The notes beneath the pieces are model-generated. The model ran no database searches. It saw only the letters and a list, made by a program, of their open reading frames with translations, and was not told the DNA's origin. This document shows positions 1 through 37,935 of a stretch of 37,935 bases of DNA, piece after piece. Source of the stretch: a virus. Within the stretch, counting starts at the first letter, position 1; each line of letters opens with the position of its first letter. The stretch is taken from IMG/VR virus record IMGVR_UViG_3300040815_000997, positions 1 to 37,935 of that record; one strand, given 5' to 3'. The position numbers and the translations under genes were made by a program.

Positions 1-1053
1 GGTATATTTGTTGTTGTCATCATAAACTAATTTACTACATTGTCTTGCACAAGTCATGCACTTATTTTTTCCTTGCCAATATTCTGGCAATTTTTCAAAT
101 AAATTATCATTACTGTCTAATACGCCATCATGGCAGTTCGGTACTCCTACTGTTTTTAATATTAACTTAGTATTTTCTACACTTAGGTTTCTAAGAAAGT
201 GTATAGGTAATTTTTCTTGAATAGGTTGCTCTAAATAATCTCCACCTAACCAACAGCAAGGAAATATATTACCATAAGGATCTACGTATATTCCTTGTTC
301 AGTAACACATTTAGGATCTATAACTGAAGACTCAATTGCTGTATTTCTTATGTCAGGATCAACCAATCTTATTAAACTTTTGTTAGGAGTACGTTTAAAC
401 CTATCTGTTTGTGCCGGTGATATTGTATATTCTATATTACCTTGATTATCATGAACTTCGTATTCTGTCATTTCATAAAATCGTGTAGTGCTTACAAAAT
501 TAACACTCTTTACACCAATATCTAAAAGATATTGTTCAAGTTCATCTACATCATATTCGTTATGTGCAAAAACTAAACTATCAACACGAGCATTACCTCC
601 TGCATCAACGAATGCTTTTAAGTTTTCAATTACTTTATCAAAGTTTGTATTTTTACGATATAACTCGTGCTTACCTTTAAATCCGTCTACAGCAAAAATA
701 ACTTCAATATTATATTGTGCTAATTTTTTCCACCATGTAGGATTACGCATACCGCCATTAGTATGAATTGCTAGTCGTACAGTAGGATTACATTCTCTAA
801 CATAAGAATAAATTTCTAAACAATCACTTGCAAATGCAGGGTCACCGTAGTTTCCGCAACTATAAAAATTGTCTAATTGTGCTATAAAGTTTTTTGGAAA
901 CCATTCCTTGAATTGATCTATAGAAATATCACCATTACGAATAAACGGTCTTGTTTTTCCGCCATGATAATTTCTAGCACACATAGGGCATTGTGCTTGA
1001 CACTTATCAGTTAGTTCAATATGAACAGTTTTAATGTTAGAAACTAACTGCAT
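1..1053 (-). CDS. Radical SAM/SPASM domain protein, 3' end cut by window edge
   Basis: I translated this frame by hand. It is open from an ATG at 1053 to the left edge (351 codons, no stop), so the C-terminus is missing. The radical SAM cluster motif CxxxCxxC is Cys18, Cys22 and Cys25 (K-CQAQCPMC-A). In place of the usual GGEP there is a G-N-Y-G-D-P stretch near residue 68, and 'HTNGG' near 97-101. The C-terminal part has a SPASM-like cysteine set: Cys249, Gly261, Cys266/267 (G-NIFPCC), Cys307, and Cys332-x2-Cys335-x3-Cys339. Such proteins bind one SAM-cleaving and one or two auxiliary 4Fe-4S clusters and modify peptides or small molecules; the substrate here is unknown. The start overlaps the preceding gene by 17 bases and has a strong AAGGAG site 7 bases upstream. 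It differs from the four twitch-type proteins at 4265-9553, whose extra cysteines are N-terminal. Confidence 0.9.
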   Translation of the reverse strand, partial: MQLVSNIKTVHIELTDKCQAQCPMCARNYHGGKTRPFIRNGDISIDQFKEWFPKNFIAQLDNFYSCGNYGDPAFASDCLEIYSYVRECNPTVRLAIHTNGGMRNPTWWKKLAQYNIEVIFAVDGFKGKHELYRKNTNFDKVIENLKAFVDAGGNARVDSLVFAHNEYDVDELEQYLLDIGVKSVNFVSTTRFYEMTEYEVHDNQGNIEYTISPAQTDRFKRTPNKSLIRLVDPDIRNTAIESSVIDPKCVTEQGIYVDPYGNIFPCCWLGGDYLEQPIQEKLPIHFLRNLSVENTKLILKTVGVPNCHDGVLDSNDNLFEKLPEYWQGKNKCMTCARQCSKLVYDDNNKYT

Positions 1054-2971
1054 CAAACTGCTCCTTAAGCCATTCAAAGTTGTTAATTAAATTTAGGCTA
1101 TCTGGTTTATAGCGATTATCATAACCGTAGTCACGGCCACTCCGAGCGCCGTGAATAGCATACTTTCCATACAATGTATCCTTTCCCATCTCGCACCAAA
1201 TTCTAAGTCTTTCTTCTGTTTCATTATCTACTTGTCCTCGTATTGTTTTACTTGCTAATTTACAACATTCTCTAAATGCACTTTTCCAAGTTGAAAATGC
1301 ATCTGTGTCAAATGCTGTTACATTGCTTACCTTATCCATCGCATTAAATTTTGGACTAATACTTGTTGTCATATCAGTCTTTGTTATATCCATATTAATT
1401 GTTTCTTTCACAGGAAACAATTTTATACCACCATAACCATATTCTAAATCGTTAATAGGATTACGGCTACGCCAAACAAACACTTGGTCTCGTTGCCATT
1501 TCGGAACTTGATGCTCAAATGTAAAATCGTCCAACACTTGTGCATCACCGTCTACAACAAAAAACATATTTGTTGTACATAACTTTGCTGCTTCTATATG
1601 TGCTTGATGAATGCCTTTAACACCATGTATACGTTTTGCTCTAGGAAAACGTTGTGTAAGCATACTATAGTTATCATCTGCATTAAATTCGTTATAAGAT
1701 ATGAAAACTATATCATAAGGCTTAGGCTTACTAACAGTTATATCAATTTCTTTTTTGTTTACAAAGAATCTATAATCAAACTCACGCTGTGCAAGTGGTT
1801 TATCTTTGTGTATCAGAAACACACCATCATGATATTTGTCGTTTTTGAATACGTGTATATTGTCACGTTCGTAGTAAGGTATGTGATAATTAAAATCCCA
1901 ATCTACATCAACATCATTTGGAATTACATAGAAAAAATCTGTGCTAACTTTCTTTCTTTGTTCACAAAATTGTTCATAATCGTCAACATAGATTTTATCA
2001 TATTCTAGCGCATCACTAGCTATAATGTCGTGTTCTTTTTTGTTAGTTATAAATCTATACTTAAATTCGCGCTCACTAATAGTTGCATGTTTGCTGCATA
2101 ATACAACACCATCATAATATTCACCGTTTTTAAATACGTGATTTATTTTTCTATCATATTCATTATCATGACTAAAATACATTTCAAACGCAAAGTCATC
2201 ACGAGGATGAACATGAGGTGGTATTATCCAAAACATTTCTGTTTCGACATTTTCTAAAAAGTCTAGATATTCTTCATATGTATTAACTACACAAATTTCA
2301 TATTGTCTAGGACCACTTACTACATCATCCCATTGTTTTGCATTTACTAAGAATCTATAGTCAATTTGCTTTTTGTTGAGGGGTTTATTTTTTGAACATA
2401 AGAAAACGCCGTTGTATAATTTCCTTCCATCAACATCATGTACAAACGCATGATTTTCCTTTCTATCGTAACTGTTGTGGTGACTAAAATAAAAGTTGTT
2501 TATGTATGATTGATCGTATTTTAAGTTGTGCGACACTGCCCAAAACAATTCTGTTGAACTATTCTCAAGAGCTTGCTCATACTCTTCCCAAGTATCTACA
2601 TAAAACATTTGAAAAGGCTGAGGAAAACTTGCTACTATGTCAACTTCTTTTTTGTTTATAAAGAACCTATGACGTAGTTCTCGTTCTGACACTTCAGCAC
2701 GTTTAGGTACAAGTACTATACCATCTCGATGCTCACCGTTTAAGAAAGTGTGTATATAATCTTGGCTCCATTCATCTGCACGATAATCAAATTTAAAGTC
2801 GTCACAAACATTAACATCGGGCCAAACTACCCAAAACATTTTTGTAAAAGCCAATTGTTGTGCATCAGAAAACGAATTCGCACTTTTTGCTCTTGGAAAT
2901 TTATCTTTCAATTTTTTCCAAGAAGCACTAGCATAAATTGTATTATCATTTATAAAAACAATATCATACAT
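1037..2971 (-). CDS. Glycosyltransferase-like protein with four N-terminal degenerate repeats
   Basis: A 644-aa protein. The C-terminal part (residues about 418-644) is a GT-A/family-2-like module: it starts 'YDIVFISYNE', has 'FPRAKRIHGVKG', a D-G-D at 474-476 after 'MFFVV' (the usual DxD metal/nucleotide-sugar position), and ends 'GAR...INNFEWL'. It is clearly paralogous to the 299-aa protein at 10044-10943, which shares the order of all these marks. Residues 2-416 are four tandem units of about 95-115 residues, each with an 'MFW-V/I' strand, an H-x-F-x-N-G-x-x-x-DGV strand and an 'R-E-x-x-Y-R-F-x-x-N-K-K-E-x-DI' end. They look like shortened copies of the same fold lacking DxD. The protein is probably soluble (no signal or membrane segment seen). 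The ATG lies directly after a TATAAT box with no Shine-Dalgarno sequence. The fold is assigned by motif; donor and acceptor are unknown. Confidence 0.82.
   Translation of the reverse strand: MYDIVFINDNTIYASASWKKLKDKFPRAKSANSFSDAQQLAFTKMFWVVWPDVNVCDDFKFDYRADEWSQDYIHTFLNGEHRDGIVLVPKRAEVSERELRHRFFINKKEVDIVASFPQPFQMFYVDTWEEYEQALENSSTELFWAVSHNLKYDQSYINNFYFSHHNSYDRKENHAFVHDVDGRKLYNGVFLCSKNKPLNKKQIDYRFLVNAKQWDDVVSGPRQYEICVVNTYEEYLDFLENVETEMFWIIPPHVHPRDDFAFEMYFSHDNEYDRKINHVFKNGEYYDGVVLCSKHATISEREFKYRFITNKKEHDIIASDALEYDKIYVDDYEQFCEQRKKVSTDFFYVIPNDVDVDWDFNYHIPYYERDNIHVFKNDKYHDGVFLIHKDKPLAQREFDYRFFVNKKEIDITVSKPKPYDIVFISYNEFNADDNYSMLTQRFPRAKRIHGVKGIHQAHIEAAKLCTTNMFFVVDGDAQVLDDFTFEHQVPKWQRDQVFVWRSRNPINDLEYGYGGIKLFPVKETINMDITKTDMTTSISPKFNAMDKVSNVTAFDTDAFSTWKSAFRECCKLASKTIRGQVDNETEERLRIWCEMGKDTLYGKYAIHGARSGRDYGYDNRYKPDSLNLINNFEWLKEQFDAVSF
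1061..1066 (-). promoter_or_regulatory. Ribosome binding site for the radical SAM/SPASM gene
   Basis: AAGGAG on the minus strand, 7 bases before the ATG at 1053. It lies inside the last codons of the upstream glycosyltransferase gene and fixes the start of a gene that has no stop inside the window. Confidence 0.8.
1724..2968 (-). repeat. Four tandem protein repeats within the glycosyltransferase gene
   Basis: Approximate units are residues 2-117, 120-218, 222-319 and 323-416 of the 644-aa protein. Each carries an aromatic 'FW' strand followed about 30 residues later by 'H-x-F-x-x-G/D-x-x-x-x-G-V' and 'Y/H-R-F-x-x-N-x-K'. The DNA is diverged, so the duplication is old or the units were reshuffled. 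Unit edges are by eye. Confidence 0.8.
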
Positions 2972-2976
2972 ATCTT

Positions 2977-3005
2977 ATTATACAATCATTCATAACGCAT
3001 GTCAA
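2977..3005 (-). promoter_or_regulatory. Consensus sigma-70 promoter, apparently leaderless
   Basis: On the minus strand TTGACA (3005-3000), a 17-base spacer (2999-2983) and TATAAT (2982-2977) match the bacterial housekeeping consensus at all 12 positions with ideal spacing. The expected start of transcription (about 2971-2970) coincides with the ATG at 2971, and no Shine-Dalgarno sequence precedes that ATG, so the mRNA may be leaderless. Most of the promoter lies in the end of the upstream gene, whose TGA is at 2988-2986. The sequence match is direct; activity is inferred. Confidence 0.75.
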
Positions 3006-4287
3006 TGAAAAGGTTATAAAACTTTATTGCCATTTTCTTTTCTAAGAAACGTTTTTGATTCGCAAGCATAAAAGGTTTAGATTCTTCAATTAATTCATTC
3101 ATTTTATCTTCATTTGAAAATGCTAACTTTTTTATATTTTCAACTATTAATTCTATACGTTTTGTAGGTGTTGTTATTTTATCGTAATCTTGTGGTAATA
3201 ATGAATTATAACTGTAATAATTTTCATTATTTAAATATGACATAGTGTCTACTGAACCAATAACCATAAACGGATGCCCTTGTGCAATTTGTGACCAAAC
3301 ATTATACCCCGGAGCTAGTGCAGCAAGCTCTTGTTTAAAATATGTGTCAACATTTAAAAAATTATCATCACACACAATATTAACTAATGTATTAGTATAA
3401 GAATTTTTATCAATAATTTTTCTATTTTTATTATCATATCGTTTGATATTTTTTAAAAAGTCTTGTTTACTAATTTTTTCGATAGAAGATTTTCTAGGAT
3501 CAATATAATTATTATTAAGTTCTTTAATTTCGTAATCGTCTAAATCTAAATCAAAATTTCCATAATGATCAACTTGTTTATAAAGTAATTCTAAAAGCAA
3601 AGCAATATCATGATCCTTGCCACTAGATATTACATTAAAAATATTTTTAGGATTCCATTTTAAAGGATTAAATTTATCTTTAGTAACATTTTTTATAGGT
3701 TTGCCGCGGGTGTCATAACCAAAAATCCAATGTAAGTCTGACTGCTTCCATTTTGTTTTGTATAGAAGTTGCGTGTATATTTGTTGATAATCTATTCCAA
3801 ATACATTTTTTGTAACAAACTCGTTTTTATATACGCCTCTAATTTCTCCTATAATAATTGTAATACTTTCTGGTGAGATACCAGTATCAACTATTTCTTG
3901 TATTCTAGAATTTAGCCTTGTAATAATATAATGATTTCCAGTTACCTTTGGAGCAAGTATTAGCAAGTTCATTTGTCTTTTTTTAATCATGCGACGAGCT
4001 CTTTTTGATATTAAATCAACCCAACTTCTGTCCCAGTTAAATGACTGATCAGCAAGCTCGATTGGATAAAACAAATTGTTTGCTTTTTGTTTTTCTGTAA
4101 ACAAGCTGACTTGTACTTTATTTGCCCTAACGACAAAATAAAATGTATTCATTACACTAATAGGTGTAAAAATTGTATGATTTTTTACATATGGAATACG
4201 CCTTGCATCAGTAGTTAATGCAAGTTCTTTAGCACCATTCGGAGCAGGCACATCTTCTATTATATTATCGTAGTATAAGTTTATCAT
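2986..4287 (-). CDS. Possible glycosyltransferase, very AT-rich gene
   Basis: The frame extends up to 4332, but I place the start at the ATG at 4287 (M-I-N-L-Y-Y), which has AAGGA 5 bases upstream; this gives 433 aa and a 23-base overlap with the previous gene. I do not recognise the protein as a whole. Near the C-terminus 'QIAQGHPFMVIGSVDTMSYL' followed by a Y-D-x-I-x-x-x-x-x-R-I-x-x-I stretch resembles the end of many small phage and bacterial glycosyltransferase-like proteins that read EKTFKPI-x-x-GHPF. A strand-turn 'LLILAPKVTGNHYIITRLN' lies in the first third. The gene is rich in Asn, Lys and Ile and has much lower GC than its radical SAM neighbours, suggesting a different origin. Its place among glycosyltransferases supports, but does not prove, a sugar-transfer role. 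Confidence 0.6.
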   Translation of the reverse strand: MINLYYDNIIEDVPAPNGAKELALTTDARRIPYVKNHTIFTPISVMNTFYFVVRANKVQVSLFTEKQKANNLFYPIELADQSFNWDRSWVDLISKRARRMIKKRQMNLLILAPKVTGNHYIITRLNSRIQEIVDTGISPESITIIIGEIRGVYKNEFVTKNVFGIDYQQIYTQLLYKTKWKQSDLHWIFGYDTRGKPIKNVTKDKFNPLKWNPKNIFNVISSGKDHDIALLLELLYKQVDHYGNFDLDLDDYEIKELNNNYIDPRKSSIEKISKQDFLKNIKRYDNKNRKIIDKNSYTNTLVNIVCDDNFLNVDTYFKQELAALAPGYNVWSQIAQGHPFMVIGSVDTMSYLNNENYYSYNSLLPQDYDKITTPTKRIELIVENIKKLAFSNEDKMNELIEESKPFMLANQKRFLEKKMAIKFYNLFIDMRYE

Positions 4288-5443
4288 GCCATTCCTTAAA
4301 TGTCTCTGCATAGCTCTGATTGCGTATAACATCCAAACGCTTGTTCTCAGTTAAGAACTGTTCAAATGCTACTGTGTTTGCTTCTTGACTTAGAAAATTA
4401 TTTATATTGTCATAGAATGGCATACCAGCAATTTTGTCTAGCACAGCCTGTTTGGCATGTTGAGGTGCATTTGCTGCACTATAATAGTTTGGATGATGCA
4501 CCATGTTGTGCGAAACATATACACCTTTGCTTCTAAAGAACTCCCAAAATTCTTTGATATAATAAATGTTCATAATGCTTACTGTTTGTAGAACATAACT
4601 TTTGTGTCCTAGACCGTGTAACCAATTAAATGATTCAATAGTCCTGTCCCACTTTGCAGGATGTCTTAGATATGTGTTTCGTTCTTCTAAGCAATCAATT
4701 GACACCATAAACTCAACTTGCTCAAACTCTTTCCACAAATCTATATATTTGTTGTTTATAATTGTTGCATTTGTGCTGTATACTAGTGTAATTTTATTAG
4801 CCAAATTTTTAGTAATTAAAAACTCTAAGAAACGCATGTGCTTGTCTACAAGTAAAGGTTCGCCGCCGTTTATATAAACTTTGCGTGTGTTGTTACAGTG
4901 TTGTGCAAGGCTTGCCCAAAAGCGTTCGTCTAAAGGCCAATCAAACATACTCTGCGGTGTGTCAAATTTACGCTCGTTTAGTTTTTCCCAATCACGTATC
5001 CATTTGGAACTGCTTTGCGGATTACATGACCGACATGCTAGATTACAGATGTTGCCTAGTCGCAGTTCAATAAATTCAAAATTTACTTCATCTAGTGTGC
5101 CGTCTGCCTGTGTAATACGCTGTGCATCTTCTATGCTAAAGTCTAGCAACTTTGTGTCACGAGTACGCTTGCTTTCGTTGCCTAACTCTTCTAGTTTGTA
5201 GCACTTTGAGCAAGGTGCAGGTTGCTTACCTTCCAACATGTCTTTACGCACTTGTTTGAACAAGTCTGAGTTCATAATTTTTTCAAAGTCGTACTCTGTA
5301 TTGTGCAATGTGATAAACTCACGTGGCAAATTCTGTGCTTCGCTGTTGCGATTAGTCATATCACTTTCACAACAAAGTGTAACACTACCATGTGGGTGTG
5401 TTGCTAGGTGTGTCCACGGTAAAGGGCAAAATGTTTTACTCAA
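4265..5443 (-). CDS. Twitch-type radical SAM protein (probable TTG start)
   Basis: The frame is open upstream to a GTG at 5473, but the protein most likely starts at TTG 5443, giving M-S-K-T-F-C-P-L-P-W, the normal beginning for this family, and an overlap of 8 bases with the upstream gene. Length is then 392 aa. Numbering from TTG, N-terminal auxiliary-cluster cysteines are Cys6, Cys24/25 and Cys78-x2-Cys81; the radical SAM CxxxCxxC is Cys133, Cys137, Cys140 (C-NLACRSC); GGEP is at 193-196. Family knowledge: such proteins ('twitch domain-containing radical SAM') bind a SAM-cleaving 4Fe-4S cluster plus one auxiliary cluster. The reaction and substrate here are unknown. It is most like the 436-aa protein upstream, sharing the F-C-x-x-P-W-T-H start and 'CC' pair. 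Confidence 0.9.
   Translation of the reverse strand: MSKTFCPLPWTHLATHPHGSVTLCCESDMTNRNSEAQNLPREFITLHNTEYDFEKIMNSDLFKQVRKDMLEGKQPAPCSKCYKLEELGNESKRTRDTKLLDFSIEDAQRITQADGTLDEVNFEFIELRLGNICNLACRSCNPQSSSKWIRDWEKLNERKFDTPQSMFDWPLDERFWASLAQHCNNTRKVYINGGEPLLVDKHMRFLEFLITKNLANKITLVYSTNATIINNKYIDLWKEFEQVEFMVSIDCLEERNTYLRHPAKWDRTIESFNWLHGLGHKSYVLQTVSIMNIYYIKEFWEFFRSKGVYVSHNMVHHPNYYSAANAPQHAKQAVLDKIAGMPFYDNINNFLSQEANTVAFEQFLTENKRLDVIRNQSYAETFKEWHDKLILR
4289..4297 (-). promoter_or_regulatory. Ribosome binding site that decides the 4287 start
   Basis: AAGGAATGG on the minus strand, with AAGGA 5 bases from the ATG at 4287. The same bases code Lys-Glu-Trp near the C-terminus of the upstream radical SAM protein. 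The upstream ATG candidate at 4332 has no comparable site. Confidence 0.75.
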
Positions 5444-6746
5444 TGTTGTCCCACCATTCCTTGCCAGCGTCACTCAGTGTGTCTCTAAAAGTAACATCTT
5501 GCGTTCTAATTCTTTCTAAGAACAGTATGTTCTTCTTACCTCGTCTCCAACCGTCTGCATAGTTTATAAATTCTTCTTCAAACGTAGGACGCTCAAGCAT
5601 ATTTTCTAGCGTTTCTTGATACACACGAGTTTTGTGTGTAACTCTAGGCTTGATGTAGTCTAACAGCGTGTGTATTTGCTCATCTAATACGTGTCTTGGC
5701 AAACACATAGGACTCATTAGCACACTAGGGTCAAATGCAAAGGTAATTTTAAAGTAGCTCTTTACATCTAGTTCTGTAACTACGTCAAACATACGCTTCA
5801 AGTCAAAAAGTCCTGGTGTTGTAAGTGTTACATCAAACACCATAGCGTCATTGCCATACTTGTCAATAAGAAACATGCCGTCTTTGAAGTTTTGTAGCCA
5901 TTCGTCCCACTTGAGTCCTGTTCTAATGTACTCGCCCACTGCACCTACACCGTCTATGCTGGCACAAATGTTAACACGTTTGAAGTTGTCCAGCATTTCG
6001 TACAGTTTGTAGTCTTTGTAGTGCGTTCTACTCAAGTTTGTGTTGTAGCGTACAACTACATCTTGGCTTTTTCCTTCGTCTACTAGCTGTTGCATGATAC
6101 GCCAGTGGATGTCATACATAAGCGGCTCGCCGCCTACCCAGTATAACTCCTCTACAATGCCTTTGTCAACTGCTGCTTGTAGTTCTGTTTCAAGAACTTC
6201 CTTTTGAAACGTTGCAATCTTCTTACGTGTATCTGGTTGCATCCATTTCTCACGCTCATAGTTGACTACGTTGTGTTTAATCTTTTCAGTTTCCCAACTT
6301 GAGCTTAATTGCTCGCCACACATACGACATTTGAAGTTGCACAAATTACTAATACGATAGTCATAGCTTATAGGCTGCATGGTTGTGTAGCCATCTTCTC
6401 GTGTGCTTGCAATTATATCATCAATTTTGTGTGGGAAAAGTGTGTTGGTAAAGTAATTTTTATAGGTATGTAAGTTTAGTACTTGATTATTGCATACATC
6501 GCATTGCGAAATCTTCTCTCCTGCAAGGATACGCTTGCGAATATCTTTCATGTATTCGCTGTTCCAGTGTTCTTCTAGGCTTACTGGTGCAAATTCTGCG
6601 TTATCGTTGTCGCCTGCGTCAATGTACTGCTTTTGGAAGGATGCATCTTCGCGACTTGCACAACATAACCTACGCTCGCCCTGTGGGCTAACGTAAGTAT
6701 GTGTCCATGGTGCTGTGCAAAAATATGGTCCAACCTTATCAGTCAT
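5436..6746 (-). CDS. Twitch-type radical SAM protein (436 aa)
   Basis: Starts at the ATG at 6746, overlapping the previous gene by 8 bases; there is no clear Shine-Dalgarno sequence, so translation may be coupled. N-terminal 'FCTAPWTH' gives Cys10, then Cys28/29 and Cys82-x2-Cys85, the set expected to hold an auxiliary 4Fe-4S cluster. The radical SAM motif is Cys136, Cys140, Cys143 (C-NFKCRMC). GGEP is at 205-208, followed by 'RYNTNLS' and 'ASIDGVGAVGEYIRTGLKW', typical of the radical SAM barrel. It is paralogous to the three neighbouring genes, closest to the one at 4265-5443. GC is higher than in the genes at either end of the cluster (28 of 60 bases at 5941-6000). Substrate unknown. Confidence 0.92.
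   Translation of the reverse strand: MTDKVGPYFCTAPWTHTYVSPQGERRLCCASREDASFQKQYIDAGDNDNAEFAPVSLEEHWNSEYMKDIRKRILAGEKISQCDVCNNQVLNLHTYKNYFTNTLFPHKIDDIIASTREDGYTTMQPISYDYRISNLCNFKCRMCGEQLSSSWETEKIKHNVVNYEREKWMQPDTRKKIATFQKEVLETELQAAVDKGIVEELYWVGGEPLMYDIHWRIMQQLVDEGKSQDVVVRYNTNLSRTHYKDYKLYEMLDNFKRVNICASIDGVGAVGEYIRTGLKWDEWLQNFKDGMFLIDKYGNDAMVFDVTLTTPGLFDLKRMFDVVTELDVKSYFKITFAFDPSVLMSPMCLPRHVLDEQIHTLLDYIKPRVTHKTRVYQETLENMLERPTFEEEFINYADGWRRGKKNILFLERIRTQDVTFRDTLSDAGKEWWDNIE
5454..5462 (-). promoter_or_regulatory. Candidate ribosome binding site before the TTG start
   Basis: AAGGAATGG, followed by GTGGGA, upstream of TTG 5443. AAGGA is 14 bases from TTG, longer than ideal; the intervening GGTGGGA could serve instead. 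The bases code Lys-Glu-Trp near the end of the upstream protein, as at two other junctions. Confidence 0.45.
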
Positions 6747-8187
6747 ATGTCGCCAACGGTTCGTCTATGTTTTTGTTGTCAGGTTTTAGTATCCAGCCTT
6801 CTTTTTCAGCAAGTTCCATAATGCTTGCATCTGTATCTGGAATACTTTCTACCCAATCTGTTAGAATTTTTGGAAAAACATAAATGCTTTTGTTTCTACG
6901 CACATCATACTGTGCATAAAATGTCTTAAAGTCACGCCAAAGTGTAACTGGATTGCTTGTACGCCTATGCGGAGCATCTACAGTAACAAGATAGTCAATC
7001 AATCTTTCAATACTTGCACGTTCAAACTCGTGCCATCCTTCTTTGTGTTTGTTTGCTTCCCACCAAGTGCTTAGATTAGCATGACAATGATCCTTGATAT
7101 GGTTAGGTAATGCTAGTGGCGATTGAAAACTTGGAAAACGTAGCAGATTTAAACTAACAGTAGGTGTTCTACTCTGTGTAAGTTCTTTTAGTTTGTACAC
7201 TTCATCAAGAAAATCTGTGATGCTAAACAAGCAAAGGCTGTTAATTGTCATCATGATGTGTACACCTTTGGTGTTTGCTTCAGTAAGAATACGCTTGATG
7301 TTGGTTAGCCACTGTTCATACACTAGTCCATCGCGAATGTACTCTGCTTGTGCGCCTGTTGCTTCACAACTTGTGTACAATTCAAAATGATTCATGCCCT
7401 GTGTTTTAGCAATCAGCTTGTCTACAATATCTTTTTTAGCAATAAGGTTGCTGTTAATAGCAAAACGCATGTTTGATTCTTGTTCATTAAACCAATCAAA
7501 CAGTTTCCATGTGTTTCCGCTCATCAAAGGCTCACCGCCTGTAATACGTAATTCTTCTAAACTGTCTGACAATCCGTTATCCCACCATTTCCAAAACGCT
7601 TGAATGTAGGGATTGTCTTCATCATCTTTATAAGGCTGTGTCCAGGACCCGTCTTGTCTGAACGCACCTGCACCGTCGCTTACAAGATTCGTGTATTCAC
7701 CGTGTTTCTTAATGTCTTTGGCCCATGTGGTTGAGAAGGAGGCATTGCAGTATGAGCAAGCAAGATTGCAAGTCCTATCAAAAGCAATTTCAAACGTTTT
7801 AAGATTGACACTTTCATTATGATCTCTTTCATATGCACGTTGTAATTCTTCGTCTGAGTATATGATGCTTTTAAAAGTTCTATCACTTACGGCATCCTTA
7901 CCCATATCTTCCATTTTCCAACAATATTCACACTCACGAGGACGCTCACCTGCTTGCATCATACGGCGCATTTCTTTTTTATGCTTAGTATTATGGATAG
8001 CAGTATAATCTTCTTGTACTTCTACAACTGGTATTTTATGTGCAGGTGGGTGATGGCAACTTGCTGTCGTGCCACTCCCTAGCCAAGTAGTTGCATTAAA
8101 CCACTTTGCTCCGCAAAAACTTTTACTTTTGCTGTCTAATACCCTGTCACGATATTGCTGTAGTGTTTCGTCAGGTTTTTTCGCCAT
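6739..8187 (-). CDS. Twitch-type radical SAM protein (482 aa)
   Basis: The ATG at 8187 overlaps the upstream gene by 17 bases and has GAGGA 5 bases before it. Auxiliary-cluster cysteines: Cys25, Cys44 (in 'CHHP'), Cys86-x2-Cys89. Radical SAM motif: Cys140, Cys144, Cys147 (C-NLACSYC). GGEP at 217-220 in 'ELRITGGEP'. It forms a subpair with the 460-aa protein upstream: both have 'CHHP-x-x-HKIP', 'ERP-x-EC-x-YCWK-x-ED', 'NPY-x-x-AFWKW' and 'Y-x-RDGL-x-Y-x-W'. A helical tail after about residue 440 is longer than in its relatives. Role: generates a 5'-deoxyadenosyl radical to modify an unknown substrate. Confidence 0.92.
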   Translation of the reverse strand: MAKKPDETLQQYRDRVLDSKSKSFCGAKWFNATTWLGSGTTASCHHPPAHKIPVVEVQEDYTAIHNTKHKKEMRRMMQAGERPRECEYCWKMEDMGKDAVSDRTFKSIIYSDEELQRAYERDHNESVNLKTFEIAFDRTCNLACSYCNASFSTTWAKDIKKHGEYTNLVSDGAGAFRQDGSWTQPYKDDEDNPYIQAFWKWWDNGLSDSLEELRITGGEPLMSGNTWKLFDWFNEQESNMRFAINSNLIAKKDIVDKLIAKTQGMNHFELYTSCEATGAQAEYIRDGLVYEQWLTNIKRILTEANTKGVHIMMTINSLCLFSITDFLDEVYKLKELTQSRTPTVSLNLLRFPSFQSPLALPNHIKDHCHANLSTWWEANKHKEGWHEFERASIERLIDYLVTVDAPHRRTSNPVTLWRDFKTFYAQYDVRRNKSIYVFPKILTDWVESIPDTDASIMELAEKEGWILKPDNKNIDEPLATYD

Positions 8188-9553
8188 TCCATTCCTCTAA
8201 CAAATGTGCATATTGTGGAAAAGTTTCCACAAAATCTTTGTTTCTTCTTTCATCGTATGCATATATGTATCGCACAAAGTCAGCTCTATGCTCTGTTGCT
8301 GGCTCTGTTGTACGCAAGTAATCACAAAATCTTTGTATTTGATCAAATTCTTCTAGATATATTCTAGCGTACTTTTCTTTAGTATAATATTTTAACCAAT
8401 TTTTACAAACTGCTTCTATAGTATTAGCGGTGCTTATTCTATAATCCTTATCTAACAATGTGCATTGTAGATGCGGTGGCCAATGCATGATATTAATACT
8501 TAGAGGTACTCTATTTGTTTCAAAACTAGTATTATAAATTTTACGTAAATCCATAACAGTCATTATAAAATCAAGAAATGTTGTTAGACTTAAAATATTA
8601 ATTGTTGTCATTATAGCAACTGTGCTTTTAGTTTCTTTTAATATACGTTCTACATTACCTATCCATTTAAAATAGTTTAGTCCATCTCTTGCATACTCTG
8701 CTTGATTGCCTGTGCTTTCTAAACTTGTATATACATCTACTTTTACATTTACTTCTGCAAGAGCATTAATTTTCTCAATCAATTTATCTATAAGTTTATC
8801 TTCAACACAACCATTTGTATTAATTGCAACGTCAAGTCCTTGACGAGGATTTTCAATAAGATAATCTAATAATTTCCAAGTATCTTTTGCCATCGTAGGC
8901 TCGCCGCCCGTAATGCGAAGTACTTTTAGATAAGGAAGTGCATTAGGAAACCATTTCCAAAAGGCTTCTACATAAGGATTATGATCACGATTTAAGTAAG
9001 GCATTTTGCCTGATTTTTCTAAATAATCTAAGTTATGAGCGCCATGCTTCGTAGGATACGGTCCGTGTTGTTTTACATCTTCCATCCACTTACTACTAAT
9101 TTCAGGTGAACAATATGCACATGCAAAATTACAAGCATTTGAAAAACTAACTTCTAAATAACTTGGATATACATTTTCTCCCGGATCACTTTCTGCAATT
9201 TCTTCAAATCTATCCCAGGCCCATGTATCTGCTGTTTTATAGTGACGATCACTAAAATAGTCTTTACCTAAGTCTTCAATCTTCCAACAGTAACTACATT
9301 CGCTAGGACGTTCTCCTGTTAACATTTTTAGTCTTTGTTCTTTTTTATATTGACTATTGTGCAATGCAGCAGGATCTGCTTCTATTTCTTTTAAAGGAAT
9401 CTTATGAGGTGCTGGATGATGACAACTGTGATTATAACCGTTTTGAAGCATTAATGTAGTCTGCAACCATTTAGCCGTGCAGAATGAACAACTAACATTG
9501 TTAATTTTTTCACGCTTCTCTTCAAGAATTTTTATACGCTGTTCGTTACTCAT
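8171..9553 (-). CDS. Twitch-type radical SAM protein (460 aa)
   Basis: First of the four consecutive radical SAM genes in transcription order. The ATG at 9553 overlaps the stop of the acetyltransferase gene (ATGA) and has no obvious Shine-Dalgarno sequence, suggesting coupled translation. Cysteines: Cys22/25, Cys44 ('CHHP'), Cys86-x2-Cys89 for the auxiliary cluster; Cys141, Cys145, Cys148 (C-NFACAYC) for the radical SAM cluster; GGEP at 216-219. 'INTNGC' and 'TSLESTGNQAEYARDGL' continue the barrel pattern. It is a close paralogue of the 482-aa protein but its gene is more AT-rich (17 of 60 GC at 8401-8460). Function beyond radical SAM chemistry is not visible. Confidence 0.92.
   Translation of the reverse strand: MSNEQRIKILEEKREKINNVSCSFCTAKWLQTTLMLQNGYNHSCHHPAPHKIPLKEIEADPAALHNSQYKKEQRLKMLTGERPSECSYCWKIEDLGKDYFSDRHYKTADTWAWDRFEEIAESDPGENVYPSYLEVSFSNACNFACAYCSPEISSKWMEDVKQHGPYPTKHGAHNLDYLEKSGKMPYLNRDHNPYVEAFWKWFPNALPYLKVLRITGGEPTMAKDTWKLLDYLIENPRQGLDVAINTNGCVEDKLIDKLIEKINALAEVNVKVDVYTSLESTGNQAEYARDGLNYFKWIGNVERILKETKSTVAIMTTINILSLTTFLDFIMTVMDLRKIYNTSFETNRVPLSINIMHWPPHLQCTLLDKDYRISTANTIEAVCKNWLKYYTKEKYARIYLEEFDQIQRFCDYLRTTEPATEHRADFVRYIYAYDERRNKDFVETFPQYAHLLEEWNGEKT
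8189..8197 (-). promoter_or_regulatory. Ribosome binding site for the 482-aa radical SAM gene
   Basis: GAGGAATGG on the minus strand, with GAGGA 5 bases before the ATG at 8187. It codes Glu-Glu-Trp near the end of the upstream radical SAM protein. Confidence 0.75.
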
Positions 9554-10047
9554 AAGGGATATTTAAAATTCTGTGTTGTGCTATTAATTGCAATCTGCTT
9601 TGCACCATTACGAATATGAAAATGTGTTGCCATAGGTGTTAAGGGAGATAATGTTAGTAGTTGTGTTATCTCAGGCTTAGTGCGTATGTGTTCTGCAAGT
9701 TTGCCTATTAATTCTTTTCCTGCGCCCCGTTTACGGCTCCAAATAGTATAAGCTATTGCTGTGTCTGCATCTTTCTTATAAAATGCATTCTGACTCATTA
9801 AATCAAGTTCTTTTACACTAATAGGAATATCGTTTGTATATGCTACACAAACAATACCTTCTATTTCATTTTCGTATTTGAGTCCATAAATTTTACGTCC
9901 GCAACTTGTACGCCATTCTACATCAAGTTCAGGGCGTACCGGATCTTCAGTAACGTCAATATCTTCTAACTCTACAAGTTCTGTCTTTTTAACCCAACCA
10001 AAGAAATTATCAATAGTTGCTTTCCATTTGTTTATACTTTCATTCAT
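9550..10047 (-). CDS. GNAT-like N-acetyltransferase
   Basis: A 165-aa protein. The core 'AIAYTIWSRKRGAGKELIGKLAEHI' region carries the acetyl-CoA pyrophosphate loop (R-K-R-G-A-G-K, matching the GNAT R/Q-x-x-G-x-G/A motif), followed by a strand 'LLTLSPLTPMATHFHIRNGAKQI', where F-x-x-x-G-A near the end is typical of the family's last conserved helix and strand. It would transfer an acetyl group from acetyl-CoA to an amine; in a glycosyltransferase/radical SAM cluster an amino sugar is a plausible acceptor, but this is inference. The start at 10047 has AAGGAGG about 6 bases upstream and overlaps the previous gene by 4 bases; its own stop overlaps the next start. No signal peptide or membrane segment. 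Confidence 0.78.
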   Translation of the reverse strand: MNESINKWKATIDNFFGWVKKTELVELEDIDVTEDPVRPELDVEWRTSCGRKIYGLKYENEIEGIVCVAYTNDIPISVKELDLMSQNAFYKKDADTAIAYTIWSRKRGAGKELIGKLAEHIRTKPEITQLLTLSPLTPMATHFHIRNGAKQIAINSTTQNFKYPL

Positions 10048-10943
10048 TTCGCCCTCCTTAATATTCTAGCACTGTTTTGATAAACGCTTTTAAAAAATTT
10101 ACTTTGCTCTGCATCTAACGGCTTAGTAGAAATATCAACTCCTGTACCTTTAAGTATTTCTAAGCCCAACCGCTCTGCTTCTTCTTCCGGATTTAAATCT
10201 TTTACATCACTTTCCCAAAAGTTGTTTAACCATTGAAAGTCTCGTACATTAGCATAATCCCAATCTGTACAGTTTGTCATATAGCATCCTTGACGGGCAC
10301 CTAGTATACTCCATATACCATTTTCTACATCTGCACCTACTTGACTCCATATAAGCAGTCTATCATAATTTTGCCACCATACTTTTCGTAAGTCATCTAC
10401 TTTGGCGCCCTGATCTAAACTCATCTTAACACCTTCGCGAAAACCCGCCCGCCAAGCCTGCCAAGGTGTCGCATTAGTGTAAGAAACACTATAGTTCTCG
10501 TTAAACTGGTAATAGTTGTTGTCGAAGCAGAATTCAACTTTGCCACGCTCGTCTCCTTCTTCACTGTGTTCGTGTGTTTTCATGTTGTGTACAAACTTAC
10601 GTGTCCACATCTTTAAACCACCATTGCCGTACATTAATCCATTAACATGTACTTTGCCACACCAGCTAAAAACGTGATCTGGTGTTACACCTAGTTCTTC
10701 AATATCTACTTCTTGATTAAGAAATTCTTGATCTACAATATTGTCTGCATCTACAGTAACAAAGTATTCTGTTTCACTTAGATCCGCACAAGCCTTGTGT
10801 GCAGCATCTGATCCATGTACTCCGTGAACACGTTTTGCCCAAGGTACTTTGCTACACAAATCTGCATAATTCTTTTCTGCATTTGGTTCGTCGTAGCTCA
10901 AGAAAATAATATCCTGATCTATAACTTTAATTTTAGAACTCAT
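10044..10943 (-). CDS. GT2-like glycosyltransferase
   Basis: A 299-aa protein beginning with a Rossmann-type strand 'DIIFLSYDEPNAEKNY', then 'VPWAKRVHGVHGSDAAH' and 'YFVTVDADNIV', giving D65-A-D67 as the DxD motif for a metal-bound nucleotide sugar. The second half has 'NGLMYGNGGLKMW' (an acceptor-side GG loop common in GT2 proteins), 'WQAWRAGFREG' and 'GAR-x-G'. It is paralogous to the C-terminal module of the 644-aa protein at 1037-2971, which contains the same blocks in the same order. The ATG directly follows the upstream stop (TAAATG) and has GGAG about 6 bases upstream. Likely cytoplasmic. Sugar donor and acceptor cannot be read from sequence. Confidence 0.82.
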   Translation of the reverse strand: MSSKIKVIDQDIIFLSYDEPNAEKNYADLCSKVPWAKRVHGVHGSDAAHKACADLSETEYFVTVDADNIVDQEFLNQEVDIEELGVTPDHVFSWCGKVHVNGLMYGNGGLKMWTRKFVHNMKTHEHSEEGDERGKVEFCFDNNYYQFNENYSVSYTNATPWQAWRAGFREGVKMSLDQGAKVDDLRKVWWQNYDRLLIWSQVGADVENGIWSILGARQGCYMTNCTDWDYANVRDFQWLNNFWESDVKDLNPEEEAERLGLEILKGTGVDISTKPLDAEQSKFFKSVYQNSARILRRAK

Positions 10944-11516
10944 TTAAGACTCCACTATATGGCTATAATTATCAAATACTTTTCCACAGTATACACTCAC
11001 ATCATTGCGTTGAGCAATCTTTTTATTTGTATTTTTAACTTCAGTACGATCTTGATTTAAAATATCATTAAAACTTACTTGTAATGTATCAAGCAATATA
11101 TTAGGGTCATCTTGATCAGTTACAAATAACATATGATTTTTATTTTTGTAATATGACGTACTTGATAATAAGGATCTTAAATTTTCTGACAAAGAAATAT
11201 ACCATTTTCCTTTGTTAGTGTTTTGTATTACATTTAATACTAGGTCTTGGTCAATGGGACCTTTTGGAAATTTATGAATACTTCTATCAACATTGAAAGA
11301 TTCAATAGTATAATGTTTAAATTTTAATTCAAACGATCCTTTTCCTGTAGCAGAAGGAATTACAATATAATCGTCAAGACGCTTTCTTTCTTCTGCAAAT
11401 TCTATCATAGTTTCTTTGTCTATCTCCATGTAAGGTGAAGACGAATCGAGAATATTTGTTAATTTCCAAACTTGTCCTGTATCTTCTCTAAAATTAAGAT
11501 AAAACTTTTGATTCAT
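10944..11516 (-). CDS. Unrecognised 190-aa protein in the glycosyltransferase cluster
   Basis: I do not recognise this family. It is a soluble, mixed alpha/beta, Lys/Asp-rich sequence without cysteine clusters (one Cys near the C-terminus), signal peptide or membrane segment. It begins 'MNQKFYLNFREDTGQVW' and has a charged middle 'EERKRLDDYIVIPSATGKG'. It overlaps the upstream glycosyltransferase gene by 23 bases and abuts the next, so it is almost certainly co-expressed with them. The Shine-Dalgarno signal is weak. It could be an accessory subunit or a virion-associated protein; nothing in the sequence decides this. Confidence 0.7.
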   Translation of the reverse strand: MNQKFYLNFREDTGQVWKLTNILDSSSPYMEIDKETMIEFAEERKRLDDYIVIPSATGKGSFELKFKHYTIESFNVDRSIHKFPKGPIDQDLVLNVIQNTNKGKWYISLSENLRSLLSSTSYYKNKNHMLFVTDQDDPNILLDTLQVSFNDILNQDRTEVKNTNKKIAQRNDVSVYCGKVFDNYSHIVES

Positions 11517-12336
11517 TTTTTAATTTCTCTATAATTTCGTCTGTTAAGAATGCATCTTCAACATAATGCAAAACTCTAGTTTGTAAATAATTACCTAAGA
11601 TTAAGTTTCCATCATTTCTGTAATACTTTCCTATAACAGTGGTCCAGTTTTCTGGAATATTTTTCCACCTTTGTACATGAGGTTTCATATGAGTAAATGT
11701 TATAAAACTATTTGGGTCTGTTATGTCTTTTTCATTATCTAAAATTTTACTAGCGATAGCAGCACAAAGATCAATACTACACCATTTTTGATAATTCTCT
11801 TTTGCATATTCAGTATAAAATAGTTGCCAATTATTAACTATTATTTCAAGTAAAGTATAAAACTCTTTTGCAATGTCTCCTTTTTTGAAATAATGTAAGG
11901 CACTATAAAGATTTGGTAAATTATTTGAATCAAACGTTTTTCTGTAATAACGACTTGTAACTAATTCATCTCGGTAAGTTCTTACATTGCTTACAAAAAA
12001 TAAATCACGTTTTGATAATTCTTTCCACCAATGACTTATATCATGTGTTATTAACATATCCGCTTCAAGAACAATAGTCTCTTCGTAAGGACTAGCATGG
12101 TATACCTTCCAACGATTTTCAATTTTCCATTCACTGTTTTCTGCACTATCAGTCCAGGGGATAGGAATAATTTTATCAAAAGGTTCTTGCCATTCTTTTG
12201 GCATAACATCATTAGTAATTAAACTAATCTTTTGATTTTTATTATATTTGTGTAAACTAAGTGCAAGGGCATACGCCTGTCTTAAGTAGTCAGTTTTTTC
12301 ATTATTTTGTGCTAATAAACAAAATCCTTTACTCAT
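11494..12336 (-). CDS. Glycosyltransferase-like protein (280 aa)
   Basis: Starts M-S-K-G-F-C-L-L-A-Q-N-N, nearly the same as the next gene upstream (12329-13189), and keeps its layout: 'DYLRQAYALALSLHKYN', a strand 'ISLITNDV', then 'ETIVLEADMLI' with E91-A-D93 at the DxD position. The second half has 'W-x-x-Y' motifs and a 'FTHMKPHVQRW' block with a His that may bind the metal, as in GT8-like enzymes. I therefore call it a GT-A fold glycosyltransferase with a modified E-x-D. The start overlaps the preceding gene by 8 bases; GAGG lies about 9 bases upstream. Donor and acceptor unknown. Confidence 0.72.
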   Translation of the reverse strand: MSKGFCLLAQNNEKTDYLRQAYALALSLHKYNKNQKISLITNDVMPKEWQEPFDKIIPIPWTDSAENSEWKIENRWKVYHASPYEETIVLEADMLITHDISHWWKELSKRDLFFVSNVRTYRDELVTSRYYRKTFDSNNLPNLYSALHYFKKGDIAKEFYTLLEIIVNNWQLFYTEYAKENYQKWCSIDLCAAIASKILDNEKDITDPNSFITFTHMKPHVQRWKNIPENWTTVIGKYYRNDGNLILGNYLQTRVLHYVEDAFLTDEIIEKLKNESKVLS

Positions 12337-13189
12337 TAGTTAACACCTCGTTTATTGCACGATCTAAGCTAAACTTATTCATTATATGGATATTAACATT
12401 TTCAATAGAACTTACGTCATAATGACCCTTCCAATCTTTTTTATCTAATAAAAATAGATATCTTTCTTCTTCCATTTTTACTAAAACATCTACATCAGTA
12501 GTAAACCATAATTTTCCTGGCATAGGATGCGGCCAAGATGTTCTTTGATGCCCGTTCATTAAATGTATAGCAATACTAAAACTGAAGTCATTACGATATG
12601 TAACTTCGGGAATTTGATAAACTAATCTGTAGTACAACCAATTTTCTTTAATATGGTTTACTAGATCAAAAAATATTTTAGTGCGTTCTGTTTTTTTAAA
12701 ATAAAAAACTGTAGCCCAATACATATCAATACTTCTATCACTAATTTTATTAAATCTATGCTCATCAGGTCTTTCTAAATTTAAATCAGTAATATAACGA
12801 TGAATTAAAAAATCTTGATCAGTTAAAAAAGCATTAAGGAAGATATCATTACCTATAATAAAATCCGTATCCATAACTATTGTTTCATCAAACGGTGTTA
12901 TGTCATAGATGGACCCTCTTTCATGATTACGCCATTCTAGATCTCTATTACTCATAGTCCCGTCATGAAAGATTCTTTTCTGTTTACATTCTTTCCATTC
13001 TAGCTCTATTATATGATCTATATAGTTTGTATAGTAAGGATAGTTTTCTAATAACCAAGAGACATTATCTGTTGCAATAGCAACAGGCAAGTTTAAATGT
13101 TTTTTAATTTTTTTTGCACAAAAAACTGCTTGTTTCACATAGTCTATTGTATGATTATTTTGCGCAAAAAGAACTACGCCTTTACTCAT
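12329..13189 (-). CDS. Glycosyltransferase-like protein (286 aa)
   Basis: Paralogue of the next gene (11494-12336), sharing the M-S-K-G-x-x-x-x-A-Q-N-N start, a D-Y-x-x-Q-A helix and a metal-site strand 'ETIVMDTDFII' with D107-T-D109. It also has 'FWATVFYFKKTE'-type strands around residue 160 (read in sequence as Y-W-A-T-V-F-Y-F-K-K) and 'NVNIHIMNK' near the end. The pattern fits a GT-A fold transferase using a nucleotide sugar and Mn or Mg. The start overlaps the 115-aa gene by 4 bases (ATGA). It is the first enzyme gene behind the strong promoter at 13558-13586. Specificity not visible. Confidence 0.75.
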   Translation of the reverse strand: MSKGVVLFAQNNHTIDYVKQAVFCAKKIKKHLNLPVAIATDNVSWLLENYPYYTNYIDHIIELEWKECKQKRIFHDGTMSNRDLEWRNHERGSIYDITPFDETIVMDTDFIIGNDIFLNAFLTDQDFLIHRYITDLNLERPDEHRFNKISDRSIDMYWATVFYFKKTERTKIFFDLVNHIKENWLYYRLVYQIPEVTYRNDFSFSIAIHLMNGHQRTSWPHPMPGKLWFTTDVDVLVKMEEERYLFLLDKKDWKGHYDVSSIENVNIHIMNKFSLDRAINEVLTNE

Positions 13190-13533
13190 ATATTAACTAG
13201 ACCTTCAATTGTTCTATTTTTCTTAATCTCATTATATTTGTCAAGATATTCGTAAGACGCTCTAAAATAGATATCTAAAATTTCATCTGTAAATGTTTGT
13301 AAATCTTCTACATTAACAGGAGTTTCATTGTCATCTATTAGTACTGCACTAGACTGTTTGCTTTGTAGTAGAGTATGACAAAATGTAATTAACTCTCTAT
13401 TAACACTAAATTTGCCGCCGTTTAAGTAATGCACACATGTTTCTAAAAACTGCTCTTGTATTAAGCGTTTTTGATTATTTAATGTGGTCATGTATTTAGA
13501 AAATTCAAGTGCTTTTTCTAGTCGTTGATCCAT
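13186..13533 (-). CDS. Small helical protein of unknown function, first gene after the promoter
   Basis: A 115-aa protein made almost wholly of predicted amphipathic helix: 'LEKALEFSKYMTTLNNQKRLIQEQFLE' at the start and 'EILDIYFRASYEYLDKYNEIKKNRTIEGLV' at the end, with a short acidic loop 'LIDDNETPVNVEDL' between. No signal peptide or cysteine motif. Similar small proteins seem to sit beside tail-fibre genes in marine T4-like phages, from memory; function not known to me. The start is firm: GGAGG lies 6 bases before the ATG at 13533, in a leader of about 18 bases behind a consensus promoter. It overlaps the first glycosyltransferase gene by 4 bases. Confidence 0.8.
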   Translation of the reverse strand: MDQRLEKALEFSKYMTTLNNQKRLIQEQFLETCVHYLNGGKFSVNRELITFCHTLLQSKQSSAVLIDDNETPVNVEDLQTFTDEILDIYFRASYEYLDKYNEIKKNRTIEGLVNI

Positions 13534-13544
13534 AAGAAACCTCC

Positions 13545-13556
13545 AAGTATATACTT
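13545..13556. promoter_or_regulatory. Palindrome at the transcription start, possible operator
   Basis: AAGTATATACTT is a perfect 12-base palindrome placed at about +1 of the promoter at 13558-13586, just upstream of the GGAGG site. AGTATATA also occurs one turn upstream, overlapping the -10 box, as a direct repeat. A repressor site is possible; chance is also possible in such AT-rich DNA. Confidence 0.4.
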
Positions 13557-13557
13557 A

Positions 13558-13586
13558 ATTATATACTAAGTTTACTTGTTTGTCAA
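13558..13586 (-). promoter_or_regulatory. Consensus sigma-70 promoter for the glycosyltransferase/radical SAM module
   Basis: On the minus strand TTGACA (13586-13581), a 17-base spacer (13580-13564) and TATAAT (13563-13558): a full match to the bacterial housekeeping consensus. Transcription would begin near 13551, 18 bases before the ATG at 13533. The -35 box lies only 8 bases after the stop of the last fibre-like gene, and no terminator is seen in the 60-base gap, so read-through from upstream is also likely. In T4-like phages such promoters are usually read early by host RNA polymerase. Confidence 0.85.
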
Positions 13587-13593
13587 GAGTTGA

Positions 13594-14910
13594 TTAGGTA
13601 TTTTGGAATTCAGTTGTCACTAACGGAGTTGGTTCAGGAACTGTAACGCCGGTTGCGTTAGTTGCTCGTTTTAAATCTATTCCTGCACTCTGTGTTCCGC
13701 CATCTATAAGCACACGTTCGTCAAAGTTAGGATTACCTTCTGCAAAGTCATTAAAGTAAACTATAAATCGGACAATATCCTGATTAACACGTTTTACTTG
13801 TACTTCTACATAGTTTGCCGAATAGACGCTAGATCCATATTTTCTAAAGATTGTTTGATATCCGGTAGTAAGTTGGTAGTTTCCTACTGCACTGTCTATG
13901 CTACCATTTCCATCTACGTCTGTTGCACCGTCTCTTGCTAGACCGGAGCCTGTAACTGTTGTACTATTCTTTCCAAAAATTACAGTGCCAACACTATTAA
14001 ACATTGAATTCCAGTTAGAATCTTTGTCATTATTATCTGTGCTTGTAAAACTTAGTCTGCATTCGCCGCCTGAATTAAAAAAGTGTCTACGATGGTCATC
14101 GCCTGTAGCCTGTATTGTAGCACCACTAGCATCTACAGTATTATATCCTCCTGGAAAAACAACGTCTAATTCACAAAATATAACGTCATCAGGATCACCG
14201 TCGCCGCCCCATGGACTAAATCTTGTGCTGTTAGTAAAACTTCTATCACTTGTGACAGTAAATTGTCCAGTAGCTACTGCATCTGCAGAAGTTTCAGCAT
14301 TAGTAATTTCATTATATATTCCTATAATACTGTTATTATTATCTTGATTGTTACCTACAATATTATTAGGTGTTCCTAAGATAATTCTAAAAATTGGTTC
14401 TTCTTGCCATACGCCTGACAGTGTGTATGTAGGAGTTGTTAGATATCCGCCGCCGACGTTTGTTATAGTAACACTTGTAGCAACATTACCTGTTAAATTT
14501 ATAGTGGCCGTTGCTGTAGAAGATCCTGAATCAGGAGATGCAATTGTCATTGATACTGACGATATTCCAGATCCAGGGTATAAAACTAGTATTGTTGCAA
14601 CTGAGGCATATCTTGATATGCTGTCATATGTATAAGTGTCACCTACAACATCGCCTGTTGCAGCATTAAAGTTTAATGGATTTGTATTAGACTGGTGTTC
14701 TCTACAGGTATTAATATCTGTTGTAAGTCTATTCCAATGGCTGTGATCTATAAGTTCGTCATTAGCACTAACATTAAAGTCTGCTTGTGAACATGCCATT
14801 TCCTGACCATACCCATTTTGTCCAGAACCGTTACCTAGAACAGCCTGTACTCGTCCGAGTGCTGCCGTGTAATGGGTTGCTTCAATATTATCGCCAGTTA
14901 AGATGGCCAT
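13594..14910 (-). CDS. Virion structural/tail-fibre-like protein (438 aa)
   Basis: Paralogue of the 317-aa protein just upstream. Shared marks are an N-terminal helix-loop with 'A-L-G-R-V-Q-A-V-L-G-x-G-x-G-Q-x-GYGQ', 'H-x-N-x-L-x-x-D-I-N', and a C-terminal block 'DDHRRHFFNSGGECRLSFT' followed by 'W-x-x-M-x-x-x-x-GTV'. Compared with its partner it has about 120 extra residues near 110-200, including a 'VTITNVGGGYLTTPTYTLSG' module of the kind repeated in the giant protein. The ATG at 14910 has AGGAGA about 7 bases upstream and is 3 bases from the previous stop. Beta-rich, no signal peptide; probably a fibre or baseplate-associated protein. It is the last structural gene before the promoter at 13558. 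Confidence 0.78.
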   Translation of the reverse strand: MAILTGDNIEATHYTAALGRVQAVLGNGSGQNGYGQEMACSQADFNVSANDELIDHSHWNRLTTDINTCREHQSNTNPLNFNAATGDVVGDTYTYDSISRYASVATILVLYPGSGISSVSMTIASPDSGSSTATATINLTGNVATSVTITNVGGGYLTTPTYTLSGVWQEEPIFRIILGTPNNIVGNNQDNNNSIIGIYNEITNAETSADAVATGQFTVTSDRSFTNSTRFSPWGGDGDPDDVIFCELDVVFPGGYNTVDASGATIQATGDDHRRHFFNSGGECRLSFTSTDNNDKDSNWNSMFNSVGTVIFGKNSTTVTGSGLARDGATDVDGNGSIDSAVGNYQLTTGYQTIFRKYGSSVYSANYVEVQVKRVNQDIVRFIVYFNDFAEGNPNFDERVLIDGGTQSAGIDLKRATNATGVTVPEPTPLVTTEFQNT

Positions 14911-14913
14911 ACA

Positions 14914-15867
14914 TTAATCTCCTAGTGATAGACTTGATTGCTTAGAATAACTAGGCGCCGCAACTGAAACATAGTCTCCTGTAGGTCTACGCAATCTAAC
15001 AATACTTACCACAGTTCCGTCGACCTGTTCGTCAACATTGGGATCACCTAGATCTTGATCTTGAAACTGTATTGTAAATTGAATTGCTCTATTACTAATT
15101 TCTTTGGCATAAATGTAATATCTATTTTCAGCATATTCTGCTGACTGGCCTTCTCTTAAAAATAGTGTTTGTAAACTTTCCGTAAGTGTAAAATTACCAA
15201 ATGCATCACCATCTGGAAACAAAGTTCCGCCACTACTATCTGGTGATCTTTGAGCTGTTGTGGATTTAAAATAAACTGTGCCCATATTATTAAGCATAGT
15301 TTTCCAATCATCACCTTTAGTATTTGTTGTGCCTTCAATCTGAGCACTAATCCAAACCTGTCCACCTGCATTGAAAAATGCACGTCTATGATCGTCATCT
15401 GTAAACGTTAATGTAAAACTATGAGATAGCTGACCATTCCATGCAGCAAATCTAGAATCTGAATCTACTGTTTCAATAGTAAGTTGAGTACCGTCAACTC
15501 TGCTTGGATCATCTTCTAACCGATCTACTTCATTAATGTAATTATTAAAACCATCCTTGTCATTTACACTTGTACCGTCTGCTTTTACAAATTCTCCTTG
15601 GACAATAGGTTGTAAGTCTGATTCTGAGCCGAACTGATGAATAGCTATCCTATTAATATCTGTTAAAAGATTATTCATATGTTCTGCACGAACACGCATT
15701 TCAGCCGGAAGTGGCGATTCGTTAAGATTTAATGGACGGACAGGAAAACTTACTGGTGTTTGTCCATATCCGATTTGGCCGGTTCCGACAGCAAGTAATC
15801 TTTCCACTCTACTTTGTAATGTATTGTAATTTGCTGCTGATATAGATGTTTCACTACTAACCGTCAT
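14914..15867 (-). CDS. Virion structural/tail-fibre-like protein (317 aa)
   Basis: Beta-rich protein with 'YNTLQSRVERLLAVGTGQIGYGQ' at the N-terminus, 'HMNNLLTDINRIAIHQFG' near residue 90, and 'DDHRRAFFNAGGQVWISAQ' with 'W-x-x-M-x-x-x-x-GTVYF' in the middle. These blocks also occur, in order, in the 438-aa protein that follows, so the pair arose by duplication. I recognise the type as common in marine T4-like phages next to fibre genes, but not a precise function. It has its own late promoter box (15895-15902) 28 bases before the ATG, and an AGGA site about 7 bases upstream. Confidence 0.78.
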   Translation of the reverse strand: MTVSSETSISAANYNTLQSRVERLLAVGTGQIGYGQTPVSFPVRPLNLNESPLPAEMRVRAEHMNNLLTDINRIAIHQFGSESDLQPIVQGEFVKADGTSVNDKDGFNNYINEVDRLEDDPSRVDGTQLTIETVDSDSRFAAWNGQLSHSFTLTFTDDDHRRAFFNAGGQVWISAQIEGTTNTKGDDWKTMLNNMGTVYFKSTTAQRSPDSSGGTLFPDGDAFGNFTLTESLQTLFLREGQSAEYAENRYYIYAKEISNRAIQFTIQFQDQDLGDPNVDEQVDGTVVSIVRLRRPTGDYVSVAAPSYSKQSSLSLGD

Positions 15868-15894
15868 CTGTTGTTCCTAATTATATGCTAGTTT

Positions 15895-15902
15895 TATTTA
15901 TA
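15895..15902 (-). promoter_or_regulatory. T4-type late promoter box
   Basis: TATAAATA on the minus strand, an exact match to the T4 late consensus, 28 bases before the start at 15867. It includes the TAA stop of the upstream gene. No -35 element is present, as expected for this class. Confidence 0.7.
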
Positions 15903-17451
15903 CCTTAAGTACACACTCAACTAATTTTTCTTCTTCTTGTTCATTAGATTGAAGAGCAATACCTACCATACAACCTCCGTTGATAGCTGTACTTGCACAA
16001 CCATTATCATCAACATAAACTGCTTGACCTTTTTTAACTGTTCCTACTACACGCACAGGAACACGGCCTTTTAATCCAATTGCTTGACCTTCACAATCTT
16101 TATTCATTAAAAATGCAGGCTCAGCTGATATAACACCTATTGCAATGTCGCCTCTTTTAGCTGCCGAAGCTTCGTGCTCATCATGAACACACACTGTCAT
16201 TACTGTACCAATTGGGTGTTCTTCATCAGTAGTGTATTTTTCTGCTAAGTCAGCATAAAATGCTTCTGTTGCAACACCTTGGAAATATCTTGCAAAGATA
16301 TCTCCGTTATTGTCTCTAATAGGAACACTATTAGGTGTTACTCCAGCATTTGGCAATAATGCATCGCCATTTGTCATTGTGTTTAAAGGATCATAAGTTG
16401 CACCAGGTTTTAACAAAGCTGTTGTAACTTGGCCCAACCCTTCGTATTCTAATGCAAAAATACTAGGCCATCTGTATGTGCTTGTACCTAATGTTGTAGC
16501 TGCTACTGTAGCAGTCGGATTGTCTTCTGTTCCAGGAACAAAACCAGGAATAACTGCATTAGGAAAAAATCTTACAGGATTTAAAATACTTCCAAATCCG
16601 TCTTTAGATCTAAATTCTATTTGAGAACCATTCTCATTACTAATAATAGATTTTGTTCTGCCATCGTCAACTTTTAAACTTAGATCGCCGCCTGCTAAAG
16701 ATAATCCATCCTCTCCGAATGTTGCTACACCACTAAAGCTAGGATTAGCTGCTAGTACATAATTAGATGAAGCTACACCGCCTAATTTTTCTGCATTAGA
16801 CGCTGTGCCCCAAATTCTATATCCTGCTGCTCCAGAACCTGATGTCACGCCGCCTGTACTATTAATTGTATTTTTAAGAGTTATACCTGGTCTAATAGTA
16901 TCAAACCCTTCAATAGCACTATCAATATCGTTAGAACTAATTGTAAATAGTTGGTTACTAAATGTTAAAACTGTTTCGTCGTTTACAACAGCAGTAATAA
17001 TATTTCTACTATTACCTGTGTCGTCTCTAACAGTACGGCTTACAATCTGAGTTTGACCCGATCCTGCACTTTGGGGTCCTATAAGTACAAAATCTCCGCC
17101 ATTATATGTGTAAAGCTGTTCATTTGATGTATCCCACCAAAAGTCACCTTCTTTTAACCCTGTTGGTATAGTGCTGCTTACTTCAGCACCACCTGTTGTT
17201 CTCCATTTAGTTCCATCATAGAATTTTAATTTACTATTACCACTGTCAAACCAAAGTTGTCCTGTAATTTTTCTTGGCGGCTCTGCCTGCCCTGCAAAAT
17301 TTTCTAACAGGAATACAAAATTTTCATTCTGTATCTCTCCGTAGCCAGCATAGTTTTTACCTACCAGCTTGAGATCTGTTGTTTGATCAATAGTACCGTC
17401 TTCAATTTTCCACGATCTACTATTACTATATGTGTCTATTGTATAAGCCAT
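15898..17451 (-). CDS. Tail-fibre-like protein with LLENFA/GQLWYDT N-terminus (517 aa)
   Basis: One of three paralogues. The N-terminal 150 residues contain 'NENFVFLLENFAG', 'GQLWFDSGNSKLKFYDGTKW' and a second 'GDFWWDTSNEQLYTYNGGDFVLIGPQ', each W-containing unit recurring in the other two. The middle is beta-rich. The C-terminal 110 residues differ from the others: 'YADLAEKYTTDEE', 'PIGTVMTVC', 'IAIGVISAEPAFLMN', 'GLKGRVPVRVVG', 'VGIALQ'. From memory this end module is common on marine phage fibres and may be an assembly or self-processing domain; not certain. GATAAATA lies 25 bases before the ATG and AGGGG about 8 bases. Likely role is host recognition or fibre attachment in the virion. Confidence 0.82.
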   Translation of the reverse strand: MAYTIDTYSNSRSWKIEDGTIDQTTDLKLVGKNYAGYGEIQNENFVFLLENFAGQAEPPRKITGQLWFDSGNSKLKFYDGTKWRTTGGAEVSSTIPTGLKEGDFWWDTSNEQLYTYNGGDFVLIGPQSAGSGQTQIVSRTVRDDTGNSRNIITAVVNDETVLTFSNQLFTISSNDIDSAIEGFDTIRPGITLKNTINSTGGVTSGSGAAGYRIWGTASNAEKLGGVASSNYVLAANPSFSGVATFGEDGLSLAGGDLSLKVDDGRTKSIISNENGSQIEFRSKDGFGSILNPVRFFPNAVIPGFVPGTEDNPTATVAATTLGTSTYRWPSIFALEYEGLGQVTTALLKPGATYDPLNTMTNGDALLPNAGVTPNSVPIRDNNGDIFARYFQGVATEAFYADLAEKYTTDEEHPIGTVMTVCVHDEHEASAAKRGDIAIGVISAEPAFLMNKDCEGQAIGLKGRVPVRVVGTVKKGQAVYVDDNGCASTAINGGCMVGIALQSNEQEEEKLVECVLKV

Positions 17452-17475
17452 TCTTTAACCCCTATTACGACTTAG

Positions 17476-17483
17476 TATTTATC
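17476..17483 (-). promoter_or_regulatory. T4-type late promoter box
   Basis: GATAAATA on the minus strand, 25 bases before the start at 17451 and inside a 36-base gap between two fibre genes. One mismatch from TATAAATA. Confidence 0.65.
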
Positions 17484-17487
17484 AGTT

Positions 17488-19449
17488 CTAAGTAACTACT
17501 GTTGTGCTGTTCCAAACCCATGCTCCTCCACTCACTTCAAATATCATTTTACCACGAGTAGGCTGTAACTGTGCAGAAGCACTAACTGGTAAAAAGTCTA
17601 CGTCCTGTAAAACTGATTCAGTACTTGAAACATTATCTTTATCTACACTTATAAAGCTCTTGTCAACTGCACTAATTTGTGGTCCGCCTGGATTATTAGG
17701 ATCGTCTACAAGTTGATCAATTTCAATACCTGTAACCGTTGCATTTGCATATGAAGTACAAAAGATTCTTGCAATTGTTCCTTCAGTTTTTTGGTTTGCT
17801 GGATATAAAAAGTCTAACACACCTTTTACATCTGTATATGGTCCACCACTTACAGCAAAATCAGCTGATGGACTAGTAAAGCCAGTAGTATCAACAGTTA
17901 AAACTACAGGCTCTGCTTTAATTTCTACATCTACATATTCTTTGGTTGCAACATCGTTACCATCACTTTCAGATCCGGCGCCTGCTGCTGATGCTCTAGC
18001 ACTTATCGGAGTAGCTACTCCAGCAATTGATTTATCATTAATTGTAATTGTACCACCGCTAGTAATATTAAGTGGAACACCAGATGTTATTGTATCTTCG
18101 TTTATATTAATATCATCTACTTGTAATTCTTGTAGTGTACCAACACTAATAAGTCCTTCTGCATATAAAATACTATTATCTAATCTGTTTGCAGATAACA
18201 CTATATTGCCATTAATTTTATAACTTTTCCCTGAAGCTATATCTAAATGCTCACTTGAAGTCCACGAATCTGTTGCGTCTATCCAAACAAATGTTTTATC
18301 ACCGTCTGTTGATTTTAGAGTAAAGCCACCGCCGTCTGCTACAGTATCATTTCCTGCTGCTACGCCATCTACAGTTGCTAGTTCTATATTTTTATCTTCT
18401 ACTTGCAATGTTTCAGTGTTTAAAAATAACGAGTCACCTTGAACAGTTAAACTTCCTGTAACAGTAAAATCACCATTAACTTTTGCAGACGAATTTACAT
18501 CTAGACCTATGCTTGGTGTCCTAGTATAAATCCCTACTCTTTTCAAATCTGTATCTATATAAACAGCATCATCAAATGTATTACCGCGTTTTACTCTAAG
18601 TGCGAAATCTTTATTAGTTTGCTGTGTTTCAATAGCAGTAACTAAGTCATTAGTTATTCTCCACTGAGCATACACTGTATCACTAACACCTACAGTAATA
18701 CCATCTTTATTTCTTACAGAAATACTACCTAGTGTTGAAGTATTTCTATCAGTTTTCATAAAGTTTGCTTCAGTGAAAACTTCGCCACCTTCATTAATCA
18801 ATGATTGTGTACTAAGTGCTGCACCTTGCCATAAAAATTTAGAATCTACAGGATTGAAACCAGGTTTTATAAGTTGTCTTTTTGGAATATTAGTATCGGT
18901 AGGATCAATAGGAAAGCCAGTAATAGTTTGAGCCGGTCTAAATTCAGCTCTTGAATAAATACCTGTAAGTAATCCACCTATATACATAAACAAAACAGTT
19001 TTATCTTGACCCGTTGTATCAATCAATGTTGCAGCTTCTACGCTTGTTCTGCCTTGAGCAGCATTATACTGCGGTCCGACTAATACAATATCTGTACCAT
19101 CAAAGAAATATAATTTGTTATTAAAACTATCTATCCATAGATCTCCAGCAGTAAGATTTGGCTGAGTTTGGCTTACAATTGCACCAGATGCTGCTCTAAA
19201 TGTTTCACCCGTATAAATTTTTAATCTTTCTTCAGCTGTGTCATACCATAGTTGTCCTACTAATGGCGATGTTGGAGCACTTGTTCTTGCAAAATTTTCT
19301 AATAATCTTATGAAGTTTTCATTAACAGATTCGCCAAAACCTTTATAATTACGACCTACTAGAGTTATATCAGTAGATATTGTATCTATCTGTCCATCTA
19401 CCAAGTCAACTAGTAGTTCGCCATTAGTTTTATTAATCTTATAACTCAT
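17488..19449 (-). CDS. Tail-fibre-like protein with LLENFA/GQLWYDT N-terminus (653 aa)
   Basis: Second of the three paralogues. 'NENFIRLLENFARTS', 'VGQLWYDTAEERLKIYTGE' and 'GDLWIDSFNNKLYFFDGTDIVLVGPQ' form the shared head. The middle has fibre-shaft-like beta repeats 'KVNGDFTVTGSLTVQGD' and 'LQVEDKNIELATVDG', widespread in marine T4-like phage fibres. The C-terminus lacks both the collar domain of the 700-aa protein and the ADLAEKY domain of the 517-aa protein; it ends 'GKMIFEVSGGAWVWN'. The ATG overlaps the upstream stop by one base (TAATG). Virion location and fibre role are inferred from the family resemblance. Confidence 0.82.
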   Translation of the reverse strand: MSYKINKTNGELLVDLVDGQIDTISTDITLVGRNYKGFGESVNENFIRLLENFARTSAPTSPLVGQLWYDTAEERLKIYTGETFRAASGAIVSQTQPNLTAGDLWIDSFNNKLYFFDGTDIVLVGPQYNAAQGRTSVEAATLIDTTGQDKTVLFMYIGGLLTGIYSRAEFRPAQTITGFPIDPTDTNIPKRQLIKPGFNPVDSKFLWQGAALSTQSLINEGGEVFTEANFMKTDRNTSTLGSISVRNKDGITVGVSDTVYAQWRITNDLVTAIETQQTNKDFALRVKRGNTFDDAVYIDTDLKRVGIYTRTPSIGLDVNSSAKVNGDFTVTGSLTVQGDSLFLNTETLQVEDKNIELATVDGVAAGNDTVADGGGFTLKSTDGDKTFVWIDATDSWTSSEHLDIASGKSYKINGNIVLSANRLDNSILYAEGLISVGTLQELQVDDININEDTITSGVPLNITSGGTITINDKSIAGVATPISARASAAGAGSESDGNDVATKEYVDVEIKAEPVVLTVDTTGFTSPSADFAVSGGPYTDVKGVLDFLYPANQKTEGTIARIFCTSYANATVTGIEIDQLVDDPNNPGGPQISAVDKSFISVDKDNVSSTESVLQDVDFLPVSASAQLQPTRGKMIFEVSGGAWVWNSTTVVT

Positions 19450-21551
19450 TACTCTCTTCCACTAAAAATAATATAGTTTAATGTTATAGTTGGTGGCATA
19501 ACATTAAATTCAGTTTGTGGTGTATTGTTTCTTCCAGCAATACCTCCACTATTGTCAAGTCTTTGAGCAGTACCAGCTGCATCTGGACCTTGTGTTTGTT
19601 CAACATCTTGGTCTGTTGTTGGATCTAATCTATCTTGATACACATAAAACTGGTTGTTATCGTCATCTTGCAAATCATGTTCGTGATCTGGTATTTGCGT
19701 AATACCTATTAATTTACTTTCTGCACCATCTTTAGAACCAACTACGTCTGCCGATGCAGCAGTAACAACATTAGCTGAGCCAGCTGAAGTGCCCATGTCG
19801 TCTGCACCTAAAGGCATTCTACCTCGCATATCAGGTAAAGCAAAAAATCCTTGTTGGACCTGTGACTGAGGCTTAAATTTAAATCCTATTACATTAAACA
19901 AAGGTCTCCAAGAATCAATTTCGATTTCTCTACCATCACATAATAGCCAATCAGCAGGAGCAGCATCGCCTGCATATGGTAAAATTATACCTGCAGGTTG
20001 TCTTGGGATTGTTTTTAATAAATCTGATTTTGTAACACTCTTTAGACCTGGTGTTGCACCTTCTATATCATTGAATAATAGTAAATCATTGTTAGCAACT
20101 TCATCTTCTAGAGGCTTGCCTGCAATAAAGTTATTAGAAATACTTGTAATAAATTTCTTTTGTAGTGGAAGTTCACCTTGTGGTAAAGGGTTTCCATCAG
20201 AATCAACACCATTATCAAAATTTGGATCTTGGAAAGTACCGTCATATTCTACAGGAGTATCTGTAACAACATCACCTGTCATAATAAATGTAGTTCTAGA
20301 AGTTAACTTATCTGTTTCTGTAGATCTACCCGTTACTGAACCTGTAACATTTCCGCTAAAACTCCCGATAAATGTACTTGCATATACATTTCTATATTTG
20401 TTTGCTGCTGCACCTATATCTCTTAAGTTTGTATCATCAGGGACAATGTTGCTTGTAGTTGTGAGGCTGTTTAATTTAGTTTCTCCGCCTATATTTAAAT
20501 TTTTCTTTATTGCGGCGCCGCCTCTTACTATCATTGCACCATTATTAATAGTAGTGCTTTGAGAAAGCCCATTTACAAATAAATTTTCACTAGATTGAAT
20601 TGACCCAACTACATCTAATGCTTGTTCAGGTGCTTCTGTATTAACACCGACACGTAAATTTGAATCAACACGTATAACTGTTTTACTTAAATTTTGATTC
20701 CTAACTCTAATATCAATATTAGAACCGCCAATATTATGTTGTATTATACCAGCAGTACCTTCAACACCTACTGTTAATTCGCCATTAATACCGTAACTAA
20801 TACCTTGGTTATTTTGAACATTGAGAGGAAAGTCTGTTGTACTTGTTGTATCACCTCTTAAAAAGTCTCCTGCAGGTATTATCTTATTATTAACAATTAA
20901 ACTTTCTGCTTTTTCAGCAGTACCGAAGAATTTAAAATTACTTAAACCGTCTGAGTCGGTGTCTCTTGAAATGACGTTAAATCCTGGATTTATTATACTA
21001 AATCCTGCAATAGCAGTTTTTGGTGTAAATGGCGTATCTGATCCTGAAATAATACCAACAGTTGATCCTGCTACTTCAACTAACAGAACTGTGTATAACT
21101 CATTATCTTGTCCAATAATTTGATTTGCTCTTACGCCTGTTGCAAGACCTTCACTAAATTGAGGACCTACTAAGATCCAGCCACCGCCTGTCCATAAGTA
21201 TAACTGTTGGTTATCTGTGTCAACCCATAAATCTCCGATAATAGGAGAAGTTGGATTACTAATAGATTTAGTTATACCACTTGCTGCAATCCAATTTGTA
21301 CCATTATAGATTCTTAATGTTTCAGGAGCAGTAGTATCGTACCAAAGTTGTCCTTCTACAGGTGCAGTTGGTTCTTGACTATTTGCAAAATTTTCTAAAA
21401 GATGCAAAAAGTTTTCAGCAATAACTGCACCATATGCTGTTGAATTTCTACCTGGTAATCTTAAACTAGTATCTGTGTTAATTGTACTATCTTCAACAGT
21501 AATAGTACTATCTGGTTTTGTTGTATCTGTAAAACTTATTGTATAAGCCAT
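19449..21551 (-). CDS. Tail fibre with C-terminal collar domain (700 aa)
   Basis: Third paralogue of the set. Head: 'AENFLHLLENFANSQ', 'EGQLWYDTTAPETLRIYNGTNW', 'GDLWVDTDNQQLYLWTGGGW'. Shaft-like middle has 'QALDVVGSIQSSENLFVNG'. The C-terminal 180 residues are a phage tail collar domain: 'PAGIILPYAGDAAPADWLLCDG' (start), 'FALPDMRGRMPLGADDMG' (the signature P-D-x-R-G-R/x-x-x-G) and 'PPTITLNYIIFSG' (end), as in T4 gp12-type short fibres and many adhesins. 'IPDHEHDL' lies between the last two; His-x-His pairs in this position bind metal in gp12. GAGGGG lies about 6 bases upstream of the start. It probably contacts the host surface. Confidence 0.88.
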   Translation of the reverse strand: MAYTISFTDTTKPDSTITVEDSTINTDTSLRLPGRNSTAYGAVIAENFLHLLENFANSQEPTAPVEGQLWYDTTAPETLRIYNGTNWIAASGITKSISNPTSPIIGDLWVDTDNQQLYLWTGGGWILVGPQFSEGLATGVRANQIIGQDNELYTVLLVEVAGSTVGIISGSDTPFTPKTAIAGFSIINPGFNVISRDTDSDGLSNFKFFGTAEKAESLIVNNKIIPAGDFLRGDTTSTTDFPLNVQNNQGISYGINGELTVGVEGTAGIIQHNIGGSNIDIRVRNQNLSKTVIRVDSNLRVGVNTEAPEQALDVVGSIQSSENLFVNGLSQSTTINNGAMIVRGGAAIKKNLNIGGETKLNSLTTTSNIVPDDTNLRDIGAAANKYRNVYASTFIGSFSGNVTGSVTGRSTETDKLTSRTTFIMTGDVVTDTPVEYDGTFQDPNFDNGVDSDGNPLPQGELPLQKKFITSISNNFIAGKPLEDEVANNDLLLFNDIEGATPGLKSVTKSDLLKTIPRQPAGIILPYAGDAAPADWLLCDGREIEIDSWRPLFNVIGFKFKPQSQVQQGFFALPDMRGRMPLGADDMGTSAGSANVVTAASADVVGSKDGAESKLIGITQIPDHEHDLQDDDNNQFYVYQDRLDPTTDQDVEQTQGPDAAGTAQRLDNSGGIAGRNNTPQTEFNVMPPTITLNYIIFSGRE

Positions 21552-21554
21552 TTA

Positions 21555-22169
21555 TTACCCCTCGTTAAAACCAGTTAAGCTCTGTATTCTTACAGTATAA
21601 TCAATTTGAATAAGTCTGTTTAAACTTTTTTGTACTGGATGGAATATAACATGTGTCAATAATCTACCATTACCATCAGCTGAATAACCTACTAATCCTA
21701 GTTCGTCAAAAACATAGAGGCCGTCAGTGTTAGATGAAGTGTCAAACGCATCCTGACCGTTAGGTTCTCCATAATCAAGCAAACATGTTACTAATATATC
21801 TGTATAATTAGTACCACTTAAATGCCTAACTTCAGTTTTGTTTCTGGCAGGGTCTAGATTATTAACACTTCTATCATCAACAACTTTAGTATAAGTTTGA
21901 TTGTACAAACTTGCGTTTGTACCAGTTGAGTTAGGTGTTAGATATGTAATTACGCCTGTTGGATCAACACTTGTTCCACCGTTGCCAAACGCCATATCAT
22001 TAATCCATCCTTGACCTGCATTACTTAAACTTTCTGCAAGCGCAATACTCATATTCTCGTAATGGATAGCGTTACGCTTATCAATCAAAATTTCACCAGA
22101 TTCTGGATCATGTATTTTGATATGTCCTTGTAACAATATTCCTTGTGTATCTAAAAAATTATCAGCCAT
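21555..22169 (-). CDS. Virion structural protein (204 aa), function unknown
   Basis: Begins 'MADNFLDTQGILLQGHIKIHDPESGEIL' and continues 'NAIHYENMSIALAESLSN', with a glycine/asparagine-rich middle and a beta-rich C-terminus ending 'LIQIDYTVRIQSLTGFNEG'. The type is familiar as a structural protein lying between the giant protein and the fibres in marine T4-like phages; I cannot name a T4 equivalent. No signal peptide or cysteine pattern. GATAAATA (22188-22195) lies 19 bases before the ATG, and AGGA about 7 bases. The next gene follows after 3 bases. Confidence 0.75.
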   Translation of the reverse strand: MADNFLDTQGILLQGHIKIHDPESGEILIDKRNAIHYENMSIALAESLSNAGQGWINDMAFGNGGTSVDPTGVITYLTPNSTGTNASLYNQTYTKVVDDRSVNNLDPARNKTEVRHLSGTNYTDILVTCLLDYGEPNGQDAFDTSSNTDGLYVFDELGLVGYSADGNGRLLTHVIFHPVQKSLNRLIQIDYTVRIQSLTGFNEG

Positions 22170-22187
22170 TTTTAATTCCTGTCAATG

Positions 22188-22195
22188 TATTTATC
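22188..22195 (-). promoter_or_regulatory. T4-type late promoter box
   Basis: GATAAATA on the minus strand, 19 bases before the start at 22169. It overlaps the TAA stop of the giant gene (22193-22191), the same arrangement as at 15895-15902. Confidence 0.65.
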
Positions 22196-25100
22196 GCGGT
22201 AAATTAATTGTCCTTCCACGTAAGAAAGTTGCTACTTTTGTATTGCTTATTCCTAATGGTTTGAACACTAGAGGACTAGTAGATTCAATTTCTCGCCAAT
22301 CATTTCCTAATTTTCTTACAATAGTAAGTGTTGTATTAGGCTCCGGTGGTGTTGTTAAACGCACATATCCGCCTTCGTTTTTGTTTACAGCATATTCTGC
22401 CTCAATATCAATGTCACCATCTGGACTAAATTGTCCTTTTGTAACGTCATATAGTTTAATTGGTGCTTTACGCAATCTTCTGCCGTTAGCAAAGATTTCT
22501 AAATTAAGAGCTTGCCAATATTCATCTGGTATGCCTAGTTCGTCAAATGGTTTTTTGTACCATTCACCGGTTTCTGTTGGGTTTTGCACTACATCTGTAA
22601 ATGCTTCAGGGTTATATGGCAGTAATATTTGTACATATGGCAAAAACTTGGTTAACACTAAACTTGTAGCTGCTCTTAATGCAGGTACTTCTTCTCTAGG
22701 ATTGTAAATTACTAAATCATAAGCACCAACGGGCATTGTTTCAGTATAAAACTGTATTTCAGTATCCGTACTTGAAACTTTTTCTAACTGTCTAGCTTCG
22801 CCATTTGCATCTTGCATTATAACTTGCACACCTGGTCTAAATCCTGTACCTGTTATAGTTGCTACTTGGTCATACACTCCGGGTACTCTCACAGGAAATG
22901 CTGTGTTATTATTAAAACTATACGTAATACCAGTAACAGTAATATCAATACTATCATTAGGGTATAGGCTCTGCATATTTACATATGTGCCGCTTTGTAC
23001 AGTAAATCTTTCTTCATTATCATTGTATGGTACAATACTATCAGTGCTTTGATTATAAAATAATGTACCTTGAGGATAAACATCTCTAATACCTGTACCT
23101 GCCGTACCTCTACGAAGCTGTTTTAACACATTACCTTCTTTACGGAAGTACTCTATCCTTTCGCCTTTAATAAACAATACTCCTGGATTACGACTTCCTG
23201 GCTCTGGAGATGGTAAGTTGTCTCCAGTCCCTACAACTGTAATTGATCTATCATACCAATTTAAATCTTCTGCTAGTTCATATTCATCTTGAGCACTTAA
23301 TCTAAAATATACTGTTTCATTAAGCATGTCTTTAAACTGACGCCATCCTAGTTTGTTTGATATAGGAGGTGCTGCAAAATGAACAATATCAACTGTGTCA
23401 TAATCATTCAATTTTGTAATAAATTTTAGTGTCTTTTTATCTTCTAATAAAATATAATCAGCAGTTGGAGTTAACCATTTACCATTTACATTTACCCAAA
23501 CAAAGTCAACACTAAGAGCTGTCTTTCTAAGTTCTAATATACTATTCTTTAACTGTCTAAAATCATTATATCCCTGTGTTCCTACAGTCATCTGAGTGCG
23601 TTCAACTACATCATATTTCTCACGTTCTATTCCTAACCCATCGTGATTAGTAAATTGATAGACCTTAATAATTGTATCTTCGTTAAATGTTTCATCAAAA
23701 TAAATTACAGTTGGTAACGGTACAATTTCTATATTCAACACTGTTGCACTTGTATAATCTCGACCACCGTTTAAAATATTAACACCTGTAATGCTGCCTA
23801 CTTCGTCTACTGTTATATTAAATTCTGCGTCTTCGCCTAGTCCGGAAGCAACAACAACTGATTCACTAGTGTAACCTCTACCAGCGTTTGTAATTTCTAC
23901 CGCTGTAATTACTCCATCAGTAATAGTTGGAGTGAGCAATGCTGGAACTTGCTTACCGCTAGTATCTACAAATTCTGTAGAACTATCAAAGTATCCAAAT
24001 CTATATTCTCCACTACTTAGGATAAACACTTTAAGTTCATCTCCCGGATTCGCTACGCCGGCATTAAGTATAATTGTACTACCTTCCTGAGCATCAGGGG
24101 TTATATTAGGATTAAAAGATGCAGCTCCTTCGTAAGTCCATTCTTGCAAGAATTCTAATTCTCTATCATTTAAAAATACTTTAATTTCTACACCTTCAAC
24201 AGTACCTACAGGAATTTGCCAAACTTTCATCTTGTATTCTAAAACATCTTCAATAACTGTAAATGCTTCACTGTAACCTGCATCTAGTACACGCTCAACA
24301 GTTGTTCCAGGTACTTCTGGTATAGCTGGTGATCCTTCGCCTGCAACATCAACAACATATCCTGACGCACCTGCTAGTGCTGGATTGTCCTGTGCTGGTG
24401 TATTGCCATCTTGGAATATGCTTCTAATTGTTGCAAGTGATGGTTTACTAATTACTGGTGCAATGTATGTGTTGTGGAACGCATAACCTAATGGGTTATT
24501 TGCTAGAATGCCTGCTTGGGTACGCATATCGTCTGACCACTCTGGAGCAAGACTTCCACCGTCGGGCCATAATTCTGTGTATTCAAACATAGCAAAGTTT
24601 AGTAGATACAAGTATTCTTTTGCGGCTACTTCAAACGCATCTGCGATTGTTTTCCAATCATCTGGATTTGCTTGGTAACCTGATGGATCCCACTTGCCAG
24701 CATCGTATGCTTCTTCCATTGCCGCATACAAATCACCTGACTGCCAATCAGCGGCTAAGAACTGATATAGTTTTATATCGTCTGCAGGTAAACCGTGCAT
24801 GTGTAGTGTGTGGAATACGTGTTCAATAACTTCTTGTGCGTCTCGATCACCGTCGCCATAGCCGTCACCAGTTGAGTTTAGGTACCACACCATGTCATTT
24901 TGTACGTGAGTATCAAACAATGGAGTTAGGTTCCAATCAATAACACCTTGGTCAGTTAGGAAGTTTGGAGAGTAATCTGCTCCTGCACCTCTTGCTACTC
25001 TTTGTATAGTCGGTAAGCCTGCGTGATAAGTTCCTGCATCACCACTAAGTGTTTTAATTAACGCTCTTTGATATGATTCATTAATGCCTGCTCCATTTAC

Positions 25101-28100
25101 ATCAGTAAATAATTCAAACATACGTGCTACTTTTTCTAACCACGCATCTGGAACTGCTGTTTGTCCACCTACTGTGCCAGCACCCATAATTCGTACACCG
25201 TTGGTTGTAACTTCGCGCTTGAAGAAATCACTACCGTCGCCAACAACATTACTAATTGCACCATTGTTGTATTCTGGATCGGCAACTCCTCCAGGAACTG
25301 CTGGAACTGCTGGAACATAACCTTCAGTTGTTGTAGCTGTAACTATTGTGTAATATGAAGTAGGTTGTTGTGCAAACGGAGTTCTAGATAACTCGAATGC
25401 TGTTGAACTTCCATCTGCTATAATTGTGTCGATAGACACTTTACTAAATGTTTCAACATCTCCAGTAAATATACCCCATTGTGCTAATCTATTAGCTTCT
25501 AGCGGAGTTACAAATTTTATAACTGTCTTGCCATTATCGTTTTCTAATAATTCAAATGCTAATTCTTTACCATTAAGAGTAACATAAGCTGTTAGGTCAT
25601 CAGCATAATCAACACCAGTTGTGTATTCTTGTATTAATCCATCAGTACTAAATTCACCGTAATCTAGAATATTCTCTCCACCTAATCCCGATGAAGTTAT
25701 TACTACTGATGATCCGTTCTCTGGTGCAACATTGAATACAATTTCATCTGTAGCATAATCAATCTCATAATCAAAGTTTAATCTTTTGATTAGATAATCA
25801 ACTTTAGCAATTACATTATTATCTGCAAAAGGTTTTTGTACTAACTTAAATCTTGTATTGGTTCCATTACCAACATAACTGTTAGTTTCTATGTAACTAG
25901 ACCCGCTATTTGGTCTTTCGTAAACAGTAATATCTAAAGTATCCATTAGTTGTCCCGGAACAACCTCTTCAGGACCTTTAGATGTAATAGGTGTAACAAA
26001 TCCATCACCATCTACTGTAATATCTTCTGCTGAAATTCCTCTAGCAGTTGTATATGCTAGATCACCACCCGTAAGAGCAGTATCATAACTTTCTTCGTTA
26101 ATTTTAATGCTACCGTCCGAAGTAGCTCTTCTTAAAGTAATAGTTACAGGTGGTGGATTATCTTCACCTGAACTATCTATTTCATTTATAATTCTTCTAT
26201 ATTCAACTTCGTTTTCAAATGTAAAAACATCTGTTACTCCGTCACCTGTTACAGGTTCCATAATAGCATATGGATTAGTAACTGAGGTTGTTCCGTCATA
26301 GTCGTTATCGTCAACTCTAATTCCGTTAACGTATACGTTGTAAGTAACTCCGTCTTCTAATGGCTTTGTTAGATTAAAAACTAATGTAGAACCGTCTGTA
26401 GTAAAAATTTCATCATCATAAGTTTCATCAAACAGATCCCAATTACCCGAATACCAAGAATCATTATCCCAACCTGTAGGTCCTCCAAAGTCAAAACTCT
26501 TAACTTGAACACCGCCATAGTCAACACCGTCCATTAACTGAGAAATATCTTTACCAATTTGTCCGTCTGTAGGATTGTAAAACAAATTGATTCTATCTTG
26601 TGCGTCAAGTAATTTTATAGATTTTTGATAATTTACCTGAATAACTGTATTATTTAAAGGAGGATCAATGAAACTAACTCTTCCGTAGTATTTGTCATAT
26701 TCGGTATTAGTAGGATCTAAATAGTTGTCAAACTCGTAATTACTGTTAAGTACTAATTCTCCATCAACTAATACTTCTATAGTGTTAGTTCTCATATCCA
26801 TAGGCCATTTAAGATCAAAATCCGTTCTAGATCCTGTACCAGCAAATGTCTCTTGCTCACTTAATTGTGTAATAAAGAAATTACCGCTTGTTCTATCAAA
26901 CTTTACAATTGTATGCATAGATCTTATATTAGTATCACCTATTACTGCATCGAGTATAGCAGGTTCTCCATCATCACTTAGTGAGCCATTTATAGTAATG
27001 TCTGGTTTTGACAAATACCCACTGCCTGGATTTGTTACAACTACGTTGGAAATTACGCCATTAGGGCCTAAGGATGCTTGAGCAGTTGCATTTCCGTCAA
27101 TTATAATTTGAGGAGCACTTAAATATCCTTTACCAGGATTAGAAATATTAATACTAGTAACTTTATAAGATACATTTTCTAACCAATTCTGATCTTGTAT
27201 ATCGGTTATACCTAGTCCAAACAACACTCCGTCAACAACTTTTACATCATTAGGCGTAATACGTTGTGATTCTGCATTAAATCTCGGAGGGCTGTCAAAG
27301 TCTGTAACAACAGTAGAAGTATTATCAATTTTAGTATAGTTTGAAATATATTCTCTAACTTTAGATTTATAAGGTTTAACCTCATTAATATAATCTTCAT
27401 AACTTGCAAGACTGTCGTTTTTAAATGTTGGTTTTTGACTTAGTTCTCCAACGTTATGTTGAGCTTTTACAAAACTTGTTTTAAATGCCCAATCTATATA
27501 ACCTTGTTCTGAAAATGCATATCTTAAGCAAACAAAGAATAATTTATTATATTCGTCTTCTAGATCATTAACAAAAATATTATCTTTTAATTCATTTAGA
27601 ATTATTCTAGTTTCTGCAATAGGCTGTAAATCAAAGAATTGTGTATCAAACGATTGATTATCAAATCCTATTGATCCACTATTATAATTATACAAAGTTT
27701 CTTTAAATTTTATTGTTCCATTTTGCTTGCCGATAGTTTTATAATTTGCAGTATAGTCAGTAGTATCTTGTTCATCAATTTTTTCTAAAAGTAACCAACC
27801 TTCGCCACCTACGTTTAAAATTTTGATAACATCACCTAAATTATCATTTAGTCCTTGTAAACTATAAGACAAGTCAATTACAAAATCAATCTCTGTATAT
27901 TCATCATACCCGTCTGCATACCAATCGATATAATCCCAATATAAACCAACATTGTATGATTGACTTCCTATTCTAAGCCAACTGTTACCGGATTTTTCAT
28001 GAATGGACCATTTTCCATTAATTTTTTCATCTGCTCTAACTAGTGCAGTAAATGGGCGTACTTCTATAGTTGTGTCACTGTTATAGTTTGCACCCTGATT

Positions 28101-31100
28101 TTTTACTGTTACTGAATTAATTTGTCCTAAGTTATCAATTGTAAATACAAGTTCTGCATCAGAACCTTGTCCTTTAATTTTATATGTAGGAGGTACTCTA
28201 TATCCTCTGCCTGGATTATCAATAGTAACTCTATCAATTTTACCGTCAATAACTACTGGTGTAAGTATTGCTGTCTCAGCACGTATAACTCCAACAAATG
28301 TTAAATCAGTATAAGTATCAACAACTTCATCATATAATCCTGTAATAATACTAGGTGCAGGATCACTTACTAATAGATTTGATATATTCTTTTCATCAAC
28401 TATTAGAGTTTGTTTGCAGACTGAATTAACTCTTTCAATTACTTGTTTTAGTGCTTCTGTTCTGTTAACAAACATGCTCTGTCTTGGAGTATTAAGAATG
28501 CCGTACTTGTCTTTAGGAGATAAATTATAATCAGGCACAGGTCGACTTTGCTCATCAAAGCCAACTAAACTATCTGTTAGCTTACGTGTTATATCAGCAT
28601 AAGGAACGCTTGATCCCAATCCTTCAGTTATAATTTGATATTGATTATGTATGTTACTTAATTCGTTAGCGTATGTCCAATATTGAATGTTTAAAACAGT
28701 ATCTGTATCTTTTATTAAACTATTACAATTATGTAACGCAAACGTGTTACTATCAAATATAGATATAAACTTATATCCTTGTCCAGATGGGTCTTCTATT
28801 AAGTTTGCTACAGTATCTACACTTATAGATCTAGTATCTATATTAGGAATTGTAATTTTATTTTTTACCCAGTAATAATAATAGTTAGTAAAAGTTTTTG
28901 ATATATTATCATATACTCTTCTTAAACTATAACCATTTTGTCCGTACTTTGAAGTACCACTTATACCAAGGCTTTCCCCTCTATTAGATCCTGAAAATTC
29001 GTCCCATTGAGCTGGAGTATACTTACTTTCTACCCATTCGTATACATCAATTGATCCTCCGGGTGCAAGTTGATTAAAATTATTACTTCTGTAAATTAAA
29101 TTACCTTGATAAACATTTACAAATTTGGCATTTGTTAAATCCCACCAAACAGATCCAACATTTTCGCTTCCCCAACTATTTGTTTCTTGTACAACAACGT
29201 TAGATGTTCCGTTAGTATATACAGCAGGATCTACTGCTGTTTTATATCTTATTTCTTCGTCCGCTGGACCAGCAATTTTGCCTTGTACAGGATCTATATA
29301 ATCTAACTGTTGGATAATTTGATTTTTATTTAAATCATATAACATTATCTTTTTAATTTTAGATAGATCTGCTGGAGGAGTAAAATCTCTAACAACATTC
29401 CATATTTTTGTATTGTCATTTTTTCTATAATCTAAGAGTGTTCCAACTTTTCCATCTTGATTTAAATAATCAGGAAGTGCTACGTACAAATGATTTTTCC
29501 TTGCAGCAATATTTCTTCCAAAGTAGTCAGATTCAGCAACACTTCTATCTATATAAGTGTGATAATCTAATGTTTGACCAAATACTAGAGAAGTATTAAT
29601 TCTATCATACACATATACAACACCATTATTTGCAATTTCATTTCTAAAGTAGGTAAAATCATTATCAAAAATTGTTCCGTTGTTGTCAAATGTAGTAATA
29701 TCATCACTCGATGCATTAAATGCACTTACATACAATGTATTTCCATCAAATTCAATTTTCCTACCGTAGCCTTCTCCTTTAACAGGATTAGCACTTTCTA
29801 ATGTTTGTGTTAATATGTAAGAACCATTTACTTGTTCATATACAAATACATAACCTATATCTTCACCTAAGGTACTATCATCTGCACCAGGAGCGCCTAC
29901 AGCTATCATTTTTCCATCTTGACTTATGCTTATTGATCTTGCAAAATCAATATTGCTGTCATTAACTAGAGGTGATATAAGCTCTTGTGTTTTTTGATAG
30001 TTGTCATTTACATTTCTGTATATTGCAACTTTCGTTACACCTGTGTTGTATTCGGCAGTTGTTATTAAAACTTCTGCATTATCACTTACGTCAAATTCTT
30101 TACCAAACTGAATTAAATTATTTTGATCCAAAGAAGTATTAGAATCACCACCTGGTATAAAATCAATTAGTTCCCAATCTCCTTCAGGAACCTCTATTAC
30201 TCCATTATTATCTACAAATCCAAGATAATTAGTAGGAATTGATCTTAATGCTTTATAAAAATCGCCATTTGCGTATTGGACAATTTCTCCTACAGTATAA
30301 TTGTTATCAAGACTAAAGAATCCTTTATAGTCTTCATTTTCAACGTAGTTGCCGGTGTCGTTAGGCAAATAACCTAAATAGTCTATACTTCTAATTTGAT
30401 CATTAGTAACTAATTCCCATTCTAGAGGAATGAAAATAGATCCATCGCCTGCAATGTTAGTTAACGCTTTATAGAACTTTCCTTCAAAATATACAATATC
30501 ATCTACAAAATAATCTCTAGTTTGACTAAAAACACCTTGATATCTTTTATCTTTAGATAATTCCCAATTATACGAAATACCTTCATCGTCTACACCATTA
30601 TTAATTACATAAATTCTACCTGGATTACCAGTAGTTCCATTTCCAGATGCACCTATAAATGCTTTGTATAACTCATTTCTTTTTGCTATCTTAATGTTGC
30701 TGCCTACACGCAACCCATTTATTTGATCTGGAACAATAAATGAATTTACAGGCGTAAAGGATGATACATTTTCTTTGACGTAAACACTAAAATACCCAAG
30801 ATTGCTTATTCCGTTAGAAACACCTTCATTAGGATCAACAGCAATTTTAAAAATTTGTCTATAATCTAGATTATTTGCTGCGGGTATATTTGGAAGTGTA
30901 GGTAAACCTAAAATTGTAAAATCTTTATAGATTATATATTCTGCACCTACTACTGTGTCTTGTACAGGTAAGTCTTCAATTTCAGCATCCAATCTAAATA
31001 CACACAAACCTCCAATATTTAAACTTGTAGATCCTAATGATGTTGCTCTGATATTACCAATTGGTTGATTTGATTGATATATAGGGTTAGGATCTGTCGG

Positions 31101-34100
31101 AATACCTAACATTATCAAAGTGCTAACATTGTTTATAAATGTCCACTGCCCACTTACTTGCGAAACATATGCTCTAGCTCTACTGTTGTTAAATTTTTGG
31201 AAGAACTCAACTCTTGCTGTAGCATTAGTTCCTGAATCTCTCACAAATTGTCCAACTTTTGGTTCTAAAGGTAAAAATGTATTAGGATCTTCTTCGTCTA
31301 AATCAAAATCTATGTAACCATCCCAAACATCTACTAAAGAATGTTTTTTGTTAACTTGTTCATAAGTAACACCTGTAACTGTAATGTCAGTGTATTGACC
31401 AGTGTCATTATTTGGAAATCTAAAGAAAGTTAAACCAACCTCGTCTCCTGGAGTGAGTTGATCTGTCAAATCTTTTGGGCCTCTTACTACAAACAAATCG
31501 CTAGGTATAATATCTAGATTTCCACCAGGACCCGGAGTACCTTGATATACTAATGTTCTAAAGTAACTATTAATTGCATTGTCACCTATATTAGTAACAT
31601 TGTTATTTAAATCAAAAATATTACCTCCAGCTGCGCCGCTGTCTGGCTGTCCTTGAGGTACTACATTATTAACCGCCAAAGCTCTACCTTGATCAGAATT
31701 TACAGAATCTACATTATAACTTGACGGAGTATTAAACCACCAATAGCCGCCCAAGTCTTCTGATGTATCTATAGTTTCTATTGGTGCTTCTCTTACATAT
31801 TCACCTACAAATTCACCACTTTCAAAGAACAATGATCCTGAAGAAGGCCAACTTCCTGATGTTTCTTGTATATAAATTGTTGCTCTGCCTTCATCTTCAT
31901 ATACATAAGACACATATCCAAAAGCACCTTGAGTTTCAACTTGTTGAAGTAGATCTGGAATGTTTGTAATACTATTGACATATAAGATTACATCAATTTT
32001 CTTTTGAATTGTTAAACCGCTTTCTATAAATGATTCGCTTAATACAGGAATAGCACCATCAAAAGGTGCTCTAGCTACATCAGGTGTTTGAAACTGGTTT
32101 AGTGTAGTATTTGCATACCAGTCAAAGTAAACTACATCGCCTTCTCTAGTTGATTCATATTGATCAGTAAATGCTCTAATCAAAACATGATCTGTTTCAA
32201 CGTCTGTAAATGGATAGTTGCCTGTAACAATATTATTAAAAGCAACTTCATTATTAAGAATACTATTTTTATCTAGTACTTCAGCAACAGAACCGAAACT
32301 ACCAAATTCACCTGCAGGATCAGCACCCCTAATATCAACAACTACTTCCCATAATTGATCTAAATATTTTACAATCTCACCGTTTTGATAATCAGCTGAT
32401 TCTTGATATTCACCTTTGTAACGACTTACAATATTACTAGCATCTGGTGAACCAATTATTAGATATTTTCCGTCTAAACTAAACGCCATGCTTTTTCCAA
32501 AGCCTTTAGCTAAATCACTTATAGCTGCTGTTGTTTCTAGTATTGAACTAAATTGCCAATTTTGATTATTGCCACCTCGTGTATAAACAAAAACTTTGCC
32601 ATCTAATCCTGCTGTTGGACTTGCTATTGCAAGAGTTGTGTTTTTACCATCAATTGCAATTGAACTTGCAAAATTATTGTTTTCTCCAGCTTCCTCTGCT
32701 GGTACTTGTTGTAATAATCCAAAACTTTGTTCATTTTGTAAAACTTGCCAATTTTGATCTACGTTATCTACCCAAAGTTTGTTTCCACTTCTGATAAGAC
32801 TTCTTTGTGCAATTTCATTTGCTTCTTTATAATTGGCTGCTCTAACACTTGAAAAGTCGGTTACTAATCCTATGCAAGATGGTATAAGCTCTTGCTCTTC
32901 CTGGGAGTCAACATATAATACATTTAATTCTTTTAATACAACTTTGAAAAATCCAGAAAATATTTGCTTATCTTGTTTATTAATAGGATAATCTGATGAA
33001 TCATCTGCAATATCATTAACAGAAACAACATCGCGTATTCCAATAATATCGCCTTCTTTAATATCAACTGATCCTTTATCTAAAGTAAATTTAAGTTGAT
33101 ACGGAGCATCACTTTCGACTACCTTTGTAGGCGTAGTTTCTATTCTTGTTACATTAGCTGCAACAATGTTTTGTTGTAGGACATCCCAAGAGTTATTTTT
33201 ACTGCCTATCCATATGTAATCTAAATTATCAACATCATTAACACTTAAATTTAATATATCATAATATTCTGCCAACGAATGTTTAACATCTCCACCAAAT
33301 ACATATCCCGGTGATCTTGTAAACTGCTGATATTCGTTTAACACAGGAAATGCATTATTAGAATAGTTTTTAGGCTTTCTAAAAACTTCAAAATCTTTAA
33401 TTCTATAGATTAAGTCTGTAGTTTCTGTATCTACATTTGTAAGTTCAATAGGTTGAGGATTTATTCTTAATTTTTTCTCATCTAATCTAAATTCTAATTC
33501 TTCATAGCCCTCAGAAGCACCATATTGGCCCTGCTTCACTGCCCATTCTTCATAAAAATCTAAACTTTCTTTATCAGCAGCACTTAAAACATCAAATAAT
33601 TTATCTAAGCTATTTTTTGATCCTTTTTCTTGTATCATGCCTTGATAAAATTTATATTGACTAACTTCATCGTTAATAATATTTTCAAGATATTTACGCT
33701 TTTGATAGCCTATCAAATGTTGTGCAAGTTTTTGCTGATCAATATCGAAGTTATCAGTATCTAAATCATAAAAATCGGCAAATTGATTTGTTTTGTATTC
33801 AAAATTAGTAATTAGTCCACTTTCCGGAATGTCTTCTAAACGTGTCCAATCACTATATACAAAATATTCTGCACCTGGTATTTTATTTTTTGCTGTATAA
33901 TAAAACTCTTTGTAATTTACAATGTCGCCGACTGAATAGTCTTTCCATTGCTCCCATTCTTTTATTTTAATTTCAGAGTATAAGAACCCAGGAATATCTA
34001 AGCCACCGTTCCAGTCAGCAGTTCTATATCCAAAAACTTTTAATCTTTCTTGTCTGTAACCTGTAGCAGGCTGATATATTATATCACCAAACACACTTGT

Positions 34101-37100
34101 ATTATCAATAATCACCACATGTTCTTTTTGAACTACAGGTATTTTAATAGCATATACACCGTCTGCTGTGTTCTTAGGTTCTAACTTAAATACATTTTCT
34201 TCTTGTCTACTTACTTTAATAAAATCTTCAAATAACTTATTTCCATCAGATTTTATTAAACTATATCCATAAAAACTATCAAACACATTGTCAACAATTT
34301 CATAATTAGATTCAAAATAAACTTGATCTGCTGCTGGACTTAAAGATATGACAGCACCGTTTGACCAATTCTGTGAATTCCAAAACATAAATTCTCTTGC
34401 AGAATTTTTAAAGTCTGAAATTATTTTCTCAGTACCGTCGTAATATTCAAATCTAAATCCTTGAGTTTCTAGCCATTTTTGATAGCCTAACAAGAAATCA
34501 ACAACATCTTGTACTGTATTAAGTACTGAACCATAAGGTAATGTCTCTACTTTAAAAGTATTAAATCTACTTTTAAATAATGCATTTATGCCTCCTGTTA
34601 CAGGAAGACTTGGCAATGGTTCTAGAGATTCTGTTTTAAATATATTATCAGAAGTAAATGTAGATATTACTCTGTAATAATTATTATCATTTTGAACTAT
34701 TGTACCTTTTGCAAATGTCTGCTCTGGATTCCATTTTGAAAATGGCTCTGATACTCCGCCTACATTTACGTTTAAATCATTAGTAGAACTTAAAGAACTA
34801 TAATAATTAAATGCGGGCGACTCTTTGTCATATCCTCTTACAACAAATCCACTAGCAGTTAATTCTACAATAACGCCACTATAATTTATATTTCTAATAG
34901 GAGAACTTGTGTTAAAAACAATTTGATAATTTTCTTCAGGTACAAAAACATTACCTTCATTTGTAGGCGTACGACTGTCTAAAATTAGTTTGAATTTACT
35001 TTTATCAGTGAACCCTCCAATCTTAAAAGCGAGATTATTTTTTATAGATCTTAAATTTGATTTATACAAATCATACTCGTTGTCTAAGTTAGATGCTATA
35101 AATCCTGCGACATAATTTACTAATCCACTTGTATAAATGTTTGTTGTATCTTTTGCAGTATTTGGAAATACTAAATCTTTTAATTTAATATATTCCATAT
35201 TAGGTTGATAAACGATATGTCCTAAAACATTTTTAACTTGCCTAGATCTATCGAATCCTGTTGCTAATAAAGACACTGGCGAATTAATAGCCCAGCTAGT
35301 AATTAAAGCAAAAGGATATTCTGGACTAGATGTCCAGGCGCTTTCAACAGGACTATTATCACCAAATTTGAAATCTTCACTAATGCTTGTACTGCTAAAT
35401 CTATTAGGAACATTACAATCTGAAGGTCCTAACAATTGACCTTCACTGTTTACTGGAATAAATTTAGTTAATCCTGGTCTGGCATATGATTTGTCTATTT
35501 TAAAACCTTCACCGGGCTTTCGTATTATACCTGCTTCTAAATCTTCCCAAAGTAAAGAATTAGTATTTGTATAAGGAGCAGGCCCATACACTTCTTCCCA
35601 CCAAATTGGTTTGACTGTAAATCCAAGCATTTCCCAAGGATTGGTATGCGGACGATCTGTATCAAAATAATGCTTATAAATACCTCTCCACCATCCTGGC
35701 AATGCTTTACCTTCTTTATCTTTCATTCCTGAATAGTTAAATGTAAAGGTATTTTGTCTATCAAAATAGCTATGTTCTGTATAATCTTGATCTACTAAAG
35801 ATAACCATTGGATAAAATCAGTAGTCATAGGTTTATAAACTTCTTCTCTCGTAAATGCAGTATCTCTAAATAAACCAGGCAAATATGTGTTAATGTCATG
35901 ACAAGTATTATCATACTTAATTTTAATATTATTATAAATGCGCTTTTCTAATTCAAGTAAAAGATCATCCCTGTAATCGTTGAATGCTCTTACAGTGCTA
36001 CCATCATGACCTCGTATCATATTTGGTTTTATACCATATGTGTCATCTACATATAATTCAGGTTCCCATGTAGGGTATAATCCTAGCTTAGACGGAGTAG
36101 GAGGAATATAAGTTCCATTAGTTGTTTCATATTCATTAATTTCTAATACATCGCCAAACGCTTTTTCAACAGTAAGTTGTAAAAAGCCTTCCGAATTAAA
36201 TGTGTAATCTCTTTCATGAATTAATTGTACACCATTTAAGTACACGGTTACCGCACGTCTACTCAAAGTACTAAGTGTAAAAGGTGTATTTAATGCAAAA
36301 AATTGCGAATCAATATCTTCAATAGTTATTCTTGTTGTTATAGCTGATCCGTATGCTACCATATCACTAAAGTAAAATGGCATAGTGTTAACTTTATCTT
36401 TAGTAATTTCAGTTAAAATTGCATCTACATGCTGTTTAACTGGACCATCAAACCCTAGACTTTCTGCTGTTTCAAAAAAGGTTCTTCTAAATTTACTATA
36501 CTCTTTTCTAGCAAATCTTAAAGATTTGATTAAGTTGCTATTTTTATCTAATAAGCTATACATTGCCAAATTTAACGGTGACGAATGTTTAATAAACTTC
36601 TTACCAAATTTACTTAAATTTGCAATATCTCTTAAATTACTAGCACCAGGAAATACACCAGAAAATGTAGGAGTGTTTCCTACTATACTTGAAACATGAT
36701 CTGATACTTCACCCAAAGTAAATGTTAAAATATCATCATTTGCAGGATTTTTTTCTAAATTATCTGCTATTTCATAATATCCATTTTTATTTTTTGGTTC
36801 TTTGCTAGAACATTTAATAATTATAGACGCATTTTCTGGAATGTTTGATAAAAATCTTACATTTAAAATATTATCATTTGTTTTAACTAATTCATAGTCG
36901 GTATTTACGTATTGAATATTATTATTAACATAAACTTCAACTAGTAAATCGTATAATAAGCCACTTTTGTCAAAACAATTAATTGGAAAATTAACTTTTG
37001 TACCATCATTTATATACTGTAATACTACTTTTTGTTCGCTTTTTCTATCTGCTTTTGTGTATATGCCGACAACTTCAAATTGTGTATCGGTAGTATATTT

Positions 37101-37935
37101 TCTTAAGAATCCTGAATTAATTTTTGTTTCGAAAACAGTATCATTTATTTGGTATTGAAAATTGTCAATATTATAATCAAAATCAAATACTATATCACCA
37201 ACATTTTCTATACTCTTATAACTTAATGGAAACCCTAATACGTTATCATTTGTTCCGGTGCCTTGTTTAAAACTAAAGATTTTAGTACCTCTAAATGACG
37301 TTGCAGGATAAGCTGCGGCATTACTAAAACTAATATCGTTAGTATCAAATACATCAAACACCGGAGGTTGATTAACACCAATTTTTTCTTGTGTTAAATT
37401 CCAATCTGTACCATCGTAATACCAAATTTTTCCAGAGTATGTTAAACCTTGTGTAACAAGGACATTCTCTCCTGGTAAGGGGATAGAATCTTCTGTTTCT
37501 ACTAAAGTAATTTGACCGCTAGTTCCGCTTCCAGCAAAGTTAATAAACTTTACTTCAAAAATTCTACTTTTTACTAGTGGGTCAGAATCATTCAAAAATA
37601 GTACACGCATACCCTCAGTCAATTGTACACCATCAATGTTATATCCTAAACTTCCTTCAACTGTGCTAAATGCATCAGTAGTAAAGTCATCCATTAGATC
37701 AATAACATCTTTATTACGAGTACCAAAGTTATATAGTTTCAATCCTGCTTCAAATTCAATAATAGGTCTATTAGCTCTTGCAGTTTGATCTATATCAACC
37801 TCAGTGCCATTGATTTCAGCTGCTTGTATTATTACTTCTCTATGGAACCATCTATTATATCTAGACCAAAAATTTCCATCATTACTTGCTCTATTAATTG
37901 TAATATAATCTTTATCCCTAGGATAGCCTGTTGCT
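22191..37935 (-). CDS. Giant virion structural protein, at least 5,247 residues, 5' end beyond window
   Basis: A single open frame with no stop from the right edge to 22191. A TTG at 37742 could be taken as a start, but the frame continues upstream through 'ARANRPIIEFEAGLKLYNF', so the true start is outside. Recognisable blocks in order: 'DRPHTNPWEMLGFTVKPIWW' (about 35610-35665), typical from memory of giant structural proteins in marine T4-like phages; five W/Y-rich 'Y-x-x-G-D/E-I-V-x-Y' units like carbohydrate-binding ChtBD3 repeats (near 34700, 33930, 32380, 30500, 30290); FG-GAP-like propeller blades (32430-32735 and 29375-30125); three 'N-P/A-G-x-G-Y' modules; an unusual 310-residue insert (24351-25287); and an IPT/TIG-like domain near the end. 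Probably a baseplate, tail or fibre-network component touching the host surface. It fills over 40% of the window; 37743-37935 is coding. Confidence 0.9.
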   Translation of the reverse strand, partial: ATGYPRDKDYITINRASNDGNFWSRYNRWFHREVIIQAAEINGTEVDIDQTARANRPIIEFEAGLKLYNFGTRNKDVIDLMDDFTTDAFSTVEGSLGYNIDGVQLTEGMRVLFLNDSDPLVKSRIFEVKFINFAGSGTSGQITLVETEDSIPLPGENVLVTQGLTYSGKIWYYDGTDWNLTQEKIGVNQPPVFDVFDTNDISFSNAAAYPATSFRGTKIFSFKQGTGTNDNVLGFPLSYKSIENVGDIVFDFDYNIDNFQYQINDTVFETKINSGFLRKYTTDTQFEVVGIYTKADRKSEQKVVLQYINDGTKVNFPINCFDKSGLLYDLLVEVYVNNNIQYVNTDYELVKTNDNILNVRFLSNIPENASIIIKCSSKEPKNKNGYYEIADNLEKNPANDDILTFTLGEVSDHVSSIVGNTPTFSGVFPGASNLRDIANLSKFGKKFIKHSSPLNLAMYSLLDKNSNLIKSLRFARKEYSKFRRTFFETAESLGFDGPVKQHVDAILTEITKDKVNTMPFYFSDMVAYGSAITTRITIEDIDSQFFALNTPFTLSTLSRRAVTVYLNGVQLIHERDYTFNSEGFLQLTVEKAFGDVLEINEYETTNGTYIPPTPSKLGLYPTWEPELYVDDTYGIKPNMIRGHDGSTVRAFNDYRDDLLLELEKRIYNNIKIKYDNTCHDINTYLPGLFRDTAFTREEVYKPMTTDFIQWLSLVDQDYTEHSYFDRQNTFTFNYSGMKDKEGKALPGWWRGIYKHYFDTDRPHTNPWEMLGFTVKPIWWEEVYGPAPYTNTNSLLWEDLEAGIIRKPGEGFKIDKSYARPGLTKFIPVNSEGQLLGPSDCNVPNRFSSTSISEDFKFGDNSPVESAWTSSPEYPFALITSWAINSPVSLLATGFDRSRQVKNVLGHIVYQPNMEYIKLKDLVFPNTAKDTTNIYTSGLVNYVAGFIASNLDNEYDLYKSNLRSIKNNLAFKIGGFTDKSKFKLILDSRTPTNEGNVFVPEENYQIVFNTSSPIRNINYSGVIVELTASGFVVRGYDKESPAFNYYSSLSSTNDLNVNVGGVSEPFSKWNPEQTFAKGTIVQNDNNYYRVISTFTSDNIFKTESLEPLPSLPVTGGINALFKSRFNTFKVETLPYGSVLNTVQDVVDFLLGYQKWLETQGFRFEYYDGTEKIISDFKNSAREFMFWNSQNWSNGAVISLSPAADQVYFESNYEIVDNVFDSFYGYSLIKSDGNKLFEDFIKVSRQEENVFKLEPKNTADGVYAIKIPVVQKEHVVIIDNTSVFGDIIYQPATGYRQERLKVFGYRTADWNGGLDIPGFLYSEIKIKEWEQWKDYSVGDIVNYKEFYYTAKNKIPGAEYFVYSDWTRLEDIPESGLITNFEYKTNQFADFYDLDTDNFDIDQQKLAQHLIGYQKRKYLENIINDEVSQYKFYQGMIQEKGSKNSLDKLFDVLSAADKESLDFYEEWAVKQGQYGASEGYEELEFRLDEKKLRINPQPIELTNVDTETTDLIYRIKDFEVFRKPKNYSNNAFPVLNEYQQFTRSPGYVFGGDVKHSLAEYYDILNLSVNDVDNLDYIWIGSKNNSWDVLQQNIVAANVTRIETTPTKVVESDAPYQLKFTLDKGSVDIKEGDIIGIRDVVSVNDIADDSSDYPINKQDKQIFSGFFKVVLKELNVLYVDSQEEQELIPSCIGLVTDFSSVRAANYKEANEIAQRSLIRSGNKLWVDNVDQNWQVLQNEQSFGLLQQVPAEEAGENNNFASSIAIDGKNTTLAIASPTAGLDGKVFVYTRGGNNQNWQFSSILETTAAISDLAKGFGKSMAFSLDGKYLIIGSPDASNIVSRYKGEYQESADYQNGEIVKYLDQLWEVVVDIRGADPAGEFGSFGSVAEVLDKNSILNNEVAFNNIVTGNYPFTDVETDHVLIRAFTDQYESTREGDVVYFDWYANTTLNQFQTPDVARAPFDGAIPVLSESFIESGLTIQKKIDVILYVNSITNIPDLLQQVETQGAFGYVSYVYEDEGRATIYIQETSGSWPSSGSLFFESGEFVGEYVREAPIETIDTSEDLGGYWWFNTPSSYNVDSVNSDQGRALAVNNVVPQGQPDSGAAGGNIFDLNNNVTNIGDNAINSYFRTLVYQGTPGPGGNLDIIPSDLFVVRGPKDLTDQLTPGDEVGLTFFRFPNNDTGQYTDITVTGVTYEQVNKKHSLVDVWDGYIDFDLDEEDPNTFLPLEPKVGQFVRDSGTNATARVEFFQKFNNSRARAYVSQVSGQWTFINNVSTLIMLGIPTDPNPIYQSNQPIGNIRATSLGSTSLNIGGLCVFRLDAEIEDLPVQDTVVGAEYIIYKDFTILGLPTLPNIPAANNLDYRQIFKIAVDPNEGVSNGISNLGYFSVYVKENVSSFTPVNSFIVPDQINGLRVGSNIKIAKRNELYKAFIGASGNGTTGNPGRIYVINNGVDDEGISYNWELSKDKRYQGVFSQTRDYFVDDIVYFEGKFYKALTNIAGDGSIFIPLEWELVTNDQIRSIDYLGYLPNDTGNYVENEDYKGFFSLDNNYTVGEIVQYANGDFYKALRSIPTNYLGFVDNNGVIEVPEGDWELIDFIPGGDSNTSLDQNNLIQFGKEFDVSDNAEVLITTAEYNTGVTKVAIYRNVNDNYQKTQELISPLVNDSNIDFARSISISQDGKMIAVGAPGADDSTLGEDIGYVFVYEQVNGSYILTQTLESANPVKGEGYGRKIEFDGNTLYVSAFNASSDDITTFDNNGTIFDNDFTYFRNEIANNGVVYVYDRINTSLVFGQTLDYHTYIDRSVAESDYFGRNIAARKNHLYVALPDYLNQDGKVGTLLDYRKNDNTKIWNVVRDFTPPADLSKIKKIMLYDLNKNQIIQQLDYIDPVQGKIAGPADEEIRYKTAVDPAVYTNGTSNVVVQETNSWGSENVGSVWWDLTNAKFVNVYQGNLIYRSNNFNQLAPGGSIDVYEWVESKYTPAQWDEFSGSNRGESLGISGTSKYGQNGYSLRRVYDNISKTFTNYYYYWVKNKITIPNIDTRSISVDTVANLIEDPSGQGYKFISIFDSNTFALHNCNSLIKDTDTVLNIQYWTYANELSNIHNQYQIITEGLGSSVPYADITRKLTDSLVGFDEQSRPVPDYNLSPKDKYGILNTPRQSMFVNRTEALKQVIERVNSVCKQTLIVDEKNISNLLVSDPAPSIITGLYDEVVDTYTDLTFVGVIRAETAILTPVVIDGKIDRVTIDNPGRGYRVPPTYKIKGQGSDAELVFTIDNLGQINSVTVKNQGANYNSDTTIEVRPFTALVRADEKINGKWSIHEKSGNSWLRIGSQSYNVGLYWDYIDWYADGYDEYTEIDFVIDLSYSLQGLNDNLGDVIKILNVGGEGWLLLEKIDEQDTTDYTANYKTIGKQNGTIKFKETLYNYNSGSIGFDNQSFDTQFFDLQPIAETRIILNELKDNIFVNDLEDEYNKLFFVCLRYAFSEQGYIDWAFKTSFVKAQHNVGELSQKPTFKNDSLASYEDYINEVKPYKSKVREYISNYTKIDNTSTVVTDFDSPPRFNAESQRITPNDVKVVDGVLFGLGITDIQDQNWLENVSYKVTSINISNPGKGYLSAPQIIIDGNATAQASLGPNGVISNVVVTNPGSGYLSKPDITINGSLSDDGEPAILDAVIGDTNIRSMHTIVKFDRTSGNFFITQLSEQETFAGTGSRTDFDLKWPMDMRTNTIEVLVDGELVLNSNYEFDNYLDPTNTEYDKYYGRVSFIDPPLNNTVIQVNYQKSIKLLDAQDRINLFYNPTDGQIGKDISQLMDGVDYGGVQVKSFDFGGPTGWDNDSWYSGNWDLFDETYDDEIFTTDGSTLVFNLTKPLEDGVTYNVYVNGIRVDDNDYDGTTSVTNPYAIMEPVTGDGVTDVFTFENEVEYRRIINEIDSSGEDNPPPVTITLRRATSDGSIKINEESYDTALTGGDLAYTTARGISAEDITVDGDGFVTPITSKGPEEVVPGQLMDTLDITVYERPNSGSSYIETNSYVGNGTNTRFKLVQKPFADNNVIAKVDYLIKRLNFDYEIDYATDEIVFNVAPENGSSVVITSSGLGGENILDYGEFSTDGLIQEYTTGVDYADDLTAYVTLNGKELAFELLENDNGKTVIKFVTPLEANRLAQWGIFTGDVETFSKVSIDTIIADGSSTAFELSRTPFAQQPTSYYTIVTATTTEGYVPAVPAVPGGVADPEYNNGAISNVVGDGSDFFKREVTTNGVRIMGAGTVGGQTAVPDAWLEKVARMFELFTDVNGAGINESYQRALIKTLSGDAGTYHAGLPTIQRVARGAGADYSPNFLTDQGVIDWNLTPLFDTHVQNDMVWYLNSTGDGYGDGDRDAQEVIEHVFHTLHMHGLPADDIKLYQFLAADWQSGDLYAAMEEAYDAGKWDPSGYQANPDDWKTIADAFEVAAKEYLYLLNFAMFEYTELWPDGGSLAPEWSDDMRTQAGILANNPLGYAFHNTYIAPVISKPSLATIRSIFQDGNTPAQDNPALAGASGYVVDVAGEGSPAIPEVPGTTVERVLDAGYSEAFTVIEDVLEYKMKVWQIPVGTVEGVEIKVFLNDRELEFLQEWTYEGAASFNPNITPDAQEGSTIILNAGVANPGDELKVFILSSGEYRFGYFDSSTEFVDTSGKQVPALLTPTITDGVITAVEITNAGRGYTSESVVVASGLGEDAEFNITVDEVGSITGVNILNGGRDYTSATVLNIEIVPLPTVIYFDETFNEDTIIKVYQFTNHDGLGIEREKYDVVERTQMTVGTQGYNDFRQLKNSILELRKTALSVDFVWVNVNGKWLTPTADYILLEDKKTLKFITKLNDYDTVDIVHFAAPPISNKLGWRQFKDMLNETVYFRLSAQDEYELAEDLNWYDRSITVVGTGDNLPSPEPGSRNPGVLFIKGERIEYFRKEGNVLKQLRRGTAGTGIRDVYPQGTLFYNQSTDSIVPYNDNEERFTVQSGTYVNMQSLYPNDSIDITVTGITYSFNNNTAFPVRVPGVYDQVATITGTGFRPGVQVIMQDANGEARQLEKVSSTDTEIQFYTETMPVGAYDLVIYNPREEVPALRAATSLVLTKFLPYVQILLPYNPEAFTDVVQNPTETGEWYKKPFDELGIPDEYWQALNLEIFANGRRLRKAPIKLYDVTKGQFSPDGDIDIEAEYAVNKNEGGYVRLTTPPEPNTTLTIVRKLGNDWREIESTSPLVFKPLGISNTKVATFLRGRTINLPR
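22700..22905 (-). other. IPT/TIG-like immunoglobulin domain near the giant protein's C-terminus
   Basis: 'VPGVYDQVATITGTGF' followed by 'RPGVQVIM' and 'PVGAYDLVIYNP' follows the IPT/TIG pattern (x-T-I-x-G-x-G-F then a turn and a Y-D-L/V-x-V-x-N-P strand). Such domains often lie in surface or virion proteins that bind glycans. Confidence 0.65.
23720..23945 (-). repeat. G-x-G-Y beta module, copy 3 in the giant protein
   Basis: Codes 'ITAVEITNAGRGYTSESVVV' and then 'ITGVNILNGGRDYTSATVL': two strands each ending in G-x-x-Y-x-S. It matches copies at 26935-27185 and 28050-28280, and one in the 438-aa protein. Confidence 0.65.
24351..25287 (-). other. Inserted 310-residue domain of unknown function in the giant protein
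   Basis: Helix-rich, in contrast to the beta-rich protein around it: 'LEKVARMFELFTDVNGAGIN', 'TYHAGLPTIQRVARGAGADY', 'EVIEHVFHTLHMHGLP', 'EVAAKEYLYLLNFAMFEY', 'APEWSDDMRTQAGILANNPL'. It is bounded by proline-rich linkers P-A-V-P-A-V-P-G-G (just above 25287) and S-P-A-I-P-E-V-P-G-T (24300-24350). GC is higher than around it: 53 of 120 at 24721-24840 against 18 of 60 at 23701-23760. Histidines cluster in 'EHVFHTLHMHG'; a metal site is possible, but there is no HExxH. Confidence 0.7.
26935..27185 (-). repeat. G-x-G-Y beta module, copy 2 in the giant protein
   Basis: Codes 'VTSINISNPGKGYLSAPQII' and then 'ISNVVVTNPGSGYLSKPDIT': the same two-strand unit as the other copies. Confidence 0.7.
28050..28280 (-). 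repeat. G-x-G-Y beta module, copy 1 in the giant protein
   Basis: Codes 'IDRVTIDNPGRGYRVPPTYK' and then 'INSVTVKNQGANYNSDTTIE'. Same unit as copies 2 and 3. Confidence 0.65.
29375..30125 (-). other. FG-GAP-like beta-propeller blades, second block of the giant protein
   Basis: Four consecutive units: 'FGKEFDVSDNAEVLITT', 'FARSISISQDGKMIAVGAPG', 'YGRKIEFDGNTLYVSAFN' and 'FGRNIAARKNHLYVALPD', each followed by a V-x-V/I-Y strand, as in integrin-type FG-GAP propellers. Confidence 0.7.
32430..32735 (-). other. FG-GAP-like beta-propeller blades, first block of the giant protein
   Basis: Two units, 'FASSIAIDGKNTTLAIASP' with 'GKVFVYTRG', and 'FGKSMAFSLDGKYLIIGSPD'. The second breaks off into a carbohydrate-binding-like segment. 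The remaining blades appear 2.3 kb further on. Confidence 0.65.

Follow-up and report, generated by a model that had tools for sequence, protein, structure and literature searches.

The 37,935-nucleotide stretch of ocean-phage DNA analysed here (hereafter the window) carries a conserved operon of predicted soluble glycosyltransferases (GT) with an early-type promoter, located directly behind late tail genes, as also found in other aquatic phages of the T4 superfamily. The GT genes form a stable cassette, into which the radical SAM (rSAM) array has been inserted as exchangeable cargo. The preferred reading, to which we give about even weight, is that the operon remodels sugars of the host lipid A/LPS core early in infection and has receptor-binding genes as its neighbours; decoration of the virion is the less likely function.

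Gene organization and classification

All genes that an earlier note on this DNA had placed in positions 1-13533 (five rSAM genes, five GT genes and one GNAT-fold gene) were confirmed there on the minus strand. The genes had been described as nearly all overlapping, and packing in the operon is indeed tight, with overlaps or gaps of -68 to +14 bases. Gene order is kept in about 60 loci, which rules out a chance arrangement. The features, all on the minus strand, are as follows.

unk115, 13186..13533: first gene of the operon, no assigned function, always in the first position of the cassette
GT8a, 12329..13189: GT8-type glycosyltransferase (profile match and conserved columns)
GT8b, 11494..12336: GT8-type glycosyltransferase (profile match; phrog_1903, E 7e-7)
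unk190, 10944..11516: no assigned function, fast-evolving, conserved position between GT8b and GTA
GTA, 10044..10943: predicted GT-A-fold glycosyltransferase with invariant DxD (D65, D67)
AcT, 9550..10047: GNAT-fold, malonyl-CoA-decarboxylase-C-terminal-like, in nearest relatives only
rS1, 8171..9553: N-twitch radical SAM (NF033640, 326 bits)
rS2, 6739..8187: N-twitch radical SAM (NF033640, 302 bits)
rS3, 5436..6746: N-twitch radical SAM (NF033640, 320 bits)
rS4, 4265..5473: N-twitch radical SAM (NF033640, 345 bits)
GTB, 2986..4332: predicted GT-B-fold glycosyltransferase (structure model)
GTrep, 1037..2971: about four degenerate repeats, then a C-terminal GT-A-like domain (residues ~412-643)
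rS5, 1..1077: radical SAM with SPASM-like C-terminal cysteines, reaching the window end
sigma-70 promoter 1, 13558..13586: TTGACA-17-TATAAT, 12/12 match, heads the enzyme operon
sigma-70 promoter 2, 2977..3005: TTGACA-17-TATAAT, 12/12 match, in front of GTrep
tail/virion genes, 13594..22169: upstream of the operon, PHROG/Pfam tail matches
giant baseplate-type protein (5247 aa), 22191..37934: likely VrlC counterpart

Judged by sequence, the phage belongs to the T4 superfamily; a gp23-type major capsid protein (PF07068), encoded outside the window itself, was found in eight of the 11 long relatives, and that of one long relative was nearest to PA5oct/Phosso-type phages. A comparison with the cultured phage collection brought no match for GTA or GT8b. 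The C-terminal 999 aa of the giant protein are 60-62% identical over 48% to a cyanophage 'baseplate wedge subunit', and the tail genes upstream of the operon are likely receptor-binding neighbours.

Enzyme families

The four consecutive twitch-type rSAM paralogues (rS1-rS4, 4265-9553) were borne out, yielding 302-345 bits against NCBIfam NF033640 ('twitch domain-containing radical SAM'), for which the curated cut-off is 170 bits. The motifs CxxxCxxC and GGEP and four twitch cysteines are present in all four proteins, and CxxxCxxC, GGE and the N-terminal twitch cysteines are invariant among 17 aligned paralogues. Of the rSAM/SPASM assignment made for the gene at 1-1077 (rS5), the first part stands (Pfam Radical_SAM passed, 45 bits), whereas SPASM received no Pfam call, with C-terminal cysteines present at 257, 274, 275, 315, 340, 343 and 347. 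With the N-twitch profile, matches were obtained to BtrN and BlsE, which act on sugar-type substrates, and also to MoaA, viperin and the peptide maturase SkfB; by profile, the resemblance to BtrN and BlsE is one at superfamily level. With BtrN, a twitch rSAM dehydrogenase of butirosin synthesis, the proteins share a four-cysteine twitch domain and a 3-Cys SAM cluster, but the twitch domain of rS1-rS4 is N-terminal and the overall similarity is remote. Bacterial N-twitch rSAM genes occurred in tandem arrays and with TPR-fused proteins (Elusimicrobia MAG) or next to GDSL hydrolases (Chitinophagales MAG), neighbourhoods which indicate no single pathway.

The GT calls at 1037, 2986, 10044, 11494 and 12329 all hold on the basis of profiles and fold models, and comprise two GT8 enzymes, one GT-A fold, one GT-A-related repeat protein and one GT-B fold. 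As single sequences GT8a and GT8b remained below the Pfam GT8 threshold; their joint profile matches glycogenin (E 4e-7), and DxD-like and C-terminal His columns are conserved. Profile searches of PDB sequences with GTA and GTB gave nothing useful, so that fold comparison was needed, and structure prediction, proposed earlier as a check, gave a GT-A fold for GTA and a GT-B fold for GTB. Residues 2-157 of the GTA model (pLDDT 91.9) match GT-A folds at Z ~10, among them the capsid GT of PBCV-1 and the SunS/ThuS peptide GTs, and D65 and D67 of the DxD motif are invariant alignment columns; GTA is a predicted GT-A-fold glycosyltransferase. The C-terminus of GTrep is homologous to GTA (GTA profile, 129 bits, residues 416-641). 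The GTB model (pLDDT 85.5) matches alpha1,3-FucT (Z 12.6) and T4 BGT (Z 12.3) over ~290 aligned residues, as expected for the two Rossmann-like domains of a GT-B-fold protein, and GTB is a predicted glycosyltransferase. The GNAT-like reading of 9550-10047 (AcT) was confirmed through a match to Pfam PF05292 (MCD C-terminal domain; 26.5 bits, cut-off 23.2 bits), a domain which we take to be a member of the GNAT superfamily; AcT occurs in five of 65 loci, in the nearest relatives only.

Core cassette and rSAM cargo

In hundreds of IMG/VR contigs the cassette unk115-GT8a-GT8b-unk190-GTA-GTrep comes after the tail genes, and it precedes 73 of 76 GTA genes. The rSAM array sits between GTA and GTrep at one insertion junction and is missing from 47 of 75 cassette loci; all long rSAM-free contigs checked (8/8) have the cassette without it. 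What had been proposed as one module is thus a stable GT cassette with an rSAM cargo. Of the 56 rSAM-anchored loci, 43 have a member of these GT families at a distance of at most 8 kb, a point in favour of the preferred reading. The independent scattering named in the earlier note as a refutation was found in part, because the array is cargo and is also present outside the cassette: the same array occurs in other T4-like phages, away from tail genes and without this cassette.

Tail genes, unk115 and the GT8 genes correlate about equally (0.39-0.55) with downstream gene content. Tail-gene covariation with enzyme content therefore does not exceed the level of other cassette genes, says nothing specific on fibre modification and was dropped as evidence for it; its absence beyond that level also counts against the lipid A/LPS reading.

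Neighbouring genes

These other T4-like phages form a second group, whose rSAM operon includes a UDP-sugar dehydrogenase, a carbamoyltransferase and a fatty-acid desaturase. In Vibrio phage K566, two GT8 genes and a GT4-like gene are interspersed with four N-twitch rSAM genes; after them come PagP (annotation only, unconfirmed by Pfam) and LpxC (E 1e-40). In KVP40 an rSAM gene is two genes away from a GT4-type gene. The Vibrio phages K566, K567 and KVP40 share N-twitch rSAM genes adjoining GT8/GT4 genes, but at ~25% identity and at another genome position, not behind tail genes, and K566 has no GTA or GTrep. The suggestion that the genes build or edit a sugar or glycan is supported by the confirmed GTs and the BtrN-related twitch domain, by the nucleotide-sugar and carbamoyl-transfer genes beside the array in the second group, and by the GT8, LpxC and annotated PagP genes of K566.

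Under a simple hydropathy rule, 4 of 153 island proteins have a predicted membrane segment and 2 of 153 have two or more. WaaI/WaaJ/WaaR-type GT8 enzymes and GT10 FucT are peripheral LPS-core transferases, and a GT8/GT-A/GT-B set nearly without membrane enzymes fits this type.

Further island neighbours are Asp/Asn hydroxylases (6), 2OG oxygenases, a Trp-halogenase-type protein, nitroreductases, methyltransferases, arginine deiminase, AMP-binding and QueC-like proteins; nucleotide-sugar enzymes are few. Such tailoring enzymes also fit protein or small-molecule modification and, like the additional profile matches to MoaA, viperin and SkfB, count against the lipid A/LPS model. Were the array instead to produce or modify a peptide or small molecule (in RiPP fashion, or as protein modification for host takeover), with sugars added by the GTs, this would accommodate the halogenase-to-QueC-like series, the SkfB and SunS/ThuS similarities and the as many as 16 rSAM-family matches in a single phage. 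We consider it decidedly unlikely, as no precursor peptide was recognised on non-systematic inspection of small ORFs and GT8/GT10-like GTs, LpxC and carbamoyltransferase suit envelope sugars better.

The likeness of GTB to T4 BGT, together with the early-type promoter, would also suit DNA hypermodification against restriction, with modified bases made by GTs and rSAM enzymes in the manner of T4 or phage M6; known hypermodification gene sets formally resemble the present set of GT, rSAM and GNAT-like genes. This is highly improbable: the thymidylate-synthase/hydroxymethylase family PF00303 was found in none of nine long relatives (9 of 14 control genomes matched), and two GT8 enzymes, LpxC/PagP neighbours and modular gain and loss next to adhesin genes do not fit it. 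A search for PF18724 (thymine-transferase type) gave no match and was uninformative, the controls being equally blank.

Promoters and expression timing

Within positions 1-16000 there are only two 12/12 sigma-70 matches, ahead of unk115 and ahead of GTrep. Upstream of unk115, a sigma-70 promoter (at most 2/12 mismatches) was found in 69 of 84 distinct regions (82%, versus 3% in shuffles) and a late motif in 4%; upstream of GTrep, sigma-70-like sequences occur in 31% of 71 regions (3% shuffled). T4-type late promoters precede the tail genes at 14914 and 15898, and NATAAATA is found upstream of orthologues of 15898-17451 (67%) and 14914-15867 (71%; 3% shuffled). The count of TATAAATA across the whole window is below chance; promoter statistics are meaningful only when position-specific. 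The rSAM operon of the second phage group likewise begins at sigma-70 promoters. Judging from the promoters alone, the operon enzymes are probably made early, since sigma-70 promoters stand at the operon head and T4-type late promoters at the tail genes.

The same contrast disfavours modification of a fibre protein, which the earlier note had offered as an option. If the enzymes glycosylated and chemically edited the neighbouring tail-fibre proteins, thereby diversifying the adhesin, the constant position behind the tail genes, the resemblance of GTA to SunS/ThuS and the PBCV-1 capsid GT, the tailoring enzymes of protein type (Asp/Asn hydroxylases among them), and the almost complete solubility of island proteins would be accounted for; peptides are frequent targets of SPASM/twitch rSAM enzymes. 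Besides promoter timing, the occurrence of the same array away from tail genes and near nucleotide-sugar/carbamoyl-transfer genes, the related array adjoining LpxC and the lack of tail-specific covariation speak against it, and we regard it as unlikely. In the literature searched, no paper combined rSAM, GT and virion glycosylation.

Proposed mechanism

In the preferred reading, early lipid A/LPS-core remodelling, host sigma-70 RNA polymerase would produce the enzymes soon after infection; the GT8, GT-A and GT-B enzymes would work at the cytosolic face of the inner membrane, extending or capping the lipid A-core oligosaccharide (LPS/LOS). The rSAM proteins, as putative enzymes with a fully ligated auxiliary cluster of the BtrN kind, may oxidise, epimerise or otherwise edit a nucleotide sugar or bound sugar. 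The altered surface would no longer serve as receptor, excluding competing phages and keeping progeny from binding spent cells and debris, and the place behind the adhesin genes could allow joint exchange of receptor-binding and receptor-altering genes. In a bolder version, exchangeable arrays of phage-encoded rSAM enzymes, carried by an early GT operon linked to adhesin genes, would introduce host-foreign sugar chemistry into the lipid A-core, and each phage would erase exactly the receptor bound by its own adjacent tail fibres; this version is put forward tentatively and is rather doubtful.

Relation to known systems

The density of rSAM genes, which the earlier note called very unusual for a virus, is unusual but not unprecedented, such arrays having been reported in marine T4-like phages (PMC5332604, PMC7029224). 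The marine T4-like environmental genome TARA_ERS488813_N000010 has a similar number, 12 rSAM genes (Nishimura 2017, PMC5332604); the passage on them treats them as Fe-S-cluster related genes and offers neither a glycan operon nor an analysis of gene order or promoters. In pelagimyophages and cyanomyophages, a large variable island with GT8 and 'radical SAM gene cassettes' follows the VrlC/baseplate and tail-fibre genes (Zaragoza-Solas 2020, PMC7029224); its authors infer SAR11 hosts, suggest O-chain modification against coinfection and state that promoter detection failed for middle and late genes. The pelagimyophage host recognition cluster resembles the present locus in position and in its GT8 and rSAM cassettes, but as regards kinship with HTVC008M and SAR11 phages, GTA and GT8b of this lineage are unmatched in the cultured phage collection and the gp23 of a relative is nearest to PA5oct/Phosso-type phages. 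A fixed GT core, a single rSAM insertion point and a conserved early promoter were not found described in PMC7029224, and the conserved sigma-70 promoter at the operon head is new here. Marine T4-like phages that combine numerous rSAM genes with GTs are already on record (2017, 2020), and the claim of an undescribed system is narrowed to a combination not previously explained.

The gtrABC seroconversion clusters of temperate phages (P22) likewise comprise phage GTs altering a receptor glycan; unlike them, the 153 island proteins include no flippase or membrane-bound GT by the hydropathy rule, and the setting is lytic and T4-like with rSAM enzymes.

Reports of rSAM genes in marine T4-like phages go back to 2017 or earlier, with no function given to them. 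Together, the promoter, the division into core and cargo and the LpxC/PagP/GT8 setting lead to a testable proposal: an operon for early remodelling of the host envelope, placed next to the receptor-binding genes. Cultured models for this proposal are the Vibrio phages K566, K567 and KVP40. Were it true, the choice of adhesin would be tied to erasure of the receptor in aquatic phages that are widespread, and a large and unexplored group of radical enzymes that edit sugars would be indicated.

Gene content and order

The minus strand of the 37,935-base IMG/VR virus record encodes nearly all of its genes. In their 5' to 3' order, a baseplate-type protein of 5,247 residues (its C-terminal part 60-62% identical to a cyanophage 'baseplate wedge subunit') is followed by tail and virion genes and then by the glycosyltransferase (GT) and radical SAM (rSAM) operon, in which intergenic gaps are -68 to +14 bases.

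Genes of the operon, in operon order
13186-13533, minus strand: unk115, no assigned function
12329-13189, minus strand: GT8a, GT8 family
11494-12336, minus strand: GT8b, GT8 family
10944-11516, minus strand: unk190, no assigned function
10044-10943, minus strand: GTA, GT-A fold
9550-10047, minus strand: AcT, GNAT fold
4265-9553, minus strand: rS1, rS2, rS3 and rS4, N-twitch rSAM genes
2986-4332, minus strand: GTB, GT-B fold
1037-2971, minus strand: GTrep, repeats and GTA-like domain
1-1077, minus strand: rS5, rSAM gene

As a profile, GT8a and GT8b match glycogenin. GTA yielded a confident GT-A structure model; the model of GTB has a GT-B fold and most resembles alpha1,3-fucosyltransferase and T4 BGT. 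The GTA-like domain of GTrep is C-terminal and preceded by degenerate repeats (about four, each roughly 100 residues); among relatives the length of GTrep is about 180 to 960 residues. AcT, which matches the malonyl-CoA decarboxylase C-terminal domain (GNAT fold), is limited to close relatives.

The four twitch-type rSAM paralogues claimed in an earlier note were recovered, all of rS1-rS4 scoring well above the curated NF033640 cut-off. An alignment of 17 N-twitch paralogues shows no variation in GGE, the cysteines of the SAM cluster or the four cysteines of the twitch domain, so rS1-rS4 appear catalytically competent, with a probably fully ligated auxiliary cluster. Proteins hit by the N-twitch profile are BtrN (in its twitch domain), BlsE, MoaA, viperin and SkfB. 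The rSAM protein rS5 carries SPASM-like cysteines at its C-terminus. The longest relatives contain up to 14 and 16 rSAM-family matches.

Conserved core and inserted genes

A search of IMG/VR with rS1 returned 65 loci with conserved gene order. An independent search with GTA returned at least 599 contigs; in the best 80 of these, GT8 genes precede GTA in 73 of 76 cases, and the gene directly after GTA is GTrep (47/75), rS1 (24/75) or AcT (3/75). No N-twitch rSAM gene was found in eight long array-free contigs of up to 161 kb. The core is therefore the cassette unk115-GT8a-GT8b-unk190-GTA-GTrep, which in a subset is interrupted between GTA and GTrep by the rSAM array. The rS1-rS4 array is also present, without GT8 and GTA genes, in a second T4-like phage group, where its neighbours are a fatty-acid desaturase, an Asp/Asn hydroxylase, a UDP-glucose/GDP-mannose dehydrogenase and a carbamoyltransferase.

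When another rSAM subfamily served as search entry, 43 of the 56 loci had these GT families no more than 8 kb away. Co-occurrence of the two gene types, raised earlier, thus holds in one direction: rSAM genes usually accompany GTs, but GTs do not need rSAM genes.

Promoters and expression timing

A sigma-70 promoter (12/12) heads the operon and a second 12/12 match precedes GTrep; the first 16 kb contain no other perfect match. Upstream of unk115 the motif occurs with at most two mismatches in 69 of 84 distinct regions (82%, versus 3% in dinucleotide shuffles). For the T4 late motif the figures are 4% upstream of unk115 and 67-71% upstream of two tail genes (3% in shuffles). The array-bearing operon of the second phage group likewise starts at sigma-70 promoters. 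Early expression of the enzyme operon is thus well supported by promoter sequence.

Proposed role

The GT8, GT-A and GT-B type GTs are soluble, and the set contains no flippase or polymerase. Peripheral LPS-core assembly uses soluble GTs of these types without flippase or polymerase. The isolated T4-like Vibrio phage K566 has its N-twitch rSAM genes intermixed with a GT4-like gene and two GT8 genes; after them come a gene with the annotation PagP and LpxC, which catalyses the committed step in making lipid A. In Vibrio phage KVP40 an rSAM gene lies near a GT4-type gene. On these grounds the favoured reading, given about an even chance, is that early enzymes would remodel lipid A/LPS-core sugars and so alter the receptor, with the rSAM enzymes presumably editing sugars. 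LpxC is encoded by Vibrio phages K566 and K567 (L115 24444-25250), where the annotation is hypothetical protein only.

Modification of the virion or of a peptide is a less likely but live alternative because the census of island neighbours is mixed, comprising protein-type tailoring enzymes together with nucleotide-sugar enzymes. T4-type DNA glucosylation is disfavoured, since PF00303 is missing from all nine long relatives searched for it. Downstream islands of four relatives (G001 163900-176300, G002, G004, G021) hold a varied phage tailoring-enzyme set: 6 of their 89 proteins are Asp/Asn hydroxylases, and there are also 2OG oxygenases, nitroreductases, a Trp-halogenase-type protein and an arginine deiminase.

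Relation to known systems

Many rSAM and GT genes in marine phages are already known. A 2017 paper reports one marine T4-like genome with twelve rSAM genes (PMC5332604), and Tasman Sea viromes are enriched in rSAM and GT genes together (PMC7150976). The pelagimyophage variable island after VrlC, interpreted in 2020 as O-chain modification, shares GT8 genes and rSAM cassettes with the present operon (PMC7029224). No description was found in the literature consulted of a fixed GT core that has only one insertion point, a conserved early promoter ahead of it, or the LpxC/PagP/GT8 context, which are apparently new.

Other rSAM contexts

PP-loop/QueC-like ATPases repeatedly adjoin rSAM genes in phages and a Chloroflexi MAG contig (G001 161676-162374, L114 3348-4148, KVP40 133498-134184). 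Elusimicrobia MAG bin-0981 (L092-L103) has at least 12 loci of N-twitch rSAM proteins, often several in tandem; those scanned are fused to long N-terminal TPR arrays. In a Chitinophagales MAG, GDSL/SGNH hydrolase genes flank N-twitch rSAM genes (L104 8554-9873, 13755-14708), an arrangement reminiscent of polysaccharide acylation clusters.
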